The notes under the pieces were generated by a model. The model was not told the origin of the DNA and made no database searches. It saw only the letters and a program-made list of their open reading frames with translations. The position numbers and the translations under genes were made by a program. A stretch of DNA of 64,000 nucleotides from Anaerosolibacter sp. (GTDB taxonomy: Bacteria > Bacillota > Clostridia > Peptostreptococcales > Thermotaleaceae): assembly GCF_029240175.1 (NCBI RefSeq), contig NZ_JARBTM010000007.1, forward strand, positions 62,001-126,000, written 5' to 3'. Positions 1 to 64,000 of this stretch are shown piece by piece. How positions within the stretch are numbered: the first letter of the stretch is position 1; every line of letters starts with the position of its first letter.

Positions 1-196
1 TTTTTTTACCAGTTCCAACTAGGACAACTGACTCGCTGAAAAATCACGTCTTCCTAGTTGCCACTCTCTGGACACGAAAAATCCTAGGTACCTTTCCCAC
101 TACTCAGTGGTAAATCCCATTCCTCTCTGGCAACACAAAAAAACCTAACAGAGTTTTCTCTCCATCAGGTCTGAATCTTTAGATTCTATACAGATG
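1..196. other. Intergenic stretch with imperfect direct repeats
   Basis: No gene is visible left of the insertion sequence. Two blocks about 60 bp apart share the pattern CTCTCTGG-(C)A-ACAC-(G)AAAAA-CCTA (around 64-92 and 123-149), and a third weak relative lies near 30-50. Read on the minus strand the blocks are TAGG-T-rich-CGTG-CCAGAGAG. They may be a dispersed noncoding repeat or the remnant 3' flank of the disrupted gene to the right. I cannot assign a function. Confidence 0.4.
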
Positions 197-237
197 CATG
201 CGACAGTTGAGAACCGTCCGAAACCACTGAAAAAGTC
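197..237 (+). repeat. Left terminal inverted repeat of the IS
   Basis: This 41-bp end is an imperfect inverted match to 1901-1941. The outer 9 bp (CATGCGACA) and the inner CGAAACCACTGAAAAA are identical. The middle GAACCGTC segment differs by a few bases and an indel. Confidence 0.75.
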
Positions 238-254
238 TTGTTTTTTAAACTATT

Positions 255-1790
255 TTAATCACGAAGTGAGCCGACAATAGCAATATTGGTTCTGATCATC
301 AAAAAATTAATAAACATTCCTGAAAAAGAGGATACCAGCTTGGCTATCCTCTTTAAATTTACTGCTATTGCAGTTAATTTTGCTTGTATGCCCATGCTAC
401 GCAGACCGTAACCCCTGGCTCGGTCTAATCCATGAAATCTTTTCATTTCCCCATTCTTCCACTCATGACTTGCTCGCTTTTTATACTTGTCTAAAAATCC
501 TTCCTGCTTGGTAAATTGACTATATTCATAGAACTCAAAAGTATTTGCGGTTATCTCAAGAATTTTTCTTGCTTTGCCTTTATTTAGACACTCGTGGCTC
601 TTTGGACAGTTTTTGCAGCATTCTTTTTCAAAATAGTAATAATGGCTTACTCTGTCCTTGCTATTACCTTTTTTCTTTTTAATCGTTTTATTTCCTTCAT
701 CACAAATCCATTGATCTGAGTCCTTGTTGTATGTAAACTTGGAATCATCTAATTTATATACCGATTCACTTACTGGAATATATGCCTCTACAGTCTCTTC
801 CTTCAATAAATCCAATATTGGCTTTCGAAAATATGCTTTATCACCATATGCTTCCTTTATACTTATTCCACATTCTTTCGTTTTGGTGTAGAGATTTTTA
901 AATTCAGTTCCATCAACGTAAGCTCCGCCTTGTACAACGACTGCTGTTATCATGCGTTCTTCAGGGCTCATAGCATATTCAACCTTGTATCCAAAGAAAC
1001 TATCGGTTTTAGATTTGTAACCCACTCTTGCATCTTTATCAACGAGAGATCGGATACCTTTTTGTTGTATAAACTTAGGAGAGTCTAATATTTCTTTAGC
1101 GTTTTTAATGGATTGAAGAGTTTTAGGGCAAGTGGCTAAATCAAAATTCTCTTCCATTGTCTCTGTGACCTTTTCTAGATAGTTTTTCATAGTTTCCTTT
1201 GCTAGATTGTGATCCTGTATTTCTTTGTAATTAGGTATTTCTTTAGCTACCTGTTCAGCAGCTACGCTGTTTTCCTCTTCGATGCTTATAAAAATTCTTT
1301 TGGCAAGGTGCTTCATAATTCTCTCTGGTACTTTTTTAATGGTGTTGGCTTCTGTATGGGTAGCATCTATGCTAATACCAGTTCCCTTAATGATACCTCT
1401 ATTAACACATTGTTTTACAATTTCTTGGATGATATCATCCAATGTTGTTTCTTTAAGCCTCTGGGTTCTAAATTTAGCTAGAAGACTTGGGTCTGGAAGT
1501 TTATCCTCTGGATTGATACCGATAAACCACATATATGCTAGGTTTACCTTTGTATCTTCTACTACCTGTACATCTGAAAGATTGTATAAATATTGGAGTA
1601 TTAACAATTTAGCCATCATTTCTGGTTCCTTAGCTGGTCTTCCATAGAACTTACAGTATGAGTTTTCAAGAAGTTTGTTGATGAAATTAAAATCAACAGC
1701 GTTATTTATCAATTTTAATATATGATTTTCTGGAATTCTATCGTATAATATGGAATAGATGCTTAACTGCATATTTTTGTCTTTAAGCAT
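255..1790 (-). CDS. IS1182 family transposase
   Basis: DDE-type transposase expected to cut and join the ends of the surrounding element. The N-terminal segment (GRPAKEPEMMAKLLILQYL...LPDPSLLAKFRTQR) is the DUF772-like region typical of IS1182 and IS5-related transposases. It is followed by the catalytic core (GISIDATHTEAN near residue 140, AYGDKAYFRKP near 325) and a C-terminal KRFHGLDRARGYGLRSMGIQ block. A Cys-rich insert (KECCKNCPKSHECL) lies near residue 400. I chose the ATG at 1790, not the longer ORF start at 1835, because AAGGGGG sits about 7 nt upstream. The frame is intact, so the element may be active. Confidence 0.88.
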   Translation of the reverse strand: MLKDKNMQLSIYSILYDRIPENHILKLINNAVDFNFINKLLENSYCKFYGRPAKEPEMMAKLLILQYLYNLSDVQVVEDTKVNLAYMWFIGINPEDKLPDPSLLAKFRTQRLKETTLDDIIQEIVKQCVNRGIIKGTGISIDATHTEANTIKKVPERIMKHLAKRIFISIEEENSVAAEQVAKEIPNYKEIQDHNLAKETMKNYLEKVTETMEENFDLATCPKTLQSIKNAKEILDSPKFIQQKGIRSLVDKDARVGYKSKTDSFFGYKVEYAMSPEERMITAVVVQGGAYVDGTEFKNLYTKTKECGISIKEAYGDKAYFRKPILDLLKEETVEAYIPVSESVYKLDDSKFTYNKDSDQWICDEGNKTIKKKKGNSKDRVSHYYYFEKECCKNCPKSHECLNKGKARKILEITANTFEFYEYSQFTKQEGFLDKYKKRASHEWKNGEMKRFHGLDRARGYGLRSMGIQAKLTAIAVNLKRIAKLVSSFSGMFINFLMIRTNIAIVGSLRD

Positions 1791-1895
1791 GGAGAAACCC
1801 CCTTTTCTATGATATTGTCTCGACAACACTATCATATCAAATTAGCGGGTTTTTCTCTATCGTTTATGCTTATTTTAGGCAGGATATTCCAATAT

Positions 1896-3227
1896 TTAGG
1901 ATGTGTTTTTCAGTGGTTTCGAACCGTCCTCATGTCGCATGTCTTCTGTTGTGGGTTGCTCCATCGATGATACTGAAGAGGAATCCAAAGAAAACTTTAA
2001 TAGAATCCCAAGGAACATCCAGTAAATATATGCAACTGAGACAACGCTTATATTGAAAAATGCTTGAACTAAGTAACCAATAATACTGCAGAGCAACGGA
2101 ATAATTAGAGGATTGTTTTTTTCACTCTTAAATGCCTTATAAACAATGCTTGAAACAAATGCTAGATATAACAGTAGAGACGGTATTCCTGTTGATACAG
2201 CAATATGAAGGTACTCATTATGTGCTTTATCAAAGATTATTAATCTCTTATAAGCAGTCATGATGTCTTCTCGGTATGTATCCGTAAAAACAACGCCTAA
2301 TGTTTCTAAGCCATAACCGAGTATTGGCCTCAGTTTAATAAGTTCTATTACTCTTTCCCAAATAAATATTCTATTGGCTCCTGCTCTTTCATACCCTGAG
2401 GATTGACTTATAACTGTTTCCATGTCTTTTGTAATAGTTAGAAACCTACCGAAAACTCTACCATCACTGTGAATATTAACTAAAATAGTAATCACCAAAA
2501 ATAGTGATAAAATAATTGCTAGATGCTTAAAGCTATACTTGTGTCTATATGAAAACCATATAAAAATAATGAAGCTAAAAAATGCACCTACCCATGACCC
2601 TCTCGTCATTGTGCAAAGTAATGAGAGATATAGGACACCAGAAGCGATCAAATAAATTGCTTTCTTGGAGTAGACATAAGCAAATGCACTAATCGGTAAT
2701 ATCAACGTAAGATAGGCTCCCAAGAAGTTAGGGTTGCCCATGGTTGAAAAAGCCCTTCCTTTCCAATTAACACGAAATGGGTCTCTTGGAATAGGATCAT
2801 ATCCAAAGTATTGAGAAATTCCATATAATGCTACTAAAGATGCTGATAACAGTAGAATGCTGACATGCGCTTTTGAGAATTGATACTTTCTTCTAACTAA
2901 AATAAACATAAAAACATAAACAATAATTGCAAATATTCCTTCTTCTCTATACGAATTCCCCCAAGTAGAGCGACCTATGTTAACAGAAAAAAATGTTGAA
3001 GTTACAATTAATATCAGATATATGACAATCATTTTTTCTATCAAATCAATCTTTATATTATTGCTTTTTCTATTTAAAAACCATATTATTGATAATGCTG
3101 ATGCTGTTACATAAACGAAGAGCATTTTGGGGTAATAAAAATAATCCATGTAAAATGGCGCTATAATTAATGGCGTTATACTAATAATCATTGTTAACAA
3201 ATTATTTAGAATTTTATCAGAATCCAT
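1896..3227 (-). CDS. O-antigen ligase / Wzy_C family membrane protein, C-terminus supplied by IS
   Basis: Polytopic membrane protein of the O-antigen ligase/polymerase superfamily, with about 10-12 predicted hydrophobic segments. It carries the family-typical 'MGNPNFLGAYL' and 'RPILGYGLETLG' regions and a large extracytoplasmic loop around residues 250-320. Members polymerise or transfer lipid-linked glycans, and some act as O-oligosaccharyltransferases on pilins. Its place directly after the pilin gene makes pilin glycosylation possible (inference). The last ~14 residues (MRHEDGSKPLKNTS) are encoded by the terminal inverted repeat of the adjacent IS, so the native C-terminus was lost. The ATG at 3227 has AAGGAGAG upstream. 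A hairpin separates it from pilA, so it may be only partly cotranscribed. Confidence 0.8.
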   Translation of the reverse strand: MDSDKILNNLLTMIISITPLIIAPFYMDYFYYPKMLFVYVTASALSIIWFLNRKSNNIKIDLIEKMIVIYLILIVTSTFFSVNIGRSTWGNSYREEGIFAIIVYVFMFILVRRKYQFSKAHVSILLLSASLVALYGISQYFGYDPIPRDPFRVNWKGRAFSTMGNPNFLGAYLTLILPISAFAYVYSKKAIYLIASGVLYLSLLCTMTRGSWVGAFFSFIIFIWFSYRHKYSFKHLAIILSLFLVITILVNIHSDGRVFGRFLTITKDMETVISQSSGYERAGANRIFIWERVIELIKLRPILGYGLETLGVVFTDTYREDIMTAYKRLIIFDKAHNEYLHIAVSTGIPSLLLYLAFVSSIVYKAFKSEKNNPLIIPLLCSIIGYLVQAFFNISVVSVAYIYWMFLGILLKFSLDSSSVSSMEQPTTEDMRHEDGSKPLKNTS

Positions 3228-3320
3228 ATTCTCTCCTTAAGTATGCTGATTAACTAAGTGTAAATGTACTGTTTTTTTCCAGTAAACTGATTCTGTAGTA
3301 AGTATGACTTATTCTTCAAA

Positions 3321-3349
3321 AGAGAGCCAATCTAGATGATTGGCTCTCT
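3321..3349 (-). terminator. Intrinsic terminator after pilin gene
   Basis: A perfect 12-bp stem (AGAGAGCCAATC) with a 5-nt loop, followed on the minus strand by a short TTTT tract. It lies between the pilin stop and the downstream membrane-protein gene. Strong pilin mRNA would end here, with some read-through. Confidence 0.7.
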
Positions 3350-3381
3350 AATTTTTAATATAAATATGTTAAGTAATAGTG

Positions 3382-3786
3382 CTAATTAGATGCAATATCT
3401 GTATAATCATTTACCCCACCAGTTGGATAAACACTTGGGGCTGTTGCTAAAGTCGCAACTCCACTAGCAAAGGAATATACAGCACCATCTGGTGAATCAG
3501 CAAAATCTCCAGGAAAGTTTCCTGCAGCCCCTGTCAAAACTTCGGAAATCTGATCATCAGTTACAGCTGTAATAGCGATATTATTCTCCGCTGCAGCAAT
3601 TTCTGCTGCGTTTTGAATCGTCCTTAAATTCGCAATTACAGCTCCTTCATTTGCACTTTCTCTCATGCCTACAAACCTTGGTATAGCAATCACAGCCAAA
3701 ATACCTAAGATTGCAATAACTACAATCAGTTCAATAAGAGTGAAGCCTTTTCTGTTTCTTAATTTTTTGTTGATCATTTGTAACAT
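3382..3786 (-). CDS. pilA: Type IV major pilin-like protein
   Basis: Prepilin with a short basic leader and the class III signal 'RKGFTLIELIVVIAILGILAVI'-type segment: cleavage is expected after Gly (KG|FTLIE), with Glu at mature position 5 and a long hydrophobic helix. The mature protein is about 115 residues, with an Ala/Asn/Thr-rich globular domain and no Cys pair. I chose the ATG at 3786 because it follows AAAGGAGGAG, whereas the ORF-track start at 3858 would put an unlikely 24-residue extension before the leader. It is the last pilus gene after pilB-pilT-pilC and ends at its own terminator. The prepilin peptidase and pilMNO genes are not in this window. Confidence 0.9.
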   Translation of the reverse strand: MLQMINKKLRNRKGFTLIELIVVIAILGILAVIAIPRFVGMRESANEGAVIANLRTIQNAAEIAAAENNIAITAVTDDQISEVLTGAAGNFPGDFADSPDGAVYSFASGVATLATAPSVYPTGGVNDYTDIASN

Positions 3787-3996
3787 TTTTTCTCCTCCTT
3801 TAATGGTGAAAATATATTTTGAATAAACCAGTTCAGCTAAAATCTCGGCCCCCATCACCTCCCAAACATTAATGCATAAGTTTAAAATATATTTATTAAA
3901 TTCTTTAATCCTCCTCTTAGATATTTCCTAATCTAGTTAACCGTTAGCAGTATCTAGGGGACTATCATTGGGGAAAATAAAATCCTTAGTAATCTA

Positions 3997-5205
3997 TTAC
4001 TGTACCGTTTTTAGCATATCGAACATAGGTAATACCATGGCGACAACGATAAACCCGATGAGGGCACCCATGACCAAGATCATGATAGGCTCGAATAAGG
4101 TGATCATCTTCTGCAGTGCCGTATCAACCTCATCATCGAAGAAATTTGCTGTTTTATCCAAGATATCATCTAAGGTACCTGACTCTTCCCCGATGTGAAT
4201 CATATTGTCCACCATGGGTGGGAAGAGTCCTAGTCTTTTAATCGGCTGTGATAAGGGGACTCCCCTTCTTACTTCCTCTCGTACCTTCATGATCCCATCA
4301 GCAGCTACTTTATTGCCCAGGATCCCCGCCACATTCTCCATGGCCTGTAGCAGTGGGATACCGCTGGAAAGGAGTGTTGATAATGTTCTTGTAAACCTTG
4401 CGGTGATGATCTTTTGGTTTAATCCCTTCATTACGGGGATACTGAGCTTTAATTTATCGTACTGCAGTCTGCCTTTGATGGTTAAGGTATAACGTTTGAT
4501 TCCATAAACTACTGCGAAAAATACAATGATGTGTATATACCAAAAGTTCTTTAATATCTCACTAAACTTCATGAGTATTCGTGTTGGCAGCGGCAATGGT
4601 ACGCCACTTCCCTCAAACATCCCTATGAAGGTTGGCATCACGAAGGTTAGCAGGAAAACGACAACGGATACCGCTACAACGCTAAGGATGATCGGATACA
4701 CCATGGCACCTTTGATTTTGTTATTGATCTTTGTTTCCTTCTCGTAGTGGACTGCCATCCGTTCGATGATGACATCCAATGATCCACTGGCTTCCCCTGC
4801 TTCTACCATATAAATCAACAGCTCAGGGAATACATCCAAGTGCTTTTTCAATGCCTCAGAAAAGGTTAAGCCCTTTTGAACCCCTTCGTAGACCTCTCCC
4901 AATGTATTGCGTAGCTTCTTCTGCTCCGTTTGGGTTTTAAGGATTTCTAAACAGTTGGTAATGGGTACCCCTGCGTTGAGCATGGCATAGAGCTGGCGAC
5001 AAAAAACAGCGATATCTTTTACCTTGACGCCTCCAAAAAGCTGTACTTCTCTACCTAGGGTAGAAACATCTTCCTGGATCATCACAGGATAGCTCTGGTT
5101 GCTCCGCAGCATCTGAACAACTTCATTTCTTGTGTTGGCTGTAAAGCTGCCCTGCAGGTTTTGTCCATTGATACCCACAGCTTTGTAACGATAAACAGGC
5201 ATCAT
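3997..5205 (-). CDS. pilC: Type IV pilus inner-membrane platform protein (GspF/PilC family)
   Basis: Platform protein of the pilus assembly machine, linking the cytoplasmic ATPases to pilin extraction. It has the family layout: an N-terminal 'YRYKAVGINGQNLQGSF' segment, then two repeated T2SSF domains (about residues 65-190 and 265-390). Three hydrophobic segments lie near residues 165-190, 215-235 and 370-395. At 402 aa it is normal length. The start ATGATG follows GAGGTGAG. It sits 66 bp after pilT and about 210 bp before the pilin gene. Confidence 0.93.
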   Translation of the reverse strand: MMPVYRYKAVGINGQNLQGSFTANTRNEVVQMLRSNQSYPVMIQEDVSTLGREVQLFGGVKVKDIAVFCRQLYAMLNAGVPITNCLEILKTQTEQKKLRNTLGEVYEGVQKGLTFSEALKKHLDVFPELLIYMVEAGEASGSLDVIIERMAVHYEKETKINNKIKGAMVYPIILSVVAVSVVVFLLTFVMPTFIGMFEGSGVPLPLPTRILMKFSEILKNFWYIHIIVFFAVVYGIKRYTLTIKGRLQYDKLKLSIPVMKGLNQKIITARFTRTLSTLLSSGIPLLQAMENVAGILGNKVAADGIMKVREEVRRGVPLSQPIKRLGLFPPMVDNMIHIGEESGTLDDILDKTANFFDDEVDTALQKMITLFEPIMILVMGALIGFIVVAMVLPMFDMLKTVQ

Positions 5206-5271
5206 CTCACCTCGTTTCTAGTAAGCAATATAGATTGTATGTAATTGGATAAAGTGTTCATTATAGCATTC

Positions 5272-6327
5272 TTAAAATCCTATGGTTTTCTTCATCATAT
5301 CTAGGTCCAATGAGTAGGTTAATGCATTTTCTTTACTAATAATAGTACGTTTATATAATTCCAGAAGAGAATGATCCATGGTTTGCATGCCGAATTTGAG
5401 TCCAGTTTGGATAGATGTCTGGATTTGATGGGTTTTTCCCTCTCGAATCAAGTTCCTGATGGCATTATTGGCCAGCATGACTTCAAAGGCTGCCACTCTA
5501 CCCGGTTCGTTGGCCTTAGGTAACAACTGCTGAGAAATGATTCCTTCCAATACAGCACCTAGTTGGATTCGGATCTGCTGCTGTTGATGGGGCGGAAATA
5601 CGTCAATAATCCTGTCCACGGTTTTCGCAGCACCCAGGGTATGGAGGGTCGACAGTACCAAGTGACCTGTTTCAGCAGCGGTAATAGCGATACTGATGGT
5701 TTCTAAATCACGCATCTCTCCGACGAGAATGATATCTGGATCTTGACGGAGGGCAGCACGAAGTCCATTACTAAAAGATTGGGTGTCGTCTCCTACTTCA
5801 CGTTGGTTGATGATGCTTTTGTTGTGTCGATGTAAATATTCAATCGGATCTTCCAGTGTTATGATATGGCAGCGTCTCTCCTGATTGATCAAATCAATCA
5901 TGGAAGCTAGGGTGGTGGATTTACCACTACCGGTTGGGCCTGTTACTAAAATCAAGCCCCTGGTCTTTTTGGTAAGCTCCCTCACACTCGGTGGCAAGCC
6001 TAGCTCTTCCAGGGTAGGAATATTGATATTTACCACACGGATTGCCATACAATAGCTGCCCCGCTGCTTATAAACGTTCATTCTGAATCTTCCTAGGCCC
6101 GAGTTAGAAAAAGAAAGGTCAAGTTCTCCTTTTTGCTCCAAGTGCTTCATTTGTTCCACAGTCAGCATCTGCCGCGCCAAGATGGCTGTGTCCTCAGTGG
6201 ATAATGGGGATTCTCCCATATGCACCAGTTGTCCATCCACGCGGATGATAGGCGGTAAACCCACAGTGATATGTAAGTCAGAGGCCCTAGCTCCAGTGGC
6301 TTTTTCTAAAAGTGATAAAATCTCCAT
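5272..6327 (-). CDS. pilT: Pilus retraction ATPase PilT
   Basis: Hexameric ATPase powering pilus retraction (twitching). Motifs in order are an N-terminal PAS-like domain (DLHITVGLPP), Walker A GPTGSGKSTT near residue 130, an Asp box (TLEDPIEYLH), Walker B (DIILVGEMRD) and a His box (HLVLSTLHT). At 351 aa it is full length, and GGAGGG lies 8 nt upstream of the ATG. It starts 14 bp after the pilB stop, so the two are cotranscribed. Unlike PilB it lacks the tetracysteine zinc site, which supports PilT. Confidence 0.94.
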   Translation of the reverse strand: MEILSLLEKATGARASDLHITVGLPPIIRVDGQLVHMGESPLSTEDTAILARQMLTVEQMKHLEQKGELDLSFSNSGLGRFRMNVYKQRGSYCMAIRVVNINIPTLEELGLPPSVRELTKKTRGLILVTGPTGSGKSTTLASMIDLINQERRCHIITLEDPIEYLHRHNKSIINQREVGDDTQSFSNGLRAALRQDPDIILVGEMRDLETISIAITAAETGHLVLSTLHTLGAAKTVDRIIDVFPPHQQQQIRIQLGAVLEGIISQQLLPKANEPGRVAAFEVMLANNAIRNLIREGKTHQIQTSIQTGLKFGMQTMDHSLLELYKRTIISKENALTYSLDLDMMKKTIGF

Positions 6328-6341
6328 TCCTATTTCCCTCC

Positions 6342-8021
6342 TTAATCAAGATTATAGGTCATTCGGAGCAGTTCATCGCTGGTTGTCACACCTTGAAGAA
6401 CCAGCTGTCTACAGCTTTGACGCAATGTTTTCATCCCTTGTTCTACAGCAGCAGCTCTGAGACTCTCCGTATTTTGTCTAGAATCTATGAGCTGCTTAAC
6501 AGCCTTTGTCATGGGCATCACTTCATGGATTGCAGTTCTGCCCTTATATCCTGTATGGTTACATACATTACATCCTTGGCCTTTATGAAGCAATACATCA
6601 GGTCTGATCTGCAGCAGCTGAATTTCACCGTTATCTGGTCTATAGGAAACTTTGCAGTTATCACAGATTTTTTTAACCAAACGTTGTGCCACAATTCCCA
6701 CCACGGAGCTTGAGATCAGGTAAGGCTCGATGCCCATATCAACCAATCGAGCCACCGTAGAGGCGGTATCGTTGGTATGAAGGGTACTGAGTACCAGGTG
6801 ACCGGTAATCGCTGCTCTGATAGCGATCTGAGCGGTTTCACCATCCCGTATCTCTCCGATCATAATGATATCAGGGTCCTGTCTTAGTATGGAACGAAGA
6901 CCGCTTGCAAAGGTCATTCCAGCCTTATTGTTTACTTGAGATTGATTAACCCCTTCAAGTCTGTATTCTACAGGGTCTTCAACAGTAATGATATTTTTAT
7001 GAACATCATTGAGTTCCTTTAAAGCCGCATAAAGGGTGGTACTTTTACCGCTTCCTGTAGGTCCTGTTACGAGCAGGATTCCATAAGGATTTTTAAGAAT
7101 GTCGTCAAATACTTTTAAGTTATCGGGTGTAAATCCTAATTGCTCCTTGGATAACGCTTTGTTGCTGCGATCCAGGAGACGGATTACAATTTTTTCCCCA
7201 TAAACCGTAGGCAATATGGAGATACGCATATCGATGTCACGACCGTCCACATTCATTTCTACCCTGCCGTCTTGGGGGATTCGCCTTTCGGCTATGTTCA
7301 TTTTCCCCATGATCTTGATTCTCGTCACGATGGCGGAGTGGCTGGATCTAGCTGGAGAGATATTCTCCTGGAGCTCACCGTCAATACGATAGCGAACTCG
7401 GACGTTTTTTTCATAGGGCTCTATATGTATATCACTGGCTCTCATCTTTACTGCTTGGGAAATGATGGAGTTGACTAGCTTTACAACAGGTGCATTGTTG
7501 ACTTGGGCCAACAGCTCCTCGTCGATTTCCTCTATGATTTCATCTTCGTAGTTTTCTTTAAATTCTTCTAAGGCTTTTTCTGCTGTCAGCTTTTGATAGT
7601 ATTGATCAATGGCAGCTAGAACATCCTTTTGTGTAGCGATGACAGGTTCCACCGTATAGCCTGTTGCGAGTTTGATGTCATCCATGGCAAAGATATTCAA
7701 AGGATCTGACATGGCTACCACCAGCTTGCCCCATTCGATTTTTATAGGAATCAGACAGTGCCTTCGGGCAAGGCGCTCGCTGATCAGCTTGGGAATGTCT
7801 GGTTCTATAAAATATTTATCTAATGACACATGGGGTATACCTAGCTGAAATTCCAAGGCTTCAATAATTTGATTTTCATTTACAAAGCCTTGCTCGATCA
7901 ATACTTCTCCCAGTTTTTTATTGGAGCTTTTCTGCAGCTTTAGTGCATCTTGAAGCTGCTCCATTGTTATGAGCTGTGCATCAACCAATAGATCTCCTAG
8001 TCTTTTTACTTTGCTGGCCAT
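6342..8021 (-). CDS. pilB: Pilus extension ATPase PilB (GspE family)
   Basis: Assembly ATPase of the type IV pilus. An N-terminal MshEN/T2SSE_N domain (about residues 1-140, 'LGDLLVDAQLIT...LGEVLIEQGFV') precedes the ATPase core with GPTGSGKSTTLYAAL, an Asp box (TVEDPVEYRLEG), Walker B (DPDIIMIGEIRD) and a His box (HLVLSTLHTND). A C-terminal tetracysteine site (CDNCK...CNVCNHTGYKGR) marks PilB. I prefer the ATG at 8021, preceded by GAAGGGATGG. The ORF start at 8051 has no ribosome-binding site. MshEN domains often bind c-di-GMP in this family, and the operon leader also appears to be a c-di-GMP sensor, so control may act at two levels (inference). Confidence 0.93.
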   Translation of the reverse strand: MASKVKRLGDLLVDAQLITMEQLQDALKLQKSSNKKLGEVLIEQGFVNENQIIEALEFQLGIPHVSLDKYFIEPDIPKLISERLARRHCLIPIKIEWGKLVVAMSDPLNIFAMDDIKLATGYTVEPVIATQKDVLAAIDQYYQKLTAEKALEEFKENYEDEIIEEIDEELLAQVNNAPVVKLVNSIISQAVKMRASDIHIEPYEKNVRVRYRIDGELQENISPARSSHSAIVTRIKIMGKMNIAERRIPQDGRVEMNVDGRDIDMRISILPTVYGEKIVIRLLDRSNKALSKEQLGFTPDNLKVFDDILKNPYGILLVTGPTGSGKSTTLYAALKELNDVHKNIITVEDPVEYRLEGVNQSQVNNKAGMTFASGLRSILRQDPDIIMIGEIRDGETAQIAIRAAITGHLVLSTLHTNDTASTVARLVDMGIEPYLISSSVVGIVAQRLVKKICDNCKVSYRPDNGEIQLLQIRPDVLLHKGQGCNVCNHTGYKGRTAIHEVMPMTKAVKQLIDSRQNTESLRAAAVEQGMKTLRQSCRQLVLQGVTTSDELLRMTYNLD

Positions 8022-8084
8022 CTGCTTCCATCCCTTCAGATCGTTGGACATAATGATTAGAAATGTATACTGTTTTAATTATTC

Positions 8085-8117
8085 AAAAAAAGCTAACAAT
8101 ATTTAAATATTGTTAGC
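8085..8117 (-). terminator. Attenuator hairpin in the pilus operon leader
   Basis: A perfect 26-bp palindrome (GCTAACAATATTT and its complement, 8092-8117) followed on the minus strand by seven T (8085-8091). It is an intrinsic terminator upstream of pilB. Its 5' arm includes the GCTAAC that also forms the 3' strand of the riboswitch P1 stem, so the two structures are mutually exclusive. Confidence 0.85.
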
Positions 8118-8182
8118 CGGTTACGCCACTGCATCCACATGATTTAAGCGTCCAAGTATAATCATGCTTCTTATGCTCTAAC
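8112..8182 (-). promoter_or_regulatory. c-di-GMP-II riboswitch aptamer controlling pilB-pilT-pilC-pilA
   Basis: On the minus strand, GTTAG (8182-8178) pairs with CTAAC (8116-8112) as P1. Between them lies a short internal hairpin closed by ACGC/GCGT, with the flank pattern CTTGGACGC...CAGTGGCGTAACCGG. This parallels the c-di-GMP-II (GEMM-II) core TTGGGCAC...AGTAGTGCAACCGA. The P1 3' strand is part of the terminator arm, so ligand binding should prevent termination (an ON switch), as reported for a type IV pilus leader in Clostridioides difficile. A possible promoter TTGGTG-16-TATAAG lies about 20-50 bp upstream. The match was made by eye without a covariance model. Confidence 0.75.
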
Positions 8183-8504
8183 GATTAGTAAAATAAACTG
8201 AATTCTTATACTGATTAATAAAATTTCACCAAATTATGCAAAAATCCTGCAATTGGGCATAAATTTTTATTCGCAATTTCAGACATAATATTACATCGGC
8301 GTATAGGTGGATATTTCTAGCGTGAATATTTAGTTATTACCCTCTTCTTTTTATGAATAAACAGGAAGAAATTCTTTATGGTTTTAACGTATTTGTTGAA
8401 CGTTAATCGAAAATCAGCGCGATGATTTTAATTTGTGTCGTTCCATTAATCAGCGGGCAATTCGTGAATTGCCCCTACAGGTTTTCTCTGTGTTATAAAT
8501 AAAA
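8183..8504. other. Intergenic region upstream of the pilus operon, with a palindromic repeat
   Basis: AT-rich region without a convincing gene. It should contain the promoter for the riboswitch-controlled pilus transcript. At 8455-8474 there is a GGGCAATTC-GT-GAATTGCCC palindrome followed by CTACAG. It resembles the palindromes at 10535-10554 and 26352-26373 and is probably a REP-like dispersed repeat. Confidence 0.5.
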
Positions 8505-8527
8505 TAAAAAACCATGCGTACGCATGG
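8505..8527 (-). terminator. Terminator of yqeG
   Basis: The 16-bp palindrome CCATGCGTACGCATGG directly after the yqeG stop is followed on the minus strand by TTTTTTATTTTA. Confidence 0.85.
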
Positions 8528-8528
8528 C

Positions 8529-9020
8529 TTAGTGTAATACCTTTTTTAGGACTACCTTTTCAATTTTTCTCACGAATTTTGTCCAGGTAAGTTCTTGATT
8601 GCCTAAAGGGATGACCAGGATGGTGAATAGATCTAACCGATTACCTCCCAATACATCGGTAAATAATTGATCTCCGATAACAGCCGTGGTTTCGGGTGTG
8701 GTGCCCATAAGCTCCATGGCTTTATGGAATGCACTAACTCTAGGCTTTACAGCGCGATGGATTGCAGGAAGCTTTAACTCTTCATTAAACTTTACGACTC
8801 GATCCTCCGTATTGTTTGAAACCAAGCAGACCTTAAAGGCTTCCAATTCAAGATTACGAAGCCAGGTTTTTACCCGTTCACTGGCTGTTTTTTCTTCCCA
8901 CTCCACCAAAGTATTGTCTATATCTATGATGAAACCTTTGATGTTAAATTTCTTTAATTGCTCTAGATCTAGATGAAAGATTGAATCCACATATAACTTG
9001 GGTTTTAGTCTCTCTAGCAT
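8529..9020 (-). CDS. yqeG: YqeG family HAD-IIIA phosphatase
   Basis: Cytoplasmic HAD-superfamily phosphatase of the YqeG family. Motif I is DIDNTLVEW (DxDxT), motif II is VSNNT, motif III is the Lys of AVKPR, and motif IV is GDQLFTDVLGGN. At about 163 aa it is normal for the family; its substrate is unknown. I set the start at 9020 (MLERLKPKLYVDSI), which has GGGAGTGG upstream and is the usual N-terminus. The ORF-track start at 9083 adds 21 atypical residues. It lies downstream of the sigK 3' part but is separated from it by a terminator at 9165-9184. Confidence 0.88.
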   Translation of the reverse strand: MLERLKPKLYVDSIFHLDLEQLKKFNIKGFIIDIDNTLVEWEEKTASERVKTWLRNLELEAFKVCLVSNNTEDRVVKFNEELKLPAIHRAVKPRVSAFHKAMELMGTTPETTAVIGDQLFTDVLGGNRLDLFTILVIPLGNQELTWTKFVRKIEKVVLKKVLH

Positions 9021-9164
9021 GTTTTCCACTCCCGATATATATTTGTTGTTTGTATTATTATCTGTAGAATAATAGGTTTTCATTTATACATTATATATCC
9101 GAAAAGTGGCAGCAGTAATCAAAAATAGATTTGTAGTATTTATAGGACTCGCAAAAAACAACAA

Positions 9165-9184
9165 GCGGAGACGAAAGTCTCCGC
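9165..9184 (-). terminator. Terminator of the sigK 3' part
   Basis: A GCGGAGAC stem with a GAAA-type tetraloop, followed on the minus strand by TTGTTGTTTTTT. It closes the sigK unit. Confidence 0.88.
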
Positions 9185-9227
9185 TGCAATTGAACAATAA
9201 GTCATTTGATGAAAGAATCTTTTTTTA

Positions 9228-9545
9228 CTAATCTTCATCGTCCTCATCATCTATATCAATCTTTACATTGGCGTTAAATGCTTTACTAAGCTTCTTTATA
9301 GCCCTCTTTTCGATTCTGGATACATATGAGCGAGATATTCCCAACATTTTTGCGATCTCTCTCTGGGTTTTGCTTCCACCATTGGCTAGACCATATCTTA
9401 GCTCTAAAACAGTGCGCTCGCGATTTTTTAAAATTTTTGTCATCTTCTGATAAAGCTTCTTTACTTGGATCTTCAATTCCACCTCATCCAAGACTTCGTC
9501 AGCTTCAGTACCGAGAATATCAATGAGTGATATTTCATTGCCTTC
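9228..9545 (-). CDS. sigK: RNA polymerase sigma-K factor, 3' portion (SpoIIIC-like)
   Basis: Encodes the C-terminal part of SigK: the end of region 3 and region 4, with -35-recognition helix-turn-helix 'TQREIAKMLGISRSYVSRIEKRA' and an acidic tail (DIDDEDDED). The frame has no start of its own except a TTG at 9491. It is open from GAAGGCAATGAA at the element boundary, continuing as ISLIDILGTEADEVL, exactly where the 5' portion at 16 kb stops looking like SigK. After excision of the intervening 7005 bp, the 144 codons from the 5' part plus these 101 give a 245-aa pro-SigK (241 aa in Bacillus subtilis). It is a programmed gene fragment, not a pseudogene. Confidence 0.93.
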   Translation of the reverse strand, partial: EGNEISLIDILGTEADEVLDEVELKIQVKKLYQKMTKILKNRERTVLELRYGLANGGSKTQREIAKMLGISRSYVSRIEKRAIKKLSKAFNANVKIDIDDEDDED

Positions 9546-9546
9546 T
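9534..9546 (-). repeat. Attachment core of the skin element, sigK 3' side
   Basis: The 13-bp sequence AGAAGGCAATGAA (minus strand) is repeated exactly at 16539-16551 within sigK codons for E-G-N-E. Recombination between the two copies restores the reading frame. Upstream of this copy the frame is closed by TGA TAA, as expected for element DNA. Confidence 0.88.
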
Positions 9547-9626
9547 ACAGGTTATCAACGGGTATTTCCTTGGAAATAGTGAATTTTCAACATTTTATGC
9601 CTTTATTAGTTCTTTAAAGACATTTT

Positions 9627-10442
9627 TTACTCAACTGGCACTTCTATAGGTGACGAAAATTCTCTTTTTTTGTATAAAAAACCCATAGCAAACATGAAAA
9701 GGACTGTGCCTCCTGCCATATATGCCACGGCAAAGGATTCTGTATAGTAAAGAAGTACTGGAAATATCAAAGTTCCGAGAAGGTTGTACGTCACATGAAG
9801 CAAGATTGGCAGCCAAAGGTTATTGGACCACAGATAAATGACACCCAAGGCAATACCAAGAACAAAGGTATAGATGCCCTGCAGTGGATTGCCATGATAG
9901 ATGGCGAAAACGGCAGCTTGTATAACAATAGCGCCAGAGATAGGTAATTGTTTTTTAAGCTCATTCTGCACCAAGCCCCTAAACAATATTTCTTCAAAAA
10001 TAGGAATCAAAATAATGATGCATAGCATCCCTAAAAGTGTACTTAAACCAGCGTTTATGTTCTGGGACACTTCCTCATAGCTCTCAAATTTCTCATAGCT
10101 TAGCAGTACGAAACTGCTGGATACAGCAGCTAGCCCTATAGATGCTAACACCACATAGGGAGATTTCTCAAGGCCTTCTTTTCGAAACTTACATTTTTGA
10201 AGAAAACTTTCATCTTTCTTCCTTAAAAGCAGCACATAGATGGCTATAGAACATAGGGCTGCTGCTGCGATTCCAAAATAAATATCATGATTTAGCTTGT
10301 CTTGAATTTGTGGCTCTGTGAGGATTCCAATATACTTCATGGTATAACCAATTCCCATACTCAACCCTGCCCCTAATTGCAGGAAAAAATAGATTAGAGT
10401 ATATAACAATATATTACCTATCATTTTCAAATATTTTGTCAT
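9627..10442 (-). CDS. CPBP family intramembrane glutamic endopeptidase
   Basis: Membrane protease of the CAAX/Abi (CPBP) family, with about 8 hydrophobic segments. Motif 1 is EEILFRG near residue 150 (catalytic Glu pair and Arg). Motif 2 has a His in FAIYHGN near 185, and a further His lies in LLHVTYN near 215. Family members cleave membrane substrates or give bacteriocin self-immunity; no substrate can be named here. It lies inside the skin element, about 80 bp from the left attachment core. A short tail 'FSSPIEVPVE' ends the protein. Confidence 0.85.
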   Translation of the reverse strand: MTKYLKMIGNILLYTLIYFFLQLGAGLSMGIGYTMKYIGILTEPQIQDKLNHDIYFGIAAAALCSIAIYVLLLRKKDESFLQKCKFRKEGLEKSPYVVLASIGLAAVSSSFVLLSYEKFESYEEVSQNINAGLSTLLGMLCIIILIPIFEEILFRGLVQNELKKQLPISGAIVIQAAVFAIYHGNPLQGIYTFVLGIALGVIYLWSNNLWLPILLHVTYNLLGTLIFPVLLYYTESFAVAYMAGGTVLFMFAMGFLYKKREFSSPIEVPVE

Positions 10443-10570
10443 GTATGTCCTCCTAAATAAAGTGGTGAATGACCCCTAGGGTTTAATCATACACCATTTC
10501 AAATTCATTGTAAATTCAGAATGGATTTGCTTGCGGAACTGGCATGCCTGTTCCCTACGTTTGTTTTGAA
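10443..10570. other. Intergenic region with a REP-like palindrome
   Basis: This is the promoter side of the CPBP protease gene (GGAGG lies just before its ATG). An imperfect palindrome GGAACTGGCATGCCTGTTCC followed by CTAC (10535-10554) resembles the GGG...CCC-CTAC palindromes at 8455 and 26352. Confidence 0.4.
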
Positions 10571-10723
10571 CTATTCGGATTCCCTTTGAATCGCTTGGAT
10601 GATTTCTCTAGCTATGGCATAGCACTCATTGAGTATCCCATCGATTTGATCTTGTGTTAGGTTCTCTTGGACAATGATATGGATGGTACTCTGGCCGATT
10701 GTATGGGTTTGATCATATTCCAT
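10571..10723 (-). CDS. Small 50-aa protein of unknown function
   Basis: An ORF too short for the supplied track: it begins MEYDQTHTIGQSTIHIIVQ and ends IIQAIQRESE. A strong GGAGGGG ribosome-binding site lies about 8 nt before the ATG. The C-terminal half is a likely amphipathic helix (LTQDQIDGILNECYAIAREI). It lies between the SLH and CPBP genes in the skin element. I do not recognise the family. Confidence 0.55.
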   Translation of the reverse strand: MEYDQTHTIGQSTIHIIVQENLTQDQIDGILNECYAIAREIIQAIQRESE

Positions 10724-10787
10724 CTCTACACCCCTCCCCATACCATCCTTATGTGTTCACCAGTTTGTACTATGCAGGCTTCTTTTT

Positions 10788-10831
10788 ATAAATAAATCCT
10801 GGGTGTCATTTGACACCCAGGATTTATTTAT
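10788..10831. terminator. Bidirectional terminator after the SLH gene
   Basis: A perfect 21-bp inverted repeat (ATAAATAAATCCTGGGTGTCA) with a 2-nt spacer. It overlaps the stop of the SLH gene and has T-rich flanks on both strands. Confidence 0.8.
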
Positions 10832-12192
10832 AGAGCCATATGAAATATCTTTACTTGCATATATCGGTCACTGGAGTATACCAACCGGTTACCGTCAGAG
10901 AGTTCTCGATAGGTTATTTCAATTTTACCTGGCTTATTTTCGATATGATCCCAACTGGAGGAGAGCTTTCTTTCAATTTCTTGTATGATTTCCAGGGGTA
11001 TTTTGTTTATTTCCAGGGTATCTAATAACTGGCTAATTTGCTCATAGATTTCTTCATTGTCGGTATAGCTGTTGGCCAGAAGGTTTAATCTTATACCCCT
11101 TCCATCGTCAGATTGGATAAAGAGTTTTGATTCTTTTGGTACAAAATAGCCATTGGGCAGTTCTTTAAATGCTGTGATATCCATAGTTTTGGTTTGGTCT
11201 CGATGGAAAAGAGGTGTATAAATCGTTACATCTATTCCTTTATCACAGCGCAATTCTATTCTTCTGCCGTCATCTAATTCTACATTATAAGGATCATACA
11301 AAACAGGGGCATTGTAGGCTTCATGCCAGCTATCTTCGAGCTTCTGCTTTAGCTTCATCACAATGATTTCAGAAATCTTGTTTATTCTTAAGGTATCCAA
11401 TATCTCCGCCATATACCCATGAAGACTTTCCTTTTGGGCATATGGGTCCGTTGTAAGCTGGAGATGAAGCTTAGTGGCTTCATTCATTCGAATCAGTAGT
11501 TCTGTGTTAGATGGAATGAGATAGCCGTTCTCTAACATCTCAAAATCATTGCTGTAGTCATGGACGTACAGCCATCCATACTTCTTGCTCATATTTGCCA
11601 GCAATACCATGGCTTGTTCTCTTGTCGTGTTTTCATTGGGTGCTATCCGATTGTTTCCGATACCCTTCATAAATCCTTCCTGTGCCAAGAAAGATACCGC
11701 TTCTTTTGCCCATCTTGCGACCCAAAACATGTCAACAAAATCTGCTTTTTTATACAATTCAGTAGGAAGACCCATTGTATTTATTTGACGCCATAGAATC
11801 GTGGCAATTTCTTGACGGGTAATTTCTTTATTGGGTGCAAACTTACGATCGCTGACACCTTTGATAATACCCAGATTATATGCCCGACCAATGTTAGGAT
11901 TGGTCGTATCTGTAAAAGGATGGTCCATATCAATTTCTTCTGCTGATATATTCATGGCCTTTATGTAAACCGATAAAGCCAGTTCCGAAAATTCTTCCCT
12001 TGTAATAGGATTCTGATATTTTCCATCATCTAAAAGATCTTCTGTCAGCAGGCCATGTGAAGATAACATCAAAATACTTTCTTTAGCCCATTCCGAAGGA
12101 TTGGCTTGTCCCTCATAGCCATACCCAGTTACTACATGTATCATTAAAAAGCAGACCAAACAAATGATCCACTGCTTCTTCATTTTTAACAT
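10828..12192 (-). CDS. SLH-domain cell-surface protein
   Basis: Secreted protein with an N-terminal signal peptide (MKKQWIICLVCFLMIHVVTGYG). Three S-layer homology domains follow over about residues 30-215; the clearest repeat units are FTDTTNPNIGRAYNLGIIKG and APNENTTREQAMVLLANM. SLH domains normally anchor proteins to cell-wall polymers. The C-terminal half (about 220-450) holds two related segments with 'LLIRMNEATKLHLQL' / 'LFIQSDDGRGIRLNL' and 'ILDTLRINKISEIIV' / 'LLDTLEINKIPLEII', an internal duplication I cannot assign. The ATG at 12192 has GGGAGG 6 nt upstream. It is skin-element cargo. Confidence 0.82.
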   Translation of the reverse strand: MLKMKKQWIICLVCFLMIHVVTGYGYEGQANPSEWAKESILMLSSHGLLTEDLLDDGKYQNPITREEFSELALSVYIKAMNISAEEIDMDHPFTDTTNPNIGRAYNLGIIKGVSDRKFAPNKEITRQEIATILWRQINTMGLPTELYKKADFVDMFWVARWAKEAVSFLAQEGFMKGIGNNRIAPNENTTREQAMVLLANMSKKYGWLYVHDYSNDFEMLENGYLIPSNTELLIRMNEATKLHLQLTTDPYAQKESLHGYMAEILDTLRINKISEIIVMKLKQKLEDSWHEAYNAPVLYDPYNVELDDGRRIELRCDKGIDVTIYTPLFHRDQTKTMDITAFKELPNGYFVPKESKLFIQSDDGRGIRLNLLANSYTDNEEIYEQISQLLDTLEINKIPLEIIQEIERKLSSSWDHIENKPGKIEITYRELSDGNRLVYSSDRYMQVKIFHMAL

Positions 12193-12406
12193 TCTGTACC
12201 TCCCTTAAAAACGTCTTCTATATATAGACGAAGAAATTTCATTTTTGTTTCATGAAATCATGATTTTTTCCATATTTTTTCCTTTATTTCTTACCCTAGG
12301 GTATCTTGAAATAAACAATTGAAATATTTCCTCATATAGATTAGACTAAATCCATAGAATCATTACCTTATTATGGTAATGTTGACGAAGGAATGAAGGT
12401 GAAAAG
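12193..12406. other. Divergent promoter region in the skin element
   Basis: The region separates the SLH gene (minus) from the CapA-like gene (plus). It holds a perfect 12-bp palindrome TACCCTAGGGTA at 12292-12303, a candidate operator between the two starts, and an imperfect CGTCT...AGACG hairpin near 12212-12230. I did not find a -10/-35 pair that I would defend. Confidence 0.4.
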
Positions 12407-13705
12407 ATGAAAATGAGATGGATATCCATGCTTTTTTTATGTGTCATTCTGTTAAGCGCTTGTAATAATTCTATCCGTCCAAAAGCTGTTCCAGCTGCGA
12501 ATATGGGTGAGGATGCTTCGATAGATGAAATTTCTCATGAATCTGTAACATCGCCTAAGCCTATTGAGATTCAGATTACCGCCGTTGGTGATGTCATGGT
12601 TCATGGACCTCAGTTAAAAGCGCAGTATGATCGTATTTCCGGCCAGTTCGATTTCCACAACAATTTTCAATTCATTAAGCCTTATATCGAAAGTGCTGAC
12701 CTTGCCCTTCTCAACTTAGAGACAACCTTTGGGGGTGAAGAAAAGGGATACTCGAGTTTCCCGCGCTTCAATAGTCCTGACTCCTTGGCAGAAGCCCTTA
12801 AAACTGCAGGTTTTGATGTAGCTGTAACTGCCAACAACCATACAATTGATACGGGTATGGATGGTGTGGTTAGAACCTTGGAGGTACTACAGGCACAAGG
12901 CTTCAAAACGATAGGCACGAGAAAATCTGTGGAAGAAAGTAGGTTCTTAATTGAAGATGTTCAAGGCATCAAGGTTGGTATTACTGCCTATACTTATGAA
13001 ACACCTGCCTATGGCAAAAACAAAACCATCAATGCCCTTATCATGCCATCCGTACTGGAGCCTCTTATCAACTCATTTCGCTTTGATCGCTGGAAGGAGG
13101 ATCTATCTCAGATAAAGTCTACCATCGATGCCATGAGAGTCGCTGGTGCTGAAATCATTGTCTTCTACCTTCATTGGGGAGAAGAATTTCAGCGTAGCCC
13201 CAATCAATCTCAAAAACAGATTGCCCAAGATCTTAACGCCCATGGTGTCGATATCATTTTTGGAAGTCATCCCCACGTGCTGCAGCCCATAGAGTGGATA
13301 AAGCATCCTGACCATGATCACCAAACCCTGGTCGTGTATTCTCTTGGAAATTTTTTGTCTAATCAGAGATATGAAATCCTAAAAAATCGCTATACTGAAG
13401 ATGGTATGCTAGTTCACATCAAAATACAAAAGGATTTGGTCAGCAATGGGACTGTCATTTCCCATGTAGGATATCAACCCACATGGGTTCATAAATATGT
13501 CCGTGGAGGTAAGCGTATTTTCGAGATATTGCCATTACCCCAAGCATTGCAGAATCCACAAGTATTTCACCTGTCATCCAGCGACGCTCAGCATAGGGCG
13601 AAGCTTTCCTATCATAACACCACCAGTCTGCTGCAGCAGGAGCTTCCTGGATCTATGCCTTTTTCTGGGCCAAAAAGAAAAGTTCACAAAAATGATATAG
13701 AATAA
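12407..13705 (+). CDS. CapA family metallophosphatase-like lipoprotein
   Basis: Lipoprotein with signal and lipobox LLSAC (Cys near residue 19), then a CapA/PgsA-type domain of the calcineurin-like superfamily. Visible motifs are AVGDVMVHG (metal Asp), NLETTF, ANNHTIDTG, YLHWGEEF and GSHPHVLQP. CapA relatives take part in poly-gamma-glutamate synthesis, but no capB/capC lies nearby. A surface hydrolase role for the anchored protein is therefore as likely. The start ATG at 12407 follows GAAGGTG. It converges on a metallophosphoesterase gene and shares its terminator. Confidence 0.87.
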   Translation: MKMRWISMLFLCVILLSACNNSIRPKAVPAANMGEDASIDEISHESVTSPKPIEIQITAVGDVMVHGPQLKAQYDRISGQFDFHNNFQFIKPYIESADLALLNLETTFGGEEKGYSSFPRFNSPDSLAEALKTAGFDVAVTANNHTIDTGMDGVVRTLEVLQAQGFKTIGTRKSVEESRFLIEDVQGIKVGITAYTYETPAYGKNKTINALIMPSVLEPLINSFRFDRWKEDLSQIKSTIDAMRVAGAEIIVFYLHWGEEFQRSPNQSQKQIAQDLNAHGVDIIFGSHPHVLQPIEWIKHPDHDHQTLVVYSLGNFLSNQRYEILKNRYTEDGMLVHIKIQKDLVSNGTVISHVGYQPTWVHKYVRGGKRIFEILPLPQALQNPQVFHLSSSDAQHRAKLSYHNTTSLLQQELPGSMPFSGPKRKVHKNDIE

Positions 13706-13738
13706 GCCCCTCGTCTGAGGGGCTTATTCTATATCATT
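13691..13738. terminator. Shared bidirectional terminator containing both stop codons
   Basis: A perfect 22-bp inverted repeat with the loop GTCT. The plus-strand CapA-like gene ends (TAA) inside the left arm and the minus-strand metallophosphoesterase ends (TGA) inside the right arm. The core CCCCTC/GAGGGG is GC-rich with AT-rich outer arms, as expected for two-way termination. Confidence 0.85.
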
Positions 13739-14834
13739 GGGAAATTAGATCAATGGAGACAATTTCTGAGCTTGTAAAGATACGCATGGGCGGCCCCCAG
13801 AGGCCAGTACCTGACGTCGTATAAATATAGGCCGTGTCCAGCTCATAGAGTCCGTAGGAGTACTTAAATGCCAATGGAACCAATAGATTTAGGGGTAAAA
13901 TCTGACCGCTATGGGTATGTCCTGATAACTGAAGGCTAACACCCTTCTTTACAGCTTCAGGAAATCCCACTGGCTTATGGGACATTAAGATGATAGGCTG
14001 GTCATCTTGAATGTTTCTCATGGCTATCCCTAGATCTGGACCCGGCAGTGAAAAGCTTTTCGCTGTATCGTCTGGAATCCCAACAATATGGAGACCTTTA
14101 TCGATGGTAATCGTCTCATTGTTAAGTATATGAAAATTCGATTGATCGCAAAAATCATTAAAATGCTGGATACCGCCATAGTATTCATGATTGCCTGATA
14201 CCACATAAATGCCGTGCTTGCTTTTTAGTTGACGTAGGATTGGAGGAAACTCCTTTATTCTATCTAAATGATCGTCAATAACGTCACCTGTTATCAATAT
14301 GACATCTGGATTTTGCTGATTCACACGCTCAACCAAGGACTCGATCCATTCTTTTGATGTGAAGTGGTTAATATGAATATCTGATAGATGAATGATTCTA
14401 AAGCCTGACTGGCTTTGAGATAGTCTAGCCACTGGGATTTGAATCTCCTTTAACTTGGGTGGCTGCTTAACCTGAATGATCGCAAAGGCAATGGCGGCGA
14501 TGGACACCACTATGCTGGCATAGGTGAGGATTTTTCGATGCTCCGGTAAAAAAATAGAAAATATATCTTTTAACACAAAGATTGTGAAGGTAATAGAAAG
14601 CACGCCTAACCATATGTGCCCTCCATAGATGAGAAATTCTAGTCCGCTTCTACGCCGTAAGAACTCTCCTAGAAAAAAACTCAACCCTCCAATGGACATG
14701 AAAATCTTTATAAAAGCTTTGACAGTGCTTGTTAGGAAAATACTTCTTACAATACTCCAATAGATATAATAATGCAGCCCAAAGTACAAAGAAGATGCCA
14801 CAAAAATAAAAAAAGCCATCCGTAAAAACGTCAA
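13734..14834 (-). CDS. Membrane-anchored metallophosphoesterase (YkuE/YaeI-like)
   Basis: Calcineurin-like phosphoesterase on an N-terminal membrane domain of about four hydrophobic segments (residues 5-140). Catalytic motifs follow in order: LSDIHINHF, GDVIDDHL, SGNHEYYGG, MSHKP and LSGHTHSGQ. Relatives act on UDP-diacylglucosamine-type or other phosphoesters at the membrane; the substrate here is unknown. I prefer a TTG start at 14834, because GGGAGG lies 7 nt before it, whereas the ATG at 14849 overlaps that ribosome-binding site. It is skin-element cargo. Confidence 0.86.
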   Translation of the reverse strand: MTFLRMAFFIFVASSLYFGLHYYIYWSIVRSIFLTSTVKAFIKIFMSIGGLSFFLGEFLRRRSGLEFLIYGGHIWLGVLSITFTIFVLKDIFSIFLPEHRKILTYASIVVSIAAIAFAIIQVKQPPKLKEIQIPVARLSQSQSGFRIIHLSDIHINHFTSKEWIESLVERVNQQNPDVILITGDVIDDHLDRIKEFPPILRQLKSKHGIYVVSGNHEYYGGIQHFNDFCDQSNFHILNNETITIDKGLHIVGIPDDTAKSFSLPGPDLGIAMRNIQDDQPIILMSHKPVGFPEAVKKGVSLQLSGHTHSGQILPLNLLVPLAFKYSYGLYELDTAYIYTTSGTGLWGPPMRIFTSSEIVSIDLISQ

Positions 14835-14977
14835 AATGATTCCTCCCATAACTTATTGAACAAAAGTACTATCAATATTGAATATTGTAACAAACTTCGT
14901 TAAGGAAGACAATATCGCGCATATTGTAAGTATCTTTTTAATAAATATAGGTTAGCACTAGGCTTGAGGAGGGACAT

Positions 14978-16516
14978 ATGGAAAAGGTATGTATGTATTT
15001 AAGAAAATCCCGGGCAGATGTAGAGGCCGAGGCCCGTGGTGAAGGTGAAACCTTGAGCAAACATAAACAATATCTTTCCAAGTTTGCTCAGGAATATAAT
15101 CTAAATATCATAGATGTTAAGGAAGAGGTTGTTTCTGGTGAAAGCCTCATGCACAGGCCTGAGATGATTGCACTGCTTCATGAAGTAGAAGCTGGAGCGT
15201 ACGAAGCTGTATTATGTATGGACATGGACCGTTTGGGCAGAGGGAATATGCAGGAGCAGGGCCTAATTTTAGATACTTTTAAAAAATCAGCCACAAAGAT
15301 TATTACGCCTAGAAAAACATATGATCTTCACGATGAATTTGATGAGGAGTATAGCGAGTTTGAGGCTTTTATGGCACGTAAAGAACTTAAAATAATCAAT
15401 AGACGTCTACAGAGAGGCAGATTGCGTTCCATAGAAGAAGGCAATTACCTATCCCCTATCCCCCCATATGGGTATGATATTCATAATACGAATAATCACA
15501 GGAGTCTTATACCTAATGAGGAACAAACAAAGGTAGTCAAAATGATTTATGATTGGTACACCAGCTTAGGAATTGGCGGCAATAAAATCGCTGCACGTTT
15601 AAATGAGCTCAGGTATCCCACCAGTACAGGTAAGCCTTGGTCATCATCAGCGGTATTAAATATCTTAAAAAATCCCATTTATATTGGAAAAATCACCTGG
15701 AAAAAGAGAGAGATTAAAAAATCATTGACTGCTGAAAAAAAGAAGAATTCACGACTACGTGTAAGGGATGAGTGGTTGATTACTGAGGGTCAACATCCAC
15801 CGATCATCTCAGAAGAATTGTTCGAGAAGGCACAGCACGTTTTGAAAAATCGAAGCAATGTTCCTTTCACAGACAATCATCAGATAGTCAATCCCTTAGC
15901 AGGGTTAATCCGCTGCGGCATATGTGGAGCCTCTATGGTTCTCCGGACTTACAAAACAAAAGATTCACAACTAATGTGCTATCAGCATTGCAGCAACAAA
16001 AGCAGCAAGCTGCTATATGTAGAACATCGATTAACTGAGTCTTTAAAGCTTTGGCTATCAGAATACGCTGTCCAGTGGGATCAGATTCTTAACGTTCAAA
16101 ATCAACTTCAAACCAAAATTGATTTACATAATAATATTATGCAAACCATTGAAAGCAATCTTCGGGATTTACAAATCCAAAAGAACAATGTATATGACTT
16201 ATTTGAGAAAAACATCTATGACTTGGATACATTTAACAATCGGATAGGATATCTTAGCACGAAGATTCTTGAAATGGAAAAACTACTCACCGATACTCGA
16301 GTTAAATCCGCACAACTTAAGGATATTATACCTACTGCTTCATCTATGGAATTCAGTTCTCTTCTTGATATATATCATCTAGCGCAAACTCCTGAGAAAA
16401 AAAACAGATTCTTAAAATCTGTTATCAGCTATGGGGTCTATTTCAAAGAAAAACATCATCGCGACGATCAGTTCACATTGATTCTTTATCCAAAACTGCC
16501 CAATCATCAAGAATAG
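14978..16516 (+). CDS. spoIVCA: Large serine recombinase, SpoIVCA-like excisionase of the skin element
   Basis: Site-specific recombinase expected to excise the sigK element. The N-terminal resolvase domain has YLRKSR with the nucleophile at Ser11, followed by MDMDRLGRG near residue 80. A Recombinase domain (PPYGYDI...[13 protein letters not shown], about 160-260) and a zinc-ribbon (CGICGASM...CYQHC, about 310-340) follow, then a coiled coil (380-460). At 512 aa it is about SpoIVCA length. Its start has GAGGAGGG upstream. It lies beside the 5' sigK part, convergent with it, and ends 22 bp inside the attachment core. By analogy expression should be confined to the mother cell, but I could not identify its promoter. 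Confidence 0.92.
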
Positions 16517-16970
16517 GTTGATAATAAAAAGAAGGCAATTCATTGCCTTCTTTATCAACTCCAATTGGGTCTTGCAGCGATACTTCACTTTTTGTTTTCT
16601 TGCTAGAACGAATGGTCATCAAGATTTCATTTTCAATGCACCGGGCTGCGTAGGTTGCCAATCGCGTGCCTTTATGACGATCAAAGGTGGTGATAGCTTT
16701 GATCAACCCGATGGTTCCAATGGAAATAAGATCATCTACTTCTCTTCCAGTATTATGGTATTTTTTAACGATATGGGCCACAAGCCTTAGATTTCTTTCA
16801 ACAAGAATATTTTTCGCTTCTTCATCTCCTTGTTCATAAAGGGCCAATTGATGATTTTCTTCTTCCGGGGTCAAAGGCTTGGGAAATGAATTATTTGTAG
16901 AAACATAGGATACAAGGGCAATCAATGGTTTTGCCAATACCGCAGACAACGTGATAAAAGTAGCCCACAT
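16473..16970 (-). CDS. sigK: RNA polymerase sigma-K factor, 5' portion (SpoIVCB-like) with pro-sequence
   Basis: Encodes the N-terminal part of pro-SigK: a hydrophobic pro-sequence ([23 protein letters not shown]) followed by [12 protein letters not shown] and sigma region 2 ([54 protein letters not shown]). SigK-like sequence ends at [14 protein letters not shown]; the last ~21 codons are read from the skin element and antisense to the recombinase gene. The start is the ATG at 16970, because AGGAGG precedes it by 11 nt and overlaps the longer GTG start. The pro-sequence resembles that of Bacillus, whereas Clostridioides difficile SigK lacks one. It follows the PBP gene, the usual clostridial position. 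Confidence 0.94.
16530..16551 (-). repeat. Attachment site of the skin element, sigK 5' side (near-perfect palindrome)
   Basis: Contains the same 13-bp core AGAAGGCAATGAA (minus strand, 16539-16551). On this side the core is part of a near-palindrome with 10-bp arms AGAAGGCAAT / ATTGCCTTCT around a central TC. The copy at 9534 lacks the second arm, so the extra arm is element-derived. Confidence 0.85.
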
Positions 16971-17072
16971 GTAACGATCCACCTCCTAAATTTAGGTCAT
17001 TTAAAATTATATGTAAAAAAAGATAGAAATGTGCATGTCTTTGTAAAATAGCCCCTCCAAAGATCAATCTTT

Positions 17073-18779
17073 CTACTTTTCCACTTCTGCAATACGTTTA
17101 CCAATTTCATGAAACAATGGTGCCGCCACGGTGCCTCCGCCTCCGCCATCCTCCACAAGTATGGTAATCCCATATTTAGGTTCATCCGTAGGGAAATAGC
17201 CCGTAAACCATGCATGAACAACATTTCTTCCTTCAGAGGACCCTTCAGCTGAACCAGTTTTTCCAGCAGCACCACCTTCATTCTCCAAGCGGATTTTATT
17301 TCCTGTTCCTTCTGTGACTACTTTTTTCATCAGATATTGTATTTTACTTGACACTTCCTCTGATAAAACAGAGACCCTCTCTGATTGTTGTTCATCGAGC
17401 ACCAACTGATTGTTATCGTCTATAATATCTTTTACAATGCTTATGTCCGTTAATATCCCATCGTTTGCAATTGCAGCTGTTACTCTGGCAATCTGCAAAG
17501 GGGTAACCTCTAGGGTGCCTTGTCCGATAGAGATATTCCCAATACCTGCACCTTTTATATAATCTTCTGTTGGTAATTGTCCAGGGATTTCTTCGGGTAG
17601 TTCGATATTCGTTAAAGAACCAAGCCCTAATCTTTGTGACATTTCAAGAATCTTTTTGCCTCCTACCTGCTGTCCTAGCTGTATGAAAGCAGAGTTGCAT
17701 GAGACAGCAAAGGCCCGTTCAAAATCTATTTCTCCATGTCCGCCTTTATCAAAGCTGCTGCATTTAATAACCACCCCATCAATTTCTTCATAACCATTAC
17801 AATGAAATTTGGTATCATGATGAATGATATTATTTTCCAGGGCAGCAGCAGCAACAATAATCTTAAATACAGATCCTGGGGGATAACCAATCTGAATTCC
17901 CCGATTGTAGAACTCTTTGTTATTGCTCTCTAAATAGTTGGCAACTTTATCTTGATCGAAATTCGGGCGACTCATTAATCCTAAAACATCTCCGCTTTTC
18001 ACATCTGTTACAACGACACTGCCTTTCTCATAAAGCTTATCAAACTCTTCTTCGATAATTTTCTGTATATCATAATCTAGGGTAAGTACAACATTTTTTC
18101 CTATTCCATGGCTGTCTTTTGTGAGGGTTCTATATCCTAACCCAGGAATCACTCGTTTTTGAGCATCAACTATGGCTCCTATAACGTTTGATCGATATTC
18201 CGTCAGTATTTGGTCATATTGTTTTTCTATACCTTTGTTTCCCACATTATCAATCTTGTTAATATAGCCTATGACGTGGGCAGCTATCTGTGATTGGCTG
18301 TATCGTTCAGCACTATCCATAGAATAGACCCCCTTAATCCCCAACGCTTCCCTGATCAAGCCTGTATCGTAATTCTTTATTTCCAGTTGAATAGGGCGAT
18401 TGCTTGATAATTCTTCATATTTTAAAACATAGATTGAAAGCTTAGTTAATTGACTGAGAAGCTGAATATTTGTATCTGTCATAGGAAAGATTTCTGGATA
18501 TATGATCAAGTTACTCGTTGTTTTTCGATTGGTAAGGGGAATCATGTTACGGTCAAAAATCTTTCCCCTATCCATACCTGCTGGCAGCTCTTTGAACCAT
18601 TGTCCCATTGCTTTCTTTTGATACTCGGGTCCGTCGATGATTTGGATAACTGCCAATCTCCCGATAAGCATAAAGATGGCAAATGTAAAAAATATACCTA
18701 TAAAAAACAATCTATTTTGATTTATGGGCTCAAGGGATGCCCATTGTTCTTTCTTTTTCTTTTCTGTTCTTGTTTGCAA
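17073..18779 (-). CDS. Penicillin-binding protein 2 / SpoVD-like D,D-transpeptidase
   Basis: Class B PBP: an N-terminal transmembrane anchor (FFIGIFFTFAIFMLIGRL), a dimerisation/linker domain to about residue 250, then the transpeptidase domain with SxxK (GSVFK), SxN (SCN) and KTG (KTGSAEG). It cross-links peptidoglycan during division or spore cortex synthesis. Its place just before sigK favours a sporulation role, which is inference. There is no PASTA domain, unlike SpoVD of Bacillus. I chose the TTG at 18779, because AGGAAGG lies 8 nt upstream; the ORF-track start at 18800 overlaps that site. Confidence 0.9.
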   Translation of the reverse strand: MQTRTEKKKKEQWASLEPINQNRLFFIGIFFTFAIFMLIGRLAVIQIIDGPEYQKKAMGQWFKELPAGMDRGKIFDRNMIPLTNRKTTSNLIIYPEIFPMTDTNIQLLSQLTKLSIYVLKYEELSSNRPIQLEIKNYDTGLIREALGIKGVYSMDSAERYSQSQIAAHVIGYINKIDNVGNKGIEKQYDQILTEYRSNVIGAIVDAQKRVIPGLGYRTLTKDSHGIGKNVVLTLDYDIQKIIEEEFDKLYEKGSVVVTDVKSGDVLGLMSRPNFDQDKVANYLESNNKEFYNRGIQIGYPPGSVFKIIVAAAALENNIIHHDTKFHCNGYEEIDGVVIKCSSFDKGGHGEIDFERAFAVSCNSAFIQLGQQVGGKKILEMSQRLGLGSLTNIELPEEIPGQLPTEDYIKGAGIGNISIGQGTLEVTPLQIARVTAAIANDGILTDISIVKDIIDDNNQLVLDEQQSERVSVLSEEVSSKIQYLMKKVVTEGTGNKIRLENEGGAAGKTGSAEGSSEGRNVVHAWFTGYFPTDEPKYGITILVEDGGGGGTVAAPLFHEIGKRIAEVEK

Positions 18780-18843
18780 AAAAAACACCTTCCTGTGCAA
18801 GTTGGATATTTAGATTCTCTCCAACTTCAGAAAGGCGTATACG

Positions 18844-19494
18844 TTATAAAAGCTCCATACTGCTTCCATTTTGTTTTTCATAAATAATAGATCTTACCTT
18901 AGCTACCATGATATCGATAGCTACTTTATTGTATCCACCCTCGGGGATGATGATGTCTGCGTACTTTTTATAGGGTTCAATAAACTGTTGATGGGCAGGT
19001 CGTACCGTATTTAAATATTGATCAACGACAGAATCTAGAGTTCTGCCTCGTTCCTTAATATCCCTGAGGATTCTTCGAATAATGCGAACATCAGGGTCTG
19101 TATCCACGAAAATTTTGATATCCATTAATTCTCTTAATGCTTCATCGTCTAGAATCATGATGCCTTCTAAAACAATAATATCTTTTGATTCAACAACCTC
19201 CGTTGCTTCTTCTCTTGTGTGAATTGAAAAATTATAAATAGGTTTCTGTATTCTCTGTCCATTCAGTAGGTCCTTCAGATGTTGAACCAATAATCCTGTA
19301 TCGAAGGCCAAAGGATGGTCATAATTTGTATGCACTCGATCTTCTAAGGAGAGATGATTTTGACTCTTATAATAGGAATCTTGCTCGATAATCGCGATGT
19401 TCTTCTCAGGCAAACATTCAAAAATAGCTTTCGCGATGGTGCTTTTACCAGACCCAGTCCCCCCTGTTATTCCAATCAATATAGGTCTACTCAA
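18844..19494 (-). CDS. udk: Uridine kinase
   Basis: Phosphorylates uridine and cytidine to the monophosphates in pyrimidine salvage. P-loop [12 protein letters not shown] lies at about residues 8-19, the EQDSYYK substrate region follows, and ILEGIMIL and a lid segment [12 protein letters not shown] are visible. Length is about 216 aa, typical. The TTG at 19494 (MSRPILIG) has AGGAAGG 9 nt upstream; the ATG at 19503 directly abuts that site. It overlaps the end of the U32 gene slightly. Confidence 0.93.
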
Positions 19495-20728
19495 CCCGAT
19501 CATCCTTCCTATCTTTTCTTAGTATATCGAACTTCTCTACCGGCTGTTCCATCTTCATCTTAATTATTTGTTGGGCATGGGGAGCCACATCGATTGCCTC
19601 ATCATTTTGGTTCCACATGAGTCCAACATTTTGTATAAACTGCTTCATATTCGGACCAATAATTTCCAGTTCATCTCCTTGAAATATTCTATTCCTTTGC
19701 TCAATCACAGCAATTTGAGTTTCTTCGTCATAGTCAAGAACCAATCCCACGAAATCATACTCACGAACGTAGGCACTGGTGCCATAGATCTGTTCTTGGG
19801 GTCCGGGTTTATCCACATAAAAACCAGTAGTGAAATCACGATGGCTTGCTTTTTTGATTTCATCAAGCCATTGAGGACTATACTGATAGCCGCTGCCCAA
19901 CTTATAGTATTGATCGATGGCCTCTCGATAAATCCGAACGATATTTGCCACATAATAAACACTCTTCATTCTACCTTCGATCTTAAGACTAGATAACCCT
20001 GATTCAATAAGCTCGGGAATATATTGGATCATACATAAGTCCTTGGAATTGAAGAAGTATGTACCATTCTCATCTTCGAATACCGGCATACATTCCCCAG
20101 GTCGCTTCTCCTCTACCAAATAATATTGCCATCGACAAGGGTGGGCACATTCACCCCGATTGGCATCTCGATTCGCCATATAGTTACTCAGTAAGCATCT
20201 GCCGGAGTATGAAATACACATAGCACCATGAATAAAGGCTTCTAATTCCAAATCCTGAGGAATGTTATCCCTTGTTTCTTTGATCTCTTGAAAAGAAAGC
20301 TCCCTGGCTAAAATTATTCTTCGTATTCCCTGTTCATACCAGAAGCGTGCACTCATAAAATTTGTATTGTTTGCCTGTGTGCTTAAATGTATCTCTAAAT
20401 CTGGGGCATATTGCTTTACGTACATAAGCGTACCGGGATCTGAAAGGATAAGGGCATCGATCCCCAAATCATTTAGTTTTTGAAGATATCCAGGAAGTTC
20501 TTGGAGATCTTCATTATGGGGTATGATATTTAGTGTTACATATACCTTTTTGCCCCGTTCATGGGCAAATTTAATTCCTTCTGCCATATCTTCAAAGGAA
20601 AAATTCCTGGCACTGGCCCTTAATCCAAAGGTCTGCCCTCCTATGTAAACGGCGTCTGCACCATAAATAAAAGCCATTTTTAATTTTTCCAAATCTCCAG
20701 CGGGTGCCAGCAGTTCTACTTTTTGCAT
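19487..20728 (-). CDS. trhP: U32 family protein, TrhP/YrrO-like tRNA hydroxylation factor
   Basis: Peptidase U32-type protein with [20 protein letters not shown] at the N-terminus and the U32 signature around [19 protein letters not shown] near residue 165. Further Cys lie in [10 protein letters not shown], a likely iron-sulfur ligand set. Homologues (YrrO/TrhP, YegQ) are needed for prephenate-dependent 5-hydroxyuridine formation at tRNA position 34. The next upstream gene is the matching methyltransferase (TrmR/YrrM), which supports this role over peptidase activity. ATG at 20728 with GGAGG upstream. Confidence 0.86.
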
Positions 20729-21381
20729 AGGTTAACCTCCTTGTTTTTATAGCTGATCGCTACCCCATCGCCCACAGGCAAGAGGCAAGATGTAAGGCTG
20801 GGATGATCCATGATATAATCTAAATATGTACGCATCCTCTTTACGATGGTCTTTTTTCTGCGAATTACATATTCATTCGATGCAACCATCCCTTTATAGA
20901 GTACATTATCCGAAATCAGCACACCTCCCTCTCGAAGCAAGTGGATGCATGAAGCTAGAAACTCCATGTATTGGCCCTTTGCTGCATCGAGAAAAATCAT
21001 ATCGAATTTCTGATCTATGGTAGGTAATACATCCTCCGCATTTCCTTGAAGGATATGTATTTGATTGTCCAGTCCAGCACGATGTATAAAAGACTCAGCT
21101 TTTTCAATCATGTCTTCTCTTCGTTCGATGCTGATGAGCTGTCCTTCCTCAGTAGCACTACATAAGACAATAGCAGAATATCCAATGGCTGTACCTACCT
21201 CTAGAATCTGCTGAGGCTTTTGGATCTTTGTTAAGACCTCAAGGAGCTTTGCAACCTCAGGATGGATGATTGGAACATGATTATCTTCTGCATAGGTCTC
21301 CATTTCTTTTAAGAGTCCGTCATTTTTTGGCAGCACATCTCTGATGTAAGATTCTACTGCTTCATTAACAATATTATTCAA
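20716..21381 (-). CDS. trmR: SAM-dependent O-methyltransferase, TrmR/YrrM-like
   Basis: Class I methyltransferase of the COMT-like family 3. The SAM loop is LEVGTAIGYSAIVL, the acidic residue ends 'LISIERRED', and the metal/catalytic region contains FLDAAKGQY and ISDNVLYKG. B. subtilis TrmR methylates 5-hydroxyuridine in tRNA to 5-methoxyuridine; adjacency to the TrhP-like gene fits. I prefer the TTG at 21381 (AAAGGAG 9 nt upstream), but the TTG at 21390 is possible. It overlaps the next gene by 13 bp. An imperfect hairpin (GCACAAATA...TATTTGTGC, near 21405-21450) lies in its leader. Confidence 0.87.
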   Translation of the reverse strand: MNNIVNEAVESYIRDVLPKNDGLLKEMETYAEDNHVPIIHPEVAKLLEVLTKIQKPQQILEVGTAIGYSAIVLCSATEEGQLISIERREDMIEKAESFIHRAGLDNQIHILQGNAEDVLPTIDQKFDMIFLDAAKGQYMEFLASCIHLLREGGVLISDNVLYKGMVASNEYVIRRKKTIVKRMRTYLDYIMDHPSLTSCLLPVGDGVAISYKNKEVNLCKK

Positions 21382-21459
21382 ATACAGCAACTCCTTTTAT
21401 GTAATCGCACAAATATGAGAAATCATGAGCCATAATTTCATATATTTGTGCAAAAATGA

Positions 21460-21482
21460 ATACGTGGCATCTATCCACGTAT
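21460..21482 (-). terminator. Terminator of mltG
   Basis: An 8-bp stem ATACGTGG/CCACGTAT, followed on the minus strand by TCATTTTTG, just after the mltG stop. Confidence 0.7.
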
Positions 21483-21498
21483 TATTTTTCCCTATAAA

Positions 21499-22542
21499 TC
21501 AATTCCCATTCTTTGCTTTCAAATGTTCTTCATACGTTTTGCTAAAGGAATGCTCCCCATCGCTTTTCACAACAAAATAATAAAAGTCGGTTTTACTTGG
21601 ATATAATGCTGCTTCTAACGATGCTTTACCAGGTGATGCTATAGGTGCTGGCGGCAATCCGATATTCTTATAGGTATTATATGGTGAATCTATGTTGATA
21701 TCTTTAAGGCTTAAATTCACTTTTCTTTCTCCTAATACATATTGAACGGTGGCACAGGATTGTAATAACATGCCCCTGTTCAAACGATTATGAAAAACTC
21801 CAGATATTATGGGCCTTTCCTTTTCGAGCTGTGCCTCACGTTCAACAATAGAAGCCAAAGTAATCACCTCTTGGACTGTCATATTCAATTCTTCTGCACG
21901 TTTATAGTCGTCTTCGGTGAATACTGAATCGAATCGGTCTAACATTTTTGTGAGAATTTCTTCCTCTGTGGCACCCTTTGAGATCTCATAGGTATCAGGA
22001 AATAAGAATCCCTCAAGTCGGTTTACACCTTTTGGGATACCCTCTAAAAATTTATATTGAAAATCACCATTGTTGGCAAAATCCATAAATTTTTCCCGGT
22101 TTATAAGGCCTAAACTCTCTAAACGATCTGCAATCTGTCTAAGCTCGAAACCCTCAGGTATAGTAAATTTAACAGCATCCCGTAAGACACTTCCCTCTAT
22201 TAGGTTATCGATAATTGAGGCAGCATCCATTCCCCTATTCATTTGATAACGGCCAGCCTGCATTTTCCCTTCAGCCTTTGAAAGCTTGCTTAGTATTCTA
22301 AAGCTAAAGTCATTCTTGATCAAATGGTTTTCTTTTAATATTTGAGCAATCTTCAGCGTAGAGGCACCCTTGGGAATTTCAATCACAACAACATCTTGAT
22401 TTTGAGCATTTACAGGTCCTATAGATTGATAGTAATAGAGTATGCCTCCTATTCCCAAAAGCACGGCAAAAGTGACAATGATAGACATCAATCGAAGGAT
22501 TTTTCTTGAAAAAGTTTTTTCTGCTGTAGAATATTTCATCAT
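21499..22542 (-). CDS. mltG: Endolytic murein transglycosylase MltG
   Basis: Cleaves nascent glycan strands at the outer face of the membrane. One N-terminal transmembrane helix (LMSIIVTFAVLLGIGGILYYY), a LysM-like part (VVVIEIPKGASTLKIAQILKE), then the YceG domain with the catalytic-Glu region ITLASIVEREAQ near residue 220 and FHNRLNRGM. At 347 aa it is full length. The start ATGATG has GGAGG 5 nt upstream. Confidence 0.93.
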   Translation of the reverse strand: MMKYSTAEKTFSRKILRLMSIIVTFAVLLGIGGILYYYQSIGPVNAQNQDVVVIEIPKGASTLKIAQILKENHLIKNDFSFRILSKLSKAEGKMQAGRYQMNRGMDAASIIDNLIEGSVLRDAVKFTIPEGFELRQIADRLESLGLINREKFMDFANNGDFQYKFLEGIPKGVNRLEGFLFPDTYEISKGATEEEILTKMLDRFDSVFTEDDYKRAEELNMTVQEVITLASIVEREAQLEKERPIISGVFHNRLNRGMLLQSCATVQYVLGERKVNLSLKDINIDSPYNTYKNIGLPPAPIASPGKASLEAALYPSKTDFYYFVVKSDGEHSFSKTYEEHLKAKNGN

Positions 22543-22642
22543 TCTACCTCCAAGTTTGTATTCATATGATATAATTATACAATTCTCAACAGAACATTAC
22601 AACTCTTAGGGTCTCAAAATTTCTCTTGGATTTACAAATAAA

Positions 22643-22673
22643 ACTCGCATACTGCCTTTGACAGCATGCGAGT
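22643..22673 (-). terminator. Terminator of rnjA
   Basis: An ACTCGCAT...ATGCGAGT hairpin with an internal CTGTC/GGCAG extension directly follows the gene. A TTTTATTTG tract follows on the minus strand. Confidence 0.8.
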
Positions 22674-22675
22674 TT

Positions 22676-24343
22676 TTAGACTTCCATAATAATCGGTAGA
22701 ATCATAGGACTTCTTTTGGTTTTTTCATATAAAAATGTTTTTAGACTATCCTTTATGGCAGACTTCAATGATGCCCATTCCCTGACATTATTGCTTTGAC
22801 AGGACTGCAGCGCATTTCTTACAACAGTTCTAGCTTCGTCCATCAAGTCCTCAGATTCCCTTACATATACAAATCCTCGGGATATGATATCTGGTCCTGC
22901 AAGGATTTGACCGTTTTCTTTGGTAATCGTTACAACCACCACCATAAGTCCATCCTCTGATAAATGTTTACGATCCCTTAAAACGATATTACCTACATCC
23001 CCTACACCCAAACCATCAACTAGAATATTTCCTGCGGTTACATTGCCGGATTGTTTTGCACCTTCTTTGGATATTTCCAGGACTTCCCCATTTTCAAGAA
23101 TAAAAATGTCTTCACTGCTCATCCCCAGACTTTGGGCTAGCTTTCCATGCTGACGGAGATGTCTATATTCTCCATGAACAGGTATAAAAAACTGAGGCTT
23201 GACCAATGAATGCATTAATTTTAGCTCTTCTTGACATGCATGGCCGGACACATGGACATCAGCCAATGCTTCATAGATGACGTTTGCACCTTTTTCAAAC
23301 AGCAGATTTACAACACGGGCAACGGTCTTTTCGTTTCCAGGTATCGGTGTGGCAGAAAGTATAACCATGTCTCCAGGCTGTATTTCTAGTTTTCGATGCT
23401 CAGCATTCGCCATTCTAGACAGTGCTGACATAGGCTCTCCTTGACTACCCGTTGTGACAATAACAATTTCATTATCAGGATATCTGTTAATTTCATTAAT
23501 GTCGATCAGTACATCTTCAGGAACACTTAAATAACCTAAATCCATGGCAACATTCACCACATTTACCATGCTCCGGCCAGAAAAAGAAACTTTCCTATTA
23601 AATTTTTGGGCTGCATTTACAATCTGTTGTACTCTATGAACATTTGAAGCAAAGGTCGCTACAATAATTCTTTGACTTGCATTTCTAAAGATGTTTTCAA
23701 AGGTTACCCCTACCGTCCGCTCCGACATGGTATACCCAGGGCGTTCTACATTTGTACTATCGGCGAGCATTAACAATACACCTTTTTGACCTAGTTCAGC
23801 CAATCTGTGGAAATCTAGGACATCTCCTCCGATGGGCGTATAGTCGATTTTAAAATCTCCCGTGTGTACAATTGTACCTAATGAGGTATGAATCGCCAAG
23901 CAAAGAGCATCTGCTATGCTATGACTGGTTCGTATCGCTTCAACCTTAAACTCGCCTAACTTCACTGTGTCGCCATGTTTGATCACATGGGTTTCAACAC
24001 TGCCGTTTAATTTATGTTCTTTCAATTTGTTGTCTACTAAACCTAAGGTCAGTTTTGATCCATAAATTGGTACATTTAGTTTTTTCAATACATATGGTAA
24101 TGCACCTATATGATCTTCATGTCCATGGGTAAGAACAATCCCACGAACCTTATCTCTATTCTTCATTAGGTATGTGATATCAGGTATCACAATATCAATT
24201 CCCAGCATTTCATCCTCAGGGAAACTCATCCCACAATCTATGACAATGATATCGTCTTTATATTCAAACGCCATCATATTTTTCCCAATTTCATTTAAAC
24301 CCCCTAAAGGAATTACTCTAATTTTTGCTGTTTTACGTGCCAC
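22676..24343 (-). CDS. rnjA: Ribonuclease J
   Basis: Metallo-beta-lactamase/beta-CASP RNase with endo- and 5'-3' exonuclease activity in mRNA decay. The HGHEDHIGALPY zinc motif lies near residue 75. HTGDFKIDYTP, the beta-CASP segment (TFASNVHRVQQI, VTTGSQGEPMSAL) and a C-terminal His motif (IPVHGEYRHL) follow. At 555 aa it is typical. The GTG start at 24343 follows GGGAGAG. A promoter lies about 90 bp upstream. Confidence 0.95.
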   Translation of the reverse strand: MARKTAKIRVIPLGGLNEIGKNMMAFEYKDDIIVIDCGMSFPEDEMLGIDIVIPDITYLMKNRDKVRGIVLTHGHEDHIGALPYVLKKLNVPIYGSKLTLGLVDNKLKEHKLNGSVETHVIKHGDTVKLGEFKVEAIRTSHSIADALCLAIHTSLGTIVHTGDFKIDYTPIGGDVLDFHRLAELGQKGVLLMLADSTNVERPGYTMSERTVGVTFENIFRNASQRIIVATFASNVHRVQQIVNAAQKFNRKVSFSGRSMVNVVNVAMDLGYLSVPEDVLIDINEINRYPDNEIVIVTTGSQGEPMSALSRMANAEHRKLEIQPGDMVILSATPIPGNEKTVARVVNLLFEKGANVIYEALADVHVSGHACQEELKLMHSLVKPQFFIPVHGEYRHLRQHGKLAQSLGMSSEDIFILENGEVLEISKEGAKQSGNVTAGNILVDGLGVGDVGNIVLRDRKHLSEDGLMVVVVTITKENGQILAGPDIISRGFVYVRESEDLMDEARTVVRNALQSCQSNNVREWASLKSAIKDSLKTFLYEKTKRSPMILPIIMEV

Positions 24344-24432
24344 GTAATCACTCTCCCTATCTAAACTATGTATACTAATCCGACCTATATTTACCGTAAA
24401 ATGAATTCACACGAACAGATTGCATTAAGACT

Positions 24433-24461
24433 ATTATACTGTATTTGGTATATCTTAGCAA
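24433..24461 (-). promoter_or_regulatory. SigA-type promoter for rnjA
   Basis: TTGCTA, 17 bp, TATAAT on the minus strand, about 90 bp before the rnjA start codon. Confidence 0.7.
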
Positions 24462-24583
24462 TATAAAAGCATCTCAGTGCCATCAACTACCCTTATCATT
24501 TATTATTACTATTTTCATCATAAGTAAACCTAGTTTGCATCAAAATATAGAATTCTTTTACGGTAATTTGTCCTGTAATACAT

Positions 24584-24619
24584 AAGAAAATCCTGTATCA
24601 AACGTTACAGGATTTTCTT
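24584..24619 (-). terminator. Terminator overlapping the end of the fur-like gene
   Basis: A 14-bp stem AAGAAAATCCTGTA/TACAGGATTTTCTT whose arm contains the stop codon of the gene. T-rich on the 3' side. Confidence 0.75.
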
Positions 24620-25051
24620 ACAAGTATTACAGTATCCGAAAAATTTAACTTTATGATCCTTAATTTCAAAGCTATAATTCTCTTCAATCTCTTTTTCAAG
24701 CGTCTCCAGTAAGTCCACTTCTACTTCAATAACCTTGCCGCATTTTAAGCAAATAAGATGATGATGTTGATGGTCTTCTTCATGATTATTTAATTCATAT
24801 CTACTGCAGCCATCATCAAAATTAATCTTGGAAATCACATCAAGTTCATCCAACAGCTGAAGGGTTCTATATACTGTTGCTAAGCCAATTTCTGGGCATT
24901 TTTCCTTCACTAGATCATAGATTTCTTCAGTACTCATATGTTTTCCTTGATTCTCCATGATTGTATCTAATGTGGCGCGTCTTTGAGGCGTAAGCTTATA
25001 GCCTTTTTCTTTCAATTTATCTTTTAAGCTTTCTATCATTTCTGACATCAT
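24605..25051 (-). CDS. Fur family transcriptional regulator
   Basis: Metal-responsive repressor with an N-terminal winged helix (KLTPQRRATLDTI, GLATVYRTLQLLDELDVI) and a C-terminal metal/dimer domain. The HQHHHLICLKCGKVIE and CNTCKKIL CxxC pairs form a structural zinc site. At 148 aa it is normal. The sequence alone does not separate Fur, PerR and Zur. Start ATGATG after GAAGGTG. Its own promoter lies just upstream. Confidence 0.9.
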   Translation of the reverse strand: MMSEMIESLKDKLKEKGYKLTPQRRATLDTIMENQGKHMSTEEIYDLVKEKCPEIGLATVYRTLQLLDELDVISKINFDDGCSRYELNNHEEDHQHHHLICLKCGKVIEVEVDLLETLEKEIEENYSFEIKDHKVKFFGYCNTCKKIL

Positions 25052-25090
25052 AACACCTTCTTTTTCAATTAATAAAGCATCTTACTTAAT

Positions 25091-25119
25091 AGTTTAATTG
25101 TAAAAAATAGTAAAGTCAA
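25091..25119 (-). promoter_or_regulatory. SigA-type promoter of the fur-like gene
   Basis: TTGACT, 17 bp, TAAACT on the minus strand, about 40 bp before the start codon. An AT-rich imperfect dyad overlaps it, which may be the autoregulatory operator. Confidence 0.65.
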
Positions 25120-25168
25120 GGAATAATCTAGAATTCGAGGGGTAATTATCAAAATAATTAAGAGTCCA

Positions 25169-25315
25169 TTATTTATTACAGTTTTTTAAGCCTATGCTGC
25201 AGCCTTTGCAATCGCCACATTTCGGCGGTTCTTTTAATATAGTATAGCATCTAGGACATCTTTGTAATTGAGAATCTTCAATTTTATTTCCACAGGTTTT
25301 ACATACTAGACTCAT
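25169..25315 (-). CDS. 48-aa zinc-ribbon microprotein
   Basis: An ORF too short for the supplied track. It begins MSLVCKTCGNKIEDSQLQ and carries four Cys in two pairs (CKTC, CPRC), as in a rubredoxin-like zinc ribbon. A second Cys cluster (CGDCKGCSIGLKNC) is at the C-terminus. AGGAG lies 8 nt before the ATG. It sits between sfsA and the fur-like gene on the same strand. It probably binds zinc or an Fe-S centre; the role is unknown. Confidence 0.72.
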   Translation of the reverse strand: MSLVCKTCGNKIEDSQLQRCPRCYTILKEPPKCGDCKGCSIGLKNCNK

Positions 25316-25344
25316 GATTTCATCTCCTAATTGAAAATACAATA

Positions 25345-25506
25345 AAAATGCATCTAACGATGCCTTCGCTAGGGGAACCTAGTTCCCCTTCGACGGCTGC
25401 AAAGCAGCCTGAGCACCCCTCTGACTACGGCATGGGAATACTTCCCCTGCACCCCTGATTTTTATTTAATAGGAAAGTAGAACTTTCCTATTAAATAAAA
25501 GCATTT
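25345..25506. repeat. Structured dispersed repeat, copy 1
   Basis: Contains a chain of hairpins (AGGGGAAC...GTTCCCCT, GGCTGC-AAA-GCAGCC, GGGAA-TAC-TTCCC) ending in a perfect 18-bp stem starting TTTTATTTAATAGG at 25460-25500. The segment 25405-25500 is about 94% identical to 54631-54727. The outer ends AAATGC...GCATTT are inverted. No coding capacity is visible. It lies downstream of sfsA. Confidence 0.75.
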
Positions 25507-25543
25507 ATCAATAGATAATTTGTTTAATGAGATAGATTTTCAA

Positions 25544-26269
25544 CTACATGGTATCACTATTCTTTTCTTGTGTCAATATTACGGGTATCTCTTTTAAGAT
25601 CTCAACTTTGTTTTTGGAAACCCTACAAGTATAGGCATAAAACTCCACGCCTGCTTTGGATGCTTCTTCTACCACTGCAGCAAATTGAGGATCCCTTTCC
25701 CGATTCGGCGTGAAATATAGGGCATCTTCCCGCTGAATAACAAATATGACAATTCCCCTCATATTTTCTTTCACCACATTCATTAGCTCAAAAATGTGCT
25801 TTCTACCACGCTCAGTGGGGGCATCGGGAAAAGAAGCGGCATGGTCTTCGCGAACATACGTCACACATTTGGCTTCAATAAACGCAAGCTCTTTTTCTCT
25901 GTTTAAGAGAAGATCAATACGGCTTTGTCCGTATTTGACTTCCCTTTTGAGAAAATCATAATCTTTTAGGTAGTCTATTTGATGATTTCGAAAAGCAGCT
26001 TCTAGGATGACATTCGGTAGCTTTGAGTCAATGGCTACCCAATAATTCTCCTTGCGCACCATCAATAAATCAAATTTTGTTTTTCGTTTTTCATCTTGAA
26101 TTGGTCTCACAATAACGCGAGTTCCCACAATCAGCAGTTCCTTCATTCGCCCTGTATTGGGCACATGGGCTTTGTGTATGGTGCCCTCCCATTGTATTTC
26201 AGCTAAAAAGCGATTGATTCTTTTTATAAATACAGCTTCATGTAGTGTGCCTTCTATATGTACTTTCAA
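25544..26269 (-). CDS. sfsA: SfsA family DNA/RNA nuclease-like protein
   Basis: Full-length SfsA (241 aa) with the N-terminal OB-like part (HVPNTGRMKELL) and a PD-(D/E)xK-like core: 'SRIDLLL' followed by 'AFIEAKCVTYV'. The FPDAPTERGRKH block is conserved in the family. Historically called sugar-fermentation stimulation protein; the biochemical role is poorly defined. TTG start at 26269 with GGAGG 7 nt upstream. Confidence 0.9.
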   Translation of the reverse strand: MKVHIEGTLHEAVFIKRINRFLAEIQWEGTIHKAHVPNTGRMKELLIVGTRVIVRPIQDEKRKTKFDLLMVRKENYWVAIDSKLPNVILEAAFRNHQIDYLKDYDFLKREVKYGQSRIDLLLNREKELAFIEAKCVTYVREDHAASFPDAPTERGRKHIFELMNVVKENMRGIVIFVIQREDALYFTPNRERDPQFAAVVEEASKAGVEFYAYTCRVSKNKVEILKEIPVILTQEKNSDTM

Positions 26270-26351
26270 GAATATGCCTCCAATTTCTAATGATTACTAT
26301 TTATTATACCAAATTCTATAGAAACGAAACCAAGATAAAAAATTCAAATGG

Positions 26352-26373
26352 GGGCAGACCTGTGTGTCTGCCC
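26352..26373. repeat. REP-like palindrome
   Basis: GGGCAGAC-CTGTGT-GTCTGCCC, an 8-bp stem with no gene-specific context. Similar in style to 8455-8474. Confidence 0.55.
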
Positions 26374-26393
26374 AAGGGAAGATATATAAAAAA

Positions 26394-26416
26394 GAGAACC
26401 CTTATAAAGAATTCTC
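26394..26416 (-). terminator. Terminator of the DUF1292 gene
   Basis: An imperfect GAGAA...TTCTC hairpin followed on the minus strand by TTTTTTATA. Confidence 0.65.
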
Positions 26417-26436
26417 ATTTTTATCTTGATACTATT

Positions 26437-26709
26437 CTATTCTTCTTCCTCTTCATCATACTCTTCGTTTTCTAACAAATCTTCGTAAGCAGCAGCTACG
26501 GCATCGAATTCTTCGTCGTTTTCTACACACTCTAATGTATATTTCCCATCTTCTTCAACCATTTTGAAGATAAATGCCTCTTCATCCTCTGCATCTAATG
26601 GCAATAGGATTGCGTACTCAGCCTCATTTACTTCTAATGTCGCGATAACTTCAAATTCTGTTTCCTTTCCATGCTCATCAAGGAGCGTTACAATGTTATC
26701 ATTTTCCAT
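26437..26709 (-). CDS. DUF1292 family acidic protein
   Basis: Small acidic protein of about 90 aa (MENDNIVTLLDEHGKETEFEV...; tail EEYDEEEEE). DUF1292 genes regularly lie between ruvX and fur in Clostridia; the function is unknown. I set the start at 26709 after GAGGTG. The ORF-track start at 26739 lies inside ruvX without a ribosome-binding site. Confidence 0.88.
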   Translation of the reverse strand: MENDNIVTLLDEHGKETEFEVIATLEVNEAEYAILLPLDAEDEEAFIFKMVEEDGKYTLECVENDEEFDAVAAAYEDLLENEEYDEEEEE

Positions 26710-26719
26710 TTTTATCACC

Positions 26720-27139
26720 TCATTTAGTATTATGGCCATCTAGATAGCCTTGTAAAATATATGTGGCAGCCACCATATCTATAACTTGCTTTCTCTTTTC
26801 ACGACGGACGTCGGCACTGATGAGTGTTCTTTCAGCGGCAACCGTCGTCAGTCTTTCATCCCAAAGAATGATTTCCAGCGTATTGAAACGTTTTTTAAGC
26901 CTTTCCACAAATTCCAATACTTTTTCTCCTTGGGGACCAAGAGTGCCATTCATATTTTTGGGTAGGCCGACAATCATCTTATGGACCTCTTTTTCCTTCA
27001 CCAATTCCTCTAGCCTTCTTAGGTCTGCTTTTATATTGGTTCTTCTGATGGTTTCTACCCCTTGTGCAGTCCAACCAAGAGCATCACTTACTGCAATGCC
27101 AATTGTTTTATCGCCTACATCTAAACCCATGATTCTCAT
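26720..27139 (-). CDS. ruvX: Holliday junction resolvase-like RuvX (YqgF)
   Basis: RNase H-fold nuclease implicated in 16S rRNA 5'-end maturation or recombination. [16 protein letters not shown] (metal Asp) is at the N-terminus, and [20 protein letters not shown] and [12 protein letters not shown] follow. Length is about 139 aa, typical. I set the start at 27139, because GAGGAAG precedes it; the ORF start at 27163 is upstream of that site. Confidence 0.93.
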
Positions 27140-27155
27140 ATATACTTCCTCATCT

Positions 27156-28106
27156 CTAAACAATTTTTATGCAGAAGTTTGGACAATAACTGCTGCAATA
27201 CCCGCATAAAACGCATTGATCTCGTTTCACAGAAATACCTTCTTCTGTTAACATCAGTGCGCCATGGCGACAATGGTCTATACATTTGCTGCACTTTTCA
27301 CACCAAAAGTCTATATGTAGTTTTCTTAAATGACTCGAAATACTGCTTTGTACAGCAGCAGGGACTTCTTTGCCGCTGAAAACCATGATGTTTGCCTGAA
27401 CTTCTTCCTTCGTTTGCATACCTACAGCAATAGAATCCAGCATAGGTAAATTTAATACAAATTGAAAACACTCAGCAGATGAATGGATTAAATTTCCACC
27501 GCCCAGGGGTTTCATGCCATAAATACCTTTTCCGCTTTCCTTGGCAATTACTAAGGCTTTCAGCATATCCTCCACTGGCCCATCCTGGATACCAAGACCA
27601 GCTTTATTGATGATCGGGTGAATCACATCAATTTCAGGCATTTTTGATGCAGCCTTTACAGCTTTGATTGTATGGGTCGAGATGCCCACTGCTTTTATTA
27701 TACCCTGTTCCTTCATTTTTAAGTAGTATTTCAACGCACCATCATGGCCTCGCAGGGTATGTTCACTTTCTTGCTCATGAAGCAAAAATATATCGAGGTG
27801 ATGTAAATCCATAGATGACAACGCCAAATCAACACTTTTTTTTGCAGTCTCTTCGTCATATGCATAGGATTTTGTAGCGATGATAATGGGGTTATCCTTA
27901 TAAAGGGTCAGGGCCCTTTTGATATGAGGATAAGTACCGTAGAGTTCTGCTGTATCGATAAAATTTACTCCTTGCCTGAAAGCTTCGGCAATGATTTCTC
28001 CGCCTGCTTCTGGACTAAGATTTGCTTGTAACGGCCCTACCGTTAGTCCGCCGAAGCACAGTCTTGATACCTTAATACCTGTATTCCCTAAAAATCGATA
28101 CTCCAT
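27156..28106 (-). CDS. Aldo/keto reductase with C-terminal 2x[4Fe-4S] domain
   Basis: N-terminal aldo-keto reductase barrel (about residues 1-250): [27 protein letters not shown] with the catalytic Asp and Tyr, a Lys in IATKSYAY, and a His in FLLHEQ. It ends in a ferredoxin-type domain with [11 protein letters not shown] and [11 protein letters not shown]. Such fusions in anaerobes couple Fe-S electron carriers to NAD(P)-type oxidoreduction; the substrate is unknown. It lies 3 bp from the upstream gene. Confidence 0.87.
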
Positions 28107-28109
28107 AGG

Positions 28110-30272
28110 CTATGGTCTCTGTTGTTCTTTGGGAATATAGAATGCCAAATACAGCATACTCATCACCAAGAATATGATCCCAGTGGCTGATGCCACAATC
28201 CCAGAATCATTTACTAAGAATCCTACGATACAGGCGACTACAATCCCAGACCAACCCAACGCTAAGTTAGGATACAGGGATGTAAGCTTATATAATGTAC
28301 CTACTGGTCTATAGATTAAGATTGCTATGATGAGGATAGCACTTAACAAAACCTTACTCCATATTGTAACACCAACAAGCTTTAAATTCATAGCTATTTT
28401 TCTCTTTATAATGAGAAATATAATGCCAGGTCCCTCAGTAACAATTTGTTGAATTGCCCCAGCAAGGTGGGATTTACTTCCTAGCAGATAGATGTCAATA
28501 AAAGCCATAAATGCTACTGCCGCCACAATTGCTGTCCCGATAAAGAAAAGCTGCTTGATGCCAATACGAACCTTAAATAACCTTAAGGATACAAATAGAA
28601 ATGCTGCTACAGCGGTCATGGTTCCACCCACATTGGCACCAAATCCCGGGTAACCAATGATGACAATGGTAACGAAAAAGATCGCTAAACACCAGACTTT
28701 ATTTACTTTGAAGCGGTCAAGGAGGGAAGTTGCAAAAACCAAGGTTGCTCCTATGAGTACGCCCATGTATTCATTTCCAATTCCATAGTATCTTGCCCCA
28801 ATGATTGGGTCATAACCGAGCAAAGAACTTTTAATCAGCGTGCCGTTTGTAGAGATGTCAATCAGCAGCCCTATGGTTGTAATAAGTGAAAGTAGCAATA
28901 TGCTGTCAATAGTTTCTTTTCGTATACTTTTGGTTGCATATGTGATGATCGTAGTGATGCCTATAAGCAGAATGAATGTCATCGCTAAATTGGTGCGCAC
29001 AAAGACTGGTAAAATCAGCAATACAAAAGGCGCAGTCATTGTACTTAGTAAAACATTTTTAAACCGATTTACCCATTTTGAATTTAATCGATCTTTAATT
29101 AAAATGATGATTAGGGCCAATATAGATACAATAATTTCAAAGATGGCAAAAGTTGACAATACAGGATATCTAAAATTTGAAGTTGCAACTGTCTTCGTAT
29201 TCAAATCTTGGATGTAGGTATAATTGTCAGTTTTAGGGATAACACGCAAGGTTCTGCCTGTCATTTCATCAGAAGATGTTTCCAAATAGTCCAATACAGA
29301 AGGACCAATATCCACGTTACCAACAATACCTTCTCTTCTAGTCGTATCAGATGTCATAACACCTTGACTGATCCCTGAACCATAGACAATGATTGGGGTT
29401 AGAGTATTTCCGCTTTTAATATTTTCGGCTGAAGGATAGGGTGTTACCAGTATAACTCTCGTGTTCTCAAGATCGATATCCGCTAAAATTGTATTTATAA
29501 ATCGGCTCATGTCTTGAAGTACAGTATGCTTATGTAACAAGTATCGTTCCTCAGTCATATGATTCTTGTATCTTTCTAAACGACTAATGTCCTCAAGATC
29601 CACTGTAACAAAATCTGCATGACTCCAAACAGCATGTATGGTTTCTCTATATTTATCATAATTTGATTTGATACCAAAGGGATACGTTGGGTCCACTAGG
29701 TTTAACCCTGGATCTACGGAACCATAATCTACAAATCCCATTTCATCCATTGCGATCAGCGGAGCTAATCGAACACGATTTTCGCTTGTATCTCCGTTGC
29801 CAATAGCAGCAGTTTTTAAGCCTGCCAGATGTAACGCTTTGCCAAGGGCTCCAGGAGCAGCACCATAATCGCCTAGCTCATTAAGGGCGATCAATTTAGG
29901 CATTTCAAGATTGATAATTCCCTGATTAGCTTCTATGGGTCCCAAACGTCTATGATAGATTTGGACATTTTCATTGTTAATATCCTCAAAAGCCGCAGCC
30001 TCTAACGAAGCTTCTGCTCTCACACCTGTACCAATGGTCATATAAGCTTTGATGCTATTTGCCCGTGTGGAGGTTCGATTGTTCATTAACGCAATAGCGC
30101 CGTCATCTACCATATCCTTCACAGAATCCATGCTATATAGATCCTCAAAACTTACTTCATTGATGGTGATAAGGAGAACCTTCTTGTTCTCTGTTCCATA
30201 AGCAAATTCTGAAGAAAAAAAGGCAAGTAAAACTAGACCTATCAAAAGTATTTTTAAAAACGATTTGTTCAA
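28110..30272 (-). CDS. Polytopic membrane protein with extracytoplasmic alkaline-phosphatase-like domain
   Basis: About 720 aa. A signal peptide precedes an extracytoplasmic domain to about residue 370 with alkaline-phosphatase-superfamily features (KVLLITINEVSFEDL; late VDIGPSVLDYL), though the usual metal-site His are not obvious. The C-terminal half has about 10 hydrophobic segments. I prefer the TTG at 30272 (MNKSFLKILLIGLVLL), because AGGTGG lies 8 nt upstream and overlaps the GTG start at 30284. It follows ireB directly and is probably cotranscribed. A role in envelope polymer handling is inference; I do not recognise a named family. Confidence 0.65.
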   Translation of the reverse strand: MNKSFLKILLIGLVLLAFFSSEFAYGTENKKVLLITINEVSFEDLYSMDSVKDMVDDGAIALMNNRTSTRANSIKAYMTIGTGVRAEASLEAAAFEDINNENVQIYHRRLGPIEANQGIINLEMPKLIALNELGDYGAAPGALGKALHLAGLKTAAIGNGDTSENRVRLAPLIAMDEMGFVDYGSVDPGLNLVDPTYPFGIKSNYDKYRETIHAVWSHADFVTVDLEDISRLERYKNHMTEERYLLHKHTVLQDMSRFINTILADIDLENTRVILVTPYPSAENIKSGNTLTPIIVYGSGISQGVMTSDTTRREGIVGNVDIGPSVLDYLETSSDEMTGRTLRVIPKTDNYTYIQDLNTKTVATSNFRYPVLSTFAIFEIIVSILALIIILIKDRLNSKWVNRFKNVLLSTMTAPFVLLILPVFVRTNLAMTFILLIGITTIITYATKSIRKETIDSILLLSLITTIGLLIDISTNGTLIKSSLLGYDPIIGARYYGIGNEYMGVLIGATLVFATSLLDRFKVNKVWCLAIFFVTIVIIGYPGFGANVGGTMTAVAAFLFVSLRLFKVRIGIKQLFFIGTAIVAAVAFMAFIDIYLLGSKSHLAGAIQQIVTEGPGIIFLIIKRKIAMNLKLVGVTIWSKVLLSAILIIAILIYRPVGTLYKLTSLYPNLALGWSGIVVACIVGFLVNDSGIVASATGIIFLVMSMLYLAFYIPKEQQRP

Positions 30273-30284
30273 AACGAATTCCAC

Positions 30285-30542
30285 CTACTTGTTTTCTAGA
30301 TATTTTTTAATTAATTCTTCTAAGAGTTCATCTCTTTCAAGCTGACGAATAAGGCTTCTTGCATTATTGTGACTCGTAATGTAGGTAGGATCTCCTGACA
30401 AGATATACCCTACTAATTGATTGATAGGATTATAACCTTTTTCTTTAAGTGCCTTATATACATTAACCAATATTTCCTCTGCTTCGTTCACTTTTTCTTT
30501 ATCCACATTAAATTTCATTGTAAAGTTAAACTTCTCACCCAT
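30285..30542 (-). CDS. ireB: IreB family regulatory phosphoprotein (UPF0297)
   Basis: Small cytoplasmic protein of 85 aa ([33 protein letters not shown]...[17 protein letters not shown]). In Enterococcus IreB is phosphorylated by the PASTA kinase IreK and modulates cephalosporin tolerance. The alaS-ireB-ruvX order is conserved in Firmicutes. AAAGGAG upstream of the ATG. Confidence 0.93.
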
Positions 30543-30673
30543 GATATAAACCGCTCCTTTCCTATCTATTAGTATATTTCATTTATTCTCTACAATTATA
30601 CATAATCCTTTAATTATTTGAAAGCTTCTTTCCAAGATTCCTGTGTTAAACCTATGGATAATCGCGGAATGAA

Positions 30674-30703
30674 TAGACGAAGGATAGATCTATCCTCCGT
30701 CTA
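30674..30703 (-). terminator. Probable hairpin terminator after alaS
   Basis: A 30-bp near-perfect palindrome (TAGACGAAGGATAG and complement, one wobble pair) 13 bp after the stop. The 3' tract (TATTCATTCC) is only moderately T-rich, so read-through into ireB is likely. Confidence 0.5.
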
Positions 30704-30715
30704 TAAGTAGTCTGA

Positions 30716-33355
30716 CTATTTTACTTGTCTCTCAACCAGAACAGCTACTTCTTTTAAAGCTTCATCAATCTTGGATACATCCTTGGCACCAGCTTGAGCC
30801 ATATTTGGTCTTCCACCGCCGCCACCGCCGGCAATTTTAGCAATTTCTTTAATAATATTTCCTGCGTGTACACCTTGGTCAACCACATCTTGGGTAGCCA
30901 TGGCAAGGAAATTTACCTTGTCATTAAAGTCTGTTCCAAGTACGACAAGACCAGAACCCAACTTATCTCGGAGATGATCCCCTAAATTTCGTAAACTGTC
31001 CATATCTAGGCCTGCCAGCTTATGGACAACCACGTTAATTCCTTTGATTTGGTTTACATTGGATAAAATCTCGTCAACGGAACCTGTAGCCATTTTATTT
31101 TTTAATGTCTCTGCTTCTTTTTGTACACTTTTTAAATCATTTATTAGATTTTCTACCCTTGTTACGACCTCCTTTGGGGTTGTCTTAAGCAGAATAGATA
31201 CCTCTTTCAGTTTAGCTTCTTTTTCTTTAATATATTGATAAGCTTTTAATCCTGTTACCGCTTCAATTCTACGTATACCTGCTGCTACACCGCTTTCACT
31301 GATGATTTTAAACAAACCTATCTGACTGACACTTTGAACATGGGTGCCACCGCAAAGCTCCATGCTATAATCACCAATAGAAACTACCCGTACATGGTCA
31401 CCGTATTTTTCACCAAACAATGCCGTTGCACCCTTCTTCTTCGCTTCTTCAATGGCCATTTCAGATGCATCTACCTGTAGAGATTCGAGTATTTTCATAT
31501 TCACAATTTCTTCTACCCTTTCAACTTCTTCATCGGATAAAGGTTGGAAATGTGAGAAGTCAAATCTCAATCGTTCCGAGGTAACCATAGAGCCAGCTTG
31601 TTCAACATGCTGACCCAAAATACTTTTCAATGCTTTATGAAGCAAATGGGTAGCTGTATGATTTCTTGCAGTGCTAATCCTTGTTTCTCGGTCAACTTCT
31701 GTATGGATCATGACACCTGTTCCGATTTTTCCATCGATGATTTCACAGATGTGAAGGATACGATCATTATGCCCTTTTTTCACGTCAATGACTCTTGCTT
31801 TACAGGCTTCGTTCCATAGAACACCTTTGTCACCAGTCTGACCGCCACCCTCGGGATAAAACGGTGTCTTATCAAGAATAATCGTAACCTGATCGCCTAT
31901 GTTGGCTTCATGAACGATTTCACTCCCCTTCACCATGGCCAGGACTGTAGCAGGAAGGGTTAGGGTATCGTATCCATTAAAACTTGATTTAATCTGCTGA
32001 TCGAGTTGACTAAATACATCCTCTTTCCAGCCTTCACCTTCCATATCCTGACGAGCAGATCGGGCTCTTTCCCGCTGTTTCTCCATTTCTGCTTTAAATG
32101 AGTTTTCATCGACAGCCATTCTTTCTTCTTCAAGTATTTCTTTTGTTAGTTCTAATGGGAAGCCATATGTATCATATAGTCTAAAAGCCTGCTCGCCGGA
32201 TAATACTGTATGCCCACCCAACTTTAACTCTTCAATATAATTCTTCAATATCTCACTGCCCTGATCGATCGTTTCATGGAATCGTTCCTCTTCAATGCCT
32301 ATCACTTTATTGATATATTCACTTTTTTCCCTTAATTCAGGGTATCCATCTCCAGACACCTTTATCACACGTTCAACAAGAATATTTAAGAAATTATTCT
32401 TGATGCCTAGAAGCTTTCCGTGTCTCGCAGCTCTCCTTAAAAGTCGTCTCAAAACATAACCCCTGCCTTCATTGCTAGGCATGATACCGTCGCTGACCAT
32501 AAAGGTTACTGAACGAATGTGATCTGTGATAATTCGTATGGAGATATCTTTCTTCGGATCAACGCCATAGCTTTGTCCTGAAATTTCAACCACACCATCT
32601 AAAATATATCGAATTGTATCTACTTCGAAAATAGAATCCACATCTTGCATGATACATGCCACACGCTCAAGGCCCATTCCCGTATCTATATTAGGTTTTG
32701 GCAGTGGATTATAATTGCCTTGCTCATCCTTGTCATATTGGGTAAATACGTGATTCCAAAATTCTACGTATCTGTCACAATCACAGCCCGGCTTGCAATG
32801 GGATGAATCACAACCGTATTTCTCGCCACGATCGAAATAAATCTCTGAGCAAGGTCCACAAGGTCCTAATCCTATTTCCCAGAAATTATCTGCTTTGCCT
32901 AGCCTTACGATCCGTTCTTCGGGTACACCAATGGTTTTATTCCAGATTTCGTAAGCTTCATCATCATTTTCATATACCGATACCCATAACCTTTCAATAG
33001 GCATCTTTAGCCAGTCTGTAACAAATTCCCAACCCCACTTGATAGATTCATTCTTAAAATAATCACCAAATGAGAAGTTACCCAGCATTTCGAAAAATGT
33101 TCCATGACGTGCAGTTTTTCCTACATTTTCGATATCTCCTGTACGAATACATTTTTGGCATGTGACCATTCTCTTGTGTGGTGGTGTATCTACACCCATG
33201 AAGTAGGGCTTTAGGGGTGCCATACCTGAATTGATTAACAAAAGGCTTTTATCATTTTGCGGAACTAAAGGGAAGCTCGATCTTACCAAGTGGTCTTTGC
33301 CTTCGAAGAAGCTCAAAAATTTACTTCTTACTTCATTTAAACTCATTTTATCCAT
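30716..33355 (-). CDS. alaS: Alanyl-tRNA synthetase
   Basis: Class II aminoacyl-tRNA synthetase charging tRNA-Ala. The class II motif region (GMAPLKPYFMG) is N-terminal. The editing-domain zinc motif HTATHLLHKAL is near residue 565 with CGGTHV further on. DHHA1/C-Ala has GGGGGGRPNMAQAG near the end. Length is 879 aa from the ATG at 33355, preceded by GGAGG. The ORF start at 33382 lies in the leader. Expression is controlled by the T-box upstream. Confidence 0.97.
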   Translation of the reverse strand: MDKMSLNEVRSKFLSFFEGKDHLVRSSFPLVPQNDKSLLLINSGMAPLKPYFMGVDTPPHKRMVTCQKCIRTGDIENVGKTARHGTFFEMLGNFSFGDYFKNESIKWGWEFVTDWLKMPIERLWVSVYENDDEAYEIWNKTIGVPEERIVRLGKADNFWEIGLGPCGPCSEIYFDRGEKYGCDSSHCKPGCDCDRYVEFWNHVFTQYDKDEQGNYNPLPKPNIDTGMGLERVACIMQDVDSIFEVDTIRYILDGVVEISGQSYGVDPKKDISIRIITDHIRSVTFMVSDGIMPSNEGRGYVLRRLLRRAARHGKLLGIKNNFLNILVERVIKVSGDGYPELREKSEYINKVIGIEEERFHETIDQGSEILKNYIEELKLGGHTVLSGEQAFRLYDTYGFPLELTKEILEEERMAVDENSFKAEMEKQRERARSARQDMEGEGWKEDVFSQLDQQIKSSFNGYDTLTLPATVLAMVKGSEIVHEANIGDQVTIILDKTPFYPEGGGQTGDKGVLWNEACKARVIDVKKGHNDRILHICEIIDGKIGTGVMIHTEVDRETRISTARNHTATHLLHKALKSILGQHVEQAGSMVTSERLRFDFSHFQPLSDEEVERVEEIVNMKILESLQVDASEMAIEEAKKKGATALFGEKYGDHVRVVSIGDYSMELCGGTHVQSVSQIGLFKIISESGVAAGIRRIEAVTGLKAYQYIKEKEAKLKEVSILLKTTPKEVVTRVENLINDLKSVQKEAETLKNKMATGSVDEILSNVNQIKGINVVVHKLAGLDMDSLRNLGDHLRDKLGSGLVVLGTDFNDKVNFLAMATQDVVDQGVHAGNIIKEIAKIAGGGGGGRPNMAQAGAKDVSKIDEALKEVAVLVERQVK

Positions 33356-33414
33356 CGTATCATCCTCCAATTTTTTGATCATATTAAAAAGTTGTTAATT
33401 TTTAACAAAATAAT

Positions 33415-33670
33415 TACAAAAAAATACACTCTCATTCCTACATAAATATAGGGACGAGAGTATGCTCGCGGTACCACCCTACTTACCAAGTCATTGGTCA
33501 CTCTTTCAGTAAAATACCATGCAATCTAACGGTTGCAATCCGCTGGACGCTACTTAAGTTCGAGCCCAGTACTCCGAAGCTGCTTCTATAGACCATTATC
33601 AGAGATCTCCCAGCCATGGATCCCCTCTCTGAGGATAAAATATCTATATACTCCTCTTCATCATCGTATT
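33415..33670 (-). promoter_or_regulatory. T-box leader (tRNA-Ala type) of alaS
   Basis: The minus-strand leader has the stem I AGAGAG element, the T-box sequence AGGGTGGTACCGCGAGC at 33480-33464, and a terminator hairpin (ACTCTCGTCCCTA paired with TAGGAATGAGAGT) followed by TATTTTTTT at 33415-33463. Uncharged tRNA should stabilise the antiterminator. Alanine specificity is inferred from alaS; I did not fix the specifier codon. The 73-aa ORF in the track here is a shadow. Confidence 0.93.
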
Positions 33671-33690
33671 TTTCATATTCACTATAGAAA

Positions 33691-33719
33691 ATTATATAAA
33701 AATTAGTTTTATCTGTCAA
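33691..33719 (-). promoter_or_regulatory. SigA-type promoter of the alaS T-box transcript
   Basis: Consensus TTGACA, 17 bp, TATAAT on the minus strand, immediately upstream of the T-box. Confidence 0.88.
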
Positions 33720-33751
33720 TCATCATGTTTCTTTTTTCAGGAGATTCTGTA

Positions 33752-34972
33752 TTAGAAACGAACAATTAAGTTTATGATATGCTTTCCTACGATTTTTATA
33801 CTTGCTGCTATAGGCACTGCAAATAGCATACCAATAACGCCATACCATTCATTGCCAATTAGAAGGGATAATATAACCACAATAGGATGCAAGCCCACAC
33901 TGTCCCCTACTATTTTGGGTGATAAAACTGCGCTTTCTATTTGTTGGATGGTTGTAAAGGCAAGGATTACCCATATGGATTTGGCCGGTGTATCCAATAA
34001 CGCAATCACTACCGCCGGTATAGCGCCTATTATGGGTCCTACATAGGGAATAATATTGGAAACTCCAGCAATAAAGCCTATTAAAAAAGCAAAGTCTATG
34101 CCTAATATGAATAAGGCTACCGTACTTAACAAACCTACAATCATTGCTACAATAATTTGGCCTCTAATAAATTTGCTTAAAAGCTTATCGATATCTCTAC
34201 CGATATTGATACATTCCTCTCTACAAGTTTTAGGAATAAGAAATATTATTTTTTTCTTAAAATAGTCAGCATCCTTTAAGAAATAAAATGAGAATATGGG
34301 AATCAATGCTAAGGTAACGATATGGGAAAGCGTACCAATGATACTGTTTGTCAATTGCCTCAGAACATCGATAATTTCATATTCAATATTTACAATATTC
34401 CCTTCGATGACCTCTTTTACACCTGAAAGCTGGGGTGATATGTCATCTAGTTGCTTTATCCGCGTATATATTCGATTTACAAGCACATTGGTCTGTCTAG
34501 AGTATTGAGGTAATAAATCAATTAAGTTACTGATTTCTCTTGTAATCTTAGGTGTTATCGTAATGGATAGAAAAATGATAGCACTAATTCCAGCAGTATA
34601 CAACAATACGACTGCCCATATTCTTTTAAAGCCTTTTCTCTCTAAAAAATGGACCATGGGACTTAATAAATATGCGATGATTACAGCCCAGATCAAAGGT
34701 CCTAAGAATTGTGAGACGATTTTTCTATGATGATATATGAGTAGTACACATAAAACTCCTACAAGAAAAATACTCAGATAAAAGAAATGCTTCTTTTTCA
34801 ATGTAAGTTTGCTTTTGATATCAACAAATCTATTGCCTATATGTATCAGATAATAGATTGAAAAAATTAGAAGGATAGTAAAAAATATGCTCATCAACAG
34901 AAAAATACTTGCTATTAAATATGATGTTGGTTTTGAATACACTAAATCTATAACATTAAAAGCACTATTCAC
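33752..34972 (-). CDS. AI-2E family transporter (YtvI/PerM-like permease)
   Basis: Polytopic membrane protein of 406 aa with about eight hydrophobic segments. Typical family blocks are LGPLIWAVIIAYLLSPMVHFLERKG, GVSNIIPYVGPIIGAIPAV and SVGLHPIVVILSLLIG. Family members export small molecules or act as Na+/H+ antiporters; the substrate here is unknown. GTG start at 34972 with AAGGGTG upstream. Confidence 0.87.
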   Translation of the reverse strand: MNSAFNVIDLVYSKPTSYLIASIFLLMSIFFTILLIFSIYYLIHIGNRFVDIKSKLTLKKKHFFYLSIFLVGVLCVLLIYHHRKIVSQFLGPLIWAVIIAYLLSPMVHFLERKGFKRIWAVVLLYTAGISAIIFLSITITPKITREISNLIDLLPQYSRQTNVLVNRIYTRIKQLDDISPQLSGVKEVIEGNIVNIEYEIIDVLRQLTNSIIGTLSHIVTLALIPIFSFYFLKDADYFKKKIIFLIPKTCREECINIGRDIDKLLSKFIRGQIIVAMIVGLLSTVALFILGIDFAFLIGFIAGVSNIIPYVGPIIGAIPAVVIALLDTPAKSIWVILAFTTIQQIESAVLSPKIVGDSVGLHPIVVILSLLIGNEWYGVIGMLFAVPIAASIKIVGKHIINLIVRF

Positions 34973-35001
34973 GCGTAAACACCCTTTTCAAGTTATTGAA
35001 A

Positions 35002-35022
35002 AGCAGCTAATAAATTAGCTGC
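35002..35022 (-). terminator. Terminator after the small YtxH-like gene
   Basis: GGCAGCTAA-TTTA-TTAGCTGC followed by TTTTC on the minus strand, directly after the stop at 35029. Confidence 0.8.
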
Positions 35023-35028
35023 CTTTAT

Positions 35029-35211
35029 CTAGAACATATTCATAGCATTTGTCATGTTCATCATATTTGATGCATTTTTAATAACGTTATTACCTCTTTT
35101 CATCAACTTTTTTCGCTGACGGGGAGACATTTTGCTGAATGCATAAAGCCCAGCAGTTGCACCAATAATACCACCTGCGATAACACCTGTCATAAAATTA
35201 TCTCTCATCAT
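35029..35211 (-). CDS. Small YtxH-like membrane-associated protein
   Basis: About 60 aa: a glycine-zipper-like hydrophobic segment (FMTGVIAGGIIGATAGLYAF) followed by a basic stretch (SPRQRKKLMKRG) and a Met/Asn-rich tail. It resembles YtxH/DUF3918-type small proteins. Start ATGATG at 35211/35208 after AAAGGAG. Confidence 0.7.
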   Translation of the reverse strand: MMRDNFMTGVIAGGIIGATAGLYAFSKMSPRQRKKLMKRGNNVIKNASNMMNMTNAMNMF

Positions 35212-35243
35212 AAACACTCCTTTAGTGTTAGCTCTAGTTCTGA

Positions 35244-35768
35244 TTATTCTAATGAAAATAATCTTTTTAAACCACCTGTATTAGATAAAATAGATTGTTC
35301 TTCTGAATTTGTAATAATAATTGTTTTGTTGTCCACATTGAAATTTTCAATCAGAGGCAAGATAGATCTACCTTCCACCAAATCATGAAACAATCCTTCA
35401 GAAAGGATTAAGCCTGATAACCTTCCTGTATGAATATCGAAAAGGATATCTTGAACAATCCCAACATTTTGGCCTTGATTACTAATAACATCTATTCCTA
35501 TTAGATTTTGGTAGCTTTGAATATGATCTTGATGTTGCGATTCTTCTATTACTGATTTATTCTGTATAACGACTGCGTCTGAACCTATACTTTTGATGTT
35601 GTGAAGATTTATAATTTTTTGATCTCTAAAGTACCCTGCTTCTTGTATCATAAAGCTTACAGCAGCCATTGCTGTCCTGTCGTAAAGTATATCTTTAATC
35701 TCCAAATTTTTACAGCCTTCTTCTATACAAATCACTGGAAGGCCAATAATGTCATATCCTCTCTTCAT
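35244..35768 (-). CDS. PRC-barrel domain protein
   Basis: Two PRC-barrel-like halves: residues ~5-80 (GLPVICIEEGCKNLEIKDILYD) and ~85-165 (LIGIDVISNQGQNVGIVQDILFD...GRSILPL). Such proteins are found beside iscS/mnmA in Clostridia, and small PRC-barrel proteins (YlmC/YmxH) appear in sporulation regulons; the function is uncertain. ATG at 35768. Confidence 0.8.
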   Translation of the reverse strand: MKRGYDIIGLPVICIEEGCKNLEIKDILYDRTAMAAVSFMIQEAGYFRDQKIINLHNIKSIGSDAVVIQNKSVIEESQHQDHIQSYQNLIGIDVISNQGQNVGIVQDILFDIHTGRLSGLILSEGLFHDLVEGRSILPLIENFNVDNKTIIITNSEEQSILSNTGGLKRLFSLE

Positions 35769-35840
35769 CAAATTAAGTCACCACACTTTATAGTAAAGGT
35801 AGTTTACTTCTTATTTATTATTCCACATCAAAAAATAAAT

Positions 35841-35860
35841 AATGCACCCTCGGGTGCATT
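35841..35860 (-). terminator. Terminator of mnmA
   Basis: AATGCACC-CTCG-GGTGCATT hairpin just after the mnmA stop, followed on the minus strand by ATTTATTTTTTG. Confidence 0.85.
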
Positions 35861-35864
35861 TCAA

Positions 35865-36971
35865 TTATCTTACTTTTTTAATGATGGTTCCACCACCTAA
35901 CAAAACTGAATTACTATAAAGTACCACAGCTTGCCCCGGCGTGATCGCTCTCACAGGTGAATCAAATATCACTTTTATCAGATGTTGATCGATGAAACGA
36001 AGTGTTGCTCTAGATGGCTTTGCATTGTACCTTATTTGCGCTTCTATGCTCATGCTGTCGTAGATAAAATCAGGATCAATGAAATTTACATTTTCTGCAA
36101 GCAATTCATAGCCAAATACATCACAGTTATTACCTATTACAACTTCGTTTCTATCTGGATGAATATCCACAACATATGCAGGCTTACCAATGGCGATACC
36201 TAAACCTTTCCTTTGTCCAATGGTATAGTTGGTAATTCCTTGGTGATGTCCAATTTCATTTCCCAAGGTATCTATAAATCTACCTGGCTTTATTTTTTCA
36301 GGAACCTGACCTTGAATGAATTTTCCATAATTATTGTCTTGAACAAAGCATATTTCTTGACTATCTGGCTTATTGGCAGTAGATAGACCTAGTTCATTGG
36401 CAATCTTCCTCACTTCTTCCTTGGATACAAAGTCTCCTAAGGGCATGAGGGTATGCTTCAGCTGCTCTTGGGTGAAATTATATAGGGCATAGGTTTGATC
36501 CTTTGATACTGCATTGGATTTCTCAATGATATATTTATCTGTTGAAACATCTTTCCTAATCTTTGCATAATGACCAGTTGCTACATAATAAGCACCTAGT
36601 CCATGGGCACGTTTAAGCAATTCATCAAATTTCATATGTTTATTACATGCAATACATGGATTCGGAGTTCTACCTTTAAGATATTCATCTATAAAATACT
36701 GCACGACTTTGTTTTGGAACTGTTCCTTAAAGTTCATTACATAAAACGGTATCTCAAGATGGTTCGCAACTCTTCTTGCATCATCTACCGCAGATAGTCC
36801 ACAACAGCCTCCTGTATCATCAAGTGTATCTGAATTGTCAGTATCAGACCAAATTTTCATCGTGACACCAATAACTTCATAACCTTGCTGTTTTAAAACA
36901 TATGCAGCTACTGAACTGTCTACACCTCCACTCATACCAATTACAACTTTCTTTTTATCTAAGCTTGTCAT
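35865..36971 (-). CDS. mnmA: tRNA-specific 2-thiouridylase MnmA
   Basis: Thiolates U34 of tRNA-Lys/Glu/Gln. The PP-loop is GMSGGVDSSVAA. The catalytic Cys pair lies in TPNPCIACN and SQEICFVQ, and the conserved GQRKGLGIAIGKPAYV block follows. At 368 aa it is full length. It is downstream of nifS/nifU, which supply the sulfur. Confidence 0.95.
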   Translation of the reverse strand: MTSLDKKKVVIGMSGGVDSSVAAYVLKQQGYEVIGVTMKIWSDTDNSDTLDDTGGCCGLSAVDDARRVANHLEIPFYVMNFKEQFQNKVVQYFIDEYLKGRTPNPCIACNKHMKFDELLKRAHGLGAYYVATGHYAKIRKDVSTDKYIIEKSNAVSKDQTYALYNFTQEQLKHTLMPLGDFVSKEEVRKIANELGLSTANKPDSQEICFVQDNNYGKFIQGQVPEKIKPGRFIDTLGNEIGHHQGITNYTIGQRKGLGIAIGKPAYVVDIHPDRNEVVIGNNCDVFGYELLAENVNFIDPDFIYDSMSIEAQIRYNAKPSRATLRFIDQHLIKVIFDSPVRAITPGQAVVLYSNSVLLGGGTIIKKVR

Positions 36972-37024
36972 TCTTTCACCTACTCTATATTTTGTGCAAA
37001 ATAAAAAAAATAAATCTAAAAGAA

Positions 37025-37046
37025 AAGCCTAGGATTCCCTAGGCTT
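37025..37046 (-). terminator. Terminator overlapping the nifU stop
   Basis: AAGCCTAGG/CCTAGGCTT hairpin followed by TTTCTTTTAG on the minus strand. Confidence 0.85.
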
Positions 37047-37482
37047 ATTCATGTTCTTCTTCATGATCATGGTGATCTTCATCTGGTTTGAAATCTTCAA
37101 GCCCTTCTAAAACAATGTTGCGCTTTTGTGCATAATCGAATAATGCAGATTTTACCGCTTGCTCAGCCAAAACAGAACAATGAACTTTTTGAGCAGGTAG
37201 TCCATCAAGGGCTTCAACCACGGCTCTGTTCGTTAATTTCAACGCATCTTGTATTGTTTTGCCTTTGATCATTTCTGTAGCAATGCTTGAGGTTGCGATG
37301 GCTGAACCGCATCCAAAAGTTTTGAACTTTACATCGACAATCACATCATCTTCTATCTTAAGATACATTTTCATGATATCTCCGCACTTTACATTACCTA
37401 CTTGGCCTACGCCATCAGCATTTTCAATCTCTCCAACATTTCTTGGATTCATAAAATGATCCATCACTTTTTCACTATACAT
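37045..37482 (-). CDS. nifU: Fe-S cluster scaffold NifU/IscU
   Basis: IscU-type scaffold with three Cys ligands: VKCGD, FGCGSA and VHCSVLA. A His/acidic tail (DEDHHDHEEEHE) is typical of the clostridial version. 145 aa. The start ATG overlaps the nifS stop (TAATG), so they are translationally coupled. Confidence 0.94.
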   Translation of the reverse strand: MYSEKVMDHFMNPRNVGEIENADGVGQVGNVKCGDIMKMYLKIEDDVIVDVKFKTFGCGSAIATSSIATEMIKGKTIQDALKLTNRAVVEALDGLPAQKVHCSVLAEQAVKSALFDYAQKRNIVLEGLEDFKPDEDHHDHEEEHE

Positions 37483-38663
37483 TACTTTTGTCCTCCCTTT
37501 ACCTTCTCATATAGCGGCGACATTTGTCTCAACCGGTCTACTATTTTTGGCAGTTCATTTATCACATAATCGATGTCTTCTTCTTTTGTGAAATCACCGA
37601 TGGATAATCTTAGTGATCCATGGGCTATTTCATGGGTAAGTCCAATAGCCATAAGAACATGGGATGGATCTAATGAACCCGATGTGCATGCAGATCCACT
37701 GGATCCTGAAATACCTAACATATCTAAGCTAAGCAGTAGGGATTCCCCTTCGATGAACTCAAAGGCAAAATTTACATTGCCAGGAAGCCTGTGAATTGGA
37801 TGTCCATTTACCTTTACGAAATCTACCTTATCCAAAATTCCTTTCACGAGTCGATCTCTGAGACTGGCAGTATGGGTGATATGGGTATCTAGATTTTGCA
37901 TGGCTAGTTCAGCTGCTTTCCCAAAACCCACAATGCCTGGTAAATTCTCTGTCCCGGCTCTTCTTCTTCTTTCTTGTGCACCACCGTGAAGCAGCGCATT
38001 AATCTTTACTCCCTTGCGAATATATAATGCACCTACACCCTTAGGACCATATATCTTATGGGCAGATATAGACATCATATCAATATTCAAGTCATTTACA
38101 TTTATGTTGACATTACCAAATGCCTGTACAGCATCGGTATGGAAATAAACTTTTCTTTCCTTTGCCAATGCCCCAATCTCTTTTATAGGTTGAATTGTAC
38201 CAATTTCATTATTTGCAAACATTAAAGTAATCAATATCGTTTTGTCTGTTATGGCATTTTTTAACTGGTCTATATCGATCATCCCATATTGGTCTACATC
38301 TAAGTAAGTAACTTCAAAACCATTTTTTTCTAAATACTCACAAGTGTGCAATACGGCATGGTGTTCGATCTTTGTTGTGATGATATGATTGCCTTTTTCT
38401 TTGTTTGCATAGACAATACCTTTTATAGCCCAGTTATCAGCCTCCGAACCTCCACCCGTGAAGAAAATTTCCTCCTGCTTTGCCCCAATTGCTTTTGCAA
38501 TTCGATCTCTAGCAACATCTACAGCCTGCTTTGCTTCTCTACCAAATGAATGTATACTAGACGGATTTCCAAATTTCTCCGTAAAATATGGCAGCATTTC
38601 ATTAAGTACTTCCTGCTTCACTGGGGTAGTAGCTGAATAATCAAGATATATTCTTTGGTTCAT
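37482..38663 (-). CDS. nifS: Cysteine desulfurase NifS/IscS
   Basis: PLP enzyme releasing sulfur from cysteine for Fe-S assembly and tRNA thiolation. The N-terminus is YLDYSATTP, the PLP Lys lies in SISAHKIYGPKG, and the active Cys is in the loop SSGSACTSGSLDPSHV. 393 aa. AAGGAG upstream of ATG. Second gene after the IscR-like regulator. Confidence 0.96.
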   Translation of the reverse strand: MNQRIYLDYSATTPVKQEVLNEMLPYFTEKFGNPSSIHSFGREAKQAVDVARDRIAKAIGAKQEEIFFTGGGSEADNWAIKGIVYANKEKGNHIITTKIEHHAVLHTCEYLEKNGFEVTYLDVDQYGMIDIDQLKNAITDKTILITLMFANNEIGTIQPIKEIGALAKERKVYFHTDAVQAFGNVNINVNDLNIDMMSISAHKIYGPKGVGALYIRKGVKINALLHGGAQERRRRAGTENLPGIVGFGKAAELAMQNLDTHITHTASLRDRLVKGILDKVDFVKVNGHPIHRLPGNVNFAFEFIEGESLLLSLDMLGISGSSGSACTSGSLDPSHVLMAIGLTHEIAHGSLRLSIGDFTKEEDIDYVINELPKIVDRLRQMSPLYEKVKGGQK

Positions 38664-38680
38664 CCGATCATCTCCTTAAA

Positions 38681-39130
38681 TTATATATAATACATAAAAG
38701 AGTCGCTATTTTGGAGCTTTTTATAGTCATCTAACATATCCTGGAGTGTTATTGAATCCACAACAGTATTTATGCTGTCCCTAATTTTTTCCCATATGGT
38801 TCTGGTTACACAACAGTCAGCTTTAGAGCACTCAGTGCTATCGTCACTGGAAACACATTCCGTAGGTGCTAAAGGACCTTCTAAGGTGCGAATGATATCT
38901 CCTACTGTGATGTTATAGGGTTGATCCGCTAAAATATATCCACCCTGGGCACCTCGTATACTCTTGACCAGTCCTGCTTTTCTTAAATTCGAAAACAGTT
39001 GCTCTAAATAGTGTACAGAAATATTTTGGCGTTCTGCAATGCTATTTAATGCCACTGGCCCTTCACCAACATTAAGCGCTAAATCGAACATCGCCTTGAG
39101 ACCATATCTTCCTTTTGTAGAAAGTCTCAT
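38681..39130 (-). CDS. iscR: Rrf2 family regulator, IscR-like
   Basis: Winged-helix regulator (MRLSTKGRYGLKAMFDLA; SVHYLEQLFSNLRKAGLVKS; RGAQGGYIL). Its C-terminal Cys cluster (ECVSS...ECSKADCCV) can hold an Fe-S cluster, so it probably senses cluster demand and controls nifS-nifU. I set the start at 39130, after AAGGGAG. The ORF-track start at 39211 lies upstream of the promoter's transcription start. Confidence 0.9.
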   Translation of the reverse strand: MRLSTKGRYGLKAMFDLALNVGEGPVALNSIAERQNISVHYLEQLFSNLRKAGLVKSIRGAQGGYILADQPYNITVGDIIRTLEGPLAPTECVSSDDSTECSKADCCVTRTIWEKIRDSINTVVDSITLQDMLDDYKKLQNSDSFMYYI

Positions 39131-39179
39131 CTCATCACTCCCTTCAAAATTCCAAGTAAATTGCTCAGAATTCATTTTA

Positions 39180-39208
39180 AGTATATTATACCCCACTATT
39201 TTTGTCAA
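39180..39208 (-). promoter_or_regulatory. SigA-type promoter of the iscR-nifS-nifU operon
   Basis: TTGACA, 17 bp, TATACT on the minus strand, about 50 bp before the iscR ATG. The spacer GTGGGGTAT segment may include the IscR operator. Confidence 0.85.
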
Positions 39209-39229
39209 CATTCAATAATAAAAAAAATA

Positions 39230-39248
39230 AAGCCTAATGAATAGGCTT
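39230..39248 (-). terminator. Terminator of the CotS-like kinase operon
   Basis: AAGCCTA hairpin followed on the minus strand by TATTTTTTTTATT. Confidence 0.85.
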
Positions 39249-39264
39249 TTCGAGTAACTCATAT

Positions 39265-40260
39265 CTATCTTTTAAACGCATAACATAACTCCCCAATTCT
39301 TTTTTGTCCATCCTTTGATAGAATATATTCAAGAAAAGGCACTTGTTCTCGCAGCTGACGGTCCATTTCATTGATTGGTTTTTCATTTAATGATGCAGTG
39401 CAAAGAAAGAAAAAACTTACCCTTGCAATGGCGAGCTGCAGTGCAGCTATTTCCTGTTCTTCTAATAGACCATAACCTTGCATAAAGGGTTCCGCAAATA
39501 TCTTCATTTGGGATCTGTTCAAGAAGTTCCACAAAGCATAGGCAATATCGAAAAGACGTTCTTTTCTCTGTATATAATCAAAATCGAAAACACAGCATAC
39601 TGTTCCTTCCTTTGTAAATAACTGATTTCGTTCATGCCAATCTCCATGTATCACTGTATGAGGAAGTTCTTTCTCTTTATCATTCCATCCTTTTTGAATT
39701 TCATCGTATAGGCGATATATCAATAAGATTTTTTCTTTATTGAAATTGTGCTTTATTAACTCAAGTCTTGTAATTCCTTTATTCAATACCTCTGTAGATG
39801 GATAGACAGAGGATCTTGGAACGGGGATTTTATCATAGTCACTCAAGACATCATGCATCTTTTTCAAAACTTCACCACTTGAAAACATCTGTTTGGGATT
39901 TCGATTAAAGCTATGACCTACTATGAAGGGCGTTACTTGAATCCTATAATTCTTTAGTTTGATATAATGCTGGTTATTGATGGTTTGAAGGGGTAACAAG
40001 GCGGGTATTCCATTTTCCTTGAGAGTTTTTATTGCCTCGACAATGTTGATGAGTTGATGCTCGTCTATATACGAAAACTTAATTATATACTTTCCCTTTT
40101 CCGTTTCTGTTAAGATATTTATATTGACTGTGTTCTTAATATGACCATGAATATACTTTAATTTACCGATATCAAACTGCATACATATATATTCTACATC
40201 CTCAATGCCCAGTAGGCGATCATTTAAATGCTTCTTTTCTTTCCAGCTTATCCTGTCCAC
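39265..40260 (-). CDS. CotS family spore-coat kinase-like protein
   Basis: Aminoglycoside phosphotransferase/choline-kinase fold protein of 331 aa. It has a nucleotide-binding N-lobe (KGKYIIKFSYID), the Brenner motif VIHGDWHERNQLF and the metal motif VFDFDYI. CotS/CotI/YutH spore-coat proteins share this fold, and some relatives phosphorylate or assemble coat proteins. The neighbours (glycosyltransferases behind SigK-type promoters) support a spore role. GTG start with AAGGAGGAG upstream. Last gene of the minus-strand operon. Confidence 0.82.
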   Translation of the reverse strand: MDRISWKEKKHLNDRLLGIEDVEYICMQFDIGKLKYIHGHIKNTVNINILTETEKGKYIIKFSYIDEHQLINIVEAIKTLKENGIPALLPLQTINNQHYIKLKNYRIQVTPFIVGHSFNRNPKQMFSSGEVLKKMHDVLSDYDKIPVPRSSVYPSTEVLNKGITRLELIKHNFNKEKILLIYRLYDEIQKGWNDKEKELPHTVIHGDWHERNQLFTKEGTVCCVFDFDYIQRKERLFDIAYALWNFLNRSQMKIFAEPFMQGYGLLEEQEIAALQLAIARVSFFFLCTASLNEKPINEMDRQLREQVPFLEYILSKDGQKRIGELCYAFKR

Positions 40261-40292
40261 CTAGTCTCCTCCTTATTATCATAAGAAATGCA

Positions 40293-40883
40293 TCAATTCT
40301 GTAGATATTCTTTCATTTCCAATCTCCACTTTTCATATAGTCCCTTATCTATATGCTTTATCTCGTTCATTAGGCTTTGTACAAGGTTCTGTCTCTTTAA
40401 TTCCATAAATAATCTATGGGGGTTGGGTTCTTTTTTAATATATACGTTAACAAGATCAATTACCTTAAATTCCTTATTTTTATTGACAATAACATGTCTA
40501 GGTGCTACATCGAGTCTTTGAAATCCAACCCTTTCCATTTCCCTTGTAATAAGTACGATTTGTTTAGCAATATTTGTTGTAATTCTACCTTTCCTCAAAA
40601 GGTACTTTTGTAAGGACGGACCATCAATATAGTCCATGACGATATAGTTTTCACCTGTCTCATATACTTTCGGCACAATAATCGAATCTTGAGCAGCAGC
40701 ATAAGCTTTTTTCTCAAGATCACAATTATCTTTTTCACCATAGATTTTGACGCATTTGTCTTCAGCAATTTTGAATACTGCTCCCTGTGCACCTTTGTCA
40801 ATAAAGGTATACTGCGAATTGTTTTCTACTTGCAATTCCAAGGTTGAAATTTGTTTCACTTGGATTGAACTAAAATCATACAT
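40293..40883 (-). CDS. Atypical protein-kinase-like protein
   Basis: About 196 aa with a kinase-like fold: a glycine-rich DKGAQGAVFKI, Lys in CVKIYG, hinge YIVMDYIDGPS, catalytic loop RLDVAPRHVIVN (HRD replaced by RLD) and a VIDLVN in place of DFG. Asp residues for catalysis remain, so activity is possible but unusual. I set the start at 40883, preceded by AGGGGGA. It lies between the tandem glycosyltransferase and the CotS-like gene; shared control is likely. Confidence 0.75.
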   Translation of the reverse strand: MYDFSSIQVKQISTLELQVENNSQYTFIDKGAQGAVFKIAEDKCVKIYGEKDNCDLEKKAYAAAQDSIIVPKVYETGENYIVMDYIDGPSLQKYLLRKGRITTNIAKQIVLITREMERVGFQRLDVAPRHVIVNKNKEFKVIDLVNVYIKKEPNPHRLFMELKRQNLVQSLMNEIKHIDKGLYEKWRLEMKEYLQN

Positions 40884-40998
40884 TGTATGTCCCCCTAACG
40901 CTCGGATTTTATGAATATCATGCTGATTGTTCATGGTTCATCTTTCGTGAGGAGAAATCGACGGAGAGCCCATCCTCTGGTCTTTTTCTCCCCGCTTC

Positions 40999-42924
40999 TT
41001 ACGTTTTGTAATAATGTTGTTCAGGATAATCCCCTCTTTTTACAAAGCCTGCTTCAAAGTCTGGGTATAATTCTTTGACTTCTTCGATAACCTTTGTCAA
41101 TGTCTTTATATAGGGCAAATAGATAGAATTTACAACTTGATCCTCTACTCGATTAAACCAGGATAAGGAGAATTCCCTCGGCGAATAAATTCCAAACCCA
41201 GAAAAATGATAAAGTACGATCCTTTGATCATTGACATATAACTTGCCATCTCTTTCAGATAATTGATAGCCTTCGATGTTCCAAGGTGCCACATGGGCTC
41301 CTTTGGACCGAACAATGTGTACATTTGAGAACAACTTGGGCCATGTCTCTAAGTGTCGCTGGTCACCATACAGTTTTTTTACTTGGTCGAACCTATTGAA
41401 GCACCATGCGATACATCTAGATTTCCACCATTCCACTGCAGCTAACGCTGTTTCATTATTTTTACATCCTACGAATCCAGAATTTATCTTCCCAGATTTG
41501 TTATAATAATGCTGGAATCTTTTCGAGTTATAGTGATCGGTTAAATAAAGTGATGCCTGAGGTGCTTCATTAAATATCTTTATTGGATCAGCAAAAAAGA
41601 ACAGATCTGAATCAATCATTGCATAGTATTGGGCGGTTGAATAATGTGTCATGATGTAGTGCAGTAAAGCTGGCTTTAAGGTCCAACTATATTCCGTTTT
41701 CGTCCGTCGAGATTTAATACTTAATAAATCTCTATCTTCTACTTCATCTAACATAATACAGGTAACTTTCTTTAAGTTCATACTGTTAATCATTTTATAC
41801 GCAACCTCATCGGTACAAAGCATGAATAAATGGAAACTCTTGCTGTGCCTTGCTAAAGACTTATACATTGTAATTGCTTTACAAATATATCTATCAGAAA
41901 CGATCGTTGCGTAAAAGCAGTCCCCCTCCTGTTGTAATACTGTCTTCCCGTTAAACTTAAATATCCGGTCATTCTTTTTATATTTTTCCTCCACTAGGTA
42001 GGCATTAAATCTTGAATCAACTTTTTCTACATCTGAAATTGCTTCTCTAAGAGCTTGTGTATATGGCTCATATATAAGAGCAATCGGCTCATTATGACCG
42101 TCAAGGGCTAAGGAATATTCATTTTTGTTTCTTAATCTAAAACCACCAAAATGATACATGATTAGTCTGTCGTTGTTTACACATATCTCATTGTTGCGCA
42201 GTGATACCGTATATTTTTTTTCGTTCCATGGGGCAATGTTTACACCATGGGTTTTGATGTAGCAAATGCCTTCAAATAAATGGGGTGCTTCTTCTAAATA
42301 TTTTTGATCACTAAATCTATTTGGTTCTATCCTATCATAGCACCATTCAATACACCTGATTTTCCACCATTTCAAACAGGCAATCCCATTTTCATTCCTT
42401 ATAAAACTTACAAAGCCCGAGTTTACCTTGCCTACCATTCTTTCTGAATGCTCTTTGACATCGTCTGGATAGTCATGGTCTGATAACAATACTGAGCATT
42501 TTCCTTGGTTTTCAAATATTGGTCTCGGATCATTAAAGAAGTATAAATCTACATCCAGATGGGTAACACGATGAATACTGGGAAACCTATCTAAAATAAA
42601 ATCTAAAAGAACGGGTTTTAAGGTCCAACAATATTCATTTAATCTTCTCTGCTTTTTTATTAAACGTAATTCATTCGTTTCTATGTCATAAAGCTGAAGA
42701 AGCGTTACCTGGGTCAGCTTTATTTTTTTTAAAATATCATAGGTTTCCGTATCCATGCACAAAATAAATATTTCAGATGTTGTATGACCATTTACATACT
42801 TTTCAATAGATCTACATAAGGCGATTACCTGATATAGCCTATATTTTGATACAATAATACAATATGCATCTTTAATATTCCTATTTTTTAATTGAGCGGT
42901 TAGGGAATTAAATATATCTTTCAA
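40999..42924 (-). CDS. Tandem-domain glycosyltransferase (two copies of one GT-A domain)
   Basis: 641 aa made of two homologous domains (about 15-315 and 335-630). Each has a Rossmann-like start (AYCIIVSKYRLYQ / CFYATIVSDRYIC), 'EYCWTLKP' or 'EYSWTLKP', a DxD-type metal motif (HLDVDLYFFNDP / MIDSDLFFFADP), NSGFV, IAPWN/VAPWN and a late YHFGGFR/YHFSGFG. The same domain forms the single-domain proteins at 43980 and 44883. No signal peptide or membrane segment, so it acts in the cytoplasm, probably of the mother cell. Donor and acceptor are unknown. TTG start at 42924 with a weak ribosome-binding site. Confidence 0.83.
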   Translation of the reverse strand: MKDIFNSLTAQLKNRNIKDAYCIIVSKYRLYQVIALCRSIEKYVNGHTTSEIFILCMDTETYDILKKIKLTQVTLLQLYDIETNELRLIKKQRRLNEYCWTLKPVLLDFILDRFPSIHRVTHLDVDLYFFNDPRPIFENQGKCSVLLSDHDYPDDVKEHSERMVGKVNSGFVSFIRNENGIACLKWWKIRCIEWCYDRIEPNRFSDQKYLEEAPHLFEGICYIKTHGVNIAPWNEKKYTVSLRNNEICVNNDRLIMYHFGGFRLRNKNEYSLALDGHNEPIALIYEPYTQALREAISDVEKVDSRFNAYLVEEKYKKNDRIFKFNGKTVLQQEGDCFYATIVSDRYICKAITMYKSLARHSKSFHLFMLCTDEVAYKMINSMNLKKVTCIMLDEVEDRDLLSIKSRRTKTEYSWTLKPALLHYIMTHYSTAQYYAMIDSDLFFFADPIKIFNEAPQASLYLTDHYNSKRFQHYYNKSGKINSGFVGCKNNETALAAVEWWKSRCIAWCFNRFDQVKKLYGDQRHLETWPKLFSNVHIVRSKGAHVAPWNIEGYQLSERDGKLYVNDQRIVLYHFSGFGIYSPREFSLSWFNRVEDQVVNSIYLPYIKTLTKVIEEVKELYPDFEAGFVKRGDYPEQHYYKT

Positions 42925-42961
42925 TCATCATACCCCACAATCTGTTTTAAAATATATTCCA

Positions 42962-43726
42962 CTACCAAGTTTTCCAGCCTTCTTCTCTCCGATCCCAGAT
43001 CTCATTTGCCAAGGTTATATCTTTATACGTATCCATGGCCAGCCAAAATCCTTTATGGTTATATACTGCCAACTGCTGCTCTTTTGCTAAATTTTTCATA
43101 GGTTCTTGCTCCAAGATACAATTTGTATCATCATCTAAATAGTCAAATATCTCTTTGTTAAATACGAAAAATCCTCCATTTATAAGTTCTGCAGATTGAG
43201 GTTTCTCTTGAAATGCTTTTGCTATTCCATTTTCAACGATTAAAGTGCCATATTGGCTTTTCGGGGTGATCCCTGTTACCGTAGCTATCTTTCCTCGCTC
43301 TTTGTGATATTGTAAGAGATTTAAAATATTGATATTGGATAGCCCATCTCCATAGGTTAACATAAATGTATTTTCCCCAATATAGTTTCGTGCTCTTTTA
43401 ATTCTACTTCCAGTCATCGTTTCTAACCCTGTGTCTACAAATGTTATTTTCCAAGGCTCTCTCTTTCCTAACAATTGTATCGTTTCTTCAGCACTATCGA
43501 GCACAAAGTTATGATTCTTCCAATGATAATCCAAAAAATACTCTTTAATTTTGTCTCCCTTGTACCCTAACAAAAAAACAAAATCATTGCATCCATAAAA
43601 CTGATATATTTTCATCAAATGCCACAATATCGGTCTTCCGCCTATTAAGGCCATAGGCTTTGGCATATCTTCAGTGATTTCTCTCATTCTCGTCCCTTTT
43701 CCTCCGCAGAGAATAACTGTTTTCAT
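42962..43726 (-). CDS. rfbF: Glucose-1-phosphate cytidylyltransferase-like nucleotidyltransferase
   Basis: NTP-transferase with MKTVILCGGKGTRMREITEDMPKPM at the N-terminus, and GYKGDKIKEYF, FVDTGLETMTGSRI and LTYGDGLSN further on. The length of 254 aa and these blocks match RfbF (CTP + glucose-1-phosphate to CDP-glucose). No CDP-glucose dehydratase (rfbG) is nearby, so CDP-glucose itself or another pathway step must use the product. GGGGG ribosome-binding site. A SigK-type promoter lies about 80 bp upstream. Confidence 0.87.
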   Translation of the reverse strand: MKTVILCGGKGTRMREITEDMPKPMALIGGRPILWHLMKIYQFYGCNDFVFLLGYKGDKIKEYFLDYHWKNHNFVLDSAEETIQLLGKREPWKITFVDTGLETMTGSRIKRARNYIGENTFMLTYGDGLSNINILNLLQYHKERGKIATVTGITPKSQYGTLIVENGIAKAFQEKPQSAELINGGFFVFNKEIFDYLDDDTNCILEQEPMKNLAKEQQLAVYNHKGFWLAMDTYKDITLANEIWDRREEGWKTW

Positions 43727-43805
43727 CTTTCAGCCCCCTTGTAGATCAACTCATTTTATAGATTCTCGCTTTTTTGAGACAATGATTTAGAACCTTCTTC
43801 TACTT

Positions 43806-43833
43806 TAGGGTATGTAGACAAGGCGTAATTGGT
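43806..43833 (-). promoter_or_regulatory. Candidate SigK promoter of the rfbF-GT-kinase operon
   Basis: Minus strand: AC, exactly 17 bp, CATACCCTA, an exact match to the SigK consensus AC-N17-CATANNNTA. The -10 ends about 80 bp before the rfbF ATG. No SigA-type pair was seen nearby. Confidence 0.65.
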
Positions 43834-43867
43834 TCCATTATGATATCTTCCCTTTGATGCAAATAAA

Positions 43868-43903
43868 AAGTGATAAGTTTTTTGATCCTTGTACTTATCA
43901 CTT
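43868..43903 (-). terminator. Terminator after the glycosyltransferase at 43980
   Basis: AAGTGATAAG/CTTATCACTT hairpin followed by TTTATTTG on the minus strand. It separates two transcription units. Confidence 0.75.
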
Positions 43904-43979
43904 AATAGATGTTGCTTTTCCTATTGGCTATCGTTATCATATTTCATACATTATATTTACTAGCATATAACGTAGTGAG

Positions 43980-44840
43980 TTAAGCATTCAGCTTATCAAT
44001 ATCGTTTATTGCTTTTTCAAGCGCCTGGGTGTAGGGTTCATAAATGATAGGGATAGGAATATTATCCCCAAAGGAAAGCAGGAACTCTTTTTTATTTATT
44101 ATTTTATAGCAGGAGAAATGATACATGATCAGTCTATTTTTATCGATAAGTATTTCATTATTTAATAAAGATATTTTATACTTTTTATCATTCCATGGTG
44201 CTATGTTTACACCTGGGGTAGTGATATAGTCTACCCCTTCGAACAAGCTAGGTATCTCATCAAGATATCTTTGATCACTGAATTTATTTCCCTCAACCCT
44301 CTCGTAGCACCATTCCAAACATTTATCACGCCACCATCTTAAGCATTGAATGCCATTTTTATTTCTTTTGAAGCTCACAATTCCAGAGTTTGTCTTGCCA
44401 GCACTCTGCTCTGACTCCTTATAAATATCTGCATAATCATGATCTGATATTAGAATAGAACTTTGAGACTGATTTTCAAATAATCGTGTGGGATCACTAT
44501 AAAAATATAAATCAGCATCAAGGTGAGTAACCCGATCAAGATCACCGTATCTCAGCAGTACATATTCTAAAAAAAACGGCTTTAATGTCCAGCAATATTC
44601 ATTAAGTTTTCTCTCTTTTTTTACCATACGTAACGCATCCGTCTCTATCACCTTTAATTTCACTAGTTTTACATTTACAAGTTCGAGTTTTAATAAAGTA
44701 TTATACGTTTCAGAATCCATACATAATGTAAATATTCTATAGGTATCCGACTGTTTTATATGTGCTGCCAGAGATTTGCAAAGGACTACTGCTTGATATA
44801 ATCGGAATTTCGATACAACCATACAATATCCATTTTTCAA
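43980..44840 (-). CDS. Single-domain glycosyltransferase, paralogue of the tandem enzyme
   Basis: 286 aa, one GT-A domain: YCMVVSKFRLYQAVVLCKSL, EYCWTLKPFFLEYVL, HLDADLYFYSDP (DxD), NSGIVSF, VNIAPWNDKKY and YHFSCYK. Closely related to the next gene and to domain 1 of the 641-aa protein. TTG start at 44840 with GAGGTG upstream. Cytoplasmic; specificity unknown. Confidence 0.82.
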   Translation of the reverse strand: MKNGYCMVVSKFRLYQAVVLCKSLAAHIKQSDTYRIFTLCMDSETYNTLLKLELVNVKLVKLKVIETDALRMVKKERKLNEYCWTLKPFFLEYVLLRYGDLDRVTHLDADLYFYSDPTRLFENQSQSSILISDHDYADIYKESEQSAGKTNSGIVSFKRNKNGIQCLRWWRDKCLEWCYERVEGNKFSDQRYLDEIPSLFEGVDYITTPGVNIAPWNDKKYKISLLNNEILIDKNRLIMYHFSCYKIINKKEFLLSFGDNIPIPIIYEPYTQALEKAINDIDKLNA

Positions 44841-44882
44841 ATTTTACACCTCGCAATAAATATATATATAGAAAAGTTATTA

Positions 44883-45812
44883 TCAATCAGCTAACCTAAA
44901 AACTTTTCCACCTGTTCCTAATGCACTTTTTTTATAAAATCCGTTAAAATTAGCGTCAGCTTTTTCAATACACGTAATAGCGTTAAGGATTGCGTTAACA
45001 TAAGGCTCATATATCACTGGAATTGGATTCTTGTGCCAGTCTAATTCCAATGTATATTCATTTTTATTCAATAATCTAAAACCACAAAAATGATACATAA
45101 TCAGCTTATCTTTATTTAAAAGAACTCTACTATCTTTTAAGGTGAACTTGTATTTTTCTTCATTCCATGGGGCTATATTGACACCTGGGGTGTTTATATA
45201 GCTAACGCCTTTGAATAATTGGGGTGCTTTGTTCAAATATCGCTGATCACCGAATTTATCACCTTCAACTCTGTCAAAGCACCATTCGTAACATCTCTCT
45301 TTCCACCATTTTAGACATTTGAAACCATGTTTATCTCTTTTGAAGCTTACAATCCCTGAATTTGTCTTTCCAGCAGCATCTTCTATATATTTATGCTTGT
45401 CAGAATAATCATGGTCTGATAATAAAATAGAAATATCCGGTTGATTTATGAATATTGATGTGGGATCCCCATAAAAGTACAAGTCAGCATCTAGATGTGT
45501 CACACGATCAATCTCAAGGTATTTTTTTAAAACATACTCTAGGAATACTGGTTTTAAAGTCCAGCAATATTCATTTAATTTTCTTCCTTTTTTTATTGAC
45601 CGTAGTTCATCGGTTTCTATTCGCTGAAGTTGAATTAATAATACATTCTCTAAATTTAATTTTGATAAAATATCATAGGTCTCATGGTCCATGCACAGAA
45701 TAAAAACCTTGAAGCTCTTTAAATCACTTATGTTGCTAGCTAATGAGTGATAAAGTGCTACGACCTGATATAGCCTGAATTTTGAAAGAATGATACAATA
45801 TCCATTTATCAT
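44883..45812 (-). CDS. Single-domain glycosyltransferase, second paralogue
   Basis: About 309 aa with the same order of motifs: YCIILSKFRLYQVVALYHSL, EYCWTLKPVFLEYVL, HLDADLYFYGDP, NSGIVSF, VNIAPWNEEKY and YHFCGFRLLNKNEY. A short extra C-terminal tail (GFYKKSALGTGGKVFRLAD) is unique. I set the start at 45812 after AAAGGTGTGG. A SigK-type promoter lies about 110 bp upstream, and the next gene starts 42 bp after its stop. Confidence 0.82.
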   Translation of the reverse strand: MINGYCIILSKFRLYQVVALYHSLASNISDLKSFKVFILCMDHETYDILSKLNLENVLLIQLQRIETDELRSIKKGRKLNEYCWTLKPVFLEYVLKKYLEIDRVTHLDADLYFYGDPTSIFINQPDISILLSDHDYSDKHKYIEDAAGKTNSGIVSFKRDKHGFKCLKWWKERCYEWCFDRVEGDKFGDQRYLNKAPQLFKGVSYINTPGVNIAPWNEEKYKFTLKDSRVLLNKDKLIMYHFCGFRLLNKNEYTLELDWHKNPIPVIYEPYVNAILNAITCIEKADANFNGFYKKSALGTGGKVFRLAD

Positions 45813-45924
45813 GGTTCCACACCTTTCCGTGAGTATTAGATATCCTTGGGAAATACACAAATTACATACTACTTTACTACCTGAAGATATCTCATGAAAA
45901 CTTCAGTTTCAATTTCTTCTATTT

Positions 45925-45952
45925 CAAGTTATGTAGACAAGTGGGTATTTGT
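45925..45952 (-). promoter_or_regulatory. Candidate SigK promoter of the paired glycosyltransferases
   Basis: Minus strand: AC, 17 bp, CATAACTTG, one mismatch to CATANNNTA. The 11 bp CTTGTCTACAT before and across the -10 are identical to the site at 43806, so the two control regions look duplicated with the genes. Confidence 0.55.
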
Positions 45953-45979
45953 TACAAAGAGATATGCCTAGGGCAAGGA

Positions 45980-46981
45980 TTATCGAGCCTCAATAACAGA
46001 ATGGTAAATGTTTTTGATCTTTGCAGCTGCTTTTGTCCATAAATAATTTTCTATAATGAAATTTTTAAATTCTTCACTGTGTGGTGTTTCAAAAGCCTTC
46101 ATGGTCTGATGATAGATTGATTCCATGTCATTTGGATTACAGTAGTTTACATAGTCTTGAAATACTTCCTTTGTAGATCCGACCTCGGTTGACACCACAT
46201 TGCATCCAGCGATACCCGCTTCGAGACTTGCAAGTCCCGGATATTCAATCCAGCTGGGTAATACATGAACCCTTGCGCCATTATAAATTGTGTCAAGTTG
46301 ACCTGTTTTGATATTATCTAGAATGACCACTCTTTCTTTGCCTTCATGAATGCACTGTTTGTAATAATCTCTATCGTTTATAGATCCAACCAAAACGATA
46401 GGTATATTCTCCTTTGATAAGGCGCTAATCAAGCTTAATTGATTTTTCTGACGACTTATTCTTCCTACACACAATACAAATTCATCAATTCCCAGCTTCG
46501 ATTTAATATAACTGTCCTTTCCTTTGCTTAAGGAAATATCTGTACCATAGGGGATTATTGAAAACTTTAGATCATTACCATAGTTCTGTTTAATTAATTC
46601 TTTTTCCCCACGACAGTGGGATATAATCAAATCTGTGTTATTAAAAACAATTTTCCTCTTCGTTTCCGCTCTCATCCACAATTGTAGTTTATCTAGCTGA
46701 TTTGTCTGATTGAAATATTGCTTCAAATCCCAATATATAGAATGTAATATTATCTTCTTCTTATATTTTTTTGCATTCATGACAAATTCATAACTTTCCT
46801 CAATTCTTACAGTATTAAAAATATGTACCAAGTCATAGCTTATGGGATTAATATTGGCATCCGTGCATATATCTACCTTGACCCCTTGTTTCATCAAGTT
46901 TTCTCTTATATTCAGAAATATTATGCTATCACCTGCAATATTTCTTAAATAATCTTTTCGTATTTGAAATAAAACTTTCAT
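45980..46981 (-). CDS. Family 4 glycosyltransferase
   Basis: GT-B enzyme of 333 aa: an N-terminal domain with HIFNTVRIEES and DLIISHCRGEKELI, then a C-terminal nucleotide-sugar domain (FVLCVGRISRQKNQLSLI; WIEYPGLASLEAGIAGCNVV with the E-x7-E-type motif; NPNDMESI). Retaining enzyme by family; substrate unknown. GAGGAG before the ATG. Its upstream region is divergent from the sugar-nucleotide genes. Confidence 0.87.
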   Translation of the reverse strand: MKVLFQIRKDYLRNIAGDSIIFLNIRENLMKQGVKVDICTDANINPISYDLVHIFNTVRIEESYEFVMNAKKYKKKIILHSIYWDLKQYFNQTNQLDKLQLWMRAETKRKIVFNNTDLIISHCRGEKELIKQNYGNDLKFSIIPYGTDISLSKGKDSYIKSKLGIDEFVLCVGRISRQKNQLSLISALSKENIPIVLVGSINDRDYYKQCIHEGKERVVILDNIKTGQLDTIYNGARVHVLPSWIEYPGLASLEAGIAGCNVVSTEVGSTKEVFQDYVNYCNPNDMESIYHQTMKAFETPHSEEFKNFIIENYLWTKAAAKIKNIYHSVIEAR

Positions 46982-47181
46982 ATTCTCAACTCCTCATAAT
47001 TTTAATAATGTTGTTTAGTGTAAAACTCTATTACTATATATATTCAATTCCCTTCATTTAAAGTTATCTTTTAAGGTTTATAGATCAGCTAATTATGAAC
47101 AGACACTTTATTTGCAAATTATTAATATATATGGAAGTAGAGAATGGACATCATCAAACTATTAAAAAGGGGTGTTTTACA

Positions 47182-48255
47182 ATGTCTATTGAATCACAAG
47201 ATTTAGATTATATTCGTCGAAAATTCGATAAAAATTTCTCATTTGATGACAAAACAATTTTGATAACCGGAGCAGCAGGATTTATTGGCTATTATTTTTC
47301 CAAGTATTTTGTTTCCCTTGGTGATATTGGCATTCATCCTAAGAGAGTGATCCTAACCGATAATTTTTTGTTGGGTCATCCTAAATGGATTGACAAAATG
47401 GCGTCTTTCGATAACGTCTATGTTGAGAACTTTGATATATCTACAGATAACCTTGAAGATCTTAAACATGCAGCTGAAGCTGAATATATCATTCATTTAG
47501 CCTCTATTGCTTCACCAATCTATTATCGTAAATATCCCATTGAAACAATGGATGCTAATATTGTAGGCTTGAAGCGCATTTTAGAATTCTATTTAGATAA
47601 GCCTGTTAAAGGTATTCTTTTCTTTTCTAGTAGTGAAATTTATGGCACTCCCGATGGAATGAATATTCCTACTGATGAGGAGTACCGAGGACTCGTCTCA
47701 TGCACAGGCCCAAGGGCTTGCTATGATGAATCAAAACGTGCTGGTGAAGCGATGTGTAGATCCTATGCAGAAGTATATGATCTGCCGATTATTGTTGTAC
47801 GTCCATTTAATGATTTTGGTCCGGGAATGAGGCTCGACGATTTCCGTGTTCCAGCTGATTTTGCTTATTGCGTGCTTAATGGAAAGGATATAAAAATGCT
47901 CTCTGATGGGCGTCCCACTAGAACATTCTGTTATATTGCTGATGCGATATATGGATACCTACAAGCACTCGTCTACGGAAAATATGACTATTTTAACATA
48001 GGTCATGAAAGTCCCGAGCTATCCATATCAGAATTTGCTATGCTTTATCAACGTATAGCCAATACACTATATGGCTATGAAGGAGATATCATCAGAGTCG
48101 TTTCAGAGGACAAACATTATCTTACGGATAATCCCCAGAGACGATGTCCATCTATTGAAAAAGCCCGGCGGTTGCTAAACTTTTACCCTGAGATAACTGT
48201 AGAAGCGGGGATCGAAAGATATCTGAGATGGCTTAAAGAGGAGGGATTCTTTTGA
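47182..48255 (+). CDS. NAD-dependent sugar-nucleotide epimerase/decarboxylase (SDR)
   Basis: Extended SDR of about 357 aa. NAD motif TGAAGFIGYYFSKYF, the active-site set FSSSEIYGTP and CYDESKRAGEAM (YxxxK), RPFNDFGPGM, and a late FNIGHESPELSISEFA. It resembles UDP-glucuronate decarboxylase and 4,6-dehydratase-like enzymes. Pairing with the overlapping UDP-glucose dehydrogenase-like gene makes UDP-glucuronate to UDP-xylose (or a 4-keto product) the best guess. I set the start at 47182, preceded by AAGGGGTG; the 29-residue extension in the ORF track has no ribosome-binding site. Confidence 0.83.
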   Translation: MSIESQDLDYIRRKFDKNFSFDDKTILITGAAGFIGYYFSKYFVSLGDIGIHPKRVILTDNFLLGHPKWIDKMASFDNVYVENFDISTDNLEDLKHAAEAEYIIHLASIASPIYYRKYPIETMDANIVGLKRILEFYLDKPVKGILFFSSSEIYGTPDGMNIPTDEEYRGLVSCTGPRACYDESKRAGEAMCRSYAEVYDLPIIVVRPFNDFGPGMRLDDFRVPADFAYCVLNGKDIKMLSDGRPTRTFCYIADAIYGYLQALVYGKYDYFNIGHESPELSISEFAMLYQRIANTLYGYEGDIIRVVSEDKHYLTDNPQRRCPSIEKARRLLNFYPEITVEAGIERYLRWLKEEGFF

Positions 48256-49508
48256 TAGGTATTATAGGACTCGGTTTTGTTGGACTTACAACTGCACTTG
48301 GGCTTGCTGAAATGACAGGTAATCAAGTCTGGGGTTTTGAGAAAGACAAAGAAAAAAGATCCATTATCGCTTCTAAAAATATACCTTTTTTTGAACCTGG
48401 CCTGATAGAACCTCTAGGCAAACATCTTGGAAAGACTTTTCATTTAGCTTCTTCAATAGAGGAGGTTGTACAAAAATCAAGTATTATATTTTACTGTGTC
48501 GGCACTCCAACTGGAGAAGAAGGTCACGCTGACCTGTCTATTCTTCATGGCGCTATCATAGAAACTCTCTCTCATATTGTATCTGATGATTATAAAGTAC
48601 TTGTCATCAAATCAACTGTTCCTCCATCTACAACAGCTTCAGATATTGTTACATTAATCCGTTCTCTTGGGTTTGAACCAGGCTTAAACATTGGACTTGT
48701 GAATAACCCTGAATTTCTACGCGAAGGCTTTTCGTGGGAAGATTTCACAGCACCTGATCGTATTGTCATTGGTGAATTCGATGACAAAAGTGGTTCTATG
48801 GTTGCTGAACTATATTTGAGTTTCAATGCACCAGTTTTCCGAGTTTCCCTAAATACAGGGGAGTTTATAAAGTATTTATCAAATACGCTGCTATCCACAC
48901 TCATAAGCTATGCAAACGAGATGTCGATCATTGCTGATAGAATTGGGGAGATAGATATTAAAGATGCTTTTAGCATATTGCATATGGACAAAAGGTGGTA
49001 TGGCACCCCTGGAAATATGAGCACATATGTATATCCAGGGTGTGGATTTGGAGGATATTGTTTGCCTAAAGATACTGCTGCCTTGCGAAGCCGATCTCGA
49101 TTTGCAGGTTATGAGCCCAAAGTTCTCAACGCTGTAATCGATACAAATAGTATTATTAAGCAACATATCATTGATAAAATCCGGGATACCATAAAAGATA
49201 GAACCTCAACCATAGGAATATTAGGCCTATCTTTTAAGCCAGGTAGCGATGATGTTCGTGATACACCTGCAGCCTACATCATTAAAGGCCTGTTAGCAGA
49301 AGGATTTACAAATATCATCGCCCACGATCCAATGGCAATTGATGAATTCAAGAAGAATTATTCATTTGATATTCATTATGAAACTTCTTTAGATGTTGTT
49401 ATTAACTGCTGTGAAGCTCTTATCATCACGACAGCATGGAATGAGTATCGTGAAAGTGCAGAGAAGATTATGTCAAAACTTCATTTTGATGGGCGATATT
49501 GTCTTTAA
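48252..49508 (+). CDS. UDP-glucose/GDP-mannose dehydrogenase family enzyme
   Basis: Four-electron nucleotide-sugar dehydrogenase of 418 aa. The N-terminus is IGIIGLGFVGLTTALGLA, followed by GTPTGEEGHADL, KSTVPPST, NPEFLREGFSWEDF and catalytic Cys in GCGFGGYCLPKDTAAL. ILGLSFKPGSDDVRDTPA marks the C-terminal domain. The product is probably UDP-glucuronate. TTG start at 48252 overlaps the SDR stop by 4 bp, with GAGGAGGG upstream. Confidence 0.88.
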   Translation: MIGIIGLGFVGLTTALGLAEMTGNQVWGFEKDKEKRSIIASKNIPFFEPGLIEPLGKHLGKTFHLASSIEEVVQKSSIIFYCVGTPTGEEGHADLSILHGAIIETLSHIVSDDYKVLVIKSTVPPSTTASDIVTLIRSLGFEPGLNIGLVNNPEFLREGFSWEDFTAPDRIVIGEFDDKSGSMVAELYLSFNAPVFRVSLNTGEFIKYLSNTLLSTLISYANEMSIIADRIGEIDIKDAFSILHMDKRWYGTPGNMSTYVYPGCGFGGYCLPKDTAALRSRSRFAGYEPKVLNAVIDTNSIIKQHIIDKIRDTIKDRTSTIGILGLSFKPGSDDVRDTPAAYIIKGLLAEGFTNIIAHDPMAIDEFKKNYSFDIHYETSLDVVINCCEALIITTAWNEYRESAEKIMSKLHFDGRYCL

Positions 49509-49521
49509 AATCCATTTAGAT

Positions 49522-49560
49522 AAGCTCAGAATATTCTTTGTTGTTAAATATTCTGAGCTT
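49522..49560 (+). terminator. Terminator of the SDR-dehydrogenase operon
   Basis: A 14-bp stem AAGCTCAGAATATT/AATATTCTGAGCTT followed by CTTTACGTTTTAG, directly after the dehydrogenase stop. Confidence 0.85.
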
Positions 49561-49699
49561 CTTTACGTTTTAGTTTTCCTTAATTTAATCTATAAACTTC
49601 ATGTAATTATCAAAGAAATATGCCTATTTCTACTCTCTTGTACATATAAATTGTAATAGTACAATGTCATATTTCTAATATTGTAAAGAGGTGATTGTG

Positions 49700-51163
49700 A
49701 TGCAACGAAGCTCAAAACATCAATATATATACTTTCATAATCTTAATCACAAAAGTACTTTCTATATCTTGAATAATGATTTATTTATGACTATGAAGAG
49801 TGATTATAAAAATAGTGCTTCAATAAAAATAGCTGGCAATATTCTCGATTTTGCTATAGATGCAGACAACAAAGGAACTTTTCATCTGGTATCCCTAACG
49901 ACAGAAGGAGATTTGATTTATTGGAAAAATAAAGGTCAAAAATGGTATTCGCGCATATTAACAAAATATAATACTCAACTTTATCAATTTAAGAATTTGA
50001 ATATTTTTGTCCTGAAAAATAATATCCATATTTTAATGGCTATTAACAGTTCTATTAACCCTGAAGTTTGGACTTTAAAACACCATTATTGGAATAGTTC
50101 TGTTTGGTTCAATAAGAAGGTCTGTGATATTACTATCAAGAAATACGATGACCCATTCTATGCTGACATAGATATGAACAATAATATTCATATTGTATAC
50201 AAGTCTTTACGAAACAATAAATATGACATATTCTATTCTCAATACACGGGTATACATAATATATGGAGCACACCAACAAAGCTTAACAATACACTCCAAG
50301 ACAACTGTCATCTACATTTGTTTTGTGATCGCCATAGCCAGGTGCATATCGTATGGTCAAGTCTACTGAATAACCATTTTAAAGTGTTTTATATCAATAA
50401 CAGACCAAATGGTCATAAAAAATACTGGACAGAACCTCGTTCCATATCTCCTGAAAACATAAATTGCTCTCATCCATTCATTTTTCAAGTTGAAGATACG
50501 CTTGCTCTTGTATGGAATGAAGGGAGCAAGTATATGAAACTATCAAAAAATACAAATGAGAATGAATGGAGCTTACCAACTCCCGTATACTTTAATAAAG
50601 AATTAAAATCATTTCCAATCACAGTTATTGGTAACAACTATAAATCCTTCAGTTTTGTCAAAATCCCTTTTACCTATGGACATTTAAAAGATGAATTCTT
50701 CCTTTTAGCTGTAGATTCTTACTTAGAGCAGGATCAAATAACTAGTAAAGATAAGGATAGTGCATTTGAGCAGCTTGGCAATACGATTCCATTATCAAAT
50801 GCTGTTCAGCTAGAGGATGTTCCTAGTTACTCTACTGAAGTTGAAATCCAAGAAGTTGAATCCCCTATTCCCCCGATATCTGTTGATAATGATGTGTTAA
50901 CGATACCAACACAGGATCATCATAAAGCGATTGAAGAAAAGATTGATTGGAAAGAAGAACAATTAAACACATTTCGTGACACCCTTAATAGTATCACCGT
51001 GAACCAAGACGCTATTAATCAATTATTATCTTCTATTCAAGAGCGTCAGGCTGATACAAATCATCAAATAAATCAACTATTCTACTTATATGAACAAATT
51101 TATCAGTCCATATTAAAAGAACAAGAAGCTGGTCTTAAAAAATTCTTTAATTTATTTAAATAA
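49700..51163 (+). CDS. Propeller-plus-coiled-coil protein, copy A
   Basis: About 487 aa with no signal peptide. The N-terminal ~320 residues carry repeated strands of the type 'D..NNIHIVYKSLRNNKYDIFY', 'D.HSQVHIVWSSLLNNHFKVFY' and 'LALVWNEGSKYMKL', as in BNR/sialidase-like beta-propellers. An acidic Pro/Ser-rich linker (about 340-420) leads to a helical coiled coil (420-475) and the end 'GLKKFFNLFK'. The gene at 52320 has the same architecture and a similar end. I do not recognise a named family. Its position suggests a spore-surface structural or carbohydrate-binding role (inference). Start at 49700 after GAGGTG. Confidence 0.7.
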   Translation: MQRSSKHQYIYFHNLNHKSTFYILNNDLFMTMKSDYKNSASIKIAGNILDFAIDADNKGTFHLVSLTTEGDLIYWKNKGQKWYSRILTKYNTQLYQFKNLNIFVLKNNIHILMAINSSINPEVWTLKHHYWNSSVWFNKKVCDITIKKYDDPFYADIDMNNNIHIVYKSLRNNKYDIFYSQYTGIHNIWSTPTKLNNTLQDNCHLHLFCDRHSQVHIVWSSLLNNHFKVFYINNRPNGHKKYWTEPRSISPENINCSHPFIFQVEDTLALVWNEGSKYMKLSKNTNENEWSLPTPVYFNKELKSFPITVIGNNYKSFSFVKIPFTYGHLKDEFFLLAVDSYLEQDQITSKDKDSAFEQLGNTIPLSNAVQLEDVPSYSTEVEIQEVESPIPPISVDNDVLTIPTQDHHKAIEEKIDWKEEQLNTFRDTLNSITVNQDAINQLLSSIQERQADTNHQINQLFYLYEQIYQSILKEQEAGLKKFFNLFK

Positions 51164-51224
51164 TATAAAGAATTTGGGTATTTACTACTACCCTACTAGA
51201 TTTTTATCACCACCGTTAGAATAA

Positions 51225-51253
51225 AAGAACCCGTCAGCAATTGACGGGTTCTT
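51225..51253. terminator. Bidirectional terminator between convergent genes
   Basis: A perfect 12-bp stem AAGAACCCGTCA/TGACGGGTTCTT with a 5-nt loop, T-rich on both sides. Confidence 0.88.
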
Positions 51254-51288
51254 TCGGCTTTTAACTTTCATTTTGTTTGCAAAGATCA

Positions 51289-52134
51289 CTAAAATCCTAT
51301 TCCAGGGCCTGTTATAAAGTCATCTAATTGTGGTGGGAAGAATTCGGGTGGTAATTCTTCATTGAAATCTTCACATGGTGTTCTGTCAGGACGTCTTTCA
51401 CATGGTGCTGGCGGAGGACAGAATCCAAATGCTGGTATAACCAACTGTACTTCAAGTTCGCATTTGATTATGTTGTAAATGCCTACTGTAAATACTACGC
51501 AGCATACATTCTCATAAGCATCATAAGGATCTGGACAAGTAGTGTCGCAATTCTCTTTTACCACCTGTGCATCTAATACTCTTGCTATAATCTCTAATTT
51601 GATAATTTCATCATCTGCATCTTTAGGATATCTAATTGTTCCAGATTGATCAATTTTAGTTTCTCTGATAATGGCAACTGACTCAGGACAATACAAAGGT
51701 CCAACTGTCTCAGTTCTTCTTAATATAAGCTCATTGTCCTCACTAATTGTACCATCATCAAATAATATATCATATAGGATTCGAAGTGCGTAAGTGTAAG
51801 TGATTAGCTTTCTATCAGGATCTCCTGATACTGGTCTCTTGCTAATGACTCTAAAAGAATCTGGAACAAGTCCCTCTACTCTAGGATTTATAATTTCCTC
51901 TGCACTGCAATCGATTCTAAATCTTAAATCAGAATCAAATACGATGCCTTGGCTTCTATCTTCTTCTTTACAGTCTCCTACTAAACATAACCTTAGTAAA
52001 CATGAATCATAAACTTTTGGTACTTGCACACATACAAGTTCGCAAGCATTGCCAAACTGTTCCCTTAATTCTTCTGGAATAACACCAGGTGTATATAAGC
52101 TTATACCACAGCCTGATGGTGTTTGTTTATACAT
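51289..52134 (-). CDS. Cys/Pro-rich protein, probable spore coat or exosporium protein
   Basis: 281 aa, no signal peptide, at least 15 Cys spread along the chain (e.g. CELVCVQVP, CPDPYDAYENVCCVVF). The C-terminus is Pro-rich (FCPPPAPCERRPDRTPCED...FFPPQLDDFI). Cys-rich, cytoplasmically made proteins in this context are usually cross-linked into spore outer layers. I do not recognise the family. A consensus SigK promoter lies about 75 bp upstream, strengthening the spore assignment. AAGGGGG precedes the ATG. Confidence 0.68.
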   Translation of the reverse strand: MYKQTPSGCGISLYTPGVIPEELREQFGNACELVCVQVPKVYDSCLLRLCLVGDCKEEDRSQGIVFDSDLRFRIDCSAEEIINPRVEGLVPDSFRVISKRPVSGDPDRKLITYTYALRILYDILFDDGTISEDNELILRRTETVGPLYCPESVAIIRETKIDQSGTIRYPKDADDEIIKLEIIARVLDAQVVKENCDTTCPDPYDAYENVCCVVFTVGIYNIIKCELEVQLVIPAFGFCPPPAPCERRPDRTPCEDFNEELPPEFFPPQLDDFITGPGIGF

Positions 52135-52207
52135 ACATTTTCCCCCTTCTTTTTAATAAAATTTGTTGCGTCATATTCTTTGCAAATAGAAATGTCTTTT
52201 CTAATTG

Positions 52208-52235
52208 TATAGTATGAAGATTGTGTTGTTTTGGT
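52208..52235 (-). promoter_or_regulatory. Candidate SigK promoter of the Cys-rich protein gene
   Basis: Minus strand: AC, exactly 17 bp, CATACTATA, an exact match to AC-N17-CATANNNTA. About 75 bp before the start codon; no SigA-type elements seen. Confidence 0.68.
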
Positions 52236-52319
52236 GATAAAAAATTTTAAGCCCATTTATCCAGCTTTAACATATTGTCTTCCCTGTAATAATATATTTT
52301 ACTAAGGTAGGTGTTGTGA

Positions 52320-53843
52320 ATGATTCAGAAAGATAATTTAGATATTATTTTGAAATTGCCTGAAAAAAGCATAAGATTTTTTTCGCCTTCAAAGCAAGGT
52401 ATTTACTCTCAACTTATTGGGCAAGCGGACTCAACCAAAATATTTGAAGACAGCATTCTAGAATATGATTTGGACACAGACCCGTATGGAAATATTAATC
52501 TTATCATCTTGGATCAAAAGGGAAACCTCTATCTCTATCGATATGATGGTAAAAAGTGGTCTAATTACAAAATATATCAGTTCAATTTACTCACAGATGA
52601 AGTAAGGCAATTACAAATCAAGTGCACTTCTGACCATACCTTTATAACCTTGTGTGAGCGAACACAAATAACTTCGAACCAATGGACGATTGTCTCTTTT
52701 TCCCCTCATGCACAAGGTTGGAAAAAATCTACCCTATCTTCATTATTTCTAAACTACCCCGTTATGGCATATCGTCTAGCTAAGGATGCAAAAAATAATT
52801 TGTATGTCATTTATTTAAATAATAATAATATTGTCTATAACTTAAATCTTATTGTCTTTAACCATAAAACTCGCAATTGGTCTGACCCGATATTTATAAG
52901 TAATTGTATATACATAAAAACATTCCATCTTGACGCTCTTGTAGATAACAATGATGGTATTCATTTGGCTTGGACAGATAAATACAAAAAACAATTTTGT
53001 GTTAAATATGTTTACATCCCTTTATCAAAAGCTGAAAATTTACAACCTACTACTACAATGATGCTGGACGAACCAATTTTTTTGAATCAACTAACACTTC
53101 TCAAGCATTCTATTCACTGTTATGGGATTACCTTAAATAATATATACCACTTTAACAAGCCACTTCATGATTCCAATTCATCTCAAGTATGGAGGTCTTA
53201 TGATGAACCAGCCTATGAACTTGATAATCTTTTTATCTATAAAACTGCTGGAAGTGTAGGCCATTCATTGGCAAATTATTATCTTTCAGATAAACGCTCA
53301 AATTATCATCCTATTCAGATTGAAGAGTTTGATAATTTAACAAATGTAGCATATAGTCATCATAATTCTAGCATTACGTCTTCCGAATCAACCCATAAAC
53401 CTGCAAACATCATTAGAGACTCTGCGCCTATAGACATTCCTCACGATCAGCAAATTTTGAAACTTAAGGCTGATCTTTTTAAGAAAAATCAACAAATTGA
53501 TGCTACTCAAAAACTAATAAATTCTTTACAAAGTGAGATTATCTATATAAAACAAGAAATAAAAAATCTGAATGATCAAAACAGCAGATATGTACAAATA
53601 ATAAATGAATCAAAAAATAAATATAAGGAGATCTATGATTCAACGATAAAATTTGGTCAGCTTTTTGAAGATACAGTTTCAAAAACCCAGTTGTCTGAAT
53701 TGAGCAAAAATATCGAAATACTTTCTCATCATTTTGCTAAAATGAAAGAAGAAGTAACTCTTTGTAAAACCCAAAATGAAGAGTTAAGACAATATGCTGA
53801 AAGCATACGTAACGAGGGCTTTCTGAAAAAGTTTTTTGGATAA
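52320..53843 (+). CDS. Propeller-plus-coiled-coil protein, copy B
   Basis: 507 aa, same plan as the protein at 49700: N-terminal beta-repeat region ('DTDPYGNINLIILDQKGNLYLY', 'KDAKNNLYVIYLNNNNIVYNL', 'DNNDGIHLAWTDKYKKQFCVKY'), a Ser/His-rich linker around 340-375, a long coiled coil (385-495) and the terminal 'GFLKKFFG'. Sequence similarity to copy A is low except in the repeat units and the tail. No signal peptide. The ATG at 52320 follows AGGTAGGTG. It is divergent from the Cys-rich gene. Confidence 0.7.
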   Translation: MIQKDNLDIILKLPEKSIRFFSPSKQGIYSQLIGQADSTKIFEDSILEYDLDTDPYGNINLIILDQKGNLYLYRYDGKKWSNYKIYQFNLLTDEVRQLQIKCTSDHTFITLCERTQITSNQWTIVSFSPHAQGWKKSTLSSLFLNYPVMAYRLAKDAKNNLYVIYLNNNNIVYNLNLIVFNHKTRNWSDPIFISNCIYIKTFHLDALVDNNDGIHLAWTDKYKKQFCVKYVYIPLSKAENLQPTTTMMLDEPIFLNQLTLLKHSIHCYGITLNNIYHFNKPLHDSNSSQVWRSYDEPAYELDNLFIYKTAGSVGHSLANYYLSDKRSNYHPIQIEEFDNLTNVAYSHHNSSITSSESTHKPANIIRDSAPIDIPHDQQILKLKADLFKKNQQIDATQKLINSLQSEIIYIKQEIKNLNDQNSRYVQIINESKNKYKEIYDSTIKFGQLFEDTVSKTQLSELSKNIEILSHHFAKMKEEVTLCKTQNEELRQYAESIRNEGFLKKFFG

Positions 53844-53852
53844 TACCTTGTA

Positions 53853-53906
53853 TGTATAAAGGGATATAAAATAGCTATTTGTAGCTATTTTATATCCCTT
53901 TATACA
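53853..53906 (+). terminator. Very long perfect hairpin terminator
   Basis: A perfect 25-bp inverted repeat (TGTATAAAGGGATATAAAA...) with a 4-nt loop, followed by TCTTTTTATTT. Much longer than needed for termination. Confidence 0.85.
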
Positions 53907-54193
53907 TCTTTTTATTTAATATATAGGAAATTATGGTCTTCAATTTCCTATATAAGGGGGATTTTTAAAGGGGTTCACCCCCTAATACTGCCGATATACA
54001 ATCAAATCATTGAGAGGCACAAATATAGCAGAGAGTTTAACCTTCAGCTGGTTTAAGCTGTATAGATTTTGAGAGTCTTACTCGAAGAAATCTATATTGC
54101 GCATGAGCATTTGCGGAGCAATTTGCGATTTTTATGTCTAATAATTGGAGGGTCACAGCGAAGCGTCATTGGGAACTATTAGTTCCCTGTGAA
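53907..54193. other. Intergenic region with degenerate palindromes
   Basis: No gene is visible. An ATATAGGAAAT...ATTTCCTATAT dyad (near 53920-53950) and a GGGAAC-TATTA-GTTCCC hairpin (near 54170) resemble pieces of the structured repeat at 25345 and 54601. It may be a decayed third copy. Confidence 0.4.
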
Positions 54194-54240
54194 GAACAAA
54201 AGCATTTCCTTAGCTTTTAGAGCATGGAATGCTTTTGTTC
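54194..54240 (-). terminator. Terminator of the DUF3343 gene
   Basis: GAACAAAAGCATT stem with the complementary arm ending GCTTTTGTTC, closely following the stop. Confidence 0.7.
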
Positions 54241-54245
54241 TATGG

Positions 54246-54518
54246 TTATAAGTTGACCTTGGTATATTCTAAGGAATTATCTTCTTTTCTAGAGGACTTA
54301 TATACACCTTGGTAAGATATTTTCGCCCCTTGAATAAGTTTATTTGCGCTTTCTAAATCTTTCTCATGTATATATAGGGCTGTATTGCATGATTTACCTA
54401 TCGCTCTTGGTGCTTTTCTAAAAGTACATTGAATTTTGTGCCTCCTTAATAATTCTTCAATATAATATCCATGATAACTTGACGTAAATACAAATATATA
54501 GCTTTCATCGTGCTTCAT
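54246..54518 (-). CDS. DUF3343 family protein (putative Se/S carrier-like)
   Basis: About 90 aa: YIFVFTSSYHGYYIEELLRRHKIQC followed by APRAIGKSCNTALYIHEKDL, which carries the single conserved Cys of DUF3343. The family is annotated as putative Se/S carriers and is common in selenium-using anaerobes. Start set at 54518, preceded by AAGGAG. No selenium gene is nearby. Confidence 0.78.
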   Translation of the reverse strand: MKHDESYIFVFTSSYHGYYIEELLRRHKIQCTFRKAPRAIGKSCNTALYIHEKDLESANKLIQGAKISYQGVYKSSRKEDNSLEYTKVNL

Positions 54519-54600
54519 TAGCAATCATCTCCTTGTAAATTTCTTAGTACCATTTTATTCGACTGCTTGTGATATGTACCAATCATAGTATATTATGAAT

Positions 54601-54727
54601 ACAAAAAAGCATCTAGCTCAGGCTGCTAGACAGCCTGAGCACCCCTCTGACTACGGCCTGGGAATACTTCCCCTGCACTCCTGATTTTTTGTTTAATAGG
54701 AAAGTAGACCTTTCCTATTAAACAAAA
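54601..54727. repeat. Structured dispersed repeat, copy 2
   Basis: 54631-54727 is about 94% identical to 25405-25500. The final 18-bp stem is TTTTGTTTAATAGG... here and TTTTATTTAATAGG... in copy 1. The partner strand changes to match (A-T to G-C), so pairing is kept. A second hairpin CTCAGGCTG-CTAGA-CAGCCTGAG is present. It lies downstream of orr, as copy 1 lies downstream of sfsA. Confidence 0.78.
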
Positions 54728-54754
54728 AACCTCAGATCGTAAGAGCTGAGGTTT
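54727..54754 (-). terminator. Terminator of the ornithine operon
   Basis: AAACCTCAG/CTGAGGTTT stem followed by TTTTG on the minus strand, 8 bp after the orr stop. Confidence 0.88.
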
Positions 54755-54761
54755 ACTTCAT

Positions 54762-55826
54762 TTATAGAAGATTTTTATGAATGTATTCTGATGTCATAAC
54801 CTGAAGCAATGCACCATACTCGATATTAAAGCGAACTTCATCTCCCACCATATACTCTTTCGTACAGTCAGTAACATCAATAATGAGATGGTCACTGCTT
54901 GCTCCTAGTATCATCATATTGGGGTCTAATGGAATAATGTTTTGGACAGCTATATCCTGCCTGCCAATAGCCAGTATTGCTCTTTTTCTCAATCCTCTAT
55001 CTTCAAAGACCGGTTTGTTGCCAAATGCATCCATACCAATTTCACCAATAGGTACAGAAGGCTTTTCCTTTAACTCAACGATCTCAGTAACGAGGGTAAA
55101 AGCATCTTGATAGGTATCAGCAATAGAATTACCATAGGCTGTTTCCCTGCCAAGCACAATAGATTCTCCTAGTCTCAAGTGATTAATACGATGAGGTATT
55201 TCTTCTTTTTCAAGGAGATAAAGGCTGCTTGAATTTCCACCTGATACAATGTTTAGAGATATATTGAACTTATCCTCTATGATTTCAGCAATTTCTACCA
55301 ATCGACCTAAGTTTATACGGTTTGGAATGACACCACCGTAGCATGTTAGATTGGTACCAATTCCTAGCAGGTTAATGTTTTCAAATAATAGTATTTCTGA
55401 AATGGTATTTTCTATTTGATCTTGCCATACACCCTCACGCAAATCTCCCATATCAATCATTAGTATGATATTATGCATTCTTTCCAGTTCATTTGCAGCT
55501 GCATCTAAAGCAGCAATGGTTTTAATCTCAGAATTCAGGCTAATGTCAGCATATAAAACGGTTTCTTTGGCTTGACTTATCATTGGCAATCTTAGTAGTA
55601 ATTTCTGAGCATCCATTTCTTGGAGCTTCTTTAGATTTTCAATTCTTGAATCTGCCAGCATAGTGACCCCGCCATGAACAAGAGCTTGTGCAATTTCTGG
55701 AATTCCGCAGAATACCTTGGTTACACCAGCTACATCGATGCCTTTTTCTTTACATAATTTGGTAAGGGTGAGGGTGTTATGCTTAATCTTATTTATATCG
55801 ATCTCTAATCTTGGACAAATCTGCAT
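54762..55826 (-). CDS. orr: Ornithine racemase
   Basis: PLP-dependent alanine-racemase-fold enzyme of 354 aa. The PLP Lys lies in GVTKVFCG near residue 38; GVTMLADSRIENL, MIDMGDLREGVW, SGGNSSSLYLL and LRLGESIVLGRE follow. It converts L- to D-ornithine, the substrate of the aminomutase encoded upstream. Last gene of the operon; GGAGGAG upstream of the ATG. Confidence 0.92.
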   Translation of the reverse strand: MQICPRLEIDINKIKHNTLTLTKLCKEKGIDVAGVTKVFCGIPEIAQALVHGGVTMLADSRIENLKKLQEMDAQKLLLRLPMISQAKETVLYADISLNSEIKTIAALDAAANELERMHNIILMIDMGDLREGVWQDQIENTISEILLFENINLLGIGTNLTCYGGVIPNRINLGRLVEIAEIIEDKFNISLNIVSGGNSSSLYLLEKEEIPHRINHLRLGESIVLGRETAYGNSIADTYQDAFTLVTEIVELKEKPSVPIGEIGMDAFGNKPVFEDRGLRKRAILAIGRQDIAVQNIIPLDPNMMILGASSDHLIIDVTDCTKEYMVGDEVRFNIEYGALLQVMTSEYIHKNLL

Positions 55827-55852
55827 ACAATCTCCTCCAATTCCTAAATCTA

Positions 55853-55875
55853 TAGCCGGGAATTTTTCCCGGCTA
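55853..55875 (-). repeat. Intra-operon hairpin between the glmL-like gene and orr
   Basis: A perfect 10-bp stem TAGCCGGGAA/TTCCCGGCTA with a 3-nt loop and no T tract. Possibly an mRNA processing or stabilising site. Confidence 0.6.
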
Positions 55876-55879
55876 AGAG

Positions 55880-57238
55880 TTAGTTAATATTTAAGCTCTG
55901 CTTCATCAAATTTAAGGCTGCTTCCGGATATCTCTTCGACAAAACTCCAAGGGATGCCATGATATAATCATTATCTATTAATATTTTGGCTTCTTTTGTA
56001 GGGAGTAAGCTATCACCTTTATTGTGTTGGGCAATTTCCTTCAAGATCTCTACTCTTCCTGGTAATCTTGTAAGAGCTCCGCCAGTTCCAACGATCCACT
56101 TGATATCAGTGAGATCCTTTCCCTCCGCAAGGGTTTTCTTCCCAGCGGGTCCATAGAGATGTCTATATTTACCTACGTGGCGATCCATAGCAGTCAATAC
56201 GGCTTCCAAAGTGAGAATTTCGACAAATCGCTTCAGTTCATCAGTGTCTGGTATTGGCTTATGCCTCGACATTAAGCCTTCGATATCACAGCCCATTTGT
56301 CGTGAGAGCTTATCCTTGCCGATTCGCTCTACGATATTGGGCATGTTAACATATACACCCAAATCTCCTTCCACAGTTCTCTTTGCTTCTGGCTCAGGAC
56401 TAATTAAAATTCTGTTTACCTCTTCACTGCCTGCTGTGACAGAGTGGACATCCGTGGTAGCACCACCTACATCAAGAGTAACCAAATCACCAATAGCTTC
56501 TTTTAGGAGCTTAGAAGCCTCCATCACTGCACCTGGTGTCGGAATGATAGGTCCTGTAACCAATTCTCTAACCTTTGTCATGCCCGGAGCATGAATGATA
56601 TGATCCTCAAAAGCATCTTGAATAACCTTTCTGGTTGGTTCAATGTTAAGCTGATCAATTTTAGGATAAACATTCTCTACAACATATAGCTTATTGGGCT
56701 TATCCTTGAACATTTCCTTGATTTCTTCCTGGTTTTCAATATTACCAGCGTAAATAATGGGGACATGGATGTCCATATCAGCGATTAATTCAGCATTATA
56801 GAGGGCTGTATCCCGTTCGCCATAATCTACTCCCCCAGCAATTAAGATGAGGTTCGGATTAATATCTTTAATTTTGTTAAGATCAGTTCTTCTCAGCTTT
56901 CCAGCTGTAACATTATGAATGATGGCACCGGCACCTAGGGCAGCTTCCTTTGCGGCTCGAACAGTCATGTCATAGACAAGACCATGGACCGTCATTTTTA
57001 ATCCCCCAGCAGCACTGCTGGTAGCCAACATTTCATCATAGGTTACTTCTTCGACGCCAAGTGCACTTTTAAGATTATCAATAGCACCTTGAAGGCCAAT
57101 GTTCACATCCCCCTCTAGGACAGTGGTAGGTGCTTGACCTTGCCCCAGAAATTTAGGATGATCCGTATGAATATCAGCGAAAGCATTTACTACCGTTGTA
57201 GTGCTTCCTATCTCAGCAACTAAAACATTAATTCTCAT
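55880..57238 (-). CDS. GlmL/MutL-like ASKHA protein of the ornithine operon (putative mutase reactivator)
   Basis: 452 aa of the GlmL/MutL family. The ATP-binding fold starts VLVAEIGSTTTVVNAF; DEMLATSSAAGGLKM, ILIAGGVDYGERD, VTLDVGGATTDVHS and WIVGTGGALTRLP follow. Family members occur with B12-dependent carbon-skeleton mutases and probably reactivate them. Here it follows oraE by 16 bp, so D-ornithine aminomutase is the likely client. Confidence 0.86.
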   Translation of the reverse strand: MRINVLVAEIGSTTTVVNAFADIHTDHPKFLGQGQAPTTVLEGDVNIGLQGAIDNLKSALGVEEVTYDEMLATSSAAGGLKMTVHGLVYDMTVRAAKEAALGAGAIIHNVTAGKLRRTDLNKIKDINPNLILIAGGVDYGERDTALYNAELIADMDIHVPIIYAGNIENQEEIKEMFKDKPNKLYVVENVYPKIDQLNIEPTRKVIQDAFEDHIIHAPGMTKVRELVTGPIIPTPGAVMEASKLLKEAIGDLVTLDVGGATTDVHSVTAGSEEVNRILISPEPEAKRTVEGDLGVYVNMPNIVERIGKDKLSRQMGCDIEGLMSRHKPIPDTDELKRFVEILTLEAVLTAMDRHVGKYRHLYGPAGKKTLAEGKDLTDIKWIVGTGGALTRLPGRVEILKEIAQHNKGDSLLPTKEAKILIDNDYIMASLGVLSKRYPEAALNLMKQSLNIN

Positions 57239-57254
57239 GCTAATGCCTCGTTTC

Positions 57255-59468
57255 CTACTTATTTGCTAATATCTCATTTCTTCTATTTACAAGGAATGTT
57301 GCTACATGAATTCCCTTTGTGCCTCTACCGAAACCAGCATCCATTCCATACTTCACAGCGATTTCAGGTGTTACTTGAGTTCCCCCAGCACAGATCATGA
57401 TTCTATCTCTAACACCTTTTTCCACTGCATAGTCATGGATTCTTTTCATGTTTTTGTAATGTATATCATCATGGCTTATGATGGTTGAAGCCAATATTGC
57501 ATCCGCATTAATTTCTATGGCAGCGTCTACAAGTTTTTCAATTGGACATGAAGTGCCAAGATATTCAACTTCAATACCCCACTTTTCAATACCGCCATGC
57601 TTGATATCGATGACTTCACGCATACCTACAGAGTGCTCATCTTCTCCAACTGTGGCAGCCACAACCTTCATCGGTCTATCATTAATTTGTTCCCAAAGTT
57701 CTTCATTAGACAATACTTCTGCTTCTTCTGGAACGATAATGGTATTTAGATCAATGTCGAAGCCTACTGTACCCTTTAATTGAACTCTCGTAGCCTCTGA
57801 AGGATGCATTTCCTCACTATGGATAACTTCAACGTCAGATAATCCAAGCTTTTTACCGACTTCAATGGCCGCGTACTCTGCCACTCTTTTTGATGTTGGA
57901 AGAAGTACTTCCACTTGAACAATGCCATCACCCAACCATTGAACCTCTGGTTTGATCATTGAGGATTCTCTATATTTTTCAGAATCATCTAATCTAGTAT
58001 AAACATTATCACTTTCATCTAATTCATCGATATATACAATTTTTTCAGGTTTTTCAAATGTACTTCCATCGATTAGTTTTGATGGGTTTTCCACTGCACT
58101 CGGATCATACTGAGCCGCATTGTTATAACCGAAGTGGGCTGTAACTGGTGCTAAGTAATCTTCATCTCTTTCAAATACAGTTCCGTACCCTAATCCTCCA
58201 TCGATCTTTCTGCCGATACCATCGCCATTTCTTTCAGGATACATACCAGAATCCACAAAGAAGCCCTTTTCTACAGCCTGGAAGTAACCACCTTCCTGAA
58301 TTATTTCTTCTAGGTATAGGATAGATCTTTCTTTTAATTCTCTTACTTGCTCTCTTAGGAAGCCTTCTTTTCTTAATTCTACCATTTCCATTAATGAATC
58401 AAGAATCGTTAAGGTTTGCTTTGCTGTATCACAGGCTTCGATGTTGTACATATGCCATGGCACGTTTCTACCTTCGTCAGGTGTAATCGTAGATTGAATA
58501 TCTGCACTCGTTAATCTAGACAATAGCATATTTAATACATGGGTTACAGTTGCTTCTCTTGACGATGAAGTAATATATTTTGTATTCATCTGGGCTCTCA
58601 TCTTATATTCGTCGAATAGTTCTCTCAGCGCAACTGCGTATGGTAAATCATACTTTAAACTTGGTGCTGGAGCAGCTGTTGGCGGTACAGTAGATAGGCA
58701 GATATTTTCCTTTTTCATTCCAACTTTATAAGAGTATAATGAGTTAATTCCATGCTGTACCATAAGCTCAGGCATAACTTTCCACGCATCTCTAGCCGTT
58801 GCGTTGGCATTATGGGCGCCATCAATTTGCGCCATGTTAGCCCATGTCATTACACTTTTTGCTTCAGCAGCATCCACAAAGGATCTAACCATATTGATGT
58901 TTCTATATAGAACATTGTATTGAGGATCTTGATGGGCACCATTCACGCCTTCTTCTGCAAACATTACTGCAATATCGGGACCTGCTACACCACTGACATA
59001 AGAATGATAATTAATAGGACGACCAACTTCTTCTTCAATAAGATCCAATGCTTTTCTTTGGGCTCTTACCACTTTTCTTGAAACAGGTATACCGCCGATT
59101 CCCTGTGGTGTTCCTTCTATTAGTCCGTCGTAATGGGATTGTCCTGCAGTTCTAATAACCATGATATGGTCAGCACCATGCCATGCCGCCATTCTCATTC
59201 TACGGATATCGTCCTCAAATCTTCCTGAAGCTATTTCTGTTGTAATCGTATAGATCGGCTGAGGGTCAATATTTCCCAGATAAGCAGCAGATGGAATAGG
59301 AATAGAGTTTTTTAAAGGCTCTGAACAATCATTATATGTGAAGGGCCCCATTTGTAGGTTTTCAACTTTCTTTCTCCAAGTCCAGCCTCTTCTCTTTGGC
59401 GTATACTTGTCAAGGTCTTTCAGTACTTCTCTCACGTTGATTTTTTCGTTTACATTTAGCTGTGTCAT
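57255..59468 (-). CDS. oraE: D-ornithine 4,5-aminomutase, large subunit
   Basis: 737 aa, B12- and PLP-dependent. It moves the terminal amino group of D-ornithine to give 2,4-diaminopentanoate. The C-terminal B12 domain has DEHSVG (DxHxxG, cobalt-binding His). Eleven residues after that His is the Lys of VIDIKHGG, the same spacing as His618/Lys629 in the Clostridium sticklandii enzyme, where that Lys binds PLP. The N-terminal barrel begins after about residue 30. Its ATG overlaps the oraS stop (TAATG). Confidence 0.96.
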   Translation of the reverse strand: MTQLNVNEKINVREVLKDLDKYTPKRRGWTWRKKVENLQMGPFTYNDCSEPLKNSIPIPSAAYLGNIDPQPIYTITTEIASGRFEDDIRRMRMAAWHGADHIMVIRTAGQSHYDGLIEGTPQGIGGIPVSRKVVRAQRKALDLIEEEVGRPINYHSYVSGVAGPDIAVMFAEEGVNGAHQDPQYNVLYRNINMVRSFVDAAEAKSVMTWANMAQIDGAHNANATARDAWKVMPELMVQHGINSLYSYKVGMKKENICLSTVPPTAAPAPSLKYDLPYAVALRELFDEYKMRAQMNTKYITSSSREATVTHVLNMLLSRLTSADIQSTITPDEGRNVPWHMYNIEACDTAKQTLTILDSLMEMVELRKEGFLREQVRELKERSILYLEEIIQEGGYFQAVEKGFFVDSGMYPERNGDGIGRKIDGGLGYGTVFERDEDYLAPVTAHFGYNNAAQYDPSAVENPSKLIDGSTFEKPEKIVYIDELDESDNVYTRLDDSEKYRESSMIKPEVQWLGDGIVQVEVLLPTSKRVAEYAAIEVGKKLGLSDVEVIHSEEMHPSEATRVQLKGTVGFDIDLNTIIVPEEAEVLSNEELWEQINDRPMKVVAATVGEDEHSVGMREVIDIKHGGIEKWGIEVEYLGTSCPIEKLVDAAIEINADAILASTIISHDDIHYKNMKRIHDYAVEKGVRDRIMICAGGTQVTPEIAVKYGMDAGFGRGTKGIHVATFLVNRRNEILANK

Positions 59469-59845
59469 TATTTTTCCCCTCCTTTAAACATTGCTACGAT
59501 ATCATCCCAATGCTTGCCTTCCATTAGCTCAAGACCAGCTTGTCGAAGGGGAATATTCTTTTCCTTAGAAACTTTATAAACAACATGGCCAGCGCCTTTT
59601 CCCATTAATCCACGATCCATGGTGCCATCTACAATTGCTTTTGCTTCTAAGCTAGAAAAGCCCATTCGCAGCAATACAGAACGTTCAATGGCAGGGGTTG
59701 TATTTTTCTTCGCTAAATCTACCAAAGGGTCTACAACCTGTTCCATAAGCTCCCAAAATCTTTGCTTTAACGCATCATCAGATAAAGATGCTAGGTGTTT
59801 TCTTCTCTCTTGGAAATCGTCTTCCCTTACAATATAACCTTTCAT
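59468..59845 (-). CDS. oraS: D-ornithine 4,5-aminomutase, small subunit
   Basis: 125 aa, a helical partner of OraE (REDDFQERRKHLASLSDDALKQRFWELMEQVVDPLVDLA; GMGAGHVV-type C-terminal half). Required for the active heterotetramer. GGAGGG before the ATG; translationally coupled to oraE. Confidence 0.94.
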   Translation of the reverse strand: MKGYIVREDDFQERRKHLASLSDDALKQRFWELMEQVVDPLVDLAKKNTTPAIERSVLLRMGFSSLEAKAIVDGTMDRGLMGKGAGHVVYKVSKEKNIPLRQAGLELMEGKHWDDIVAMFKGGEK

Positions 59846-59885
59846 TCATTTCCCTCCTAATTTTCATAAGATATTTTTAGATAAT

Positions 59886-59922
59886 AAAGGGAGTAAGGCA
59901 CTCTCTAGCTTCTACTCCCTTT
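59886..59922 (-). repeat. Intra-operon hairpin between ortB and oraS
   Basis: A 10-bp stem AAAGGGAGTA/TACTCCCTTT with a 17-nt loop and a short ATT tail. Could partly terminate or adjust the ratio of thiolase to mutase mRNA. Confidence 0.55.
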
Positions 59923-59938
59923 ATCTATTTTTGTATAC

Positions 59939-61357
59939 TTATAATTGAATATTTCTTTCTGCTAAGGATTCTTTCACAAAATCATAAGAAGACTTTGTCT
60001 CTTGCACGAGGAAGTCCATATCTGCATCAGAAATTTTCTCGATCCCCCGTATTTCTAGACAGTTTTTAATATATGATTTTCTGATCTTATCCATATCAAA
60101 ATCTCTTGCTTTGATTAAGCTTGGATGATTAGGAAGAATAATGTTTTGTCCTGGTACTTCTTCCTCTGGATTTCCGAAACGAATCTCAATACCATTTTCA
60201 CGAGCAAAGGATAACTGTGCTTGAATGTGCTTTCCTGCTCCTGTATATTCAGTTTCTTGTACAACAATAATCTGATCTTCATTAAGTTCTTGGGCAATAC
60301 TGAAAGCAGCTGCCAATGAAGTATTGCCAGCGGGACCTCTTTCCAAGCCTTCAAGCTGGGCTAAAATCTCTGTCATATAGAATACCTCGCCTTGGGATAC
60401 CGTGACATAGCGATCCATATATCGAAGAGGTCTTGCTGCAGATCTGGGTACATCTGAGCGGTCAGGCCAAGTAGAAAACGGCATACCAAAGCCTGTATGA
60501 CCTGTGGTAAAGGACTTTTTGTTGAACTGTTCATCTGATGCCATATGAAGTCCCTGGAGATTGACACTGGCCCCAACAACATTCACACTCTCAGCACCTG
60601 CTTTGATTAATCCTCGAGCAGTACCCGTCAAATTACCACCGCCCGCATTGGTACATACAACAACATCCGGATCTCTACCTATTTTCTCTCTAAACTGTAT
60701 GGCCAGTTCATATCCAAGGGTTTCAACTCCAGCGATTCCAAAAGGTGTATATAGGGAAGCATTGAAGTATCCTGTCTCCTCTAATAGTTTTAAGAAGGTA
60801 TAGAATAGTTCCGGACCAACTGTTAGCTGCACAACTTCTGCACCATAGGCTTCACATTTTCTTGCTTTCTCAATGATTTCAGGCTGACCTACACCTTTAC
60901 TGTCATAGCATTCCTGAACAATGATACACTTTAAACCATGCATAGCAGCTTGGCTTGCTACGGCAGCACCATAATTTCCGCTGGTGGCAGCAATGACACC
61001 CTTATAGCCCAATTTTTTTGCATGGTATACAGCATTGGCAGCCCGTCTTGCTTTAAAGCTTCCAGATGGATTTGAAGCCTCGTCTTTTATAAAGATTCTT
61101 GCGCCTTTGCCTTTTGGGGCCACCTTTCTTGCTAATGCAGTTAGGTTTTTTAATTCGAGAACAGGTGTATTGCCTACCCCTGTATCTCCTTGAATTTTCT
61201 GCATTTCTTCAAGGGTATATCCAGTTTCCCTCATCATCTTTTCATAGTCAAAAGCGATGGAGCCAGATTCAAATATAGAATAGTCGATACCGACTGCCTG
61301 CTTCATAATTTCATTTCTTCTGGCCATTAGCCCTTGGTAGCTCATATCCTTACTCAT
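59939..61357 (-). CDS. ortB: 2-amino-4-oxopentanoate thiolase, subunit OrtB
   Basis: About 472 aa PLP fold-type II protein resembling threonine synthase. The PLP Lys lies in NPSGSFKARRAANA, and ATSGNYGAAVAS and NAGGGNLTGTA follow. With OrtA it cleaves 2-amino-4-oxopentanoate with CoA to acetyl-CoA and alanine. I set the start at 61357 after AGGAGG; it overlaps the end of ortA by 8 bp. Confidence 0.93.
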   Translation of the reverse strand: MSKDMSYQGLMARRNEIMKQAVGIDYSIFESGSIAFDYEKMMRETGYTLEEMQKIQGDTGVGNTPVLELKNLTALARKVAPKGKGARIFIKDEASNPSGSFKARRAANAVYHAKKLGYKGVIAATSGNYGAAVASQAAMHGLKCIIVQECYDSKGVGQPEIIEKARKCEAYGAEVVQLTVGPELFYTFLKLLEETGYFNASLYTPFGIAGVETLGYELAIQFREKIGRDPDVVVCTNAGGGNLTGTARGLIKAGAESVNVVGASVNLQGLHMASDEQFNKKSFTTGHTGFGMPFSTWPDRSDVPRSAARPLRYMDRYVTVSQGEVFYMTEILAQLEGLERGPAGNTSLAAAFSIAQELNEDQIIVVQETEYTGAGKHIQAQLSFARENGIEIRFGNPEEEVPGQNIILPNHPSLIKARDFDMDKIRKSYIKNCLEIRGIEKISDADMDFLVQETKSSYDFVKESLAERNIQL

Positions 61358-61658
61358 GAACATCACCTCCTGCTAGTATAGACCTTGCTTGAATACCTAT
61401 TTGAAGAAGTTCTGGCACAAACTTTCCATAATTGTGGGTATAGGCTGGATTAATTTCAACTAGCTCTCCCTCAACTCTTCTTCCAGTAATCGTAACAACT
61501 TCAACAAATTGACCTATTTCGGCATCTGATTGAATAAATCCTTTAACCCAGGATTCTAAAGGAACTTTTCTTGTATCATCAGGAACTTGAGGAGCTCTTT
61601 CCTCACTTGTTAGGACAATATTATAAATTTTAACCCATTCTCCTCTATTGGCCTTCAT
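61350..61658 (-). CDS. ortA: 2-amino-4-oxopentanoate thiolase, subunit OrtA
   Basis: 102 aa partner of OrtB (IVLTSEERAPQVPDDTRKVPLESW...HNYGKFVPELLQIG). Encoded 9 bp after ord and overlapping ortB, as in other ornithine-fermenting clostridia. Confidence 0.92.
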   Translation of the reverse strand: MKANRGEWVKIYNIVLTSEERAPQVPDDTRKVPLESWVKGFIQSDAEIGQFVEVVTITGRRVEGELVEINPAYTHNYGKFVPELLQIGIQARSILAGGDVHE

Positions 61659-61667
61659 AAAATTCGC

Positions 61668-62714
61668 CTACCTTTTTATTAAATCTCTCATGTCGCCCAT
61701 GATCGCTCTTGGTACTGGTAAATCTAACATTGTTTTTAACCCTGGATCAGCATTGATTACATGAGGAATCATGTTTACACACATAGCAATAGTTCCAAGT
61801 CCACCTTCAACTTCAGGCTTATTGGCCATGTTAATTTCAGGTGTTCCTTTGATTGTGATATAATCACCAGTCTCAGTACCTTCCATCTCTGGTTCGATTT
61901 GCTGCGGATGAATCATATCAATTTTAACTTCACCGTCTACAAAACCTTGACCAGTCATATTAACACCAGCTACATTGCCTGCAGCTGCAAATCCATAAGG
62001 AGACTTTCTATCTACAGAAGTGACAATTGGCTTCATTTGTTGTTCGAATTTTTCTACTTTCCAACCAATCGCATCACCAATCATTCTTATTGATTCTGCA
62101 AAACCAACATGTCCAGCTAAAGTACCATCTTTTACTCCCTTTTCAAACTCTTCAACAGTTATGCCCACACCTTGTTCTTCCATTACAGCTGGCCCGAATG
62201 GTGATAAACTATTTACACGTTTGGCCTCAATGTGCTCTACATCGACCATACAACCAGTTAAGCAAACAACCAATAAATCCATCATAAGGCCCGGATTAAT
62301 CCCAGTTCCAAGGATTGAGACACCGTTTTCCTTTGCTATTCTATCCAGTTCTGCAGCTAACTCAGGATTTTGAGCTTGTGGATAAGCCATTTCTTCTGCA
62401 GTCGATACAACATTTACTTTCTTTTCCAATACAGCTTTTAATCTTGGAAAAGCACTTTTTGTAAATGAATCTGTAGCACAAAGGCAAACATCGCAACTTC
62501 CCTCTGTAACAACTTCATCGATATTTGGGTTAATGATTACCTCTGGGCGGTCTCCTCTCTCTACGCCTAGTACATCATACATACTTCTTCCTACTCGAGC
62601 ATTATTTCTGTCGCACACACCAACAATGTCAACACCTTTTTTCTTCAAAAGCATTTTAGCCATACCGCTGCCCATTGCACCAAATCCCCAAATCGCTACT
62701 TTTACATTTTCCAT
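61668..62714 (-). CDS. ord: 2,4-diaminopentanoate dehydrogenase
   Basis: 348 aa NAD(P)-dependent oxidative deaminase giving 2-amino-4-oxopentanoate. Rossmann start VAIWGFGAMGSGMAKMLLKKKG; GTGINPGLMMDLLVV and the AGNVAGVNMTGQG region are typical of Ord (dihydrodipicolinate-reductase-like). First gene of the operon; GGAGG before the ATG, -24/-12 promoter about 47 bp upstream. Confidence 0.94.
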   Translation of the reverse strand: MENVKVAIWGFGAMGSGMAKMLLKKKGVDIVGVCDRNNARVGRSMYDVLGVERGDRPEVIINPNIDEVVTEGSCDVCLCATDSFTKSAFPRLKAVLEKKVNVVSTAEEMAYPQAQNPELAAELDRIAKENGVSILGTGINPGLMMDLLVVCLTGCMVDVEHIEAKRVNSLSPFGPAVMEEQGVGITVEEFEKGVKDGTLAGHVGFAESIRMIGDAIGWKVEKFEQQMKPIVTSVDRKSPYGFAAAGNVAGVNMTGQGFVDGEVKIDMIHPQQIEPEMEGTETGDYITIKGTPEINMANKPEVEGGLGTIAMCVNMIPHVINADPGLKTMLDLPVPRAIMGDMRDLIKR

Positions 62715-62760
62715 TATATAGACACCTCCAAATTATTAAATGATTCAACACTCCCTTAAT

Positions 62761-62778
62761 ATGCAAAATCCCTGCCAA
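62761..62778 (-). promoter_or_regulatory. Sigma-54 (-24/-12) promoter of the ornithine operon
   Basis: Minus strand TTGGCAGGGATTTTGCAT: GG and GC are separated by exactly 10 bp and agree with TGGCAC-N5-TTGC. About 47 bp before the ord ATG. The neighbouring activator gene supports it. Confidence 0.85.
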
Positions 62779-62904
62779 TATTTTTTGTTTGATTTGAGGA
62801 AATATCCATTAAATATTCAGAAATCACGCATACTTCGATAAAATTATGCATTTTTATGCCATTTATACGCTTATAGCTGTAATCAGTCTATGAAAAAGAA
62901 TAGA
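62779..62904. other. Probable activator-binding region upstream of the sigma-54 promoter
   Basis: AT-rich 126 bp with overlapping dyads around GCATAAAAATGC and TATGC/GCATA motifs (62830-62870). A likely enhancer for the adjacent sigma-54 activator; inferred from position. Confidence 0.45.
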
Positions 62905-62968
62905 AACCATAGTAAAACGCAAAAATATTTGCACTTGCATGCAAATATTTTTGCGTTTTACTATGGTT
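62905..62968 (-). terminator. 29-bp perfect hairpin at the end of the activator gene
   Basis: Perfect 29-bp inverted repeat with a 6-nt loop. The stop codon of the activator (TAG, 62961-62963) lies inside one arm. The 3' flank on the minus strand is T-rich (TTCTATTCTTTTTC). Confidence 0.8.
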
Positions 62969-64000
62969 GAATATCAAATCTTTTCAACTTATGCTGAAGG
63001 GTTTGTCTCTTAATACCTAATTTTTCAGACGCTTTGCTGATGTTGTTATTACAGTCTTTTAGTGCTCTCAAGATAAAATCTTTCTCTATTTTTTCAAGAG
63101 TCTTTGTTAAATCCTGGGAAGGGAGAGAATCTTGTTTTTGATAATGTGCAAATATTTTTGCATTCGTTTGTGGAGGGAAATGCTCTTTTTCCAAAATTTC
63201 TTCTTTTTCAATAATATTCATTGCACCTTCGATGGTATTTTCTAATTCCCGTACATTCCCTGGCCATCGATATTCTTGAAATGCTTCCAAAACCAAAGGG
63301 TCTATATTTTGAACATTCTTCAATAATTTCCTATTGTATTTTTTTATAAACCACCTAACCAATAACTCAATATCATCTTTCCGCTCTCTTAATGGTGGGA
63401 GAATGATAGGAATTACATTTAGCCTATAAAATAAATCTTTTCTAAGGTTTCCTTTATCAATGGCTTCATATGGGTCTTGGTTGGTACTTGCAATGATTCT
63501 GACATCGATTGGAATATCTTTTATACCTCCTACCCTTCGCACATATCCTTCTTGTAATACCCTTAGCAGTTTAGATTGCAGCTGTAACCCCATGGAATTC
63601 ATTTCATCTAGAAAAATAGTTCCACCATTGGCTTGCTCAAAAAGACCTGGGCGATCAATAGCACCTGTAAATCCACCTTTTGAGGTCCCAAATAAAATTC
63701 CTTCCAAGAGAGACTCGGGAAGTGCTGCACAATTTTGAGGTATAAAGGGTTTGCCAGCCCGATGGCTTCCATAATGAATACTTTGGGCCACTAACTCTTT
63801 GCCAGTACCTGTTTCTCCATAGATTAAAACACTTGAAGATGACAGAGCAGCTTTTTTTGCATACAAAACAGCCTTCACAAATTCGGTACTATTACCAATC
63901 ATGCTTTCAAAGGTAAATTTTCTAATCTTGTTTCCCTCTTGCTTGTCAGGCTTGGACAGCTTGAGTTGAAGTGTCATGATCTGTTCTGATAGCTGCTTGA
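62961..64000 (-). CDS. Sigma-54-dependent transcriptional activator (5' part beyond window)
   Basis: The visible part has an AAA+ central domain: GETGTGKELVAQSIHYGS (Walker A), a GGFTGA loop (usual GAFTGA, first Ala replaced by Gly), GGTIFLDEMNSM (Walker B) and LYRLNVIPI. A C-terminal Fis-type helix-turn-helix (NNISKASEKLGIKRQTLQHKLKRF) follows. The frame stays open to the window edge with KQLSEQI before the ATG at 63977, so the real start and the sensory (probably PAS) domain lie outside. It should activate the -24/-12 promoter of the ord operon, perhaps in response to ornithine. Confidence 0.93.
   Translation of the reverse strand, partial: KQLSEQIMTLQLKLSKPDKQEGNKIRKFTFESMIGNSTEFVKAVLYAKKAALSSSSVLIYGETGTGKELVAQSIHYGSHRAGKPFIPQNCAALPESLLEGILFGTSKGGFTGAIDRPGLFEQANGGTIFLDEMNSMGLQLQSKLLRVLQEGYVRRVGGIKDIPIDVRIIASTNQDPYEAIDKGNLRKDLFYRLNVIPIILPPLRERKDDIELLVRWFIKKYNRKLLKNVQNIDPLVLEAFQEYRWPGNVRELENTIEGAMNIIEKEEILEKEHFPPQTNAKIFAHYQKQDSLPSQDLTKTLEKIEKDFILRALKDCNNNISKASEKLGIKRQTLQHKLKRFDIQP

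Follow-up and report, generated by a model that had tools for sequence, protein, structure and literature searches.

Predicted SigK-type promoters at a glycosylation locus and a split sigK gene in Anaerosolibacter sp.

The DNA analysed here (the window) is a stretch of 64,000 nucleotides from the 3.87-Mb draft genome of Anaerosolibacter sp. It carries, on the minus strand, genes for a nucleotidyltransferase, several glycosyltransferases and a cysteine-rich protein, preceded by three predicted SigK-type promoters, P1, P2 and P3 (Table 1). The glucose-1-phosphate cytidylyltransferase encoded first behind P1 matches PDB entry 1tzf with an E value of 5.9e-71, and the fused double glycosyltransferase that follows it corresponds to two separate genes in most relatives. 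Two kinase-like genes come next, at gaps of about 65 and 32 nt, and may continue the P1 transcript. The first gene of the glycosyltransferase pair behind P2 probably starts at the ATG at 45815 and not at the TTG at 45860, as judged by aligning the N-termini of the pair. The Cys-rich protein behind P3 has no match in Pfam or NCBIfam; its predicted structure is of low confidence (mean pLDDT 55), and structure comparison gave no meaningful match. Besides relative G001, which belongs to the same genus as the window genome, members of the family that carry the gene include Thermotalea, Anaerophilus, Geosporobacter and Marinisporobacter.

A divergent 507-aa gene, the Cys-rich gene, a 490-aa gene, a GT4 gene, the cytidylyltransferase gene, (a dehydratase-like gene) and glycosyltransferase genes follow one another in an order that is retained whole or in large part in 12 relatives. 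To this locus the window genome adds the glycosyltransferase pair GTb/GTa and a pair of genes for an epimerase and a UDP-sugar dehydrogenase (47095-49508). The latter pair lies between GT4 and the 490-aa gene, divergent from GT4, and is absent from that place in the relatives examined. The dehydratase-like gene, located 3' of the cytidylyltransferase gene in relatives, is missing from the window at 42924-42962. In relative G005 the best family for this gene is TIGR02622 (CDP-glucose 4,6-dehydratase), with a score below the cut-off; in the window genome no CDP-glucose 4,6-dehydratase scores over the cut-off, the best match reaching 101 bits against 278. Relatives also share an element like ACATTATAATAGGACAA 5' of the 490-aa gene at 49691 (window positions 49541-49690).

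Table 1. Features of the window discussed in the text, in order of position
Feature	Position	Strand	Remarks
sigK, 3' piece	9228-9546	-	TIGR02846 positions 136-226; starts at repeat 9546-9534; recognition-helix Arg (GISRSYVSRIEKR)
sigK-intervening (skin-like) element	9547-16551		7,005 bp, repeat to repeat
Cargo of sigK element: CPBP-family protease	9627-10442
Cargo of sigK element: SLH-domain protein	10828-12192
Cargo of sigK element: PGA_cap protein	12407-13705
Cargo of sigK element: phosphoesterase	13734-14849
Serine recombinase of sigK element	14978-16516	+	Pfam Resolvase, Recombinase, Zn_ribbon_recom
sigK, 5' piece	16539-16982	-	TIGR02846 positions 4-142; ends in repeat AGAAGGCAATGAA at 16551-16539
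Two kinase-like genes	39265-40934	-	40293-40934 ABC1/RIO-like; 39265-40260 APH-like, weak CotS similarity
Fused double glycosyltransferase (Nucleotid_trans/GT8 type)	40999-42924	-	Second behind P1; Pfam PF03407
Glucose-1-phosphate cytidylyltransferase (RfbF/YfnH type)	42962-43726	-	First behind P1; TIGR02623, 302.3 bits, cut-off 300.25
P1, predicted SigK-type promoter	43806-43833	-	AC-N17-CATACCCTA; full string ACCAATTACGCCTTGTCTACATACCCTA (43833-43806); 5' of cytidylyltransferase gene, start codon 43726
Glycosyltransferase pair behind P2	43980-45860	-	Pfam PF03407/PF01501 near cut-off; GTb 44883-45815, GTa 43980-44840, 58% identical to each other
P2, predicted SigK-type promoter	45925-45952	-	AC-N17-CATAACTTG, imperfect -10 end; full string ACAAATACCCACTTGTCTACATAACTTG (45952-45925); 5' of glycosyltransferase pair
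Cys-rich protein, 281 aa	51289-52134	-	Behind P3; 13 family orthologues 64-83% identical
P3, predicted SigK-type promoter	52208-52235	-	AC-N17-CATACTATA; full string ACCAAAACAACACAATCTTCATACTATA (52235-52208); 5' of Cys-rich gene, start codon 52134
SigE-like element of divergent 507-aa gene (52320-53843)	52272-52296	+	ATA-N16-AATATA; conserved in relatives as ATA-N16-[CA]ATATA

The three promoter strings, and the genes thought to be served by them, had been put forward in an earlier note on this DNA. All three were recovered by exact match, all on the minus strand, and the cytidylyltransferase gene, the glycosyltransferase pair and the Cys-rich gene do lie behind them on that strand. The statement that the sites follow the SigK consensus holds for P1 and P3, which match the strict -10 sequence CATANNNTA, but not entirely for P2, which ends in TG instead; its -10, CATAACTTG, is without the last A, and the P1 sites of relatives G001, G006, G011 and G015 end likewise. 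The spacing from AC to CATA, described in the note as identical, is 17 in all three sites and falls within the approximately 16-17 expected for a SigK promoter; by itself this equality is no evidence, because 17 was the spacing used in the motif search. The window contains 47 copies of AC-N17-CATA, and 29-44 copies for every other spacing from 12 to 22. The genome scan that the note had suggested as a background check revealed no enrichment of AC-N17-CATANNNTA: its strict matches number 6 in the window, and the whole genome has 175 of them, fewer than the 258 of a reversed control, so that the bare motif carries no evidential weight. An additional match, AC-N17-CATAACTTA at 14828-14855, 5' of the recombinase gene, was treated as chance; it overlaps the apparent ribosome-binding site of a divergent gene. 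An extended pattern, ACMAA-N14-CATANNNTR, whose -35 context was taken from orthologue conservation in a refinement made after the sites had been seen, has 15 matches genome-wide (20 for the reversed control). Among these, only P1-P3 are intergenic with a substantial gene that begins no more than 250 nt away in the same orientation.

The non-circular evidence for the predicted promoters P1 and P3 is their conservation in relatives, not motif counts. Ahead of the Cys-rich gene, AC-N17-CATANNNT(A/G) is present in 13/13 genomes (shuffle mean 0.28, maximum 3), and ahead of the cytidylyltransferase gene in 8 of 12 (shuffle mean 0.06, maximum 1), counts that come from related genomes and are not independent samples. 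The P3 motif stands 92 to 105 nt ahead of the ATG. Its -35 and -10 are fixed across the 13 genomes (1.74 and 1.76 bits per position, respectively), with AC invariant, while the spacer is free (0.48 bits). The looser AC-N17-CATA is found at P1 in 9/12 genomes; the site is degenerate in G013 and G014, the spacing after CATA is altered in G005, and the orthologous upstream region of G009 has no P1-type motif. Among all spacings, 17 alone stands out in the orthologous upstream regions. Upstream of the GT4, 490-aa and 507-aa genes, AC-N17-CATANNNT(A/G) was found in none of the genomes compared. When 198 genomes of the order were scanned with a 41-nt pattern derived from P3, 9 had a match, each a single one at the P3 position; the reversed control matched nowhere.

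P2 is without an orthologous position in relatives, and the case for it therefore depends on its similarity to P1-type promoters and on displaced copies of the glycosyltransferase pair. The P2 string most resembles the promoter of the cytidylyltransferase gene in G001 (ACAAAAACTCACTTGTCTACATAATTTG) and in G005, and CTTGTCTACATA is common to P2 and P1. Four displaced pairs in relatives (G001 C9, G007 C95 and two in G011) were compared. In three of them AC-N17-CATANNNT(A/G) lies 127-133 nt ahead of the pair. At about the same place the fourth shows, as judged by eye, a CGTA variant; this fourth pair also has an AC-N17-CATA that fails at the -10 end. The motif is absent upstream of the in-operon copies of the pair in relatives. 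P2 is probably a copy of a P1-type promoter that would have arisen as GTb/GTa inserted between the GT4 and cytidylyltransferase genes, such a duplication being apparently the simplest history for it.

In C. difficile and B. subtilis, one -10 sequence serves both SigE and SigK; the two factors are told apart at the -35 (ATA for SigE, AC for SigK), the choice being tied to Gln (SigE) or Arg (SigK) in the recognition helix (PMC3789822, PMC517825). At the -35 specificity position, SigK of the window genome has Arg (Table 1) and SigE has Gln (GISQSYISRLEKR). As a control we used spoIVA, which we take to be a SigE-class gene. Its upstream region shows ATA-N16-CATA in 14/15 family genomes and AC-N17-CATA in 0/15, whereas ATA-N16-CATA occurs in none of the 13 P3 regions and in one of the 12 P1 regions. 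The dpaA gene could not serve as a positive control for the SigK regulon because it was found in none of the 16 family genomes searched. The earlier note's attribution of the sites to SigK is supported, as against SigE, on three counts: a conserved -35 that reads AC with N17 and not ATA, the opposite pattern at the spoIVA control, and the Arg/Gln difference between the two factors. Thus, the best reading of P1-P3, and a highly probable one from the comparative evidence, is that they are SigK-dependent late mother-cell promoters. That SigE, alone or along with SigK, reads them as mother-cell promoters is unlikely: the CATA -10 is indeed common to both factors (PMC3789822), and the SigE-like element beside P3 indicates that the region is not purely late, but the ATA-N16-CATA counts given above and the invariant AC at P3 argue against SigE. 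The SigE-like element itself, in the form ATA-N16-[CA]ATATA, is present in 11/11 orthologous regions 5' of the 507-aa gene, the canonical -10 C being missing in most. Because this element lies opposite P3, the intergenic region 52135-52319 may hold early and late mother-cell promoters, possibly arranged back to back.

The bases just 3' of the -10 are also conserved, reading CAA[GT]TA[AG]A at P3 (52190-52220) and AA-T-GAG-AGA at P1 (43790-43806); P2 has AAATAGAAGAA at this place. P1-P3 may have in common a downstream element or an initial transcribed sequence. Conservation that extends beyond what the published SigK consensus needs could also mean that the blocks are sites of another regulator, or a different promoter class that only looks SigK-like. 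This we consider very improbable, for there are two conserved blocks with the exact content and spacing of SigK sites, and the -10 lies about 74-110 nt from the start codon. Least probable of all are chance matches in AT-rich sequence, a view that could appeal to the 6 strict bare-motif matches in the window and the lack of genome enrichment but is refuted for P3 and P1 by their position-specific conservation.

The earlier note had also pointed to a sigK gene in the same window. The gene is present there but is not intact, being split into two pieces by a 7,005-bp element. A 13-bp direct repeat, AGAAGGCAATGAA, bounds the element, and joining the two pieces at this repeat restores an unbroken 245-aa SigK in frame. 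Since the element splits sigK, P1-P3 should stay silent until it is excised; that is, excision should be needed before they work.

Among the family genomes with sigK matches, the gene is in one piece only in G005 and G009; Thermotalea metallivorans belongs to the members with an unbroken sigK. It is interrupted at codon about 114 in G004, G007, G008, G010, G011 and G014, and at codon about 143 in the window genome and G006. Both sites are occupied in G013 and G015, which breaks sigK there into three, the middle part being about 30 codons long; in G001 the N and C pieces are on different contigs, fitting the two-insertion pattern. Recombinases at the codon-143 site are 47-56% identical to that of the window, and those at the codon-114 site about 20%. 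Besides its first-site split, G011 (C1:5761000-5764000) has an extra sigK 3' piece, covering codons about 141-242, about 22 kb farther along. Relative G012 lacks sigK and the Cys-rich gene; a joint loss together with sporulation is not claimed because spoIVA is retained and the genome is 91% complete. One literature search turned up no description of a doubly interrupted sigK, which is not proof of absence. We lean, by a modest margin of confidence, toward the view that the late spore-surface programme is gated by programmed excision of DNA from sigK. The window genome would need one such event; at least two relatives (G013 and G015, probably also G001) would need two separate ones, carried out by serine recombinases of distant relationship, the number two following from the three-piece gene in G013 and G015. 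If true, the promoters in the two-insertion relatives would be turned on only after both rearrangements.

On the SigK reading of P1-P3, the sigK element would be cut out in the mother cell, the three promoters being silent before; RNA polymerase with the SigK then made intact would read them late in sporulation. P1 would start a minus-strand transcript covering the cytidylyltransferase gene, then the glycosyltransferase gene and possibly the kinase genes; minus-strand transcripts from P2 and P3 would carry the pair of related glycosyltransferases and the cysteine-rich protein, respectively. We infer that the products of these transcripts would together build the outer spore surface and decorate it, and the genes behind P1-P3 fit such late spore-surface work.

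Like the promoters predicted here, the SigK promoters described for B. subtilis and C. difficile (PMC517825, PMC3789822) are characterized by an AC -35, a CATA-type -10, a SigK Arg and service to late spore-surface genes; unlike the promoters as described there, the present ones have conserved bases 3' of the -10, and the -10 end of P2 is imperfect. The B. subtilis yfnHGF genes are under positive control of SigK and GerE, GerE being reported absent from clostridia (both from PMC517825), and mutants of the yfnHGFED operon, which concerns spore crust glycans, have an altered spore crust (PMC7439481). The P1 operon is like yfnHGFED (PMC7439481, PMC517825) in that a glucose-1-phosphate cytidylyltransferase comes first and sugar-transfer genes follow, with late mother-cell control by SigK, here predicted from the motif. 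Unlike that operon, it is without the CDP-glucose 4,6-dehydratase, for which reason we do not file it as a full yfnHGFED-type member, and an extra glycosyltransferase pair stands nearby with its own predicted promoter. The sigK element, for its part, shares with the skin elements of B. subtilis and C. difficile sigK (PMC5025042) a serine recombinase, a short direct repeat and in-frame rejoining. It departs from skin in its 7.0-kb size and its cargo of CPBP protease, SLH protein, PGA_cap protein and phosphoesterase; moreover, the family has two insertion sites, both filled in some members.

The promoters are, as predicted, a further instance of known SigK/yfnHGFED-type control, that is, of ordinary SigK control of spore glycosylation; more surprising than these is the split sigK. 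The prediction of the promoters places in the late mother-cell programme a gene cluster that is conserved but unannotated, in a clostridial family that has been little studied, and makes the Cys-rich protein a new spore-surface candidate. The contrast within the family between AC-N17-CATA for SigK and ATA-N16-CATATA for SigE is usable for regulon prediction. Finally, the split sigK would link this programme to DNA excision, an arrangement that a 2016 paper, speaking of skin, called an exception in clostridia (PMC5025042) and that is the rule in this family.
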